This document shows positions 1 through 64,000 of a stretch of 64,000 nt of DNA, in pieces (within the stretch, counting starts at the first letter, position 1; every line of letters starts with the position of its first letter). Origin of the DNA: Boswellia sacra (Eukaryota > Streptophyta > Magnoliopsida > Sapindales > Burseraceae); NCBI GenBank assembly GCA_013180625.2, contig SNVD02014868.1, forward strand, positions 32,322 through 96,321, given 5' to 3'. Made by a program: the position numbers and the translations under genes. The notes under the pieces were generated by a model. It was not told where the DNA came from. It did no database searches and saw only the letters and a list, made by a program, of their open reading frames with translations.

Positions 1-2
1 CA

Positions 3-338
3 TATTGTTGTTCAAAACATGCTGTGGTTGGACTCACCAAAAATGCTGCTGTTGAGCTTGGACAATTTGGAATTAGAGTGAATTGCGTGGCGCCGTATGG
101 GCTGCCAACACCAATTGTTACAAGATTTAATGGGCTTACCGATGTAGAGATTGAGAATGTAATGAGTTCACATGCAAATCTGAAGGGTATCACCCTTAAG
201 GCAGAAGATGTTGCAAATGCAGCTCTTTATTTAGCAAGTGATGAGGCTAGGTATGTAAGCGGCCACAATCTTTTCGTTGATGGGGGTTTTACCATTGTTA
301 ATCCAACATTAGGGATGTTTCAGTATCCAGAATCGTGA
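3..338 (+). CDS. Short-chain dehydrogenase/reductase, C-terminal part (SDR110C / secoisolariciresinol dehydrogenase-like)
   Basis: An open frame enters from the left edge and ends at TGA 336-338, giving about 111 residues. Its first codons read YCCSK, which fits the catalytic Tyr-x3-Lys of classical SDR enzymes, followed by a helix rich in GLTKNAAVELG and the usual IRVNCVAP strand. Near the C-terminus LASDEARYVSGHNLFVDGG is the standard cofactor/substrate-lid ending of the family. These enzymes oxidise or reduce secondary alcohols and ketones with NAD(P)(H), probably in the cytosol. The closest plant subfamilies that I recognise are secoisolariciresinol dehydrogenase, momilactone A synthase and ABA2-like proteins; the substrate cannot be told from this part. 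The Rossmann glycine motif lies outside the window. No break is visible, so this is probably the last exon of a working gene. Confidence 0.85.
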   Translation, partial: YCCSKHAVVGLTKNAAVELGQFGIRVNCVAPYGLPTPIVTRFNGLTDVEIENVMSSHANLKGITLKAEDVANAALYLASDEARYVSGHNLFVDGGFTIVNPTLGMFQYPES

Positions 339-1254
339 AAATATCGGGACTTTTTGTTTATGAATCCTAATAATGGATCATCGATGGATGTAATACTTGT
401 TTGACTATATATGTTCGTTTCAAAATTAGAAAAAAGTGTTGCTATTTAAGCCCAATCTCAAAATCTCTTTCTCAGACTCCTTTCTATGTATATATGTTAG
501 ATATTATCACAATTACCCTTCCTTCTTCCTTTATGTGTTTTTTAGCTTTGACTATCCAACTGATAACATTCTGCCTGGAGTCAAATTAGGAATCGATTGG
601 CAAATTGGCGTAATTGATAGTCTCTTGAATGATGGATTGTTGATAATTCTCCAGCCGAAGGTTCATATGGCATTGGCTTTCACCGCAATGACGCAAAAAA
701 AGATGGTACCATCAGGGTGTCAGAGGATTGGGAGATTGAGAAATATGAGCCTTCTATGGTACCTTTAAGTTATCGTTACACAATTTCATCCAATTTATAT
801 AAAAATTGTGAATGAATATATAAAAGTTATAAATAAGTAAATAAAAGTTATAAGTAGTTAATAAAACTTGAAAGTTATATTTACAACTTTTATACGTCTC
901 ATATATAACTTTATTTCCAATTACAAACTTTATATTCAAAACAATTTTTTTTATTTATTCACAAGTTTTATATAAGTTTTTACCATTTTATATACATTGA
1001 TATATCAGATACCATAGCCAAATCCAAGAAATATGTACTTCAATTACTTCGTAAACGAAGAAAGATGACATAACAAGCTTAAGATCCTTCCTGCAATCAA
1101 TATCACTTGGATTCTATACAATTCAACTTAGTTCCATGTCTAAAGAGGGATTCAAGTTTAGATATGAAAATGTGACTATGGTGAACGTAGGGCAGAACGC
1201 TCTTATAGATGTTTTGCCTATACTAGCACAACTTAATGCAGATCGGGAACAACC

Positions 1255-1350
1255 AATGTTGAATTGAATCTCAACTGTTGAAAGTTGGTTGATCCAATGA
1301 CTCACAATTTGTTTACAAATTTGTGTCTCAAATTAAAATAGCGTCATGGA
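1255..1350. repeat. Partial MITE copy related to 23346-23541
   Basis: The stretch containing AGTTGGTTGATCCAATGACT, then AATTTGT and later GCGTCATGGAACCT closely follows the right half of the element at 23346-23541 (AGTTGGTTAATCCAATGACT, AATTTGTGTT, GCGTTATGGAACCT). The matching left half is not clear here, so this is a truncated or strongly diverged copy. Confidence 0.55.
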
Positions 1351-2410
1351 ACCTACCATATATATATATATATATATGTATTGTCTCTTCCATAAATATT
1401 AATGAAATATTTCAAGTTAAATAGATATCAACAATATCGAATATTGATCAGTCACCTAAATCTAATGGTTAAAATAAGTGCTGAGATCATTTCATAATTT
1501 CATTGACATAATATGTTTTAAATAAAAAGCTGAAATGGCAGTCAACAAGTCTAGTAAGTCTCTTAGATTTTCTTCTTTACGAAGTTTGATTAGCCATCGC
1601 AAGACACTTATTTACCTATCATGGGAGGCTTTGAATAGCATAGTGCAGGGCAGACTTGCAACAAAAAGAACAGTTAAAAGATCATTAGCCTAGTTTAAAC
1701 AACTTGTCGTGGAAGTCCAACGTATATTTTAAGTTTTATATCTTTTAAAAACAAAGCTTATTAGGAAAAACTTATCATTATCAAAGATGGAACTATAATT
1801 ATCTGACAGGGATGGTTTTGAAAAGATAATTTAAAAGAGAAAATTTAGGGTTTCATGACGCCTGAAGAAAAGTGAAAGTGAAACAAAAAATAATTAGTCT
1901 TGGGTCATACAGTAAGCGACTTCTAATAGTATGGGGTTATTTTTGTTTCTACAATTTTCGGAGACCTATTTGGCCGCCTTAATTCTTCAATTCGATCACA
2001 AAAATGGTTTTCAAGTTTTGTTACACAAACCTGTTGGCTATCAAACATTGTTAAGAAGAAAACCCAGGAGACTCATTAAACTTAGTTGTCTGTCACGTCA
2101 ACTTTTTATTTTAAAGATTCTATTTTAATTTAATTGTAACGTAATCTCAATCTTATCTTAGTCGTTTTCAAGTTAATGAGTCACTATAAATTTATGTTTA
2201 GTTTTGTATCAAAAGACTCTTTCTTATTTATATGTGTCTGTACTTTTAACACAATTTTTTGAAATATATTTATAATTCTTGATCTCCTTAAATCTAATAA
2301 TTGAGATTTAAAGTTAAAAAATATTTTATAATATCAATTTATGAATCGTCTTAACTAGTAGATTATGTGGTCAAGACCCATAAATTTGTATCTAGTTTTC
2401 TGTTAATTTT

Positions 2411-2419
2411 GTGTGTGTT

Positions 2420-2487
<68 letters not shown>
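2411..2487. repeat. Compound (GT)n(TA)n microsatellite
   Basis: A short GT-rich run leads into about 30 uninterrupted TA units. Such tracts are length-variable between individuals and can collapse in assembly. Confidence 0.9.
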
Positions 2488-2490
<3 letters not shown>

Positions 2491-2492
<2 letters not shown>

Positions 2493-2587
2493 CTTTCAAA
2501 TGAAATTAAAATTTTATGAAATTAATTTTTGTATGGAAAAATCTTTCAAATGAAATTAAAATTTTATTAAATTAATTTTTGTATGGA
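2491..2587. repeat. Two-copy tandem duplication, 50-bp spacing
   Basis: The segment beginning ATCTTTCAAATGAAATTAAA at 2491 is repeated at 2541 with one base difference in the body (ATGAAATT versus ATTAAATT). Both copies end in TTTTTGTATGGA. It sits directly after the TA tract, which suggests slippage. Confidence 0.85.
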
Positions 2588-3363
2588 TTGTAATATATTT
2601 TTACATGCCATTCTTGGAGCTGCTTGGGTTGCCCAAAAGTCAAGGCAGTTACAAAATGCCAAAAGCAAGGTCAATAAAGCACAACACATACATGATACGT
2701 GGAAATCCACCAATTTAGAACACTTTCAAAGTCAATAAATGCTACTACGTGTTAAGATTGGAATTGATTAAAAAAGTATCAAAGGCAAATCAATAATGGA
2801 AAAAGCCAAGATATGGATCAAAGTAGAAAGTTGAGAAGTCAAGAGAGTAGAAATTATATGAGTGATCTTCATTTTTGTCAGAGGGATAAAACCGGTTTCT
2901 TTGAAGTGCTTAATCGGAACTCATATCAAGTTTATCAATCGGTGGCTGCAAAACACTTAGTGCCGTAAGTTTTGGATTTTGGTAAAATCTCAGATGTTTT
3001 TAAATTTATTAGTTTGCTATTTTACTTTCATTTAAAGATGATGAGAATCTGGTTTGCGTTTGAAAGTAAAATGGGGATGGAAAAACCAAACAATACTTTA
3101 GCTTGAAGCTTTGGTGATCCATGTCCTTGATATATAGGTGTCGGTCTCCAAAAAGCTTCTTGTTGTTATTGTTATAATTTTATAATGCATGAACAGTTTT
3201 GTGAAAGATTATTTATATTGATTTCCAAGAATTGCTAATTAAGCAGTTGATGTTGTCATAATATCAGAATGGAAGGTTATTAATTAACGTTTTTCCTTCT
3301 AACACTGCAGCTTGATTTCTTTATAGAGTATTCATCTATTGATGTGAAGAGAGTCTTTTCATA

Positions 3364-3832
3364 ATGGCTTCTACTTCCTTAAGGATTCCTCAAGTAAAGT
3401 ATGATGTTTTCCTTAGTTTTAGAGGTGAAGACACCCGTAACAACTTCACTAGCCACCTCCATGCAGCGTTGTGTCGGAAAAACATTCAAACATTCATTGA
3501 TTACGAACTAAGAAAAGGGGATGAAGTTTCACTTCTATTTTTAATGCAATTGAAGAATCAAAAATTTCAATTATCATTTTCTCAAAAGGCTATGCATCTT
3601 CAAGTTGGTGTCTTGAAGAACTTGTAAAGATTCTTGAACGAAAGAACATGTACTGGCAGAGCGTAATACCAGTTTTTTATCACGTAGATCCATCTGATTT
3701 AAGGTATCAGATTGGTAAATTTGAGGAAGATTTTGCTGTGCGTGAAAAATGTTTTAAAGATAAGGTCTACAAATGGAAGAATGCTTTAACCGAAGCCGCC
3801 AATCTATCTGGATGGGTTTTGGATGGCACAAA
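3364..3832 (+). CDS. TNL1 exon 1: TIR domain, split by a 1-bp loss
   Basis: ATG 3364 opens a classical TIR start with [20 protein letters not shown]. The first frame runs through [13 protein letters not shown] (to about 3531) and then becomes nonsense with a stop at 3625-3627. The neighbouring frame, open from about 3531, continues the domain with [18 protein letters not shown], then [13 protein letters not shown] and [14 protein letters not shown], ending in LSGW. The catalytic-glutamate region (SSSWCLEEL) is therefore present but out of frame with the start. The donor GTAAGT is at 3833. Exon length 469 plus the missing base gives phase 2, exactly what exon 2 needs, so a single base is missing. 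Confidence 0.85.
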
Positions 3833-4367
3833 GTAAGTATATATAAATAGTTCGCTATAGAATAAATTTAGAATTAATTTGGTACAAAAAATTGAGAATT
3901 AAGATTCTCTCCTGGTTTGAACTTCTTTTAGTTTTTGCAAATCTTCTATCATAAAGATATTTATTAACATTAAAAATAGATTGGATTACTGGTCCCTTAT
4001 CTAGGAATCGAGATTCGTTATTGAAGCATAATTTGGATCCTATACAAATCACTATTGTTTCTACTTTACCCAGAAAAAAAAAAAAAAGAGTTTAATAGAA
4101 AATTCTTATTGCATAAGAATCTGTAATATTCCGATATGTTAGATTAAGGTCTGTACCAAACCTAACTAGATCTGTTTACTATTATTTTAACATTATGTAC
4201 ACTTTCTTGCTTTTAGAAATTTCTTTTTTTTTTTATTATAAATTTTCTTTATAAATAATATCCATCTTAGAATAAGTTTCAAATGATTAAAAGCACATCA
4301 TCGGCCTTAGTTCCTCAATTTGACATTATATGTCAAACTTATTATATGTCTATTTTTATTTTGTCAG

Positions 4368-5448
4368 ACTTGAATCTACCGTTACAGAGGAAATTGCCCA
4401 AGATGCATTAAAGAGACTGAATCATTTGTCACCCAATCACAACGAGGACTTGGTTGGAATGAAATCAAGGATGGAAGAAGTTGAGTTGTTGTTATCCATT
4501 GGGTCAAAAGATGTTCGCATTGTTGGAATTTGGGGTATCGGGGGTATAGGCAAGACAACACTTGCTCATGCAATTTTCAATAAAATCTTGAGTCAATTTG
4601 ATAGTTCCCAGTTTCTGTATGTAGGAGAAGAATCAAAACATGGATCAATTCGCTTGCAGCAAAATTTTCTTTCTAGAATATTAGACGATGGTCATTGCAT
4701 TTTAGAGTCTACCTTCTCTAAAGATAGGCTTTACCGTAAAAAGGTTCTTATTGTTTTTGATGATGTAGTGTCTGCAATACAAATAGAAAAATTTACCATA
4801 AAGCTTGAATGTTTCGGTTTAGGAAGTCGGATGATTATAACCACAAGAAATAAACAAGTGCTTAACAATTGTGGTGTCAGTATGAACTATATATACGAGA
4901 TTAAGGGATTATATAATGAAGAAGCTCTAGAGCTTTTCAGCCGACATGCCTTCAAAAACAAAATTCCCATGGTAGATTATGTGAAGTTGTCAAACAAGAT
5001 AGTAAAGTATGCTAAAGGTCTACCATTAGCTCTAAAGGTATTGGGTTCATCTTTATTCGGAAAGGGAGAAGAATATTGGAAAAGTCAAGTTAATAAACTA
5101 GAAATAGCTCTTCATGAGGATATACTAGAGGTGCTAAAAGTAAGTTATGGTGGACTTGATGTTAATCAAAAGAATATATTTCTAGATATTGCATGTTTTT
5201 TTGTATGGGAGAAAATAGATGTTGTGATAGAAATCCTAGAGGCATCCGACTTCTTCCCAAAGAGCGAAATAGAGGTTCTCATTGACAAGTGTCTCATAGC
5301 TGTATCAAAAGATAACAATATAACAATGCATGATATGCTTCAAGAGATGGGCAGGGAAATTGTTCGACAAGAATCCATTAAAGATCCAGGCAGGCGTAGT
5401 CGTTTGTGGAATCACAATGATATTCATCGAATGTTGGGAGAAAACACG
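4368..5448 (+). CDS. TNL1 exon 2: NB-ARC domain
   Basis: The acceptor is TTTTGTCAG (AG 4366-4367). In order, the exon shows the linker with DLVGMKSRMEEVE, P-loop GIGGIGKTT (4534-4560), kinase-2 KKVLIVFDDV (about 4738-4767), RNBS-B GSRMIITTRN, GLPLALKVLGSSLFG, RNBS-D with FLDIACFF, and MHD as ITMHDMLQEMGREIVRQES (about 5322-5378). All ATP/ADP-binding motifs are intact. The conserved VREE-type segment after the P-loop is slightly abnormal (YVGEESKHGS). The donor is AACACG/GTTAGT at 5449. Reading past it soon becomes low-complexity, as expected for intron. Confidence 0.9.
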
Positions 5449-6010
5449 GTTAGTGCTAAAGTAATTTTCTTTCAATTTATATTTTCCATAGACATTTTGA
5501 AATATTTAGTAGTAAATTATATATTTATGACAATATCATGGATAACCGGATATTTACCATATATCTTCATGTGTCGGATCAATGGTATTAAATATTATAG
5601 GCTGGTATACAAGATGTGTCTTATTTTGTTATATATAAATAAGAAAGTTGATATGAAATTACAATATTCAAAATTTGTTTCAAGTATATATAGAGAAGGA
5701 TTCATGGCAGCTTATCATATTTGTTGCACAATTTATTTCTAGCTATTTTTATATATACCATTGAATTAAGGCATTATAAAAGTTACAATTTGTGTAAATT
5801 TTAACGTGCAAAATTAATATATATTAAGAATATCATATTTTATATAAAATCTTAATCATTTAAAGGGCTTTTACATAATGTCAATAGTAGAAATATGTTA
5901 TTGTTTGTGTAAAATTTGATGGTTATATGTTCCAACTGTATATATGTTTGCGAGGATATGTGTACATTTATATGTACATGATACAACTTCCCATTTTTCT
6001 TGTTTATTAG

Positions 6011-6361
6011 GGTACGAAAACAATTCAAGGCATACGGTTGAATATGTCAAAAATAAAAGAGATAAACCTAAACTGCAATGCTTTCACAAAGATGCGGAGC
6101 TTAAGGTTCTTTGACTTTTATTGCTCATATGCTCACTTGGAGTTAAATAGCTCAGATCTCTTCTTCCATTGCTTATGCAATAAAGGAAATTCTAACAAGG
6201 TGCATGCTTCTCAGTCCCTCACACTTGCTTCCACTGATCTAACATACTTTCGTTGTTATGGATATCCGTTGAAATCATTGCCATCAAAATTTCATGCGAA
6301 CAATCTTGTTGCATTTATCACACCCTATAGTAACGTTGAGCAACTTTGGACGGGTATTCAG
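6011..6361 (+). CDS. TNL1 exon 3: linker and first LRR
   Basis: After TTTATTAG the exon opens GGT ACG AAA (GTKTIQGIRLNMSKIKEI), the normal TNL exon-3 start that completes the NTGT motif begun in exon 2. It continues with AFTKMRSLRFFDFY and ends YSNVEQLWTGIQ before donor GTACGT at 6362. The phase is 0 at both borders. The middle segment (SSDLFFHCLCNKGNSN) replaces the usual leader of the first repeat and looks idiosyncratic. Confidence 0.85.
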
Positions 6362-6446
6362 GTACGTATATATTTTGATATATGTGTGTGTGTGTGTGTT
6401 ATTTATAAGCTAATTTGTTTATGTGTTATTCTTTTTCTCATTGCAG

Positions 6447-7481
6447 AATCTTGAAAACTTAAAACACATTAACCTCAGCTACTCCAAGCACCTAATCAAA
6501 ATTCCTGACCTTTCGCTGGCTCCAAATCTTGAGAACTTGATTTTAGAAGGTTGTACAAGTTTGATTGAGATTCCATCATCTATTCAGTATCTCAATAAAC
6601 TTGTGATACTGAATCTAAGAGATTGCAAAAGCCTTGTTAGTCTTCCTAGTATCATCCATTCAAAGTCTCTTAAAGAAGTTTATCTCTCTGGTTCCTCAAA
6701 CCTCAACAGAGCTCCAACATTTCCTTGTAGCGTGAGAGACTTACATTTAGATGGAACTGCCATAAGAGAATTTCCCTTGATTGAACAACCATCAAACTTA
6801 ACTATACTAAATCTTGAAGACTGTTCTAGGCTTAAAACTCTTCCAAGCAACTTTTGTGAGCTAAAATCTCTCAAAATTCTTACTTTGTCTGGCTGCTCAG
6901 AACTTCAAAGATTGCCTGATGAGTTCGGAAATTTAGAAGCTCTGGAGGAACTTGAAGCTGAAGAAACTGCCATAAGAGAAATACCCTTATCCATTACTTG
7001 TTTGAAGAAACTTAATCGTTTATCTTTCCAAAGCTATAAGAGTCAAGGGATAATGGGTTCAGTTTTGCCCTCTTTGTCAGGTTTGAGTTCATTGACATTT
7101 CTATATTTGGTAGACTGTGGAATTGCGAAGTTGCCAGAAAGTCTTGGTAAATTATGTTCTCTAGAACAATTGTACCTATCCGAAAACAATTTTGACAGAA
7201 TTCCAGCAACCATCAAAGACCTTTCCAGGTTAGATTTCCTCCGCTTAAGTGGTTGCAAAAGGCTTCAATTCTTAGCAGAGCTTCCGGGAGCTCGATATAT
7301 AGATGCATGCAACTGTGAATCAATGGAAGCATTTTCAGATTCCTTTCCACCTAATTCTCGGCATTGGAAACCAGAAATTAACCTCGCCAATTGTTTCAAA
7401 CTGAGTCCAATTGAACTTGGAGACAAAATGAGAGATTGTCTACTGAAAATTCAACAAAATGGAAATAAAGTGGAGCCACAG
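6447..7481 (+). CDS. TNL1 exon 4: leucine-rich repeats
   Basis: The acceptor TTGCAG ends at 6446 and the exon opens NLENLKHINLSYSKHL. About a dozen imperfect TNL-type LRR units follow, with recurrent CxxL...LPS cores such as CSRLKTLPSNFCELKSL and ENNFDRIPATIKDLSRL. It ends with the CKRLQFLAELPGARYIDACN region and the NCFKLSP motif that precede the C-JID domain. The donor is CAG/GTTAATG at 7482. This is the likely effector-recognition surface. Confidence 0.9.
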
Positions 7482-7560
7482 GTTAATGTTTTCTTTGTCT
7501 TTTTTAAACAATTTTATGTTTAAACTATATATGTTACAAGTGACGACTTTGTTGTTACAG

Positions 7561-8115
7561 GAATTTCATCAATCCGTTAGCAGGTGTATTTGCTTTCCAG
7601 GAAATGAAATTCCATTGTGGTTTAGCTTTCAAACTACAGGGTCTTCCATGGCCATCAAGCTGCCTCCAAATTGGAACAATAAAAACTTCTTCGGTTTTAC
7701 TATGTGTGCTGTTGTGGAATTTCGAGATCATATTGCTTCTGATGATTTCTTTATTTACTGCCATTGCAAGACTAAATGCAAATATGGTGAGCAGATTGAA
7801 GATCGTTGTGGCCATTTGTCTGCTTGGACACTCGACAATTTTGAAACTTTAAACATCCAGCAAGATCATGTATTTCTGGGGTATGATTTGTCTATGCAAT
7901 CGCCAACAACATTTGTGTGGAGCACATCAGATGATGAAAATGTTGAGTTGGGTTACAGCAATCAAGCATACATAAAATTTACTGCTTATGGAGGTAAATG
8001 GAGTTATGAGCTGAAAAAGTGTGGAATTCAGTTCTTGTATGCCCATGATTGTCCGGAACCAATTAAATTTTGCAGAAGTTTTAGCTTTGATGATGATGCG
8101 GCGGTAGAGAAATAG
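7561..8115 (+). CDS. TNL1 exon 5: post-LRR C-JID domain and C-terminus
   Basis: After TTGTTACAG (AG 7559-7560) the exon encodes CICFPGNEIPLWFSFQTTGS followed by IKLPPNWNNKNFFGFTMCAV, the jelly-roll C-JID domain that in crystallised TNLs helps bind the effector. It ends in an acidic tail FDDDAAVEK and TAG 8113-8115. The frame is open throughout, and the length is typical for the last TNL exon. Confidence 0.85.
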   Translation, partial: EFHQSVSRCICFPGNEIPLWFSFQTTGSSMAIKLPPNWNNKNFFGFTMCAVVEFRDHIASDDFFIYCHCKTKCKYGEQIEDRCGHLSAWTLDNFETLNIQQDHVFLGYDLSMQSPTTFVWSTSDDENVELGYSNQAYIKFTAYGGKWSYELKKCGIQFLYAHDCPEPIKFCRSFSFDDDAAVEK

Positions 8116-10385
8116 GAAACACACTCAAAGAGATTGAAAATTTCCCACTAGAAATAAGCAAGTGCTTCTACGAAGAGTAACCCAAGAAAGTGATTCATAG
8201 CATTACAACTTTACCTGATCTGGGTTACTAAGTTGTTGATATTCTAAAATTTTAGTTATGTTTTACTAGATTCATTCCACAAAAACATGTCACTTGAAGT
8301 AAAGATCCAGAACAATTTCATTAATACAATTATCGTTAATTTCTTTCTTGTTGGATTCACGTATCTATTTTTGAGAAGGAAAAATTATTTTATATAAGCC
8401 TGTCTTGGGACAATTGTTGGTAACCCACATTGACCATTGCCCGAACCCGTGACTTCAATGGAGGTCCATTACGCGGCTCAAGAAAAAGCCCAAGAAATAT
8501 GGTCCACAAGTGGTAAGCCTTGCTACTAGCAATCTCACCATAAAAGAGTGAAAGGAAGCCGGGAAATCATACAAAGCTGAAAGTATTTTTATCAGAAAAT
8601 TTCACGCCCTGAAGTTGGGATTAACAATATAAATGATCTTACTTTTTTAGAAATCAGCATAAATAAATTTTTTATTAAATTGTTCGGTTAAGTCTATAAC
8701 TAAAAGGATAAATTGATAAATTCTTAACAAAATTGAGAATCATTGAATAAATCCTTATTTTCATTTCAATATATCCAAATTAAAGATTTTGAATAAACAT
8801 CATTAGATTTAAAGTCTACATAAACACCCCAACTAGATTACCTAACTCTCTATAATACTTCCTCCGATTACAAAACTACACCGAGCACACCATCCATTAA
8901 TTTAGAAATTAATTTTTAATTTTTTTTTTAAAAAATGAAATAACATCAAATTTATTGTCACCAGTTGCCAGTCACCCTCTGTCAAATGGGCTGATGATGA
9001 CGACATTGCCACTACGAAAGAAGTCTCCGGAGGGAGCCCTATCCATATCTGCGATCATCTCCTCCATTGGCCGTGGCTCTTAACAAAATCCAGCAGTTAA
9101 AGTTACAATGATCGAAATTTTAATTATCGCATCCTATCAATAGTTATCGTAAATAAAGAGGATGATGGATATGGAGAGAGCGTCCTCTGGCAACTTCCCT
9201 AATGGTGGCGGTGTAGTCTCAAGCGCCGAGCCATCGATGACAATAACTTCGATGACTCCATTTGATTTTTATTATTTTTTATAATAAATTAATAAATATA
9301 TTTATTTATTTTATTTATTTTTAATAGTTAGAAAATAATTTAATTATTTTTATATCATATTTCAAATTTATTTAGGTATTGTAATAGTTATTTTTATTAA
9401 AATTGTGAACATTTTAGTAACTTTTTATGAAATTGAGATTTTAAAATCAAATTTGTCAAACAAATATCCATAGCTTTTAGACAGCATAGCAATTTCGAGA
9501 AGCTAATGTACCAAAAATTAAACTTTTTGAGATATCACAGCTAATAATTGATATACTTCTTATAACACTTTTTCACAGCACAGTAGTCCCAAACACACTC
9601 TAAATAATAAAATTTTGTTATGTTAGATGTAAATGAGGAGTTGGAATAGTGATAATATATGAAAATGTAAATGCTACGGTGCTAGGTTTGAATCCCCTTC
9701 ACTCATTCAGTTTTAAAAATTTAATGAAAGGACATTAAAGTTATTTCATCCATTTTTAATAGAGTTATTTAACCTTAGGGTTATTTATGAATTTTTTTCA
9801 AAGAGTAGGGTCACTTCGTTATTCTAAAAAAGGTTAGATCGTTTAATATTAGGTCAAACTTGAAGATCATTAGAAAATTTACCGTATCTTTATTTTAGAA
9901 AATGGGAAATCTAGAGACATTAACACCGACTAACACTAGCAAGATAGGTCTAAGTATACAATCACCTCAAATAATTAAATTTATATAATTTGACGTAGCA
10001 AAAATTTATTGAATAAATAAAAAAAAAGAAAATTAAATAATTTTTAATAAATAAAATATGTTTTATCTGTTCAATGACTTTGTACCAAGTCATGTTGTAT
10101 GATTTGGTTGTCTAAATTAGTTGACATATAGAATTATTCAATTAGCAGTAGTGTTCCAAATGTACCATCTAATAAAAGTCAAGCAAATGTCAAGAGGGCA
10201 TAGATATAAAGTTACTTAATGTATATTTAGTTCAAGTTCTGTAATATGATGTATTAATAGATTTTGTATTAAAAATTTTCAAATATTACTTGTATCTTTA
10301 GCCTATTTCAAAATAAATTTTTAGTTGGATTCATCAAATTTTTTTTTTAAAAAATCTCCCTCCTTAATAAAAATTTTCAGATAAC
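8116..10385. other. Intergenic stretch between TNL1 and the CACTA element
   Basis: The first part is presumably the TNL1 3' UTR. No protein-coding segment is recognisable. An imperfect inverted repeat of higher GC lies at 8983-9264. The remainder is AT-rich and looks like old repeat debris; phrases such as CCCAAACACACTCTAAATAAT near 9588 resemble MITE ends, but I cannot define an element there. Confidence 0.4.
8983..9264. repeat. Imperfect inverted repeat (foldback remnant)
   Basis: The arm 8983-9065 starts CAAATGGG and ends in CCATATCTGCGATCATCTCC. It pairs imperfectly with 9157-9264, whose reverse complement starts CAAATGGAGTCATCG and ends CTCCATATCCATCATCCTC. The arms are GC-richer than their surroundings, with about 90 bases of spacer between them. 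Divergence suggests an old MITE. Confidence 0.5.
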
Positions 10386-10849
10386 CACTACTATAAAATA
10401 GACTTTTTACTGCGTCTGTTTATCGAATGCGGTAAAAATTAAAATTTTGTGGTGGACTATTATGCCTGCAGTAAATGTTTGGGCTTTACTACAGTAAAAA
10501 GTCTTTACATTATCCAATTATAATATTTAGTCTACCCTCTTTAATGCCCTTCTCCCACTTCTCTCTCTTATGCTTCCCACCCGAAATCCCTAATTTCTTT
10601 AATCTCTCAAAATCCCGCTCAAATCTCACCTCAAACCTCAGTTGCGACTTTCCTTCCTTCTGAAATTCCTTGTGGACTTTGACTGTGTGAAGTCAAATCT
10701 CAAATGCAAGTCTTGTTCCCAAACACAAGTGACCGAGAGGCAAGATCAAGATGAAGCATCCAGTTTGAATGTCGTTTTAGGTAAGCAATTTATCTTTAAT
10801 TAGTACTTCTTAGACTGTTAGTTGAAGTTGTATACTGTATGTTTATAGG

Positions 10850-11226
10850 AATGCCTTCGCATTCCCTGTGGCCGTGTCGATCACAGACCAGCTCTACAAG
10901 AACCCGCTAGGGTACGCGTTGGAGCTGGTGAGGCGAGCGAAGACGGATGTGACGGAGGAGTACATGAGGTCGGTGGCAGACCTAATGGTGATAAATGGCC
11001 CACTTCATGATGGTGAGGGCCTGCGAAGGGAGGAGTGGGGGCCATTCCTGGAGTGGCAAGCTTTTACATTTCGTTTAGGAACAAGAGAGGAGAGGATGGG
11101 ATTGTGGTGGCTGCCATGGATAGGTTTGTGAAGGAATTGGATAGCATGTTGAAGGAGCGGCCACTTGGGAGTGAAATCAAATCTGCTTTGATCCAGTCCG
11201 CTGATAATGGCACTTTTAATTATTGA
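10850..11226 (+). pseudogene. Captured host-gene exon of unknown identity, frameshifted
   Basis: A GC-richer island reads [20 protein letters not shown] then [20 protein letters not shown] and INGP. It then shifts frame near 11060 and continues in another frame as [40 protein letters not shown] and SALIQSADNGTFNY to a stop at 11226. Codon use and sequence quality look like a real, conserved protein, but I do not recognise the family. It lies inside the CACTA element and is disrupted, so it is a captured fragment rather than a gene. A short part of it (11017-11054) is duplicated at 12636-12673. Confidence 0.55.
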
Positions 11227-11909
11227 TTTGTGGAAGGTTTACTTGACGATTGTAGATTTTGTGGTTATGGGCTTTTTCTTTGCGTTCTGTGATGCTATCT
11301 TTTCATTGATTGTTATCGTTATTGTTTTTAGCTAGTTGACCACATTGATAGTGTACCTGCGGTTTTTAGGTTATTTCTTATAATTGATATGAGTGGATCC
11401 ATGTTTTTATGGAGTAATAATGATGTTTCTAACCTTCTATGCAATAGTGTGTTTAAAAGTTTTCTTTATTATTGGTCGTAATAGGTTTTCTTATGATATA
11501 ACTTTTGATTGTATCTTTTTAGTTGTGTTAACTTCAAGTTCATTCCAGAACCAATTTTTGTGTCGAAGGGGTTTGCAATCTCTTTGATGATCGGCCATCT
11601 CTTGTTACTTCTAGTTTTTGCACATTATAGATGGTGCAAGTAAGGAAAAGGCTCTTGTTCTCTGTTATGAGTGTTAAATGGCCAATTGCTATTCACGTGA
11701 GAAGGAACATGGTAGTTTCCTGATACCAAAATAATTTTTGTGTTTCTATGGAAAGGCAATTGTGAAATGCAAAGTTCAAGTTGTGTTCTGTTAATAAGTT
11801 TTGTCTATTCTCCACATCTACATTGTATCTTTCTACCTCGGGCTTATATCTTCTTCCAAGAGATGCATAAATTAGTTCATATCAATAATTTTTGTCTGGT
11901 TGTTTGCAG

Positions 11910-12016
11910 GCATGAAGGAGGACTACTAAATTTTTTTCATAAATATGTCTTTCCAAAGCTGAAATTTGCTCTTTCAAGTTCTAGCCCTTTGTCATATGGG
12001 ATCCTGAAGAAAGACT
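11910..12016 (+). pseudogene. ALG3: Captured ALG3 exon fragment (first of two)
   Basis: Between an acceptor (TTTGCAG/G, AG 11908-11909) and a donor-like GTGAGT (12017) the frame reads HEGGLLNFFHKYVFPKLKF and ends KKD. I recognise this as the loop region of plant ALG3, the ER dolichyl-phosphate-mannose alpha-1,3-mannosyltransferase that starts lumenal N-glycan assembly. Retained exon-intron borders mean the capture was from genomic DNA, not mRNA. Identification rests on memory of the family and on the much clearer downstream exon. Confidence 0.55.
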
Positions 12017-12100
12017 GTGAGTATTGATCCTCCAAAAATTGATCTAATCAGGTTGTCCATAATTCTTTTTGTTTGACTTCTATTCCTGTCTTTTTTATAG

Positions 12101-12208
12101 GCATGCTAAATATGGGGATTTTGTGTCAGATATTGTAACGACTATGTTTGTTGGGAACTTTATTGGCATAATATGCGCTCGCTCATTGCACTATCAGTTT
12201 TTCTCATG
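12101..12208 (+). pseudogene. ALG3: Captured ALG3 exon fragment (second of two)
   Basis: After TTTTTTATAG the frame starting at 12102 gives DIVTTMFVGNFIGIICARS followed by LHYQFFSW, ending at donor GTATGT (12209). The FIGI-x-x-ARSLHYQF signature is highly conserved in ALG3 from animals to plants, so the identity is good. The phase does not match the preceding captured exon without a shift, and no other ALG3 exons are seen. The transposon therefore carries a two-exon genomic fragment that cannot make an active enzyme. Confidence 0.7.
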
Positions 12209-12453
12209 GTATGTGCTACTGTATAAACCATTTATATAACTAATGGGTAGCTAAATCACCCTGCTTATAGCCGCAGAAGTTGCTTCTTTTTCGTTTGTAC
12301 ATTAGTGGGCCGAGTTGTATTCTCAATTGGAATAAGAAAAAGAAATTCAAAACTTAGCCTAAAAGTGGAATCTATCATTTGATGCTGATATGATATATAT
12401 TATAATATTATTACAGTTTTTAGCCTGTATATCCATCTTCCATGATTGGCTCG

Positions 12454-12761
12454 ACAGTTCGCATAAAGTATAGTTGGACAGTTCGCATAAAGTATAGCAT
12501 GTAGAGGATTTTATCTTTTTTAAGTTTTTTAATTAGCTTTGAAAGAGGGCAATTATGATTCAAAGTGTAATGGGATTATGGGCTCTGCTTGAATTAATGC
12601 ATGTGGATTTCGGGTGGGGTAAGCCAGCTTATGGTGGGCCTGCGAAGGGAGGAGTGGAGGCCATTCCTGGAGTAATAAAATGTAAAAAAGCTCTTTAATT
12701 ATTCACAGTGGAGGCCATTCCTGGAGTAATAAAATGTAAAAAAGCTTTTTAATTATTCACA
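12454..12761. repeat. Local tandem duplications inside the CACTA element
   Basis: Two small duplications are visible. GACAGTTCGCATAAAGTATAG occurs twice, ending at about 12475 and 12499. A 54-bp unit starting GTGGAGGCCATTCCTGGAGT occurs at 12654 and 12708. The second unit begins inside a copy of the captured exon segment 11017-11054, so the fragment was copied within the element after capture. Confidence 0.75.
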
Positions 12762-13816
12762 TACTTTGCTCTTATTATTAGAACAATTCTTAAAAATATT
12801 CTTGTAATCTGTGTGCTCCACTTGTTTGTAATGGAGAGCATAGTTAACTTGATAGAAGAGATGATGCGGTTAAGATTTTGTATTTTTGTAAACGGTGTAT
12901 TTTTTAAGTTTTTGCATCATTTCATAATGAGTAAAACTGAATTCTTTGTTGAAAAAAAAAAGTGGCTTTTCTTGCATTGAGTTATCTGATATGAACATTT
13001 TGATCCATCAAATTATTGATTGTGATGGCACCACTGTTTTGGAGGTCGTGAAAATTTGTGGTACTTGAGGTCTAATTCTATGACTATTATTTGTGATTTG
13101 CAGGTTCCAGTTGCGGGATGTTACAATTTGATTAACTTTTTAGCATTATTTTAATGGATTTGAGGAAAGAAGTGGAGACTGCTTTTGTAGGTACATGCAA
13201 CGTGTGATGCTATGAGGTTGCGTTTGTTGTAGGAAGTTTCTTTACTTGCATTGTTTTCCAAGTGTACAATTTGAATTATGATGTTTTTTGTGATTAAATT
13301 AATAGGAGTATGTAATTGTTGCTTGACAGGATGTGTTTGTGTGATCTACATATAAACCATTCATGTTCAAGGCTTATAATAAAGTAGACAAAGTATTAAA
13401 TGACTTTAACCAAGCTTGTCAGACCATAATTTTTTTGTTTTTTATCACTTGGCTTCGACAGGCTTTAGTTGAACACCTAGTGCATTTTCCTACCAATTAA
13501 AATATTTTTTTTATTTAAAATAAATTTTAAAAGGCTTCATTAAAAAGTGCAAGAAAAGAGCAATAAATGTTACACGGACTTTGTACGGCAGGCTACAAGT
13601 CCGCGGTAAATAAATTTATATCCAAACTACGAATTTTTACGGCGATCATTGTGACCGCGGTAAAACCATTTTTACGGCGGATCAAAACCGTGGTAAAAAG
13701 TTAAATGAATTTTTACGGCGTCATTTTATACGGCGGGTTTAAACCGTCATTTATCCGCCGTAGAAGGTTTTTTATCGCAATTTGAGCCGCCGTAAAAAAC
13801 CCATTTTCTTGTAGTG

Positions 13817-14370
13817 AACATCACTGCACCAGGAAACAAATAATATATTAAATATTTTGTGCTAGAAAAATAGGTATTAGCATTAAATAATTCCATTAAT
13901 AGCACATACATTGATTTTAGTTGCAATTTGGCAAAGTTGAATTGAGAGCTAGTATTATTAATCTTCTAAAATTATTTTTCAAGTTAACTACCACCGTATT
14001 TCCGTTTGGTTATACATTTGTGTTTTTTTTTCAATTGAATTTTAAGCATAGGTAATTAATATTTAGTTTTAAAAAAGATACGTGATTGATATTAGATATA
14101 AAATGTATTGAAAAATATATAATACAGAAAATATAAAAAAAAAACTAACTTTTGTTCAAAAGTTGAAGGCAAATTCAATTAATAAACTCCAAGGACTTGG
14201 AGGCTTGTTTATGTGGGTTCTGATAGAACTATTAAGATCCATTGATGACGAAGAAATAATGGATGAATTTTTCCAGTAGTGGCCTACACTCAATTCTCTC
14301 AGGTCCATTTAGTAATTTCAGAATTCCACCTCTTCTAAACATGAGCACAACTCATTTTAGCCATTTTACG
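13817..14370. other. Short intergenic stretch between the CACTA and foldback elements
   Basis: It starts with the AAC target duplication of the CACTA element. It is AT-rich and I see no gene, RNA or repeat structure in it. Confidence 0.4.
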
Positions 14371-14462
14371 GGGCGATTTTTTTTTTTAATCTGCAATTTG
14401 AATAGCTTTTAATTAAACTAAAATCTCAATAGGTTTTAATATAAAAATCTGAATTATATATT

Positions 14463-15144
14463 TGTTGATGCACGGTTTTCGGACGGCCGGGAAGCGGGTC
14501 GAGAAGCGGGTCGGAGCTCGGGTGGCACGTCGGGTCCAGTCCTGCGAGCAAAGAAAAACAGTCAGGGGTGCCGGCGGTGGTGCCGGCGGTGACTCTCCGA
14601 CGATCAAGTCAGTATCCGGCACTCCGGAATTTTCTGGGAGAATTTCCTAGAGAGAGAGGCTCTCAAAAGTAAAGGAAATCTAGAGAGAGAGTAAGTTCAG
14701 AAAAGTGTGCATACCTTGAGCAATGTTCCGGAGGGTTTATATAGGAGTCGGGATGGGCCATTGTGGGACCCAGATAATAGGCTCAGATGATGGGCTACAG
14801 TAATGGGCTTACTGTAATGGGTTACAGTAATGGGCTTACTGTAATGAGCCCAGATCATGGGATACGGTAATGGGCTTACCGTATTTATAAACAATTGAGC
14901 TGGGCTGGGCCATTGTGGGACCCAGATAGTGGGCCCAGATAATGGGATACAGTAATGGGCTTACTGTAATGGGCCCAGATAATGAGATACAGTAATGGGC
15001 TTACCGTATTATAGATAAATGATCTGGGCTGGGTCATTGTGGGACCCAGATAATGGGCCCAAATAATGGGCCATAATAATGGACCACAGTAATGGGCTTA
15101 CTGTGTTAGAAATAATTAGGCCCAATATTATTATGGCCATAACA
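14463..15144 (-). repeat. 3' LTR (in element sense) of the LARD-like element
   Basis: It matches 21101-21783 with only scattered single-base changes. Its body contains repeated CAGTAATGGGCTTACTGTAA-like units and ATAATGGGCCCAGAT units, so the LTR has its own short internal repetition. It ends at CCATAACA (15144). Confidence 0.9.
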
Positions 15145-15163
15145 GTAGTCCTCCCAGGCCCAA
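15145..15163 (-). other. Polypurine tract of the LARD-like element
   Basis: On the - strand the sequence immediately upstream of the LTR is GGCCTGGGAGGACTAC, purine-rich and directly abutting TGTTATGG. This is the expected plus-strand primer site. Confidence 0.65.
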
Positions 15164-15849
15164 GTTGACCAATGGGTCGACGTAGGGACTATTTAGTTGT
15201 TTCTGGGCTAAAAAAAAATGTGTCAGGGGGCCAGCCCAAAGATGTGATTTATTATACACATATAAGTCTAACGTGACTTGAACCCTAGGTAGGCGTCACA
15301 AAGACGGCAATTATGTAATTAATAAATATGGTGCAGACTTAAAAGAAAATGAAGTGAATGTGTATATGGAAATGGAGGGGTCGAACCATAATTTCAAGGA
15401 TAAAGGAAAAAGCGTAGCTGTTATACCGATTCACGCTGCTGATTCTGCTGAAGGTGGCGGATGGATTAAAAGAGAATCGCGGGTTGTTGTGACATGGAAG
15501 GCTGATTATATGGAAGGACCAAGTACCAGGGGCTTCGGGTTGTTTACTAGCTCTCCTGTCAGTAAAGCTATTGGTACCCGTGATTCGACCCAAGCTCCTG
15601 GTTCTCCAAGCCATGGAAGGAGTATTCAGTCCTTAACGAACACATTTCGTACAAACTCTGATGGGTTCACTGCATCAATGTCTTCATTGGTGTCATGCGG
15701 ATTGTGGCTTACGAGAGTCTTTTATCCGAAATGGTCGCAGCGTGACTGGGACTCAAGGTTCGACTGAGATGCAGTTCCATTGTGTTGCATGTGATCATCC
15801 GTCTGAAATGTTTGGCTTTGTGAAGGAGGTTTTTCAAACTTTTGCTAAG
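15164..15849. other. Unidentified internal segment of the LARD-like element
   Basis: Ordinary-GC internal sequence with short open frames on both strands, the longest being + 15354-15767. None resembles gag, pol or a known plant protein. It is probably the remnant of the 3' internal region. Function unknown. Confidence 0.4.
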
Positions 15850-16275
15850 GAATGGTCAACGAGTGCTGGGCGAGAGGGAGAGGTGACCTGCCTGCGGGGC
15901 GCAAGGAAGCAGCAGGCGAGCTCGCGACGGGCGAGGGGCGAGCCTGGTGTGCGCAGGGGCGAGCGGCGAGGGCTGGGCGCCTGGGCTGCTCGCGTGCGCG
16001 CTGGGCGCAGGGCGCTGGGCGAACGCGTGCTGGGCGATCGCGGGGGCGCTGGGCGCTGGGCACTGGGCGCTGGGCGCCCGCGTGCGTGCTGGACGCTGGG
16101 CGCTGGGCGCCCGCGTGCGTGCTGGGCGCTGGGCGCGCTGGGCGCCCGCGTGCGTGCTGGACGCTGGGCGCGCTGGGCGCTGGGTGCTGGGTGCCCGCGT
16201 GCGTGCTGGGCGCTAGGCGCGCTGGGCGCCGGCGTGCGTGCTGGACGCTGGGCGCTGGGCGCGGGGCGCTGCTAC
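15850..16275. repeat. GC-rich tandem array A
   Basis: Built from CTGGGCGC blocks alternating with CCCGCGTGCGTGCTGG; the larger unit is about 30-60 bases and irregular. GC content is far above the surroundings. All frames are open here only because the sequence lacks A and T. Confidence 0.85.
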
Positions 16276-16375
16276 CTGCGTTCATGCAGGTTTACGTAAG
16301 TTTTACAAGGACTCCCTCCAAGAAATTTGAATAAGCACGGGCGCATATCAGCAAATTTCAAAATTTCCATTATAT

Positions 16376-16700
16376 AACCTCGGGGGTGTTGGTGTAAAAT
16401 TTCAAAACCTTTACTTAAAATCCGGGGGTGTTTCTGAAAAATTTCAAAACTTTATTTTTATTTCGCGGGGGTGTTTCCGCGAAATTTCAAACTGTAATTT
16501 TTATTTCGCGGGGGTATTTCCGCAAATTTTAAACCTTTATTTTTATTTCGCGGGGGTGTTTCCGCGAAATTTCAAACTGCAATTTTTATTTCACGAGGGT
16601 GTTTCCGTGATTTTTTAAACTTAAATAATTTTTCCTCCGCGGGGGTGTTTCCGCGAATTTTCAAACTCAAATAATTTTTTCTCCGCGGGGGTGTTTCCGC
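16376..16700. repeat. Tandem array B (about 55-bp units)
   Basis: At least six units each carry CGCGGGGGTGTTTCCGCGAA followed by an A/T-rich tail (TTTCAAACT, ATTTTTATTT). The GC core of each unit is a near-palindrome (CGCGG...CCGCG) that could form a hairpin; the tails drift from unit to unit. Confidence 0.85.
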
Positions 16701-17627
16701 GAATTTTTAAGCCTTAATATTTTTTCCTTCGCGGGCGTGCTTCCGGGGATTTTCAAACATGAATAATTTTTCCTCCGCGGGAGTGCTTCCGCGGATTTTC
16801 AAGATTTAATATTTTTTTCCTCCGCGGACGTGCCTCCGCGGGCGTGCTTCCGCGGACGTGCTTCCGCGGGTGTGCTTCCGCGGACGTGCTTCCGCGGGTA
16901 TGCTTCCGCGGACGTGCTTCCGCGGATTTTCAGATTTGAATAATTTTTCTTCCGCGGGTGTGCTTCCGCGGATTTTCAAACTTGAATAATTTTTCCTCCG
17001 CGGGAGTGCTTCCGCGGATTTTCAAGCTTTAATATTTTTTTCCTCCGCGGACGTGCCTCCGCGGGCGTGCTTCCGCGGACGTGCTTCCGCGGGTGTGCTT
17101 CCGCGGACGTGCTTCCGCGGGTATGCTTCCGCAGACGTGCTTCCGCGGACGTGCTTCCGCAGATTTTCAGATTTGAATAATTTTTCTTCCGCGGGTGTGC
17201 TTCCGCGGATTTTCAAACTTGAATAATTTTTCCTCCGCGGGAGTGCTTCCGCGGATTTTCAAGTTTTAATATTTTTTTCCTCCGCGGACGTGCCTCCGCG
17301 GGCGTGCTTCCGCGGACGTGCTTCCGCGGGTATGCTTCCGCGGACGTGCTTCCGCGGATTTTAAGATTTGAATAATTTTTCTTCCGCGGGTGTGCTTCCG
17401 CGGATTTTCAAACTTGAATAATTTTTCCTCTGCGGGTGTGCTTCCGCGGATTTTCAGACTTGAATAATTTTTCCTCCGCGGGCGTGCTTCCGCGGATTTT
17501 CAAGCTTTAACACATTTTTTTTTTCTCCGCGGGCGTGCTTCCGCGGACGTGCTTCCGCGGGTGTGCTTCCGCGGACGTGCTTCCGTGGGTATGCTTCCGC
17601 GGGTGTGCTTCCGCGGATTTTCAATAC
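16700..17627. repeat. Tandem array C (CCGCGG-based 18-bp units)
   Basis: CTTCCGCGGACGTG / CTTCCGCGGGTGTG units of about 18 bases occur in runs. Longer spacers (ATTTTCAAACTTGAATAATT-like) separate these runs, giving a higher-order repeat of about 250 bases seen three times. Each unit contains the palindrome CCGCGG. Confidence 0.85.
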
Positions 17628-18910
17628 CATCCCCCAGCATTTTTTTTCTACCTCAGATAATGAACTGGAGGTTTGAAAAGTGGTGGGAGGCTGACTGTTA
17701 CACCCTTGATCTTCGCACATGGCTGGCATAACATGCCTTGCGTTACGCCATGGCTTGGAGTGGGCTGCAAGGGTGCATGCCCACGAGAAGCATATGGGTG
17801 AGTGCTTAAGCAAGGTGTGGAGACGTTGCATGGCGTCATTGATGCGCGAGGGGAAGCGCAAGGCAATGTGAACGCTGACACAAGGGGATGTGTAGCGCAA
17901 CGAAATAATACGCATGCATTGGTAGCGAGCGTAGTATGGCACGCACTTGGACGCACATGTGATGGGCGTGGCATAGTGAGATAACATGCACGTACGGGTG
18001 GTGAGCATGATGTGTGGAGTGCACACGGGAGTTGGGCGCGACACAACGATGATACGCGCATGTTGGGGGCAACGTAGCGCATGGACACTAGCACATGCAC
18101 GCATGCGGGCCGGGACGCTTGCGGGGTAGCAAGCATGCGCATGGGTAGCGCACCACAAAGTGGTGACATGGCGCATGGCATCGGGCGACACGGCGCACAG
18201 CAGCGATTCATGATTCATATGGGCGTGTTAGTGGGCTTAAAATATGGCACATATCCAAGAGGATTGTGGTTCCTAAAAATAAGGAAATAGTGGGTGAAAG
18301 TTGCTTCCTAAGGTTTTGGAAATGTAACTTCCCCACTAACTTAGTGGTTGAGAGGGTTCAACCATGTCCTTGAGAACAAGAATGACAGTGGGAAGTTAAT
18401 TCCCATATTCCATGCCTCCATCCCACTCATGGGTAGTTATGCTCATGAGGGAAGTGGGAAGTGACTCGAGGTGGTTACTTCCGGAGTGGGAAGTTACTCG
18501 GCGGAGTTAATTCCATGCCATGACCTTTAACCATGGGTGGTTATACCCATGAGAGGAAGTGGGGAGTTACAGGTAGTTAACTCCCATGATCTCCACTTGC
18601 GGGGGAGTGGAGGATTATGTGGCAGTATAGGAGCGCGCCACCTAGCCTAGTAGTTGGGGATGTCAACTACACGGAACCTAGCAACCAGGGTTGTTGGTTG
18701 GCTATATATATGTACCAAGATGGTGGGCTGGAAGTAGATAGACCCTCTAGGGGGAGGTCTCCAGGTAGAACTCTACAGGGGTAGAGAGTGACACAAGGGG
18801 AAAACACTTAGCGAACGGAGTAGCTAGTGTGAGTGTCATTGTGAGTGTTTCCAGCGCACAATCTTGGGGCTGATTGTATTCTTTTTACTCTTTTTATTTT
18901 ATCGCATAGG
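17628..18910. other. Unique-looking internal segment between arrays C and D
   Basis: Moderately GC-rich sequence with many GCATG and GCGCA words and a run of repeated AGTGGGAAGTTA-type phrases at about 18380-18620. No frame resembles a known protein. It may be degenerate older array sequence. Confidence 0.4.
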
Positions 18911-18929
18911 GGAGAAGCAAGTGAGCGTA

Positions 18930-20210
18930 GGGCGCGCTATGGAAAAACATTCAAGGCGCTGGGCGCGCAAGGGTGAAAGCATGCTAGGCGCTGGGCGCGT
19001 AGGGGAAGGCATGCTAGGCGCTGATCGCAGGGGAAGGGCATGCGAGGTGCTGGGCGCGCAAGAGGAAAGCATGCTAGGCGCTGGGCGCGCAAGAGGAAAG
19101 CATGCAAGGCGCTAGGCGCGCAAGAGGAAGGCATGCCAGGCGCTGGGCGCGCAGGAGGAAAGCATGCTAGCGCTGGGCGCCCAAGGGGAAGCATGCAATG
19201 CGCTGGGCGCGCACGAGGAATGCATGCTAGGCGCTGGGCGCGCAGGAGGAAAGCATGCTCGGCGCTGGGCGCACGGGAGGAAAGCATGCTATGCGCTGGG
19301 CGCGCAGGAGGAAAGCATGCAATGCGCTGGGCGCGCAAGGGGAAGCATGCAATGCGCTGGGCGCGCAAGAGGAAAGCATGCAAGGCGCTGGGCATGCAAG
19401 GCGCTGGGCGCGCAAGGGGAAGGCATGCAAGGCGCTGGGCGCGCAAGGGGAAGGCATGCAAGGCACTGGGCGCGCAAGAGGAAGGCATGCCAGGCGCTGG
19501 GCGCGCAGGAGGAAAGCATGCTAGCGCTGGGCGCGCAAGGGGAAGCATGCGATGCGCTGGGCGCGCAAGAGGAAAGCATGCTAGGCGCTGGGCGCGCAGG
19601 AGGAAAGCATGCTCGGCGCTGGGCGCGCGGGAGGAAAGCATGCTATGCGCTGGGCGCGCAGGAGGAAAGCATGCTAGCGCTGGGCGCGCAAGGGGAAGCA
19701 TGCAATGCGCTGCGCGTGCAGGAGGAAAGCATGCTCGGCGTTGGACGCGCGGGAGGAAAGCATGCTATGCATTGGACGCGCGGGAGGAGGAAAGCATGCA
19801 AGGCGCTGGGCGCGCAAGGGGAAGGCATGCCAGGCGCTGGGCGCGCAAGGGGAAGGCATGCCAGGCGCTGGGCGCGCAGGAGGAAAGCATGCTAGCGCTG
19901 GGCGCGCAAGGGGAAGCATGCAATGCGCTGCGCGTGCAGGAGGAAAGCATGCTCGGCGTTGGACGCGCGGGAGGAAAGCATGCTATGCGCTGGGCGCGCA
20001 GGAGGAAAGCATGCTATGTGCTGGGCGCGCAGGAGGAAAGCATGCTAGCGCTGGGCGCGCAAGGGGCAGCATGCAATGCGCTGGGCGCGCAAGAGGAAGC
20101 ATGCAATGCGCTGGGCGCGCAAGAGGAAGCATGCAAGGCGCTGGGCGCGCAAGGGGAAGCATGCTCGGCGCTGGGCGCGCAGGGGGAAGCATGCGAGGCG
20201 CTACATGCGG
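18930..20210. repeat. Tandem array D (31-bp units, about 40 copies)
   Basis: The unit is GGCGCTGGGCGCGCAAGAGG followed by AAAGCATGCTA. The spacing is 31 bases where units are complete (for example 19050 to 19081), with 28-30-base variants from small deletions. Each unit contains GGCGCGC-like and GCATGC palindromes. Long frames through the array on both strands arise from the lack of stops in this composition and shift every unit because 31 is not a multiple of 3. Confidence 0.9.
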
Positions 20211-20388
20211 CGTGTAGGTTACGTTATTTTGCAGGGACTCCTCCGAAGAAATTCAAACAATTACGAGGGTGTTTTAACAATTTCTTGAAACTTTGTTTTT
20301 TAAATCGATGGGGAGTAAGCGCGCGCACGGGCAGCACGCAACAATGCAGCGACATGGAGCATGGCATCCGACGAGGTGGTTCGAGGTG

Positions 20389-21024
20389 TTAGCCGTCAAG
20401 GACGCAAATGGGGTGCGTCCCGGACTTCCAAAAACCCTTACCAATTGATTGATATGGGTGATCACTAATAGTGAGAGGGCTGATGGTGCGATGTCCTCCT
20501 AACATCAGTTCCTTACCAGTGGCATATATCCGGGCTAGAGAACAGCGGATGGTGAAACGAGCTGCTGAGTGGGGTGAACATTCAGCATGGAGAGCAATAG
20601 GATGGTGAAGATTTGATTGAATAACCTGATGGCGAGGTAATCCAGTAGTCTGGGCGATTAAATCAGGATGTCCACCAACATCCGTCTGGACATGTGGTAC
20701 TACTAAGGCACTCATTGGGTTATTCCCAGCAATGTTTGCAGCCGGCTGGGCATTTTGCCCAAATGCTTGTTTGAACACAGTCACCATACGATTCATCTGT
20801 TCACTGAAATTCCGCATGGTGTGTTCCATGGTACTTAACCGATTCGCATTGCTCTTCTTCGGTCTTCTAAGTGGAAGCCGGGGTTGCCTGAGGTTAGGCC
20901 CCACCCCAGAGGATATCACTAATGCCCTCCCTGTATCAACTACCCTTCGGCGTCGGGGAGGTGCTTCGACCTCGATTTCTTCATCAACCTCTAGGGTGGT
21001 TGAGTGTTGGGATTCGTGGCTCAT
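20389..21024 (-). CDS. Truncated gag-like N-terminal protein of the LARD-like element
   Basis: The - strand frame from ATG 21022-21024 gives about 211 residues. It has an acidic start (EVDEEIEVEAPPRRRR), a basic/proline patch and MEHTMRNFSEQMNRMVTVFK, a likely coiled helix common at the N-terminus of Gypsy gag. The capsid domain, zinc knuckle and everything downstream are missing; the frame stops just before array D. The ATG lies about 60 bases inside the primer binding site, as expected for gag. It may be kept only because it overlaps packaging signals, or may be a relic. Confidence 0.6.
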   Translation of the reverse strand: MSHESQHSTTLEVDEEIEVEAPPRRRRVVDTGRALVISSGVGPNLRQPRLPLRRPKKSNANRLSTMEHTMRNFSEQMNRMVTVFKQAFGQNAQPAANIAGNNPMSALVVPHVQTDVGGHPDLIAQTTGLPRHQVIQSNLHHPIALHAECSPHSAARFTIRCSLARIYATGKELMLGGHRTISPLTISDHPYQSIGKGFWKSGTHPICVLDG

Positions 21025-21081
21025 GATGTGTTTGAATATGTTTTGGTAGGAGCAACAACTAAAGAGGCTTGAATTGTCGTT

Positions 21082-21099
21082 CCCCACAGACGGCGCCAA
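21082..21099 (-). other. Primer binding site of the LARD-like element
   Basis: On the - strand, two bases after the LTR end (CATCAACA), lies TTGGCGCCGTCTGTGGGG. This is the form of tRNA-complementary site found in many plant Gypsy elements. It fixes the element orientation and makes the right-hand LTR the 5' LTR. Confidence 0.8.
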
Positions 21100-21100
21100 C

Positions 21101-21783
21101 TGTTGATGCACGGTTTCCGGACGGCCGGGAAGCGGGTCGAGAAGCGGGTCGGAGCTCGGGTGGCACGTCGGGTCCAGTCCTGCGAGCAAAGAAAAACAGT
21201 CAGGGGTGCCGGCGGTGGTGCCGGCGGTGACCCTCCGACGCTCAAGTCAGTTTCCGGCACTCCAGAATTCTCTGGGAGAATTTCCTAGAGAGAGAGGCTC
21301 TCAAAAGTAAAGGAAATCTAGAGAGAGAGTAAGTTCAGAAAAGTGTGCATTACCTTGAGCAATGTTCCGGAGGGTTTATATAGGAGTCGGGATGGGCCAT
21401 TGTGGGACCCAGATAATAGGCCCAGATGATGGGCTACAGTAATGGGCTTACTGTAATGGGTTACAGTAATGGGCTTACTGTAATGAGCCCAGATCATGGG
21501 ATACGGTAATGGGCTTACCGTATTTATAAACAATTGAGCTGGGCTGGGCCATTGTGGGACCCAGATAGTGGGCCCAGATAATGAGATACAGTAATGGGCT
21601 TACTGTAATGGGCCCAGATAATGAGATATAGTAATGGGCTTACCGTATTATAGATAAATGATCTGGGCTGGGTCATTGTGGGACCCAGATAATGGGCCCA
21701 AATAATGGGCCACAATAATGGACCACAGTAATGGGCTTATTGTGTTAGAAATAATTAGGCCCAATATTATTATGGCCATAACA
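21101..21783 (-). repeat. 5' LTR (in element sense) of the LARD-like element
   Basis: 683 bases, partner of 14463-15144, and followed by the target duplication ATATT. It carries the same TAATGGGCTTACTGTAATGG-type internal repeats. Confidence 0.9.
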
Positions 21784-22209
21784 ATATTTATTTTTTATTT
21801 TAAATTCTGAATTGAAATGTCTGAAAATTAGTTATTTTACACATATATCCCTATTTATATATATTATTTTCTTTTGTAATTTTATTTCTCATAATAAAAT
21901 ATTGGCATACGAAAATTTAATATAAATTTAATTTATTTAAATGTGTATAATTTGGTTAAAAGAATTTGATATATAAATAAACTAAATGACCATAAAATAT
22001 TTAAAAATATATAGAGAATTATAATGTCAAATTAGAAATAAATAATAATATAACCAAAATTAAAATAATAGACTATATACAAATTGGTCATAAATAAATT
22101 TTATAAGGGTATTTAAGAAAATTAGAGTAATAATAAATGATTCAGTCATTTACATTCAGATAAAAGTTAAAATTTTTAGCTTTTTCCATTCATATGAAAA
22201 TGTCTTAGA

Positions 22210-22945
22210 TTGAGGACTGATTGCTTTTTGGTATGAAGTCTAAATTTAACTTATTCTCAAACTTCAGATGCCTTTATGATTTTTGCTTTTTTGACTTGAG
22301 ACTTATTCTAAGACATTTTCATCTAAATGAAAAAAGCTAAAAATTCTTACTTTTATTTGAATGCAAATGTCTGAGTCATTTATTACTCCTCTAATTCTCT
22401 TAAATCCCCTTATAAAATTCATTTATTATTAATTTGTGCAAAACCTAATATTTTAATTTTGGAACATTATTATTTACTTCTAATTTTATATTATAATTCT
22501 CTATATATTTTTAAAATTATTTTATGGTCATTTAGCTTATTTATATATCAAATTATTTTAGAAAAAATAACTCCTTTACCCAATCATACACGTTTAAATA
22601 AATTAAATTGATAACAAATTTTGGTATGCAAATATTTTTACTATGCAAAATAAAATCATATTTAAAAATAAAATATATAAATAAGGATATACGTGTAAAA
22701 TCATTAGTTTTCAGGCATTTCAATTCAAATATTAAAATAAATAAAAAATAAATATATCATTCAAATTTTTATGTTTAAAATAATTCATATTTCAATTTAA
22801 TTAATATATATTCAGATTTTAGAGGAAAAAAATCACCCCCTAAGTCTTAACTCAAGAAAACAAACATTACGAAAAGATCTAAAGTTTAAGAATTAGTTAA
22901 ATTTAGACTTCATATTAAAAAACAATTAGCCCCTTAATTTTCTCA
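22210..22945. repeat. Foldback loop with a second, inverted copy outside the right arm
   Basis: The loop 22210-22307 (GAAGTCTAAATTTAACTTATTC, then TTTGACTTGAGACTTATT) reappears in reverse complement at about 22843-22945. The order is therefore arm A, loop L, inverted A, inverted L. Confidence 0.7.
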
Positions 22946-24489
22946 AATAAAGAACATTCCCTACACTTCCATTTGATATGTTCAGAATTCTCTACTACTT
23001 CTTTAGAGTAGTGTTATCGTTATAAACTATCCATATAAGCATACTCACACAAATTTATGTGACATTTTTGAATTATTATCATATCATCCACATTAAATAA
23101 TGTAATTAAAATTTAAAATTCACTTATCCAACCAAATTATGGCGCATCAGTTTATATAAGTAAATTTGTATAGATTGTTTATAAAAATAGTATTACGCGT
23201 TTATCTATACTCAATATACCATTTTACTGTTAATTTCAAGAACTTTGACTTCAATTTTTTTTAGTAATATTTGAAGCTAATTTTTCTAGCTGAGTAAAGG
23301 TATATGATATTACTCATCTTATTAAAATATATATTTAATAGGGCAAGTTCTAAGACACCACTTTTTTAACACAAATTATAAGTTATTAAATTAACACGTT
23401 TTCAACAGTTATAATTAAATATAACAATTATCATTGTCAATGTTCATTAATTATACATATTAGATTGAATCTTAACCATTAAAAGTTGGTTAATCCAATG
23501 ACTCAGAATTTGTGTTAAAAAAAAGGCGTTATGGAACCTAACCGATATTTAATATGTAGAATATTAAGGGATGTTGTGTTAAAATGATATCTTCTTATTG
23601 TTTGTCTAAGAGCTACTATTTAGGCCATCTATATATATAGTCCAAAAAAAATTGCTAGTAGTCTTCCATAAGCCACTGCCCCAAAAATCTTTAAAAAAAA
23701 AAATTACTGCCACAATAAATGATACGTAAACTTAAAAAATTATTAAAAAAATATATTAAAATCTTGAAATAATAAAAAGATTGTCCATTTGCACGTAAAA
23801 AGTTGTCTTATAAAGTTTAAATCTTTCAAGGTTAAATATTTTTCTAATTTTAATTCTTTTGTTATTTTAAAAATTTGAATATTTTGAATAGTCAACTGTG
23901 GGCAATTTAGAAAATTTATATTTTTAACAAAATTTTTAATTGTTCTCAACAGAGAGGGGAGGCATGTAAGATTTTCAAAACTAAACAAAGCCATATTGGA
24001 TTTCAGCAAGCCTTAGGGGATATTTGTGAAATTCACCCTTTTAACTATATACATTTCAGAAACTTGTATTCTAATTTATTCTCATGAGATAGGAAAGCAA
24101 TCATTGCACCCAAAACACCCTATACTATTGTTGTAACTAACTATTCGTTGGCCTAACCAATTTCCATCCTAAAGTAAGAGGGAGTTGAGAAGAGAGCTAC
24201 TAGAGTTATAGAAGATGGACAGTAAATATAGTCTTATTTTAATTAATTTATGTCATTAACATATTATGTACAACATTATTTTTTTAAATTAAAAATATGT
24301 AAAGAAGGGTGTCTGAGTCATTTTACCTATTTGTTCAGTATCAGACTCCATTTTTTGTAATAAGATGTTAACCTTAAGGATGATACTATACTTTTGAAAA
24401 TACACGTAAGATTCTTGATTTTTGGGTAACCTCAAGGAACAAATTGTTATTAACCCAATAATGGAAAGTTTCCAATATAACCCTCCAAG
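22946..24489. other. AT-rich intergenic stretch
   Basis: Apart from the MITE at 23346-23541 I see no gene, RNA or defined repeat. Short open frames here are AT-rich noise. Confidence 0.45.
23346..23541. mobile_element. MITE with imperfect terminal inverted repeats, about 196 bp
   Basis: The left end AGTTCTAAGACACCACTTTT followed by TTTAACACAAATT is matched inversely by the right end AGGTTCCATAACGCC then TTTTTTTTAACACAAATT. No coding capacity. The right half recurs at 1255-1350, so it is a dispersed family. The superfamily is not determined. Confidence 0.6.
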
Positions 24490-25183
24490 TAGGAATGTTA
24501 ATGAGGTGGAGGGAGGTAGGGGATGAATTTCATACCCACTATTTATCGGTATCCCTATCCCCACCCCATTCCCCCTTTATTAAGAATTGGGGCAAAGCGG
24601 GGTATCGCTATTTACTATTAAGGATTCCTCGCTCGACCCTGCCCCATTTAATTTTAAAGTTTACATATTATTTCTTCTGACTGATATAAAAAAATAAAAA
24701 AAAAAAGATTTAAAGGAAAGTCTATAATAGTAAAGTAGTTACTAAAAAATAAAAAAAAAATAAAACAAAACTATACATTTGATTTTATTTTAAAGAGAAA
24801 CAAAAAACTTGTCTTAAAAGTAAATAAAAAAGAAAAGCAATCTTTAAGATCTTTAACTATATTCAAAGTAGAAATAATTATATCATATGTTTTATTAAAA
24901 TAAAAAAGTACAATTATCAAATAAACTAGAAAAGAAAAATACAACTAGGGTTTTTAGTGGAAAACGTGAAAAGAAATTATAACATTAATTTAAAACATAT
25001 TAATATTATATATTTATTTAATCTATTAATTTTGCGGGGTGGGGTAAAATTCATAAATTCTATCCCCCTCCCATATAATTATGGGTTATAAATTTTAAAC
25101 CCATACTCACCCATGGACCCACCCCTATTTTTTTCCCCAAATTCCCACGGCCTCCTCATTTGTGGGTTGTTTTGACATCCCTG
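24490..25183. mobile_element. Non-autonomous hAT-like element rich in GGGGTA/TACCCC words
   Basis: The left end TAGGAATGTTAATGAGGTGG pairs with the right end, whose inverse is CAGGGATGTCAAAACAACCC. Subterminal parts are full of GGGG...CCCC phrases (ACCCACTATTTATCGGTATC, CCCATGGACCCACCCC), typical of a widespread plant MITE style. Flanking octamers match at only about 5 of 8 positions, so the target duplication is degraded. A related piece starts near 25229 (TAGGAATGGCAATGGGTAGA) and seems truncated. Confidence 0.5.
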
Positions 25184-25812
25184 TCACTAAGTGATCCCAA
25201 TTAATAGAAGGCATGTAATGAGAGAGTCTAGGAATGGCAATGGGTAGAGTAAGGTAGGGTATAGCAGTATCCATACCCTACCCTTAGTAAAAAATTGATA
25301 CCTATATCCTTCAAGGGTTTTAAGTTTCATACTCGTACCCCCATCCATATTCATTAATAAAAAACTATACTGTACCCATTTATAGAAGGGCTCCTATAGG
25401 GTCTGACAAAAAATAATGCTAATAATTTAATTGTATTGAACAAAGTCCAAACATAACTCAAAAATCTAACTAACAAAAGAAAAAACACTCAACCAACAAA
25501 AGCCTTCATGATCTTCTTTTTGCAATTTTTCCTAAAAAAAATTAACCAACAAACAAATAAATAAAAGGACCATTAAAAAAAGTAATGCCAAAATCCTTCA
25601 AGATCCTCTTCTTGCAATCATCAATTATGATTTTGACCCCAATTCAACAACTCATGTAACATCGAATGATGAAACAACAATTAAGTTTAGTATTAAATGT
25701 ATATTAAGTTATGTTAAAATGATAGAGTTTTTTTATGCTTTATGCATTAAACTTTTTATATTTTATTTAATTATTATTAATACTTTTTTTGATAGGGTAT
25801 TTAAAAGGTATA
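25184..25812. other. AT-rich flank left of the Athila-type element
   Basis: It begins with the fragment of a second GGGTA-rich MITE (about 25229-25400). The rest is AT-rich. The five bases before the LTR are GTATA and are not repeated at either right-hand boundary (37360 or 41330). Confidence 0.4.
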
Positions 25813-27335
25813 TGACACATCCGAAAAAGGATTGTCTCCCAAGTATAGGAGTATCGAAGTAATAATCCCGGTGAGACCGAGGTCGATCCACGAGGAAGGA
25901 GATCTTAGCGTTACAAATTATAAGATAAGCAAATATGATATGAATAATTCAAAGAAATGACAAGATAATATCAATAAATATGTAAGATGGTAGGCGGTAT
26001 TACCGACCATTCAAATATACAACAAAAAGCAAGAGAAGGTAAAACCATCCATGGAAATAGGTGGTATAACCAACCATAGTAAATTAAAGAACAATTTCAT
26101 AAGGTGGTAGAACCTACCATAGTAAATAAAATAAAAGTTCATAAACAATAGAATAATTAAAATACAAGAGGAATTAACACAATAACAATGAAGGCTAAGG
26201 TTAGGGGATCCGCCCTTGATATTTCAAATAAGGATAATTAACCCATTTTAGTTATATGAATTATATTTGTTTCATTACCAATATTTATACCACTTCTTGT
26301 AAATGGGTTCAAGCATCCAATGTGCCAATCACCATATGTCTACAACAAATCAAGGTTCCTAACTAGATTGTGTCGGTAAGGAAGAACCATACATCATCTA
26401 GAAAGAATCCAAGCATTTGATGTGCCAAGGATTGTCGACAATGGATCAAGACCTCCACTTTACGAGTGGTGTCAAGATTGATTAAGAAATTAAATACAAA
26501 TCATATTGAATAAACATTATTAGATTAAGATTATTAAGCACATATTTAAGGGTTAGAGAATCCTTATTCTCATATCAAGGGTTTCACCCTTTCACCTTAG
26601 CAAAAGAGAAATTAGAAGAACATTATAATAGAAAGAAAATAAAATGCAAGAAAAAGGAATTCATTAATAACATAAACACACAAAACACAATACAAGATCC
26701 TAGCCAAAGCCAAAATGTTCCAGCCCAGGCCAAGATGCCCTAATGGGTCACAAGGCACCTCTATTTATAGATACATCCAGGGGCAAACTTGTCAAATTAC
26801 AAGGGCATAATTGTCAAATATTAGTTGTAAATATCTTTGACAATTGAGATCATTAGGCACTGACTTTGACCATCAATTTGACATTGAAATATTGAGAATT
26901 TTAATCACATGTCTTCATGAACGTTGTAGATATTTCTCTCAGCTTTCTAGAACATATTGATTTGCACAATTTGGATACTTATTTTGAGAGATACGGTCCA
27001 AATACTGAGGCCTGGTCAGACTGGGCCGAGATTGTAGATGGGTTCACTTCAAGCCTAATTTTGGTCCACTAAGAGCCCGAATTTGATGATGCTTAAATGC
27101 AGTCTTATAAAAAATTGAATCGGCTTTCCAAAACATTAAGAATTGCACCATTCTGGTCTATAAATAGAGAGTTATACCCATTTTACCGAACCTGTAACAA
27201 AACCAAAATTAAGAGGAAGTTAATTCCAGAGATGCAAAAACTACAAATATGCTTAAGTTGAGGAATTTAATGACACTATTAATGCAATATGATGAACTAA
27301 GCTCTTATTAAACATACATATTTAAGTGTTCATCA
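25813..27335 (-). repeat. 3' LTR (in element sense) of element 1
   Basis: In - strand sense it starts TGATGAACACTTAAATATG and ends GGATGTGTCA, a proper TG...CA LTR. It matches 35833-37359 along its whole length. Confidence 0.92.
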
Positions 27336-28699
27336 CACCCCCCAACTAGCTTATTGCTAGTCCCTAGCAGTTAAAGCGTTATTATTTAGAAGTGATTTTT
27401 AGAATTTTACATCCAAGGTGGTCATTATTGCACTCTCCTTGATTTTATCCAAATAAACAAACTCTCAACCAATTATTATTATTATTATTATTATTATTTA
27501 TGACTCATGTACCTTTTGATCAAGATATCTATAAACCTTCATTTTGTGCTCAGTCAACACATGACTATGGGGCTTATTAGAGAGAAGCCATATCGGTTCT
27601 AATATTTGTTAAGGCTAACAACCTTAGGTAAGGGGCATTTATTCATTTTATATATATATATATTTTTTTTTTCTCTCTCTCTCTCTTTTTTTTTTTTAAG
27701 GAATGCATCTTTAACCCATATAGCGAGCCTTATGCTAATGACTCTCAAACCAGTTGGCCTTAGGGTATTAGGTGTTAAGACACCCCTTCGAGCTTAACGA
27801 CTCGAGTTGCCGATACTTTATTTTTGCTTAGAAACTTGTGGATAGTGCAATGTTCAATCCCATTAAGCTTTCTTCTTAATCCATGTAGCGAGCTTTGGGC
27901 CAATAGCTTCCAAACCAGTTGGTCTTAAGGTATTAGGTGTTGAGGCACCCCTCAGGCTTAATTGCTCGAATTAAGGAGGCTACGAGACCAAACTTATCCA
28001 TAATTGCTCTCTTCTTTTTTTTCACTTTTCTTTTTTTTTTTTTAACTTTCCCCTTCCTTTGTGTTGTTATCCTAAACAAAACAAAAGAACTCAAATATTA
28101 CAACAATTCATTTTGCCACCCACAATCATGCATCAAGGTATGTGTGTGTGTGTGAAGAAAGGCTCATGAATACTTGCTTAATGAGTACATAAGCGCACAA
28201 TTTTTTAAATGATAAGGTTGTGAGAGTTCATAGATTTGAATAATTCAAAGTGAAATGAATAATACCTCCTTGTTATAAAATTCAAAAATCAAGACTAAAT
28301 AATATCAAGTTAGCTAAAATGAGTTCACAAGATCAAAATAAAATGACAAATTGGTTAGAATGGGTTTCAAGAGTTCAAACTGGCCCTCCCTACTCTGCCA
28401 TTCCTGATCTAGAATGCGTCTCAAGAGGATTTGAACTCCTTACACCGCACTCTGAATCTAATTACTAACTCGCTTTTTTTTTTTTGCAAGAAAAAAAAAT
28501 TCAAGACACACTTATGTCTACTATCCTTCCCCCCCAAACAAATGAAACATTGTCCTCAATGTTTAAATGTAGAAAGATAAAGTATAAGGAAAATAACCTG
28601 AAGCTTCTGTTATTCAAGAGAGATGACCTGAAAGACTCATAAATAACATGCTAAAAATAAAATAAAATAAAGGACAAGAAAAAAATTACAAACGGAGAT
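27336..28699 (-). other. Polypurine tract and 3' untranslated region of element 1
   Basis: Directly beside the LTR the - strand reads AGTTGGGGGGTG, the polypurine tract. An (ATT)n run lies at 27471-27499. Two diverged copies of a segment containing CAAACCAGTTGG and GGTATTAGGTGTT lie at about 27715-27805 and 27880-27970. No coding frame is convincing. The same architecture, inverted, is in element 2 at 38470-39850, so it belongs to the family. Confidence 0.6.
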
Positions 28700-29334
28700 T
28701 CAGATCCAATTTGCACTTTTTTTTTGCCCTCCTGCCCAATTAATTTGAGTACTAGCTCGGTCAGGTTCACACTCAACTTCTTGTAATTTGTCAAGTAACT
28801 CACCAGCAGAAGTGGCAGAAACAAGGATCTTTCTCGCCCAATGTGGGATAAAATTTTGTTTTACAGCTGCATCAACAAAACTTATTAAAGGATCAAAGAA
28901 ATTGTTAACATTCAACAAACCTATGGGTTTTTGATGGAGATTCAATTGGGCCCAAGAGGCCATTTGAAAAATTTCTTCAAAAGTACCAAAGCCACCTGGT
29001 AAAGCAATAAAGGCATCTGAATTGATGAGCATATGTGCCATGCGTTCATGCATAGAGGAGACCTGTAACTCCGTCCCAACCGTTTTTCCAACGATGCTTT
29101 CTACAACCAAAGCTCTAGGAATAACTCCTAAAACTTGACTACCTCCTACATGTGCAGCTGTTGACACACAACCCATTAACCCGAGGCTACCTCCCTCATA
29201 AACCACATGAATCTTTCAACAGCCAGTAGCTTACCAAGATAGTTTGCTACTTCTACAAACTCCTCACTTTTACCCGGTCGAGATCCGCAGAATACACATA
29301 TCCTTTGGATTCGACGTTGTGAAGTTCCCTCCAT
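28700..29334 (-). pseudogene. LOG-like cytokinin riboside 5'-monophosphate phosphoribohydrolase carried by element 1
   Basis: On the - strand an ATG (29332-29334) starts MEGTSQRRIQRICVFCGSRP, the normal N-terminus of plant LOG enzymes. After LGKLLA the frame slips at about 29210-29225. The neighbouring frame then gives GGSLGLMG, VSSMHERMAHM, the hallmark PGGFGTFEEIFQ and KPIGLLNVNNFFDPLISF, to a stop at 28700-28702. About 211 codons is full family length. LOG proteins release active cytokinin bases from nucleotides in the cytosol or nucleus. The PGGxGTxxE motif and the HER arginine are kept, but the lysine after HER is Met and one glycine of the GGG start is Glu. No introns are present although plant LOG genes have several, so it was captured as a processed copy. 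Same strand as pol, between pol and the 3' LTR. Confidence 0.85.
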
Positions 29335-29650
29335 GTCTATGCAACTCTCTAACTATGTGTGAAGAAGAGAACAAGAGATGTGGTATTTATGGAGTGCAAA
29401 AAGGTATACTAATGATGATATCTATCTAGGTAGCTCGGTTGTTTGTTGAAAAATTTGACAATAATGCATAAAAATTCAAAAGATGATGAAATAAGACACC
29501 ATAAGTCAAACGAAAGATACAAATTCAAAAAATGACAGCTATGAGGTATTAAAATTCAAAAATGATGGCACGCATGCATATGTACAGGTAGTTGTGACTG
29601 TGGCTCATATCTTCCTCTGGTTTTACGTCTAGAAACGGCTTAAACACCTT
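29335..29650 (-). other. Spacer between the small cysteine-rich ORF and the LOG-like gene
   Basis: Non-coding, conserved in position with 37515-37838 of element 2 (shared words such as AAATTCAAAAATGATGGC). It may hold the leader of a subgenomic or spliced LOG transcript; no promoter element is certain. Confidence 0.4.
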
Positions 29651-30199
29651 CTATGAGTTGGGGATATGCTTCCCATCCAGTTTTCTTATAAACTGACAAA
29701 CAGGGTCGTTTTGAGTCAGATTCCCAAGAATATAGCGTTCCTGCTCATCTCGGAATTGTGTCCACAAATTAAAAATTTCACGCTGCACAAGTCCACAAGA
29801 ATGCGTCTCAAGAGTCATTCGGATATCATCCAAAGACTCCTTACTCAGTCCATTCTTGATGAACTGTAGTTTATCCTCTCGAGTGTTAGACAAATATCCC
29901 CAGGAGCGGCAACGCTGGTTACAAGTCCATCTTGCACATCTGGGACAAACTTGTAACCTTTTCGCTCTTCGCTTTTTGGCATAAGAGCTTTGTCCCAAAC
30001 CTGGCATGTGGGACACAAGATTATCTGAAAATTCATAGGAAAATCGAACCTTGGCTTCAATTAACCATCTTACTTTGACAGGCATACCCTTACACATCAA
30101 CATCCTTAGTCTTTCTGCACGAGCTTTGTAAATTTTAAGCAAATCATTTGGAGGAAGAGAGGGAAAATGTTTGTGCAGATTTGAGAGAATGGTGTCCAT
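29651..30199 (-). CDS. Small cysteine-rich basic protein, viral nucleic-acid-binding-protein-like (182 aa)
   Basis: The frame is intact from ATG 30197-30199 to TAG 29651-29653; an in-frame ATG 15 codons upstream is also possible. The N-terminal half is helical and hydrophobic/basic (about residues 1-80). At about residues 86-110 a basic run SSYAKKRRAKRL is followed by CPRCARWTCNQRC, a CxxC-x4-CxxxC knuckle, then SWGYLSN and an LQFIKNGLS helix. This order (aromatic-basic run, knuckle, short helix) and the size resemble the 3'-proximal cysteine-rich nucleic-acid-binding proteins of carla-, mandari- and related filamentous RNA viruses; that is inference from motif shape. It stands where Athila elements carry an env-like ORF, but I see no signal peptide or membrane helix. 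It is the only unbroken ORF downstream of pol, and its last 50 codons recur in element 2. Confidence 0.6.
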   Translation of the reverse strand: MDTILSNLHKHFPSLPPNDLLKIYKARAERLRMLMCKGMPVKVRWLIEAKVRFSYEFSDNLVSHMPGLGQSSYAKKRRAKRLQVCPRCARWTCNQRCRSWGYLSNTREDKLQFIKNGLSKESLDDIRMTLETHSCGLVQREIFNLWTQFRDEQERYILGNLTQNDPVCQFIRKLDGKHIPNS

Positions 30200-30322
30200 G
30201 TAAAAATGCGAGAAAAGAAAGAAAAATGAATGCAAGGTGAGCAATAGTTTTTAGGGAACTAAAAAACGGACTTTAAAAGTCAGGAGTACCGTATCCGCCA
30301 CTTGACCGGGAAAAATCAATCC

Positions 30323-33300
30323 TTAAAAAGGATCGATTAAAGCAATGGACTCTTCATTTTGGTCAAAATTTTCAAAGAATGGTTTTAACCGTTGTCCATT
30401 AACTTTAAACACATTACTATTCTTTGGGTTCTCAATTTCAACTGCTCCATGAGGGAAACCATTTTTAACAATAAAAGGCCCAGCCCAACGAGACCGAAGT
30501 TTACCAGGAAACAAATGCAATCTTGAATCATACAAAAGAACCTTTTGTGAAGGTTCAAAAGATTTTCTAACAATGAATTTGTCATGAAAAACCTTCATTT
30601 TTTCTTTGTAGATTTTAGAATTTTCATAAGCCTCATTCCTGATTTCTTCAAGTTCACTCAGTTGGAATTTACGTAATTTGCAAGCATCATTCAAATTTGT
30701 GTTGAATGTTTTAATGGCCTAATAAGCTTTATGCTCAATTTCCACGGCAAGTGACAAGGTTTTCCATAAACTAGTCTATAAGGAGACATTCCTAATGATG
30801 TTTTAAAAGCAGTTCGGTAAGCCCAAAGTGTATCACTAAGTCTTAAAGACCAATCTTTACGATTTGGGTTAACCGTTTTTTCTAAGATCTGTTTTATCTC
30901 CCTATTAGCTAATCCAACTTGTCCACTTGTTTGTGGGTGATAAGGTGTAGAAATTTTATGGGTTATTCCATATTTTTTCATTAAAGTTTCAAATGGTTTG
31001 TTACAAAAATGTGTACCCCATCACTAATAATGGCTCGAGGAATTCCAAATCTACTTAAGATATTCTCCTTCAAGAATTTGACAACTGTTTTGTAATCATT
31101 GTTTCGACATGGAATTGCCTCGACCCATTTTGAAACATAGTCTACTGCAACAAGGATGTACACAAAACCAAATGACGGTGGAAAGGGTCCCATAAAATCA
31201 ATACCCTAACAGTCAAAGATTTCAACGATAAGAATGGGATTCAACGGCATCATGTTTCTTTTTGAAATAGATCCCAATTTTTGACAATTTTCACACTTTT
31301 TGCAAAATGCATATGCATCTTTAAATAAGGTGGGCCAATAAAATCCACATTGTAAGATCTTAGCAGCTGTTTTTCTAGATGAAAAATGTCCTCCACATGC
31401 TTCAGAATGACAAAAGTTAATGACACTACTTACCTCATTGTCGGGTATGCATTTTCTTATTATTTGGTCTGGACAATATTTGAACAATTATGGGTCATCC
31501 TAGTAAAAATTTTTCACCTCGGTTAAAAATTTCCTTTTGTCTTGAGCATTCCAATGAGGTGGCATTTTTCCTGTTGCAAGAAAATTTATAATGTTAGCAA
31601 ACCAAGGTATAGTAGCAACGGAAAATAAAAACTCATCAGGAAAAGAATCATTGATAGGTGAAGTTTCAATTAATGTCTCTGTCGTTAGTCTTGAAAGATG
31701 ATCTGCAACGACATTTTCGGCTCCTTTCTTATCCGTTATTTTGATGTTAAATTCTTGGAGCAATAAGATCCACCGTATCAATCTAGGTTTTGCATCCTGT
31801 TTAGATATTAAATATCTCACAGTTGCATGGTCAGTGTAAACAATTGTCGGAGAACCAATTAAATAAGAACGAAATTTGTCCAATGCAAATACTACTGCAA
31901 GTAGTTCTTTTCAGTTGTTGTGTAATTCATTTGTGCATCATTTAAAGTCCTACTTGCATAGTATATTACGTAAGGCTTACCTTCTTTTCTTTGTCCTAAG
32001 ACAGCACCAACGGCATAGTCACTTGCATCACACATCACTTCAAAAGGCAAGGACCAATCAGGAGATTGCATAATTGGAGCAGTTGTTAAAAGTCCAATTA
32101 GTGTATCAAAGGCATTTTGACATTCTTGAGTCCATTCAAAGGAAGTATTTTTTATTAAGAGGTTACAAAGAGGTTTAGATATAGCACTGAAATTTCTTAT
32201 GAACCTCCTATAAAATCCAGCATGCCCTAAGAATGAACGAATCTTTTTAACTGTTTTTGGTGGAGGCAAATGGGAAATTAGTTCCACTTTTGCTTTATCC
32301 ACTTCAATTCCTTTAAAAGACACCACATGACCTAAAACAATTCCTGAAGTGACCATATAATGACATTTTTCCCAATTCAAAATAAGACCTTTTTCTACAC
32401 ACCTTTTTAGGACTTTTTCAAATTTTCAAGACAATTATCAAAAGAGTTTCCAAAGACAGTTAAATCATCCATGAAAACTTCTAAACAATGCTCAACCATG
32501 TCACTGAAAATGCTTAACATGCATCTTTGAAAAGTGGATGGGGCATTACAAAGTCTAAAAGGCATTCTCCTAAATGCAAAAGTGCCAAAGGGGCACGTGA
32601 ATGTGGTCTTTTCTTGGTCTTCAAGTGCAATGGGGATTTGATAGTAGCCTGAGTATCCATCAAGAAAGCAGTAGTAGGGGTTTCCTACTACTCTTTCAAG
32701 AATTTGGTCAAGGAAGGGTAAGGGAAAATGGTCTTTTCTAGTGACAGCATTTAATTTTCTATAGTCAATGCACAGCCTCCAACTAGATGAGACACGAGTT
32801 GGCAATAATTCACCCTTTTCATTTTTAACTACTGTAATGCCAGATTTCTTAGGTACTACTTGTGTAGGGCTTACCTACTTACTATCAGAAATAGGACAGA
32901 TAATTCCCACATCAAGTAGTTTAAGAACTTCAGCCCTAATCACCTTTTTCATATGGGGATTTAATCTCCTTTGAGGTTGTTGGGATGTTTTGGCATTTTC
33001 TTCTAAATGTATTCTATGTGTACAAATCAAAGGGTTAATGCCTTTTATGTCTTTTAAAGTCCACCTGATTGCATTTTTATGTCTTTTAAGCACATGTATC
33101 AACTTACCTTGTTGCTTGCTTGTGAGGGACAAAGAAATTACCATCGGATATGTCTGATTCTCCCCAAGATATGCATATTTCAGTCCTTCAGGTAAGGGTT
33201 TCAATTCTAACTTGGGAGCTTCCTCTTCCTTATTTTCATTCATTTGCCCCAATTCTTCAAATCTTGATTTTGAGCCTTTTTCCAACACCTGTGCACAATC

Positions 33301-33882
33301 CAGTAAAGAACACATATCAGAAAGATCATGTTCTAGTTCTATACTTGATTCTAACGAATTCACTAAACAAGTTTCCAAAGGGTTAGAAGAACTCCCTTTT
33401 TGGATGTGATCTTCCACAATAGATTCGATCATATTAGCCTCCTCAGTTTCTTCTTCTTCTTCATGTGTTTGTTTGCACATATTGAAAACATTTAGTTCCA
33501 ATGTCATGTTCCCAAAAGATAGCTTCATGACTCCATTCCTACAATTAATCAAAGCATTAGAGGTAGCTAGAAATTGGACGCCCCTAAAATGAACAGGAAT
33601 TGAATACATACTTCCACTGGTTTGTGTCCAAGACAATAAAATCCACTGGGTAAATGAATTTATTCGACTTGAACTAACAATCTTCTACTACTCCTCTTGG
33701 TACTTCAATTGATCTATCAGCAAGCAAAAGAGTCACAGAAGTCGGTTTTAACTCACCTAGATTGAGTTTCTGAAAAACTGAATATGGAAGCAAATTCACA
33801 CTAGCACCACAGAATCAAGTAAAAGCTTGTCAATTTTATGGTCCTCCATAACACATGAAATTGTAGGACAAACCTGGGATCC
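30323..33882 (-). pseudogene. Element 1 pol: protease, reverse transcriptase, RNase H, integrase (broken)
   Basis: Reading on the - strand: a protease segment with LLLDS near 33800-33825, whose DSGA triad is disrupted by two extra bases; an RT N-terminal part to 32875; the RT core 32407-32805 with RLCIDYRKLNAVTRKD and catalytic FMDDLTVF near 32465; RNase H from about 32000 to 31500 with CDASDYAVGAVLGQR and [10 protein letters not shown]; an integrase zinc region with H..H and CKKCENCQ (31206-31487); the integrase core with GPFPPSFGFVYILVAVDYVS and [10 protein letters not shown]; and a C-terminal part ending at 30323. At least six breaks (frameshifts near 33810, 32390, 31890 and 31010; stops near 32877, 31500 and 31205) separate these. 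The wording of RT and RNase H is Athila-like. Confidence 0.88.
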
Positions 33883-35734
33883 TTATTTCACTATATTATT
33901 ATTTTGAAGAATAGCACTTACTTGTTCGGATAGAAAGGCCTTCTTTTTCACATTCAGTTTTCTTTTCACAGTGCACAAGTCTTTCAAAAATTTTGCATCA
34001 GAAGGTACTTGTTTGATCACATCAAGCAAAGGAATGTTGACCTTTAGCTGTTTGAAAATTTCAAAGATTTCAGAATTGTGAGTTGGCTTCTTTTGTGTAG
34101 CTAATGCTTGAAGATATGGAGGCACAGATGAGGATTTGGTTTCCTCTTCGCTAGGTGTTGGTCTGGCAACCTCTTCCTGCCCTTTAGAGATCGATTCTTC
34201 TTCTTTCTCACAAGGGTTAGGAATATGTTTTGCAACAACCTTACCATTACGAAGGGTCATGACTGACTTGGCTTGGTCAAAATAATGGTTATTTGAACTC
34301 CCTGCATTTGAGTTAGATTGATCTTTGGGGTTTTGCAATGTTTGAGAAGGAAGTTTTCCCTTCTCTTGGATGCTAAATGTCGATGCAAATTTTGCAAGAG
34401 TTTCTGACAAATTTGCTAATGTTTGAGCAGTTTGACTATTGAAAGTCTCTTGCTTTATAATGAATGAATGCAATGTCTCTTCAAAGTCATTCCTAGGAGG
34501 AGGAGCATTTGCATGATCATGAGAATTTTGAAAATTTTGTCGTGTTTGAAAAGGGACTTGTAAAGATTGTGCATGATTGTCATTTTTCCAGCTAAAATTT
34601 GGATGATTTCTCCAACCAGGATTGTAGGTTTGTGAATATGGATTGTGATTTGGCCTTTTGAAAGTGTTCAAGGCATTGGCTTCTTCATGGAGACATTCCC
34701 TAAAGGCAAGCAAATTTGGGCAATCATCAGTAGAATGGTCATTGTCATCACAAATGTTACAGACATTTTCTTGAATAGACTTCAATTGACCACTCTTTTT
34801 CATCTCTAAAGCCTTGACTTTTCTAGCTTGGGATGCAAATTTGGCTTGAAGGTCATGGTCTTCCCTAAGGTTGTAAATGCCTCTATTGGATGTCGAGGTT
34901 GGGGCCTTGCTTGGCACCTCATAGGTGCCAGCAGTGTCCCAATTTTGTGCCTTTTCTGCCAAGGAATCTAGGAAGTCAAGTGCTTCCTCAGGATCTTTTT
35001 CTTTAAATTCTCCATTACACATTAATTCTACTAGTTGCCTATCTTGAGGTGTTAACCCTTCATAGAAGTGTGTAACTATTCTCCAAGTTTCAAACCCATG
35101 GTGAGGACAGGCATTAAGTAGTTCCTTTATACCTATCCTAACATTGGTAAAGGGTTTCCCCTTGTTTCTGAGAGAAATCAGAAATTTGTCTTTTAAGAGA
35201 ATTTGTTCTATGGGTAGGAAAAAAATTTTTCAAAAATTGTTGTTTCATCTCATCCCATGAACTAATGGAATTCGACCTCAAATTTTGTAGCCATGTTCTA
35301 GCTTTATCTTTTAAAGAAAAAAGAAAAAGCTTTAATCTAATGGTGTTTATGCTACAATTTGGGTCAGTGTAAGAGCTACATACCTCTTCAAAGAGTTTCA
35401 AGTGCGAATATGGGTTCTCCATGTCAAGGCCATGAAAAGTGGGTAGAATTCGAACAAAACTTGGTTTGAAATTGAAATGGATTGAATCTGGAGGAAAAAC
35501 TACACAAGATGGTGCACTAGTCCTTACCGGATTCATGTAGTCTCTGAGGGTTCTTCGTTGGTTTTGATCATTTTGTTGCGAACGGTTGTCCCCTTCATCC
35601 GTGAATATTTCCTTATGATTGTCGGCCATGTTTTCTAAGAAAGATGATGTTTTTCTAACAAGTCTACCACTAGATGTTCGTGACCAAATTTTCATGCAAG
35701 AAAGAGAGAAGAAAAGAGAGGAAAAGATGAACAA
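33883..35734 (-). pseudogene. Element 1 gag (broken)
   Basis: The - strand frame 35734-35138 covers the N-terminus and capsid (RTWLQNLRSNSISSWDEMKQ, then QFLKNFFPTHRTNSLKRQI). It ends where a tryptophan codon has become TAG (35138-35140), and one extra base follows at about 35118. The second frame, 35022-33883, continues with DPEEALDFLDSLAEKAQNW, a CCHC zinc knuckle (CNICDDNDHSTDDC at about 34720-34765) and a low-complexity C-terminus. Gag packages the element RNA in virus-like particles. The likely start is MADNHKEIF, 35 codons into the first frame. Confidence 0.85.
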
Positions 35735-35805
35735 ACAAAAAAACTAAAAAATTTAGATGTAAGATGAGAAAAGAGAATACTTACAATTTTGCACGCCAAT
35801 TTTTA

Positions 35806-35832
35806 CCTTCCCCGGCAACGGCGTCAAAAACT
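35806..35832 (-). other. Primer binding site of element 1
   Basis: Immediately inside the right LTR the - strand reads AAGTTTTTGACGCCGTTGCC then GGGGA. This matches the primer site style of Athila-type elements (usually TGGCGCCGTTGCCGGGGA) with one G-to-A change. It fixes the right LTR as the 5' LTR. Confidence 0.75.
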
Positions 35833-37359
35833 TGACACATCCGAAAAAGGATTGTCTCCCAAGTATAGGAGTGTCGAAGTAATAATCCCGGTGAGACCGA
35901 GGTCGATCCACGAGGAAGGGGATTTTAGCGTTACAAATTATAAGATAAGCAAATATGATATGAATAATTCAAAGAAATGACAAAATAATATCAATAAATA
36001 TGTAAGATGGTAGGCGGTATTACCGACCATTCAAATATAAAACAAAAAGCCAGAGGAGGTAAAACCATCCATGGAAATATGTGGTATAACCAACCATAGT
36101 AAATCAAAGAACAATTTCATAAGGTGGTAGAACCTACCATAGTAAATAAATAAAAAGTTCATAACAATAGAATAATTAAAATACAAGAGGAATTAACACA
36201 ATAACAATGAAGGCTAAGGTTAGGGGATCCGCCCTTGATATTTCAAATAAGGATAATTAACCCATTTTAGTTATATGAATTATATTTGTTTCATTACCAA
36301 TATTTATACCACTTCTTGTAAATGGGTTCAAGCATCTAATGTGCCAATCACCATATGTCTACAACAAATCAAGGTTCCTAACTAGACTTGTGTCGGTAAG
36401 GAAGAACCATACGACGTCTAGGAAGGATCCAAGTATTTGATGTGCCAATGATTGTCTACAATGGATCAAGATCTCCACCTTACGAGTGGTGTCAAGATTG
36501 ATTAAGAAATTAAATATAAATCATATTGAATAAACATTATAAGATTAAGAGTATTAAGCACATATTAAGGGTTAGAGAATCCTTATTCTCATATCAAGGG
36601 TTTCACCCTTTCACCTTAGCAAAAGAGAAATTAGAAGAACATTATAATAGAAAGAAAATAAAATGCAAGAAAAAGGAAATTCATTAATAACATAAACACA
36701 CCAAACACAATACAAGATCCTAGCCAAAGTCAAAATGTTCCAGCCAAGGCCAAGATGCCCTAATGGGTCACAAGGCACCTCTATTTATAGATACATCCAG
36801 GGGCAAACTTGTCAAATTACAAGGGCATAATTGTCAAATATTAGTTGTAAATATCTTTGACAATTGGGATCATTAGGCACCGACTTTGACCATCAATTTT
36901 GACATTCAAATATTGAGAATTTTAATCACATGTCTTCATGAAAGTTGTAGATATTTCTCTTAACTTTCTAGAACATATTGATTTGTACAATTTGGATACG
37001 AATTTTGAGAGATACGGTCCAAATACTGAGGCCTAGTCAGACTGGGCTAAGACTATAGATGGGTTCATTTCAAGCCCACTTTTGGTCTACTAAGAGCCCG
37101 AATTTGATGATGCTTGTGAAACACAATCTTGTAGACAATTGAATCATCTTTCCAAAACATTAAGAATTGCACCATTCTGATTTATATATAGAGAGTTATG
37201 CCCATTTTACCAAACCTATAACAAAACCAAAATTAAGAAGAAGTTAATTCCAAAGATGCAAAGACTACAAATATGCTTAAGTTGAGGAATTTAATGACAC
37301 TATTAATGCAATATGATGAACTAAGCTTTTATTAAACATACATATTTAAGTGTTCATCA
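35833..37359 (-). repeat. 5' LTR (in element sense) of element 1
   Basis: 1527 bases. It differs from 25813-27335 by scattered substitutions and single-base indels. The outer edge (TGATGAAC on the - strand) is fused without spacer to internal sequence of element 2 on the opposite strand. Confidence 0.92.
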
Positions 37360-37360
37360 T

Positions 37361-37514
37361 GCATTCTTGTGGACTGGTGCAACATGAAATTTTTAAATTG
37401 TGGACACAATTCCGAGATGAGCAGGAACGTTATAGTCTTGGGAATCTGACTCAAAACGACCTTGTTTGCCAGTTTATAAGAAAACTGGATGGGAAGCATA
37501 TCCCTAACTCATAG
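37361..37514 (+). pseudogene. C-terminal fragment of the small cysteine-rich ORF in element 2
   Basis: It aligns with the last 50 codons of the element 1 ORF: QEIFNLWTQFRDEQER-like wording, then GNLTQNDLVCQFIRKLDGKH, ending at TAG 37512-37514. The start and the zinc-knuckle part lie beyond the breakpoint. One in-frame change is conservative, so the reading frame was kept in both copies until recently. Confidence 0.75.
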
Positions 37515-37838
37515 AAGGTATTTAAGCCGTTTCTAAACGTAAAAACAGAGGAAGATGTAAGCCACAGTCACAGCTGCCTGTACATATGCATGTGTGCTAT
37601 CATTTTTGAATTTTAATACATTATAGCTGTCATTTTTGAATTTGTATCTTTTGTTTGACTTGAGCATTTATTGTGTTTTATTTTATCAACTTTTTTTTAA
37701 TTTCTATGCATTATTGTGAAACTTTTTCAACAAACAACCGAGCTACCTATTTAGATGTCATCATAAGAATACCTTTTTGCACTCCATAAATATGACATCT
37801 CTTGTTCTCCTCTTCACATAGTTAGAGAGTTCATAAAC

Positions 37839-38430
37839 ATGGAGGGAACTTTAAAACGTCAAATCCAAAGGATATGTGTATTCTGTGGATCTCGACTAGT
37901 TAAAAGTGAAGAGTTTGTAGCAGTAACAAATTATCTTGGTAGGCTATTAGCCGAAAGAAAGATTCATATGGTTTATGGGGAGGTAGCCTCGAGTTAATGG
38001 GTTGTGTGTCAATAGCTGCACTCGTAAGAGGCAATCAAGTTTTAGGTATTATTCCTAAAGCTTTGGCTGTAGAAAGCATCATTAGAAAAATGGTTGGGAA
38101 GGAGTTACAGGTCTCCTCTATGGATGAATGCATGGCATATATGCTTATCAATTCGGATGCTTTTATTTCTTTACTAGGTGGCTTTGGTACTCTCGAAGGA
38201 ATTTTTTAAATTGTGTCTTGGGCCCAACTAAATCTCCATCAAAAACTCATAGGTTTGTTGAATGTTAAAAATTTCTTTGATCCTTTGATAAGTTTTGTTG
38301 ATGCAGCTGTAGAACAGAATTTTATCCCTCATTCGGTGCGATAGATCCTTGTTTTTGCCACTTCTGCTAATGAGTTACTTGACAAATTACAAGCAGTCGA
38401 GTATGAACCTGACCCAGCTATAACTTAAAC
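37839..38430 (+). pseudogene. LOG-like gene in element 2, broken
   Basis: ATG 37839 starts MEGTLKRQIQRICVFCGSRL and runs through YLGRLLAERKIHMVYG, more intact at this point than the element 1 copy. One base is then lost at about 37980 (a G in the GGG of the family motif), causing a stop. The shifted frame resumes as LMGCVSIAALVRGNQVLG and reaches LGGFGTLEGIF, where the hallmark Pro is Leu and a second Glu is Gly. A stop follows at about 38208, another (CGA to TGA-type change beside GTGCGATAG) near 38342, and the end is near 38430. It is non-functional. Its breaks differ from those of element 1, so both descend from an intact ancestor. Confidence 0.82.
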
Positions 38431-39852
38431 TAATTGGTCAGGGGGACAAAACAAAAGGTGCAAATTGAATCTGAATCTCCATTTGTAATTTTTCTTGTCT
38501 TTTATTTTGGCATTTTATTTTACGTGTTTTTCAAGTCGTCTCTCTTAAATAACAGAAGCTTTAGGTAATGTCTCATATACTTTATCTCTCTATGTTTAAA
38601 CATTGAGGACAATGTTTCATTTGGTTGGGGGGGAAGGATAGTAGAAATAAGTGTGTCTTGAATTTCCTTTTTCTTAAAAAACAAAAAAACATAAGTGTGT
38701 CTTGAATTTTCTTTTTCTTGCAAAAAAAAAATGAGTTAGTAATTAGATTCAGAGTGCGGTGTAAGAAGTTCAAATCCTCTTGAGACGTATTCTAGATTAG
38801 GAATGGCAAAGTAAAGAGGGTCAGTTTGAACTCTTAAAACACACTCTAACCAATTTATCATTTTATTTTTGTATTTTCGAAGACTTATTTTAACTAACTT
38901 GATATTATTTAGTTTTGATTTTTGAATTTTATAACAAGGAGGTCATATTCACTTCACTTTGAATTCTTCAAATCTATGAACTCTCACGACCTTATCATTT
39001 AATAAACTGTATGCTCATGTACTCATTAAGCAAGCATTCATGAATCTTTCTTCACACACGCACATACCTTGATGCATGATTGTGGGTGGCAAAGTGAAAT
39101 GTTATAATATTTAAGTTCTTTTGTTTTGTTTAGGATAACAACAAAAGGAAGGGGAAAGTAAAAAAAAAGAAAAAGAAAAAAAGAAAAGAGCAATTGTGGA
39201 TAAGTTTGGTCTCGTAGCCTCCTTAATTCAAGCAATTAAGCCCGAGAGGTGCCTTAACACCTAATACCCTAAAACCAATTGGTTTGAGAGCTATTGGTGC
39301 AAAGCTCGTTACATGGATTAAAGAGAAAGCTTAATGGGATTGAACATTGCACTATCTACAAGTTTCTAAGCAAAAATAAAGCATTGGTAAATCGAGCCGC
39401 TAAGCTCGTAGGGGTGTCTTAACACCTAATGCCCTAAGGCCAACTGGTCTAGGAGTCATTAGCCTAAGGCTCGCTACATGGGTTAAAGATGCATTCTTTC
39501 AAAAAAAAGAAAAAAAAGAGAATAAATATATATATATATATATATACAAAAATAATGATGAATGAATCCCCCATGCCTAAGGTTGTTAGCCTTAACAAAG
39601 ATTAGAACTAATATGGCTTTTTTCTAATAAGCCCTATAGTCATGTGTCGACTGAGCACAAAAAAAAAAGGTTTGTTAATATCTTGACTGAAGGGTACATG
39701 AGTCATTTAAAAAAATCGGTTGAGAGTTTGTTTATTTGGATAAAATCAAGGAGAGTGCAATAATGACCATCTTGGATGTAAAATTCTATAAATCACTTCT
39801 AAATAATAACGCTTTAATTGCTAGATACTAGCAATAAGCTGGTTGGGGGGTG
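38431..39852 (+). other. 3' untranslated region and polypurine tract of element 2
   Basis: Inverted counterpart of 27336-28699, with the two diverged copies of the TACCCTAA...CCAATTGG segment near 39235-39310 and 39400-39480 and a (TA)n tract near 39528. It ends with polypurine tract GGTTGGGGGGTG. Confidence 0.65.
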
Positions 39853-41329
39853 TAATGAACACTTAAATATGTATGCTTAATAAGAGCTTAATTCATCATA
39901 TTGCATTAATAGTGTCATTAAATTCCTCAACTTAAGCATATTTGTAGTCTTTGCATCTTTTGAATTAACTTTCTCTTAATTTTGGTTTTGTTGTAGGTTC
40001 GGTAAAATGGGCATAACTTTCCATTTATAGATCAGAATAGTGCAAATCTTAATGTTTTAGAAAATTGATTAAATTATCTACAATATTTATCTCATAAGCA
40101 TCATCAAATTCGGGCTCTAGTGGACCAAAAATGAGCTTGAAGTAAACTCATATGCAGTTTCATCCAAGCCTGATCATGTCTCAGTATTTTGATCATATCT
40201 CTTGATATACATATCCAAATCATATAAATCAAGATGTTCTAGAAAGCTGAGAGAAATATCTACAACTTTCATGAAGACATGTGATCAAAATTCTCAATAA
40301 TTCGATGCCAAAATTAGTGGTCAAAGTTGGTTCACCTAATTGCCCCAATTGTCAACAAAATATTTGACAAATGTTCCTTTGTAGTTTAACAAGTTTGTCC
40401 CTGAATGTATCTATAAATAGAGGTGCCTTGTGACCCATTAGGGCATCTTGGCCTTGGCTGGGATCTCTTGTTATTGTGTTTTTCTCTCTTGTGTTTTAAT
40501 GTTATTAATGAATTTTCTTTTTCTTGCAATTTATTTTCTTTCTTTTATAATGTCTTGCTAAATTATCTCTTGCTAAGGTGAAAAGGTGAAACCCTTGATA
40601 TGAGAATAAGGATTTTATAACCCTTGCCATGTGCTTAATAATCATAATCTTGTGTTGTTTATTTTATATGATTTATATTTATTTCTTAATCAATCTTGAC
40701 ACCACTCGTAAAGTGGAGGTCTTGATCCATTATAGACAATCATTGGCACATCAAATGCTTGGATCCTTTCTAGATGTCATATGATTCTTCCTTACCGACA
40801 CAAGTCTAGTTAGGAACCTTGATTTGTTACAGATATATGGTGATTGGCACATTGGATGCTTGAACCCATTTACAAGAAGTGGTATAAATATTGGTAATGA
40901 AACAAATATAATTCATATAACTAAAATGGGTTATTTATCCTTATTTGAAATATCAAGGGTGGATCCCCTAACCTTAGCTTTCATTGTTATTGTGTTAGTC
41001 TCTCTTACTTGTGTAATTTAAGTATTCTTATTTATTATTTATAAACTTGTTCCCTTATTTACTATGGTAGGTTTTACCACCTATTCTCATGGATGGTTTT
41101 ACCACCTTTTGTTTTTGTTTTACATTTGAATGGTCGGTAGTACCGCCTACCATCTTTACTTTTATTTGTTAATATCATCTTGTTAATTATTTGAATTATT
41201 CATATTATATTGGCTTACCTTATAGTTTGTAGTGCTAAATCCCCTTCCACGTGGATCGACCCCGGTCTCACTGGGTTTATTACTTCGACACTCCTATGTT
41301 TGAAAGATAATCCTTTTTTGGATGTGTCA
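39853..41329 (+). repeat. 3' LTR of element 2
   Basis: It starts TAATGAACACTTAAATATG (one base altered from TGATGAAC) and ends GGATGTGTCA. It is collinear with, but clearly more diverged and about 50 bases shorter than, the LTRs of element 1. Confidence 0.88.
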
Positions 41330-41342
41330 ACTTGGCTATCTT

Positions 41343-41391
<49 letters not shown>

Positions 41392-43549
41392 CTATGATTT
41401 ATAAAAAAGGGATAAATGTAGTTCAAACATTGTGATAATTGCATAGCTTTTGTGTTTTAAATATTATGTTTTACTAAACTATTCTCTTAACCTTGTTTAT
41501 TTAGAATATTTTATTTTGATCCTAGGGAGAGCCTAATGCTTTCAAATTGTGTTGACAATAAAAAGGTGTATTAAGAGTTGTTGGCTCAACTTAGTATCGA
41601 GACTGATCTCTTTATCAACCTTACGACAATATGATGGTAATAGATTTTTTTAATTTGAGGTAACACAAAATTATTTATGTTATTTCTACTATTATCTAGT
41701 TAGCATGACTATTTATTTACTATAGAAAAATATTCTTGTGATATACTAAATCTTTGTTTATTTGTGGTTATACATATTTTGTGTATTAGATTATTAGTGC
41801 ATGATGCTTTGAGTTACAAAGAGTTGTTACATCTATTAATTTTAATTCATTTTTTAGTTGTATTATAACAGATTGAAACATATATCATTTTTTTAAATGT
41901 TATGTTTCAAGAGCAATAATCTTAATAGCAAATGCATGAGTTTAAGTATATTGTATTGCAATATTTGCAATAGTACTTGTGTGTACTATGCTAAATATTG
42001 TTTATTTCCTTCTTGATAGAGATTAATAAATTCTTGTAGTTATTGATTATCGATATTAATAGCTTGCAGTTACTAAAATGTGATGAGGAGATTATTTGTT
42101 TCTCTTGCTTGTATATGAATCTTAATTTTGTATACCAACTTATTTTATTATGCTTGTCTAGTAAATATTTAAATTTTTCTTATTGTTTTCAAAGAGTATA
42201 GATGAGTTACATGTAGTGGTTTTATAATCAAAACATTTTATGAGTTTTTATTATAGTCTAATAAATATTTTAGTTATGAAAATTCTTACTATCGATATTT
42301 ATTACATATTGGTTATTTATGATTTAATTAATTTTATACGTTACTAATTAAGTGTGTTATTATTTTGGAGCAAGACAATCTTTAATCTTGGTCGCCTATT
42401 ATTATGAGTTGGTTAAAAATTCAATTTGTATGTTACTTACATACGTTTATTACATTATGAAGCATGTGTTTCAATGCATTTAATGGAAACTCATATGCAT
42501 GATGGTGTGCTATAAATTAATAGTTTCTTGTAGTTATTTGAGATATCAAATAAACTTCATAAATAATGAATGGAGTTACATCTTGTTACTTCTATTGCTA
42601 CTTAAATATATATTTATTTGCAACTTACAAGTTTGTGGTATATGGTACAAGAATTATGGTTTGAATCATATATATATTTTATTCTTATTATATTTCTTTT
42701 AATTCTTGTGTTTAATATCATATCGTAGATATTAAATTTTGAATTATATTTTAATAAGCCAATACAAGTTATATTTAGGGTTATAATAAATTTATCGAGT
42801 GCAATTACTCATTTGTTTGATTGCTCATCATTTTTTAATAACTTAGGAGACTATGAGTTTTTAAAAATATAAATGATTTCATCTGGTTTTTTTTTTAATT
42901 ATAATTAGCTGATTGATTTTGTGCTAATTACTTCTTCTTTGTTCATGATGTATATGAGTAAATAATTACTGCAATTATTACATTTAGTTATTTCTAATAC
43001 ATTGTGAATTCTAGAATATCTTAAGAAGATTAATAGTTTATTATGATAACTTATGTGGTTGCATTGAATAAAATTATGGTGTAAATGCTAATAATTATTA
43101 TTTAATCATTTATGAGTTATATATTATGTTTACTAAAGTAGCAATAAATATTTTGCTAATGTGGGGGTTTCAGTTTTTAAGATGTTAGTGATTAAAGTTT
43201 GGACAATAGTGATATGAGTTGAGTTGTTATTTCCATGTTCTTAAAACTCAACAAATTAAAGCATTAATATTTTGTGAAGTTATTATTAGTGCATTAAGAT
43301 GTTTCTTAATGTGGGCGTTTTCTTTATATTATGGTTGTTAATATTTTTATAATATTTTGAGAAAAAAAAATGATGTTTGGATGATTATTAATTTTTGTGT
43401 ATGAGTTTAAAAATATTGTTACCTAAGAATTTTTAAGATTTTTGTGATTGAATATTTCACATTAACATTCTAAGCTTAACTTATATTATTTTTATGCACT
43501 CTAACATTATTTTGTAAGTGTTAATATTATGTGATTACAAAATAGCTAG
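41330..43549. other. AT-rich stretch without recognisable content
   Basis: It starts with a (GT)n(TA)n tract (about 41343-41390). The rest is very AT-rich with no gene, RNA or repeat that I can define. It may be internal sequence of the LTR element whose 3' end lies at 43550-44812. Confidence 0.4.
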
Positions 43550-44812
43550 TGGAAGAAATTATCGAATATAGGGGACAAGTTCTCAAAGATGAAATCAAGT
43601 GGAGTGCAAAATTTATGAAGAATTTCAGCATGCTATTTAATTAATTGATTAAATTGTCGAAGGGGATGTGCTTAAGCCCGAAGGGAGTCACCTACGGAAG
43701 TAACCCAACCTCTGTGATTGGAGATCCCATGAATGAGGTTCGACGGGTAGGAATAATCCATACTGCGTGACTTGTTTAGTGTAATTATTTTCACATATCT
43801 TAGAGGAGATATGATCCTACTCATCCATATGGCAAAGTGCTTGTTATGTATGATGTTAGGAAAGATATTTATCCTGAATGAGTCCAAAGGCTAGATACTC
43901 TTGTGAAGTATAGGTCACATATACCTTTTAAGAACTTACCTAAGTGAGAGCGTTGTGGAGCCGTGACCGTGAGAAGTGGGTTGTTCTTTAAAACTCTCAT
44001 AAAATCAAGATTGAGTGTTTGGTCAAGTAATCGAGTTCAAGACTTTGTTCGCTTAGGTTTCTCAAACGGATGCTATTAACATTAAGTGTAGGTTCAAATC
44101 CACAAGGTACCTATACCTATTGCATAATAGAAGGTTGCTCTTTATATATATTTTTATTTTTTGAGTATTTTTATATATCTAAATATTTATATTATAAAGC
44201 TTTAAAGTTTTAAACCTTTTGTGGGAGACTGTTGAAGATAAAAGTTTTAAAACTTAGTTTTAAATCATAAGTTATAAGTTTTAATATGAAATTAATTTAA
44301 GAGTTACAAATACAATAAAAACATGAGTTAAAATTCTTATTATTTGAAACACACATGTTTTTATCAAGAACATTATGGCTTAGGAGTTACAAGAGATTTA
44401 GTTTGTGACTTACTTGACTAAAAGACTACCATATAAAAGAGTCTTAAAGGTTCTAACATGACAATGAGATACTTTGAGTATTTTTATGATTTTGAGCAAC
44501 CGCAACACATGAAGATAGGTTATTTTATTTCGGTGATCGTGCTCATTGAGAAGATAGGCTATGAGCAGAGGGTTGTATCTTGGAGCCCTTGAGTACTGAT
44601 ATAACCAGCACGAACGGAGGACTCTTTAGCTTTAGGATAATGCCTTTGACATGCCTCCCCAGTGCTCAGGCCATATATTTCTTACTCTAATTTTTTACTT
44701 GTTTTATTTATTTAATGTATTGTTATGTTAATCTAATTTATATTTTATTATTTCTTCAATATGTTGTTGTTTGATTATATTATATTTAAATTCATTATAA
44801 ATATTCCCAACA
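43550..44812 (+). mobile_element. 3' end of an LTR retrotransposon abutting the second TNL
   Basis: A purine-rich TTTGTGGGAGAC directly precedes a segment starting TGTTGAAGATAAAAG (44230) and ending ATTCCCAACA (44812). This gives TGTTG...CAACA termini and a length of 583 bases, an LTR with its polypurine tract. The preceding 680 bases (phrases such as CCCAACCTCTGTGATTGGAG) resemble the 3' internal region of non-coding LTR elements. No matching 5' LTR occurs in the window, so the element is truncated or its other half was lost. The next base begins TNL2 sequence. Confidence 0.6.
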
Positions 44813-47800
44813 AATCATACATCCTCAAGTGACTTGGATGGCTTGGTTGGTATAGAATCACCCATAAAAAAAGTTGAATGACTATTATGGATCGAAATGG
44901 CAGATGTTAGCATTATTGGAATTTGGGGTATGGATGGTATTGGTAAAACAACTCGTGCAAAAGCTATATTTGATCAACTTGCGAATCAATTCGAAGGTTG
45001 TTGCTTTCTCGCAAATGTAAGGGAAGAGTCTACTAAACGTGGATTGAATCGATTATAAGAGGAACTTCTTTTCAAATTATAAGAGGATGGAGATCAAGCA
45101 ATAGATTTTCCTTGTTTAGGACTCACTTTTACAAAGAATAGACTTCGCCGTAAAAAGGTCCTTCTCGTTCTAGATGATATAGATAATTTGCAACAATTAA
45201 AATTTTTAGCTGGAGATCATGGTTGGTTTGGGAAAGGAAGTAGAATCATCATAACATCTAGAGATGAACAGGTGCTTATGATAGGTGTTGATGAATTATA
45301 TGAGCATGAAGAATTAAAGTACCATAATCTCTTCAACTTTTTTGTTTGAATGCTTTTAGACAAAACCATTCCGTAGAAAACTATATAGTGTTGTCAAGTC
45401 GAGTGATATATTATGCTCAAGGCATTTCATTAGCTCTTAAAGTTTTGGGTTGCTTTTTATTTAGAAGGAGTAAGTTAGATTGGGAAAGTGCACTGGAAAA
45501 ACTTGAAAGGAATCCAAACATGGACCATCAAAATTTACAAAAAATAAGTTTTGACGGGCTAGACAATGAAGAGAAAGAAATATTTATTGATAAAGTATGT
45601 TTTTTTTTTAAGTGGAAGATAAAGATCATATAGTAGCTATCTTAGATGGCTGTGGTTTTTCCACAGAAATTGAAATAAGTATTCTCATTGACAAGTGTCT
45701 TACAACTGTTATAAGCAATAGATTTGTGATGCATGATCCGATAGAAGAAATGGGTATGAGTATTATCCGTCAAGAATCCATCAAAGAGCCTGGCTAAAGA
45801 AGCAGGTTGTGGGAACCTCAAGATATCTGTTACTTATTCAAGAAAAATACAATAAGAGCCTAACTTATTAAAAATTTTGATTTTGGGGAAGAGTTGTATT
45901 ACAAAATATCTACTTAGACTGTCATTTATCTCATCCTTCTAATTATGCTACTTCTATATTCTATTTCAAACTATTCTCTGTTTTGTCATCAGGGCCCTCA
46001 ATCGGTTGAAAGCATATCCCTAGACTTGTCAAAAATCAGTTAGCTACACTTAAGCTCTGATGCCTTCATGAGAATGGATAAACTTAGACTTCTAAAATTC
46101 TATAGTTCTCACTACTGTGAAGGTTGTGATGAGGATGACAAGGTGCATCTTAATGAAGGCCTTGAATTTCTTTCTGATGAATTAAGGTATCTTTATTGGC
46201 ATAGATACCCTTTGAAATCTTTGCTGTCCAAATTTAATCCTGAAAACCTTGTTGAGCTTGATATGCATCATGGCAATGTTGAATACCTCTGGAAGGAATC
46301 CCAGGTTCATTTAACATTTTTTTTCTTGTTTTGAATATATCTGAAAGTTGTCAGTGCTAAGTCACTCAGGGCGTTTGTCTTTTTACAGAATCTTATGAAC
46401 TTAAGATGGATTGATCTCAGTTACTCCCGGCACTTAATTGAAACCCTAGACCTTTCTTTTGCTCCAAATCTGGAGAATATTACCCTTGGGGGCTGCTCCA
46501 TTCTCACCAAGTTTCCTAAAATTTTTTGGGGTATAAAGAAGTTAGATTTATGCCAAACTGCAATTGAAGAAGTAACCTTAGCAATCGAGCATCTAAATAA
46601 GCTCCACTCATTGAAACTAATGAACTTCACAAGACTAAAGAATCTTCCAACCAGCATCCGTAATTTGACATCTTTAACAGATCTTGATCTCTATGGTTGT
46701 TCAAACATTACTGAGTTTCCATATACTATAAGGGACATAAGAACTTTACATTTATATGAGACTGCAATAGAAGATTTGCCATCTTCCTTCGACTCTCTCA
46801 CTAGTCTTAATCATTTGAGTCTTGAAACTTGCGAGAGGCTAAAAGAAGTTCCAAGCAACATTTTCAAGTTGAAATCTCCTGAAATTCTTTTACTTTTTGG
46901 TTGCTAAAAATTGGAGGCTTTACTAGAAATCGTGGAGACTATGGAAAAGTTAGAGACACTTGATTTACAAGGAACCGCTATAAAAGAGTTACCTTCATCA
47001 CTTGAAAGGCTTACTTAGCTTTCTCTATTGGGTTTGGCCAACTACAAAAACATTACCAATCTCCCAAGTAGCTTTAGCAAATTGAGGTCTCTTTCATCTC
47101 TTGTTCTTTCTGGTTGCTCTTGAGTTGAGAAATTGCTGGAGAAATTGCCATTGTCTCTATTATTATCTTTTTTGTGTTCTTTAAATGAGTTGAATCTAAG
47201 TGATTGCGAACTTTTAGAATTACCAAGTGCTCTCAGCTGTTTATCCTCATTAGCGCATTTATATCTAGATGGAAACAATTTTAAAAGCCTAAATCTCAAA
47301 CCATTTTCTTGTCTTAAAAGCCTTCACATAAATTATTCCAAGAGAATACAATCTATACAACAGTTTTCAATCTCCATTGCATCTCATAGATCTACAAGCG
47401 CGTGAGTGCATATCCTTGGAAAAATTACTCACATCAACAACCATAGAGTTCACGGTGGAATGGTATTCCGAGCAGAGATTCACATTTTCCAATTGCTTCA
47501 AACTAGATGAGGATGCCTAAAAAAAATATTTTTGCAGATGCACAACTAAGAATTCAGTTTATGCCAACTAATGCTCAGGGGACTACATTAATAGATCATT
47601 GTATTGAGGTGCCTCTTTTGCTCTAAAATCAAGAAAAATATAAATCTCTTATCGTGCTTCTAATCTCGAAAGCAATAAATTTCATGGTGGCGTGGGATTT
47701 GACCAGATCCTCAACTTGTATTTGTTTCCCCGGACGTGACATTCCTGAGTGATTCAGCTATCAAAATGAGGGATCTTCAATAACTATCGAGCTGCCTCAA

Positions 47801-47870
47801 CATTGGCGTAGTAGTAAGTTCTTGGACTTTGCACTATGTTGTTGCTAGCATTTGACAATTTTAGTGATAC
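44813..47870 (+). pseudogene. Decayed TNL resistance gene (TNL2), 5'-truncated
   Basis: It starts in the linker before the NB-ARC (GLVGIESPIKKVE), with no TIR exon. The NB-ARC (to about 45860) has P-loop GMDGIGKTT, CCFLANVREEST, kinase-2 KKVLLVLDDI, RNBS-B GSRIIITSRD, a weak GLPL (GISLALKVLG) and MHD (FVMHD), but is interrupted by stops at about 44869, 45057, 45078 and 45349, a frameshift near 45320 and a stop at 45795. Exon 3 (45993-46304) and the LRR exon from 46389 follow, with acceptor/donor sites still visible; the LRR has stops near 46906, 47018 and 47122. A C-JID trace (CICFPGRDIPE, then GSSITIELPQHWRSS) ends near 47870. It is clearly dead. Organisation and orientation match TNL1, supporting an ancient tandem pair. 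Confidence 0.88.
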
Positions 47871-48161
47871 CAACGGTGTAGGTGTTGAATGCCAATAGCT
47901 AACTACCCAATAAGTTAGGATTAATATCAAATGAAATAATATTTTAGTATTTGTCTTATTGCACTACTTCGCATTTATATATTGGGTGGAAATATTTGCA
48001 CCAAATTTTCTTATTAACACATTCATTTACTTAATAAATCCCTCCTTAAATTTAAAATATTCAAGTTTTCTTTCTAAACCCAACCAATGACCCTTATTAA
48101 AAATAAATCCTATATAAATATTTGTTTTCCTAAACATATCCACCATTTTATTGTTCACACC

Positions 48162-49486
48162 TAGGGCCGCCTAAAGGGGTATACGAGGCCTAAAGCGAAA
48201 ATTAGAAATGAGGCGTTCTATGTTTAATTAAAAAATTATAAATTTAAATTTTTAAATATTAATTTATTAAAATCAATTTTTTTCTGTTTTGCCTTTTCAC
48301 ATGCAAAATCCGTAATTAATTCTTGACATTCAAGCTTTCCATCAAGATTTTGATTTTCTTCATTTGTTTCATCAAGTATTTGATTATCATTATCTGCAAT
48401 ATTATCTTTTTCTTTAATATATTCTAATTATATTTGTTGTCCTTTCTTATTTACTAAATTTTCACCAACTTCTTTTTTTAATGATTTTCACAAATTTTGT
48501 AAGAGCTCCTTTTCTAAGATTCAATTAATTATTCTAATTTTCTATGTTTCTTAAGCTTTTCATATCCAAATTCATATTTTCTAATAGCTATTTTTAAGAT
48601 TAATTATTAATTAAAACAAATAAAAAAATTTGACAGTTTGGATACTCAAACACTAGAGACCCACACTACAAAATACTAGTTTCTATAGTTCTCTAACAAT
48701 TATAAGAAGTATGAATAAATTAATAATAGAGAAAAATCAAAAATTAAAACAAACGAATTCAAAATAAGTACAAACAATTAACAACTAAAAATAATTAAAA
48801 ACAAATATGAATAAATTAATAATATGACTAATTAGCTAAAATTAAGTAAAAGAAATAAATACAAAATATATACAAATAAATAACAATTCACGATAATTAT
48901 AAACAATTATTATTAAATTAATAACATGAATAACTATCTAAACTTAGTTAAAACATAAAACTTGGCGAGGAAACATGGAGGTGTTAAAAAAATTAAATGG
49001 AAATTGGTGAAGGAGAATTGGAGAAGAAGATGGTACATAGAGACAAAGTCAGAGGAAAAAAAACATTAGACTGAGTGATGAGGTTAGAAAAGAAAGAGAA
49101 AAACGGTTTACAATAATAGAGTTATATTGGCTGGTGTGCCTATTAATAAATTAAATATTACAAATTAAAAATTTTGTTATGATTATGTTAGTATTGATTT
49201 ATATTAAATTTTAAAATGATATTATTAAAAAAATTTACACTAGGCCTCTTTTTCAAGATTTTGAGGCCCTAAGCAACGTTTAAAATAAATAAAATTGTTA
49301 AAAAGAGTTTTATATGTGACCTCCTTCTCAGATTTTGAGGCCTAAATAGTCTTTAAAATAAATCTTTTTTTTGGGCCCTAGGCAACCACCTTTTCAGATT
49401 TTGAGGCCTAAATAGTCTTTAAAATAAATTTTTTTTTTTTGGCCCTAGGCAACCATCTCAATTGCCTAGGGGTTGAGCCAATGCTA
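48162..49486. mobile_element. hAT-like non-autonomous transposon with 8-bp target duplication
   Basis: The octamer TTCACACC flanks both sides (48154-48161 and 49487-49494), the length expected of hAT. The left end begins TAGGGCCGCCTAAAGGGG; the right end, inverted, begins TAGCATTGGCTCAACCCC then TAGGCAA. Only short frames inside, so it lacks a transposase. Near the right end a 67-base unit (CAGATTTTGAGGCCTAAATA and GGGCCCTAGGCAACCA) is present two to three times between 49248 and 49460. Confidence 0.75.
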
Positions 49487-52340
49487 TTCACACCCATTAA
49501 ATAATAAACATATCTTCTTTTCTAAGATCAAAAAGCTTCTACAAATCATTCATGGAGGAGTATTATTTTTGTTTGATTTTAATTTAAGTGAAAATGTAAT
49601 ATTGAATGTGTTTGACTAAAAAACACTTAAAGAAATAGGAAGTTAGAGATGAAGATTATCTGATTCAATAAACTAAACAATAATGCTAGACTTACGACGC
49701 ACATATAACCTAAACTTTACAATATGATGCGTCAGTTTACATAACAAAATTCTGTTGGAGATATAACTTCTTCTTTTTTTTTACTTTAGGATATATGACT
49801 TCTCTTAATTCTTTTTTTTTTTCTCCTCCAGTAAATTTTTGTCATGTAGACTATCACATCAGGTTATAGAGTTTGGATTGTATGTAGGTTGTAAGTGTAG
49901 CACTATTGTAAACTAAATCACTCCATAAATGCTAAACCAATTCTTATAATGCATCACATAGGTCATGGAGTTTATAATAGTCAATTCGATCATGAATATA
50001 TGGTGTACCTGCATCGAAGTCCTTTAGTTTTGAGAAAAATCAACGAGGAAAATCACTTTTGGTATATGGAAAAAAGAAATTAGAAAACGCATTAAGTTTT
50101 GTTATTCACAACATATTTGCTCTACTTTTGTATTACTTTAGTTAATTATTTCAATTTATTGAATTTTTTTCATTTTCAAGAAAATTTGGTTGAACCGAAT
50201 TTTTCTTAAAAAAAAGTAGGCTAGATATTGATTAGAAATTTAGATAGCCAATGATTAAAAAGAATGGGTGTAAGGGTGGGTAAATGTAGGGGTAGGTATG
50301 AAGAGTAAAATAATAGGATAATATCACAAACCTTCTCTACCTTGAGGCTTTATTTCACCAATAAAGGTCTTTTGCATTTTTTCATAAATTTATTCCCTAG
50401 GTTTTGAAAAATGCATCACACACCTCCCTTCCGTTAAATGAACAGTTAAATTTATGTAAATATGCTAAAATTGGAGGGGTAGAATAGTCATCTAAACCAT
50501 TAAAATTTAAGAAATAGAAATGTGATAGAGGGATTCGAACTCAAGACTAAAAATTCATACTACTTACACTCAACCACTAGACCAAATAAATTGAATAATT
50601 GTAAATGAATAAAACACATATTTAAACTAATACAACTTCTTCTTATAATAACCAAACAAACCTATCTCATTTCCCATTTTTAGGAAGGAAGTCATTTTTA
50701 TAACTTACACTTAAATTTTATGTATTTTTAAATTTTTTTCAAAATATTACGCTATAATGTTAAAAAAATTACCAATTTTGGAGTCTTTCACAAAATGGTA
50801 TTTTTTTTCAAATTTTAAATGTCATTATATTTTCGTTCAATTATCAGTTATCATTATTAACTCGTCAATTACTTAAACACAAAACTAATATTTGACAATT
50901 CGAAATATTGTTTCATCTAATATGGCTCCATACTAAGGTATAGTAATTTCTTCCAAGATTTAGATGTCATAATAAAGTTTCCAATTAATTACCAAATTTA
51001 TCCTTCATTTGTTAAACACAAACATAATACGTGAGATAGATTGTTTGATAAGTAGTTACCAGTATAATCTAACACTTTACTAAGTACTTGTCTAACGTTA
51101 CTCAACATCTTAAACTATAATTCAATATCTGGTTAGACACTAAAAAATTATGACTTAGTTATTTCTCAATACAATTCTTAAATTTTAGATGGTTTTTAAT
51201 ACTTTTCTTCTTCTTCTTTTTTCTTTAAAGGATATTTAGGTTATGTTTGTTTTTATATTTTTATTTTTAAAATTAAGTAAAATATGCGGTTGATTTTGAT
51301 TTTTTTAATTTTAAAAATGATATATAATTGATATTGATTTAAACTGTATTGAGAAAATATATATATTTTTTAATTTACTATGTAAATAAACAAGCCTTAA
51401 CCACCCAACAATGATAAGGAATTTTGTTTTAAGTATATTAATGAAAAACACAATTTCTCTTCCAAATCTAACTCATAAGATATGTCTTTTATATTAAAAA
51501 AAATCCCTCAAAATCCTTTTATGTCTTTTAAAAATATAAAATCTCTCAAAACTTATTTGATTATCAATTTAATAGACCTTAGAAAAGTAGATTTATTTTA
51601 TAAAAGCATGTCTTTGGAAAATATTTTACTAGTTGAACAAAACATCACTGAATATATCTACTGCATACTTGATTTCTTTTATTGGCAGTTTTTAAGCTTT
51701 TCTAATATATCAAATATTTTCTGTTGCACGATTGAGGTTTGTTTTACTGACAAATTTGTGTGAGTACGTTTTGAGGAAATTTAAGAGGAACGGTTTTGGA
51801 TTTAACCTGAAATTTAATTAGACCATGTGAATACAACTAGGAAAATTTAAAAATAATAAACTTCATGAGAGTATTTTTAAACGAATATTTCTTATTTCAA
51901 AATTTACATTTCATAATCAAATTTATACTCAATTTCTCAATAAATATTAATCTAATATTCATTAGTTGGATATGTTTGTGCAAAATTTGGACTGGCCTAA
52001 ATTTATGCCCAAAAAATAAAAAAGTTAGTTCAAACATTCCTATCAAGCAATTAAATCAACCCCAGGTAAAATCTTGCAAAACAAAAAAAAATGCTATTGG
52101 AAAATGTGCCAACAAGGGTGGATGACGTGTCCACTTTGATACTTAAGCTAGCAATGATTGAAGTGTATTTAAGCACAAAAAGTAGTTAATTCATTTGTGT
52201 AATCGAGCTTACTTTCAACTTCCTTAACTTCTGGTATTTATAGTTAGGATGATGATTTGGTGCAGAATTAATGGTGGAAGCGGGTCTCAATCATCAACTG
52301 ACTTTCACGTCATGGTTAACTTAGAACTGGTTGAGGAAAA
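49487..52340. other. AT-rich intergenic stretch
   Basis: No gene is recognisable. A tRNA-like B-box phrase (GGATTCGAACTC, with AACCACTAGACC) at about 50531-50585 hints at an old tRNA-derived SINE, but no complete element or tRNA can be drawn. The rest looks like low-complexity AT-rich sequence. Confidence 0.4.
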
Positions 52341-52512
52341 AGTCTTGGGTGCATCCGTTGCACCACGTGGCTGGAATGATGTAGTGCGACAAGCCAATGA
52401 ATGCACCTAAAGTGGGAAAGAGAGTGAAATTTTTTCTTTCTCACTCCCACTTTGGGTGCATCCCATTGGCTTGCTGCACCATGTCAATGGTGTAGCGGAT
52501 GCACCTAAGACT
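52341..52512. mobile_element. Hairpin-forming MITE, about 172 bp
   Basis: Almost fully palindromic. The left half starts AGTCTTGGGTGCATCCGTTG and includes AAGCCAATGAATGCACC and AAAGTGGGAAAGAGAGTGA. The right half is the near-exact inverse, ending GGATGCACCTAAGACT. The two halves meet at about 52431-52437 with almost no loop. If transcribed it would fold into one long hairpin. No clear target duplication. Confidence 0.75.
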
Positions 52513-52991
52513 CTCTCTTGATTGAGGGTCTACTTGCTGATGTGGACAAAAGACCTGGTGCTTTATTGGCTCATGGGGATCATAGAGGTTGCGCTCCACA
52601 GTCGCATCCCTAGATTTTAGACATTTTGATTTGCATCCTCTTTGTAGTTAATAGGTGGAATTGTGTGCTTATATTGACCTAGGATGAGCTAACTTGGTCT
52701 TATTGGGACTCCTTAGAGTCCAGTGGACCGGGCTCATTATTTTGGGCCATTAGCCTTGTGGCCTTGTAAGCCTTTTTGTAGATCTTGATGCGGATCTTGT
52801 CTGTTTGGATTCTAGTCCTGGTCTCTTGGATTTTTGTCACCAACAAGATACATTCTTGATTGATAAACATGTAATATTTCTCAAACAACATAACATCTTA
52901 TTGGATGCTAATCTAAAATCGCTTTAATGATTGTCTACAATTTAGAGCGTAAAAAATGTGATAATTTAACCCTAAGTTATATATTAAAAAC

Positions 52992-53288
52992 TAGGGGTGG
53001 GCATAATTCTCCGAACTGACCCGATCGGAGTTTCCCGACCCGAATTGGGTATGGTCAGGTATGGATTGGGTAAGAAAGAAAAAAAATCCAAAATCGGTTA
53101 TATTTTTGAGGTACCCGATATTACCCGACCCAATTTCAGGTAAATTTATGCAAACCCGATTTATACTCGACCCGAATATTTTTTATTAAAAAGAAATTAG
53201 TTTTCCATGTGGCATAATTTAATTGGATGTGTCAAAAATCTTATTATAGACCTCACCACATCTAATTATCGTGTATATATATATATAT

Positions 53289-53330
<42 letters not shown>

Positions 53331-55025
53331 TTATCCCTCACTTTTCAAACCCCAGCAACCTTATCACTCATTCACCCTTACGGAACTTCCATTTTCTCTC
53401 ACTTAACTTCAACATCCCCTCTTCGTACTGCCTGAATTCAACGCGCCAGCCACTGTATTCCGATCACAGAGGCCGACAGTGGCTCACCCCTAACTCCACC
53501 TTGTTCGTTTGTTTCGCGCGTGTTGGAGATATTAATCAAATAGGTATACTAGTATGATATTAGTCGTAACTATTTCTATTAAATTCTATCCTTACGTGTG
53601 CTTTATTACAATAGTATGATATCGGTTTTGGAGGTGTAAGTGGCAACCAGGTAAGCAAGTTAAGGGCTATATTTGTAAGAAGAAAAAAAAGATGTAAAGT
53701 TAAAACTTCGTTAAATTGAAAGCAGAAATAATAAACATGGGTAAAGCCTGGCTGCCGTCTCCATCTCTCGTCATTTTAGTTATCAAATCTCACCGGTCCT
53801 TGGTATCATAACGAAGCTCGAAACGAAGGACTTGCTGACAAGACCTGAATTAAATTGATTTTTTTCTTTGCTATTTGCGTTTGCAAATCTGAAATTTAAG
53901 CCATGGCTCTGGTTTATTATTCTTCCGTTTGGATCGCTTCTTGAGGTGTAACTAACTCTCACTCACTCGCTGCTGGTCTTTTTGGAGAACACTTGCACTC
54001 AGTGACAAGGTCTCTCTCTTCTCCCTCACCACCAATCTAATCATCCTTCAATTCTTACTCTGCAAATCCCTCTTCTTAAGCTACAACTAATCAATTCTTA
54101 TTTCCTTGTTTTGTTTTCCAAAATGGTTGTAGTTGTTGATGTTTCAACCAAATGGTGCTAATGACATATGAACTGCTGATTCCATATTTCTAAATCAATA
54201 TTGAATCTCCAAGTATTGATGTAATTAAACAGGGTTAATTTATTTGATTTTCATGTATTCTACACTGTTATACAATTATTTGTAATTTGTAGAAGTTGTT
54301 TGTTCGAACTGTTTCTGTGTGATTGGAATTGGTTTCTTCTGGTTTCAAGAGTAAGTATCCAAATCACTCCTCTTTCAACTCATGCTCTGTCTCTGTGTGT
54401 TGTTGTATTTGGACTGTCGGATTTTCTGAATTGATAATTATCTTAATCATTCTATTCTGCAATATTATTGAATTAATATCATCATCAGGTAATCAAGATC
54501 ATTGCAAGCAACCAACATCATGCGGTCACTTGCTTTTTGAGTGGAATAAGTAGCTTAACTAGTAATTTAACTTAATAATTAATTAAAAGTAATGATAGAG
54601 ATAACATATGATGGGTCCTTGAACAGATTATTTGACTCTTTGTGAAGCCAAAAATTGATCACAGTCAATTAATTATTCTTCAATTAATTACGATGAGAAG
54701 AAATGACATGACTCACCAAGTTTATCACATAGAAAATGATCAATCATTTGATATGGTTGGCCCCATTTTTTTGGAGATTCAATAATATTACAGAACTAAA
54801 GATTTTAATTAAAGATGACCAAAGCCCAACTCAAAATAGCATCAAAATAAAAGTCTAACCCAACCTGATATATTTGATACATCCAACCCGATCTGATCCC
54901 ATAGGTACTCATAAGATAGTTCAAAAAAAAATCCAAAATCGGATCCTATTTCTCAAACGCAATGAATATTCAGATATGGTTAGTTATCTTTAAATCTGAC
55001 CCCATCCGAGATCTGCACACCCTAA
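52992..55025. mobile_element. hAT-like non-autonomous element just upstream of VPS52
   Basis: The left end TAGGGGTGGGCA is matched by the inverted right end TTAGGGTGTGCA. Flanking octamers are TTAAAAAC (52984-52991) and TTTAAAAC (55026-55033), one mismatch. Subterminal parts are packed with GACCCGA / AACCCGAT / CCCGACCC phrases in opposite orientation at the two ends, a common plant hAT-MITE style. A (TA)n tract lies at 53269-53328. The interior 53350-54540 is gene-like in base composition but I recognise no protein. About 200 bases separate its end from the apparent VPS52 transcript start region. Confidence 0.6.
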
Positions 55026-55239
55026 TTTAAAACATTAAAATTTTATGATTTCTCAAAATAACCCGAAACAATCGTTGTTTTAACGGTTTTCCAATCAAAT
55101 TTGGGTTATTCTGGAAACGTAACAATTTCCAAGAAACCCTTGAACTTTGACTGTTTGACATTATTCCCCATTTCTCTCCAAGTCTCGACCCATCAAAATG
55201 CATTGAAACCCACGTTTCACCGAGAGCTTTCACTTCCGA

Positions 55240-55990
55240 GCTGATCTAATCAACAAGATTCCCAGTGTCGCAACAGATTGAAGAAGAATAGTCAATAGAG
55301 GCAAAAATGAAGCCCGGATAAGGTAGATTAAAGCCGAACGGCTTCGAAATTGATCTCAAAACGACAAAAAGGTAAAACCGCTTTTGATTCGTGATCGGGG
55401 TATTCTTCATTTATTGCATTTACAGGTGGATTTAGAGTTTTTTGAGTGTATATTAAGTGGGTTTTGGTTGTGTTTATGTATTGGATTCGTGTGGAAGAAA
55501 CTTGTAAAGTGTTAAATGCCCGAGAGAAGATGTAATGTGTAGTCTGCAATGAAATGACTTCTGCTTAATCCGTAAAACTGTAGTTTTCTGAGAGTAGAAT
55601 TGTGTAAATTTAATCTAGTTTCGAAGAGAAATAGAGGCTGAACTGGTTTACTGGCTTTGTTTATCTCTGCTAGTGAAGATCTGAAACTTTGTTCGTGATC
55701 TGAATGTGAAGACTGAGTAGGGATTCTGGGTTCAGTTTGTTTGTCGTCAATCACAAAAATTTGCTTGCTTGTTTGGTTGCTTAGAAAATAGAGGAATATC
55801 ACGTGAAAGGAAGTAAACTGCAAGGAAAATTCAGCATACAGGAATTTGAATGTTATTTTTATAATTCATATCAAATGTTGAATGCAGATCTGTTTGTTTT
55901 CAGATTGTGAAACGAATGCTGACCTTGTTGTCTTATTATTATTATTCTTTTTTAAAATTAGTTATTTATTTTTTTAAATTAAAATTGCAG
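55240..55990 (+). other. Probable VPS52 5' UTR exon and leader intron
   Basis: The coding exon begins at an acceptor (AAAATTGCAG, 55990), so an upstream non-coding exon is needed. CAAAACGACAAAAAG/GTAAAACC (about 55355-55375) is a plausible donor. The first exon would lie at roughly 55240-55370, in a stretch of mixed composition. No promoter element can be fixed by eye. Confidence 0.4.
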
Positions 55991-58900
55991 ATAGAGCTGT
56001 GCACAACTGACGGTGGCAGACGTCGTGGCAAACAAAGTGGTAGTAGTATTATAACAATTCTCTTTTATGGTTATTAATAGATGTTGAGATGTAGGATTCC
56101 TTGAAGTTAATTTTGTTTATTTTAATAGCCTTATTGAGAACTTAGATAGAGATTTTGGTTCGAGTCATGGTGTACAACAGAATTAAACATCGTAATAACT
56201 CTCTTTTGTTTATGGAAATTATGTGTTTTGTATGTTTTCAACCGTATTATTGATTTAAACAGTTTTCTGGGTTAATTTCCCAGCTTCAAAAAAGTATGAT
56301 TTTATTTAAGTTATTTTTTCTGGAAGTCTTTCTCTTCTATGCAGGGTGGTTCTTTTGGTGATAAAAATGATAACCCAAAAAATGTTTTTGATTTGGGAGC
56401 ATTTGTTGGGGACCTGACTTTTGAGGAAGATGTAAGCGGGTAAAGTTCGGTTATTGAGTGCTTATTGATTTTTGCAAAAGTTTGTTCTTTGATTAGTTGA
56501 GGCAGTATCTGGGCTGGAGAATCTAAACTGTTAATAAGATTGCTGCAATATTCGGTAAAAGGGTTGAAATTTTGTTTAGAATATGTCACATGTTGTTCTG
56601 AACATTTTCTTCCTGTTAAGACAAATTACAATTATTTATTTTTGCCAATTTTTGAGATTGTTTTGTAATTTGCTTGTTGTTGCTGCATTTGGCAGTGATG
56701 ACATAGCATTGGAAGGATTTGAACAAGAGCTAGAAGAATGCAAAAACTATGATGTAAGTAACCGTAATGTTGTTTTTAATTTGAAGCTGCTATCTAGGCA
56801 GCCTAGTTTGATCCTTGCACTGTGGTTACTAGCTGAGCACCATAAGGCACTATTCTAGTATTAACTTACCATATTTGATTGGAGCAGCAGGTAACCCTTT
56901 TTAATAATTTAATAATTTTATTTTTTTCCTTTTTTTATTTTTTATTTTTTATTTTATTTTTTAAATATGTTTGATTGGTTAAGTTGAAATGGTGTAAGCT
57001 TGTGCATGCATTGGCTTCTTGTGGTTTGGTCATGGTGATTATTTTGTTAAAGGCTGTGAAGGATTATCTAGAGTCTGCATATCGTGTGATCTTCTTGTAC
57101 TTGCCACATTATATTTGATGCTTTACGTTTGAATTGTTTTTCTCCTTAAGTTTTTGCTTACTTCCATATAAAAGACCTGAATGTGGGTGCCTTTTTCCTT
57201 TCACATAGGTAGTTGCAAATATATTGTCTAAAGGTACAACTCTGAGGGAGTATACAAAGGGGGTTGAGGATGATCTACGACAAGTTGAGTTGGAATCAAT
57301 TCAAGTATGTGGTTTTCTTCAGATATTGTTTTTTAAAGTATTGCTGTTGTATTACCTCTTCTAGATTTTCATTTTTTTTTATTGACCATTTGAATGTCCC
57401 ATGAATGTAATGTAGAACTCCATGTTTATTGACTTTGGTGTAAAGATATAAGATCAACCATGTCAATTGTTGATTTTTCTCTTTGCATATTGTAATTATA
57501 CTAATTTATTCTGTTTTCCAGTTGCTAGCATATAATGATGTTTTTGTATTTTTGTAATTCGTACATTGGATGTTTATATGTTGTTTTACCAGTCAGTGAA
57601 AGTTTGTAGCTGAGATGCTTCTTAATCATCTTTGAGTATCTTCCTTTATTGTTTTTTAATTTGTGGATTATTTATCCATTTATATTCTTATCTTGATTCG
57701 ATTAATTTAATTAAATCTGTATCAACTCTGCAGGATTATATTAAAGAAAGTGATAATTTGGTGTCCCTTCATGATCAAATTCTTGATTGTGATGCCATCT
57801 TGTCGCAGATGGAGACTCTTCTAAGTGGATTTCAGGTATTCGAGTTCTTTCCAGCAATTCAGGAAATAATTACTTGCATTTATCTGTGTTGAGATAACAT
57901 TTTGTACTGTTCTAGTGTTGAAATAATTACAAATTACATTCTTTGAGGAATGCAAGTCACATTACCATGACTTAATACTCTTATTTGACATGTAAGCTTC
58001 TAATGGCCACATAGGTCACTCATTTAGCAGTTGATTTGTATAATCTTGTAGCTGAGAAAGTAATAGGAAAATTGTGCAATGTATAGGTTAACTGGTGAGT
58101 ATTATCAGGTTGAGGAAGTATGGAGCAAGCATGAAATTCTCTGTTCTGGAGGTTCATCTTGATTATTGAACTCTTTGCAACTATGAATTCTGGGTTAACA
58201 TAAACCATATTGCAGTCACAGCTCTTGATGCATAGAATTATCCGATAATAAAATTAAGAGATTGATGACTTTGTAGGACATAAAAAGATTATTTACAGAC
58301 TTTGGTTTGTATTTATAAGTTTGCTAGGTGTAAGCTGATAGAACTACTAGCTTCATTTTTACTGTTGCTTGAAGAGAAGTCTTTTATAAAAAGAATGGTC
58401 TTAATTCCTCTTGAGACTATACTACCTATGACCAACAATAAAAATCTGTTGCAATGGCAAAAGTCACTAGTAAAGAATGCTACAAACATAGTTTATGTCT
58501 GAGAGCATCTACTTCATGTAGAAAATGCTTAACGGTAGGACTTTTTCCTAATTTACAACTCTTAGGGTATGGATTTTATTAAATCTCTATATAGGAATTT
58601 AGGATTGTGTTCCCATTAGATATATATTTGATTCTCTTTTTCCTATTTTATTTCCCCTTATTGTACTATATATATGTACACCTCTTTACAATGGAATACA
58701 TGCAAATTTTTCCTTAAATTCTTTTCTTCCTCTCTCTCTCTTAACATGGTATCAGAGCGTGGTTTTGATCCCCTCTTATACTATTTATCATTTAATTTTT
58801 GTTCAATCCATAAACCCTAAACTTCCCACCACCATCAACTTACTTTATTTCAATTTCATCTTCCATCACCCCTTTGAAAAAAAAATTCACAGTTACTGTT

Positions 58901-61900
58901 CATCGATATACTGTTCACAACGAGTACTGTTTATCAGACTGTTATCGGAGTTACTGTTTACAGATGAGTACTGTTCATAAGAGTTACTGTTTATAAACAG
59001 CACATAATTCGGTTTTTTTCTTAAAATTTTTTTCTGTGTGGTGGATCTGTTTGGAAGAAAAATTGTGTTTGGGTTTCCATGGCTTGTCAACCGTTCTCTA
59101 ATCCTCCTGGAGTTGGTGGTTTTATCAGAGCCGTAAAATTGAATGATTCCAATTACAAGTTAGGGGCAAAAGCAGTAACCAAATACTTGATTGGCCAAGG
59201 AAAACATAATTATCTTATACAAGATCCTCCATCGTCTGATTCAAAGGAGTATGCTAAATGGATTCAGGAAGACAATTTGATTACTACATGTTTGTGGAAC
59301 AGTATGGAGCCATCACTTGCGGCAACTGTGATGTGGGTTGATACTACCAAAGAGTTGTGGGATTCACTTCAAGACAGGTTTGGCGGATCTTAAAATGTCT
59401 CTCACATTTTTTATGTTTACTCTACTTTATTTTCTTGTCAGCAAGGTGATAGAACGTTAAGTGAATATTTAGGAGAAATCGAAGGATTAATGGGTGAACT
59501 TAACTCTTATCATCCTGTTATTACTGATGTTGAGACATTACGTAAACAATACGAAGAATTATTTGTTGTCAAGTTCTTGTCTAGCTTAAATCCTGTTTAT
59601 GAAAGTGCTAAGAATAGTATCTTGACTGAGAAAGATCTTCTAAGTCTTAAAACTACATATGCTCGACTCCAACGTTTACCCACCTCTCAACATAATCAGG
59701 AAGTTTCTGTCTTAGTTGTGTCTGGTAGTCGAGGCAGAGGATCCTTTTCTGGATGGAGTAGAGGACGTGTTAGAGGTCAAGGTGGAAGAGTTCCTTGTTC
59801 TCATTGTGGTAGACTTAATCATCCTTCAGAAAAGTGTTGAGATAAGTTTGAAAAACCTGAATGGGCAAATCAAAGCTTTGAGGAGCGTCTTTCCGTTGGT
59901 AATTCATTTAACTCTCAGGCTCCATCTTCTGCGCAGTCTGCTCATAAATTTGAAGGTCAATCAGCCAGTGAGCCTTCCTCTTCCTTAGTCCAAACAGGTA
60001 GGTCCACTGTCTTATTTTCTTCTTCGTACCCACATCATTGGATTATAGACTCTGGAGCCTCTTCTCACATGACTGGTAATGATTATCTTTTTAGTTCATT
60101 TATTCCTTCTAACAAATAGTCATCAGTCGTTCTTGCTGATGGTTCTAAAACCCAAGTACAAGTGTCTGGAACCATTCGTACGTTTTGTTTTCATTTATCT
60201 TCGGTGTTACATGTTCCTACTAATCTTTTATCTGTTAGCCAGTTAACTAAGAATTTAAATTGCTCAGTCACTTTTTTTCATCCTATTGTATTTTTCAAGA
60301 TCTTGGTACGAGGAAGATTATTAGTGGCAGGTATGAAAAAAATGGCGTTTATCACTTGTTTGAAGCACTTTCGTCCTCTCATACAACTCTTGCTTCTTCT
60401 GTCTCTCTAGAACAATGGTATTATCGTTTAGATTACCCTTTAAATAAATTGCTTCAGCATATGGGTTTTTCTAGTCTAACTCAAATTGAATGTGAGTCTC
60501 GTCAGTTAGGTAAACATTCTTGTTTTTCGTTTCGTAGTCGAGTCAATAAAATTAGTGACCAACCGTTTGATTTGGTTCACTCAGATGTATGGGGCCCTTG
60601 TCGAGTTACCAACAGTCATGGGTTTAAATATTTTGTATCCTTTGTGGATGATCATTCTAGAGTTACTTGGTTATATCTGTTAAAAGATCGATTTGAGGTC
60701 CCCAGTATGTTTCAAATGTTTTACAATGAAATAAAGACTCAGTGTGGCATTTCTATTAAAGTTTTACGTTTTGATAATGCTTTAGAATAAACTTCTTCCT
60801 CATTATCTACTTTTTGTGGCACTAATGGGATCTTATATCAAACATCATGTGCTTACACCACTCAATAGAATGGAGTCGTTGAGCGAAAAAATAGACATTT
60901 GTTAAATGTGGCTCGAACTCTGTTATTTCATATGAAAGTCCCATCAAAATATTGAGGGAAAGCTTTGCTTACCGCCTGTTACCTCATTAATCGGGTTCCT
61001 TCTTCTGTTCTTCATTTTCAGTCTCTGTACTCCATCTTATTCCTTAATCAACCTGCTTTTCCTCTTCCTCCTCGTATTTTTGGTTGTGTTTGTTTTGTCC
61101 ATCTTCATAGGGTTTCTGATAAACTGTCTCCTCGGTCCATCAAATGTTTTTTTTTTGGTTATTCTAGAATTCAGAAAGGTTACAAATGATCCTTGCTCGG
61201 AAAAAAATTTTGTCAGTGCAGATGTCACCTTTTTTGAGTTCATACCATATTTTTCATCGAGTGGTTCTAGACTTGATACTGGTCTAGTTGATCCTCCAAT
61301 ACCGGTGTCAGTTCTACTGTGTCCCTCAACTCCACCAGTCCTAGTTTATTCTAGGCGAAAGCCACATCAATCCCGTGCTACACAAGATGATTTACCGCTT
61401 ATTGATCTGCCCGTTACTCCAGCGTCTGCTTCTACTCTAGATCCGACTCCTCTTACAAATGAGTATTCCGATCTTGATCTCCCTATTGCTCTTTGCAAAG
61501 GTACTAGAAATTCTTAGAGGTATCCTATCTCTCAGTTTGTCTCCTTTAATGCTTTATCATTGTCTGCTCATTCTTTTGCTTTATGTTTGTCTGTGGTTTC
61601 TATTTTTAAAAATTACCAAGAAGCTTTGGCTTATCCTGGCTGGAGAAAAACTATGGAAGATAAGATGTCAGCTATCTGTGATCGTGGCACATGGGAGTTA
61701 CAAAAATTACCAGACGGTAAAGAAGTGGTCGGTTGTCGTTGGGTCGTGGTTATCAAATATCATCCTAATGGTATTATTGACTGCTTAAAAGCTTGTCTTG
61801 TTGCTAAAGGGTACACTCAAACTTATGGTGTTGACTATGTTGAGACTTTTTCTCCCGTTGCCAGGCTCAATTCAGTCCGCATTCTCATTTCTTTCGCTGT

Positions 61901-63900
61901 GTCTTTTGGCTGGCCCCTCTTCCAGCTGGATGTAAAAAATGCCTTTTTGTATGGTGATTTATACCAGAAGGTTTATATGAAGCAACCACCTAGATTTATT
62001 GCTCAGGGGGAGTTAACCACCTCTATTCGTAAGTTAAAGAAGGCTATTTATGGTCTGAAACAGTCACCTAGGGCCTGGTTTGAAAAATTGAGTGACATTT
62101 TGGCTTCGATCAACTTCTCTCGTTGTCAATTTGATCACTCAGTGTTTGTTAAACATACAAGATCATTTATTGTTATACTTGTGGTGTATGTAGATGATAT
62201 CATTGTGACTGTGAGTGATTCTAATGGCATAAAAGAAGTGAAAAGACAGCTAAAGACATATTTTCAAACAAAAGACTTGGGACAACTCAGATACTTTCTT
62301 GATATTGAAGTTTTAAAGAGTAAAGAAGGTATCATTTTGTCTCAGAGAAAGTATGTGTAAGACTTACTTGATGAGACGGGTATGTTAGGGTCTAAGCCAA
62401 TATAGACCCCTATGTATCCTAATGTAATATTAGATGGTGATAGCAGTCCAGATTTTGAAGATAAGAAAAGATATAGAAGTCTTGTGGGAAAGTTGATTTA
62501 TCTTACTGTCACTAGACCTGATATTAGTTTTGCAGTAGGAACAGTTAGTCAGTATGTGCAAAATCTGAAGAAGATCCATTGGGAGGCGGTATGTAGAATT
62601 CTATGATATCTAAAACAGTTTGTTGGTAAAAGAATTCTTTACAAGAAAGGTAAAGAGTTGGACATTGTTGGCTATTCTGATGCTGATTGGGCTGGATCCA
62701 AAACTGATGGGAAGTCCACAAGTGGATATTGTACTTTCTTGGGAGGCAATCTAGTGACTTGGAGAAACAAGAAACAAAATGTAGTTGCAAGATCCAGTGT
62801 AGAGGCAGAGTATCGTGCTATGGCTCATACAACATGTGAGATTATGTGGGTCAAGAATTTTTTAACTGAGATTGGAATTGATTTCAAAAAGCTATAAAAA
62901 AATGTTTTGTGATAATATGGTTGCAACATATAGTGCTAACAGTCCAGTTTTTCATGAAAGAACTAAACGCATTGAAGTAGATTGTCACTTTGTTTGTAAG
63001 GCTGTAATGAGTGGAGAGATTATCACTCCTTGTGTTAAGTCTGAGGATCAAATTGGAGATCTTTTTACCAAGGCAGTTCACAAAGGAGTTTTTCTTCGTC
63101 TATGTTCCTAGTTGGGCATTGAGAATATCTATACTCCAACTTGAGGGGAGTGTTAAATCTCTATATAGGAATTTAGGATTGTGTTCCTATTAGATACATA
63201 TTTGATTCTCTCTTTCCTATTTTATTTCCTCTTATTATACTATATATATGTACACCTCTTTACAATGGAATACATACAAATTTTTCCCTAAATTCGTTTC
63301 TCCCTCTCTCTCTCAACAGATTCAGTGGGACCATAATTGGGTGATGGTCTTTTATTATAAGTGGAAAATGATACCAAGACAATCTTTTTTTGGAAGCTGT
63401 GGTCTTATGATTTGAATTGTCCTTGTTACCTTTGGGTGGGTAGGGGGTAGAAGGTCATATTTATCTCTTTGGTCTTTGCATGATCAGCATTATTAACATT
63501 TTTAGAGATTTTCTTTCTAGGCTGAGATTGGTTCAATAAGTTCAAATATAAAAATACTCCAGGAGAAGTCAATGGATATGGGTTTGAAGCTAAAGAATCG
63601 GAAGGTAAGATTTTTATTGGGATATATGATTGCTGGATATGTATTCCAGAAAGCAACAGATGCTTGTTATGTGAATCTTTTTGGATGCTGTGATGTACTT
63701 TACCTGGCAACATCCAATTCCTTTATTTTAGTAAACAAAGATGTAGGAGGTGTCCTTGGGAGTTTTTTCTCATTCTTTTCCATTTACCATGTGGTAATTG
63801 GTCTATGCTCTTTGAATAGGTGGCAGAGTCAAAACTGGCAAAATTTGTTGAATACATTATAGTCCCTCCAAGGATGGTGGACATAATTGTTGATGGAGAG
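55991..63900 (+). CDS. VPS52: VPS52, GARP/EARP tethering-complex subunit (N-terminal exons; gene continues beyond the window)
   Basis: Coding exons with correct GT-AG borders and matching phases: 55991-56039, 56345-56439, 56696-56753, 57209-57304, 57734-57835, 63521-63604 and 63820-63900. They read NVFDLGAFVGDLTFEEDVSG, DDIALEGFEQELEECKN, VVANILSKGTTLREYTKGVE, DYIKESDNLVSLHDQI, ILSQMETLLSGFQ, AEIGSISSNIKILQEK, SMDMGLKLKNRK and VPPRMVDIIVDGE. This is the conserved coiled N-terminal half of plant VPS52 (POK in Arabidopsis), which with VPS51, VPS53 and VPS54 tethers endosome-derived vesicles at the trans-Golgi; it is needed for pollen-tube growth. No stop or frameshift appears in these exons. 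Oddities: the expected ATG before GCAGAC reads GTG (56013-56015), with an in-frame TAG at 55992-55994; and a Copia element enlarges intron 5 to 5.7 kb. Confidence 0.88.
58577..58746 (+). repeat. 5' LTR of the Copia element
   Basis: 170 bases. It contains TATATATATGTACACCTCTT, followed 3' by a CTCTCTCTCT run and TTAACA. The leading TG is mutated to TA. Confidence 0.85.
58747..58758 (+). other. Primer binding site of the Copia element
   Basis: TGGTATCAGAGC, complementary to the 3' end of initiator tRNA-Met, directly follows the 5' LTR. It is the standard Copia primer site. Confidence 0.92.
58888..59000 (+). repeat. TACTGTTYA repeats in the Copia leader
   Basis: TTACTGTTCAT, TACTGTTCAC, TACTGTTTAT, TACTGTTTAC, TACTGTTCAT and TACTGTTTAT occur at irregular spacing of about 15-20 bases between the primer site and gag. 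Confidence 0.7.
59079..59840 (+). pseudogene. Copia gag (broken)
   Basis: The first frame starts at ATG 59079 with FIRAVKLNDSNYKLGAKAV (a variant of the usual L-x-GxNYxxW start) and runs to a TAA at 59391-59393. The rest (59490-59840) is in another frame, with LSSLNPVYESAKNSILTEKD and a CCHC knuckle CSHCGRLNHPSEKC, followed by TGA at 59838-59840. It was once one gag domain of normal size. Confidence 0.82.
59841..63110 (+). pseudogene. Copia pol: protease, integrase, RT, RNase H (broken)
   Basis: Protease WIIDSGASSHMTG (about 60040-60080); GAG-pre-integrase with FDLVHSDVWGPCRVTN and the integrase core with FVDDHSRVTWLYLL (to 60790); further integrase GVVERKNRHLLNVAR after stops; RT 61560-62360 with FQLDVKNAFLYGDL and catalytic YVDDI at about 62188-62202; RNase H 62658-62897 with YSDADWAGSKTDGKSTSGY and RSSVEAEYRA. 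Stops at about 60118, 60788, 60868, 60955, 61188, 62358 and 62898 and several frameshifts interrupt it. It is not functional. Confidence 0.88.
63151..63318 (+). repeat. 3' LTR of the Copia element
   Basis: Partner of 58577-58746, with intact TGTTAAATC start and CTCAACA end, then the pentamer GATTC. VPS52 intron sequence resumes immediately. Confidence 0.88.
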
Positions 63901-64000
63901 GTATTTCTTGTTATGTGAATTCACTCGCTCCTTCATGCAAAGATGGTTTTACATGAAGAGCTGTTTCTTATTCAAATATTTCCTTTTGTATCATAAATGT

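Follow-up and report, generated by a model that had tools for sequence, protein, structure and literature searches.

The evidence supports the reading that a LOG-like gene found in a 64,000-nucleotide stretch of Boswellia sacra DNA (hereafter the window) is a selected cargo gene of an Athila-type Ty3/gypsy retrotransposon, as judged from the pattern of variation among its copies. The gene is located between pol and the 3′ LTR, downstream of a gene that resembles the carlavirus NABP. The pair recurs in the same order at many places in the genome.

The element in question, element 1, is Athila-like, occupies 25813-37359 on the minus strand and was recognized by its LTRs, gag and pol domains. Its 5′ LTR (35833-37359, minus), whose ends read TGAACAC...GTGTCA, is 95.3% identical to the 3′ LTR (25813-27335, minus), ahead of which lies a G-rich tract. 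The order of transcription is gag, RT, RNase H, integrase zinc finger, the NABP-like gene, and the LOG-like gene, all in sense orientation. The gag region (33883-35743, minus) consists of two overlapping open stretches; PF03732 (Retrotrans_gag) was matched at 2.5e-14 in 35138-35743, and a Pfam scan of 33883-35229 gave no match. The pol remnants (30323-33684, minus) contain RVT_1 (2.2e-19), and a Pfam scan of pol located RT_RNaseH (2.4e-16) at 31500-31910 and Integrase_H2C2 (1.4e-13) at 31209-31487. The NABP-like gene follows at 29651-30250 (minus; Carla_C4 8e-7, Viral_NABP 9.8e-6) and the LOG-like gene at 28700-29334 (minus). The K2P distance of the LTR pair is 0.0435. Plant substitution rates are 7e-9 to 1.3e-8 per site and year, which places the insertion of element 1 at roughly 1.7 to 3.1 million years ago. 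A target-site duplication was sought at both ends of the element and was not found, and therefore one flank has probably been rearranged.

A second, truncated member of the family, element 2 (37361-41330, plus), retains the end of the NABP-like gene (37361-37514, plus, assigned by collinearity), a LOG-like gene (37839-38488, plus), and a 3′ LTR (39855-41330, plus) with 85% identity to the element 1 LTR. Positions 37361-38689 are collinear with 29804-28474 of element 1 at 87% identity. The K2P distance is 0.13 between the two LOG copies and 0.14 between the LTRs of the two elements; therefore, the two are distinct members of the family, and a recent segmental duplication does not account for them. 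Element 2 abuts the 5′ LTR of element 1 at 37359/37361 in the opposite orientation, and one reading of the junction is a nested insertion followed by a deletion.

The assignment to Athila came from the sequence-only reading of the window and is consistent with the domain order. A candidate primer-binding site, TGACGCCGTTGCCGGGGAAG, which may be Athila-like, lies within a few bases 3′ of the 5′ LTR of element 1. RNase H is directly followed by the integrase zinc finger, with no aRH in between. In Ogre and Retand, angiosperm Tat lineages, aRH is described as sitting between RNase H and integrase (PMC6317226, in part), and therefore both are excluded at that criterion. From the domain order and the absence of aRH, element 1 fits the Athila type (Ty3/gypsy, non-chromovirus OTA). 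The Athila ORF-1 domain PF03078 had no match in the scanned pieces of the window; this domain is not required for membership and is given as present in 16% of Athila elements in the same source (PMC6317226, in part).

The window contains further repeats and gene remains. An LTR-flanked element at 14463-21783, with terminal copies 98.2% identical, is packed with GC-rich tandem repeats that create long spurious open stretches in several frames. At 58579-63314 lies a Ty1/copia-type element (RVT_2, 1e-61) whose 162-base terminal repeats are 94% identical. Resistance-type gene remains or exons at 4324-8115 and 46335-46907 match NB-ARC, Roq1-type winged helix, leucine-rich repeats, and C-JID.

The main part of the element 1 LOG gene, 28700-29215 (minus), remains open over 171 codons and matches PF03641 at 1e-37 and the structure of Arabidopsis At2g37210 (2a33) at 1.6e-49. 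We take this structure to be LOG3, and database relatives near-identical to it carry that name. The N-terminal part extends upstream, in a frame different from that of the main stretch, to an ATG at about 29334. Compared with the uninterrupted copy L020, the element 1 gene has two frameshifts and one stop, and it keeps the PGGFGTFEE motif. The element 2 gene has lesions of its own, including a frameshift, the replacement of PGG by LGG, and, further downstream, three in-frame stops. The sequence-only reading had proposed a sense-oriented LOG gene between pol and the 3′ LTR, an N-terminal part in another frame, a second copy at the equivalent place, and different lesions in each copy, and all four points are borne out by the domain matches, the LTRs, the orientation of gag and pol, and the collinearity. 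It had overlooked the NABP-like open reading frame between pol and LOG.

The number of copies was assessed in the genome from which the window comes, 638.6 Mb in 7431 contigs. A PF03641 profile search produced 10,198 first-look candidates, and the best 150 all (150/150) contain the whole 131-position domain without a stop. A search with the window LOG protein produced 12,875 first-look candidates, and the best 150 are all 88 to 100% identical, with no stop in the matched stretch in 133/150 and one stop in 17/150 (counted by eye). This count is blind to frameshifts outside the matched stretch, and the window's own copy was scored as stop-free though it is frameshifted outside it. The two lists of best 150 have four places in common (overlap by eye) and give at least 296 distinct LOG places; only the best candidates were scored, and therefore the true copy number is higher and well-preserved copies are over-represented. 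A full-length host LOG query against the same genome returned, as its best-scored matches, 150 copies with about 50% identity, each full-length and in a single frame. Given that the element LOG is a single exon, capture from mRNA, as was proposed earlier, is plausible. The copies fall in two subfamilies: a, which is window-like, and b (L001-L007), which is 66 to 69% identical to the window over the LOG domain. Many identically scoring open copies of subfamily b are present among the best PF03641 matches, and this subfamily looks recently amplified.

To describe the neighborhood, we used two sets of loci. The LOG-anchored set consists of 30 loci (L009-L038), the window's element included. The NABP-anchored set consists of 50 loci, thinned from the 70 that best match the NABP of the window, and is not a random draw: L039-L068 are the first 30 rows, with the window's element among them, and L069-L088 are every second of rows 31 to 69. 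The window's element appears twice, as L009 and as L039, and the 80 fetched loci therefore represent 79 distinct places. In 76/80 loci, LOG follows NABP in the same orientation at a distance of 300 to 332 bases (median 316). Among the LOG-anchored loci, an NABP-like gene lies upstream in 29/30 (the exception, L033, is on a short contig), and the start of the 3′ LTR falls inside the fetched flank in 27/30 (missed in L024, L025, and L036). In subfamily b, a diverged NABP is present in six of seven loci and missing in L001. Among the NABP-anchored loci, more than 90% of LOG is present in 44/50; it is partial in L040 (contig end), L050, and L065, and absent from L075, L081, and L085. LOG is uninterrupted in 9/50 of these copies and broken in 41/50. 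The uninterrupted forms agree with the claim that the ancestral gene was intact, and the evidence supports the view that LOG belongs to and moves with the element.

Best-match lists favor conserved copies, and for this reason selection on LOG was tested in the NABP-anchored copies and selection on NABP in the LOG-anchored copies. Coverage removed 6/50 and 2/30 loci, respectively, leaving 44 and 28. LOG variants private to one copy comprise 161 replacements, 55 silent changes, and 13 stops, or 0.97 of the neutral expectation. Variants in two or three copies (66 replacement, 28 silent, 5 stops) have a ratio of 0.85. In four or more copies we counted 48 replacement, 46 silent, and 2 stop variants, and the replacement ratio is 0.41 for variants in 4 to 9 copies and 0.45 for those in 10 or more. 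The contrast between variants in at least four copies and private variants is significant by the Fisher test (p = 7e-5), also without C-to-T and G-to-A changes (p = 0.0024); without those changes, the variants in at least 10 copies (14 replacement, 8 silent) show no depletion. When stops are treated as replacements, the true frame has an odds ratio of 2.9, as against 0.80 and 0.82 for the shifted sense frames and 0.80, 1.83 (p = 0.019), and 1.52 for the antisense frames; the weak shift in the second of these may come from third positions lining up. The odds ratio was 3.3 in the 25 frameshift-free copies and 2.8 to 4.2 in four random subsets of 30/44. The private variants are a built-in neutral control, in that inserted copies decay freely, whereas the lineages that continued to move were constrained.

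Comparison of the LOG genes of subfamilies a and b gave a dN of 0.227, a dS of 1.277, and an omega of 0.18 (range 0.13-0.24), from 93 pairs between 31 and 3 uninterrupted copies, with dS near saturation for the method used. Within subfamily a, omega is 0.26. An omega of 0.10 to 0.14, obtained from variants in four or more copies of the LOG-selected set, is not counted as evidence. The depletion of shared replacements and the dN/dS between subfamilies together argue that LOG is a long-kept, selected gene of the element. Purifying selection among element copies, raised as a possibility by the sequence-only reading, thus finds support, and the two outcomes it had named as fatal, a dN/dS of about 1 since capture and only two copies from one segmental duplication, are contradicted by a dN/dS well below 1 and by the far larger number of copies found. 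For NABP, shared and private variants differ at p = 0.0035 in 28/30 LOG-anchored copies; the contrast is weaker in the NABP-anchored set (p = 0.007, or 0.11 without deamination-type changes). By these counts, apparent purifying selection is shown for NABP as well, less strong than that on LOG.

The NABP-like gene is an open stretch of 199 codons with an ATG at codon 18. The window protein scores 29.4 bits with Carla_C4 (cut-off 20.9) and 26.1 bits with Viral_NABP (cut-off 23), in alignments restricted to 26-63 of 91 profile positions, the zinc-finger core, and to 118-202 of 227. At E 0.001, Carla_C4 was matched in 13/16 and Viral_NABP in 14/16 aligned members. The predicted model is poor (pLDDT 53). 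The search for related proteins found 296 homologues, with Populus, Acer, Xanthoceras, Rhamnella, and Orobanche among the best 120. In the parts of the literature covered, carlavirus p12 is described as acting in nuclear transcriptional activation and cytoplasmic silencing suppression, with developmental reprogramming of the host (PMC7588395), and hyperplasia is mentioned for the carlavirus protein (PMC12172455). By analogy, a cassette of NABP and a LOG-derived enzyme suggests possible host-cell manipulation.

Relatives of the LOG protein are present in other plant genomes. A protein search found 7802 LOG-type sequences, and the best 120 span several plant genera, including Diplodiscus, Reevesia, Pterospermum, Populus, Melia, Xanthoceras, Rhamnella, and Primulina. 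For several clusters the membership runs to dozens or hundreds (P0071: 327). In a first tree, from which two of the 120 proteins were left out by length, the remaining 118 and eight sequences from the window's own genome are all separate from 40 host LOG1/3-type proteins. A second tree comprises 57 proteins; in it, 34 element-type proteins are monophyletic (UFBoot 99), six (P0025, P0061, P0062, P0067, P0079, and P0097) lie outside the element clade, and 17 hosts lie beyond; the host sampling in these trees is mainly of LOG1/3 types. The six are perhaps host LOGL10-like genes. Element-type LOGs P0051, P0054, and P0083 of Populus are annotated as LOGL10-like or hypothetical genes. Among Rhamnella gene models, P0201 fuses NABP and LOG and P0187 fuses the integrase end and NABP. 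LOG and NABP matches from sequences of equal length (8723 for P0001/P0123 and 2128 for P0026/P0162) suggest a single contig for each pair; there are also equal lengths near 1 kb, which may be chance. The placement of the element-type LOGs of other species within elements is thus partly shown. Among viral contigs, no relatives were found for the six patterns searched, and the 160 matches among plasmid records are all below 60% identity, the five listed being bacterial.

The LOG protein matches TIGR00730 with 169 bits (cut-off 96) and PF03641 above its cut-off; it does not reach the cut-off of the equivalog NF058542 (113 vs 300). Active-site residues were counted in 102 element-type proteins and 96 host LOGs, after 12/114 and 24/120, respectively, were dropped by length and the six proteins outside the element clade, all with Lys99, were set aside. 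Among the element-type proteins, the catalytic residues Arg98 and Glu121 are kept in 96/102 and 100/102, Thr118 in 102/102, and the glycines of PGGxGT in 100 to 101 of 102. The residue next after Arg98 is Lys99 in 96/96 hosts vs Met in 40, Ile in 39, Leu in 22, and Lys in one of the element-type proteins. In the window's own genome, Lys99 was found in 0/80 readable loci of 92 fetched. Columns that are invariant in hosts are better conserved among the element proteins (mean pairwise identity 0.76 vs 0.55, p = 1e-8), and the element majority residue differs from the host residue in 25/92 of them, the Lys99 column included; the change of Lys99 may be part of a general drift of the protein. The predicted model of one uninterrupted copy (pLDDT 80.5) has 2a33 as its top match, with a TM of 0.93 by target and an rmsd of 1.4. 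The element LOG is a constrained LOG fold in which the base pocket is changed and still hydrophobic. In the available part of a report on the type-II LOG of C. glutamicum, Lys156, the equivalent of Lys99, forms part of the adenine site and of the predicted prenyl site, its replacement by Ala abolished all activity, and the Arg155, Thr175, and Glu178 mutants were likewise inactive (PMC5379747). By analogy, the activity of the element LOG may have been lost with the replacement of Lys99, and the label of a cytokinin-activating gene, given to it by the sequence-only reading, is not established.

We give about an even chance to a joint reading in which a captured and selected LOG with a changed base pocket acts beside NABP to shift the host cell in favor of the element. 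An Athila-like Ty3/gypsy lineage would have acquired an intronless plant LOG coding sequence long ago and retained it as a regular component of its 3′ part, beside the carlavirus-type NABP gene. LOG would still be a nucleotide phosphoribohydrolase, with an altered base pocket, and both proteins would be made from the element RNA. Through cytokinin or related nucleotide pools, cell division, or silencing, their action would alter the host cell in a way that favors transcription of the element or its passage to daughter and germ cells. We hold more tentatively the possibility that one lineage across several rosid families carries a two-gene cassette, a virus-type silencing suppressor or transcription activator and a LOG-derived enzyme with its base pocket remodeled for a new nucleotide substrate, with both genes under selection.

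A rather unlikely alternative is that the LOG fold has turned non-catalytic and serves as a nucleotide-binding or an RNA- or protein-binding accessory in replication. It would explain the loss of a residue that a relative needs while the rest of the protein is strongly constrained; however, the catalytic Arg and Glu would then be dispensable, and they are kept in 96 and 100 of the 102 proteins. Their retention, with the family match, the fold, and the strong constraint (omega 0.18), would suit an ordinary cytokinin-activating enzyme of unchanged function. We consider such an enzyme unlikely, in view of the near-uniform replacement of Lys99 (101/102 with Met, Ile, or Leu) and the requirement for the equivalent Lys in the bacterial LOG (PMC5379747, in part).

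Unless the alignment or the sampling is faulty, it is very improbable that LOG is inert and was multiplied by hitchhiking. The 41/50 broken copies in a sample that was not chosen by LOG, and the neutrality of private changes, speak for this account; however, replacements are under-represented among shared changes when LOG is read in its true frame, an effect that neither shifted sense frame shows, the between-subfamily dN/dS is 0.18 at a dS of 1.28, and the catalytic residues are conserved over about a hundred proteins. That the copies are host genes or one segmental duplication merely lying within repeats, for which no supporting point was found, is refuted by the hundreds of places on many contigs and by the constant NABP-LOG-LTR order; the grouping of the element-type LOGs in a single clade (UFBoot 99), separate from the host LOG1/3-type proteins sampled, also speaks against it, and it has almost no probability left.

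The presence of a LOG domain in Gypsy elements is already in print, and the kind of element described here is thus partly known. The YgdH domain of LOG proteins has been reported for two Citrus species, C. sinensis and C. clementina, in Gypsy consensuses that passed a threshold of five or more consensus sequences per species, and, without that threshold, in Gypsy elements of P. trichocarpa, in agreement with the cited Steinbauerova 2011 (PMC9289625, in part). The part of PMC7264820 that was covered does not name LOG, and the words sought are absent from PMC11963269, on Retand elements. A literature search, in which little subscription content was covered, recognized no report of NABP in retrotransposons or of selection on LOG. 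As far as was searched, the virus-like partner, the evidence for selection, and the changed residue are new.

Whether the extra genes of plant LTR retrotransposons do anything has been asked in a survey whose covered part considers extra frames of at least 250 codons only, longer than this LOG gene (PMC6317226). The family described here makes the question testable: its copies number in the hundreds and contain their own neutral control, selection on them can be measured, the fold is that of a named enzyme with one active-site residue changed almost throughout, and the constant neighbor is related to a viral silencing suppressor. In addition, element-type proteins annotated as host LOG, such as LOGL10 in Populus, would inflate the counts of cytokinin-activation genes.

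Among known systems, the Citrus and Populus elements share with this family a LOG-family domain in a rosid Ty3/gypsy element, and section 12 of that report is silent on lineage, neighboring genes, selection, and the active site (PMC9289625, in part). The AlkB demethylase elements of orchids are likewise Gypsy elements with an added catalytic gene and differ in the enzyme, in the host (Phalaenopsis), and in that activity was demonstrated in vitro (PMC9289625, in part). The cysteine-rich NABP, or p12, of carlaviruses shares with the element protein both Pfam families and a basic stretch followed by a Cys cluster, whereas the element protein is typically 182 residues long, has extra N- and C-terminal regions, and is encoded by a retrotransposon. 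The plant LOG phosphoribohydrolases (2a33 and the host LOG1/3 type) share the fold, the PGGxGTLEE and GGGxxGLMG motifs, and the catalytic Arg and Glu. Unlike them, the element LOG, at about 47 to 53% identity, has a replaced Lys99 and a single open frame, and a KLDL-type tail is present in 85/120 of the best protein matches vs 0/120 host-type proteins.
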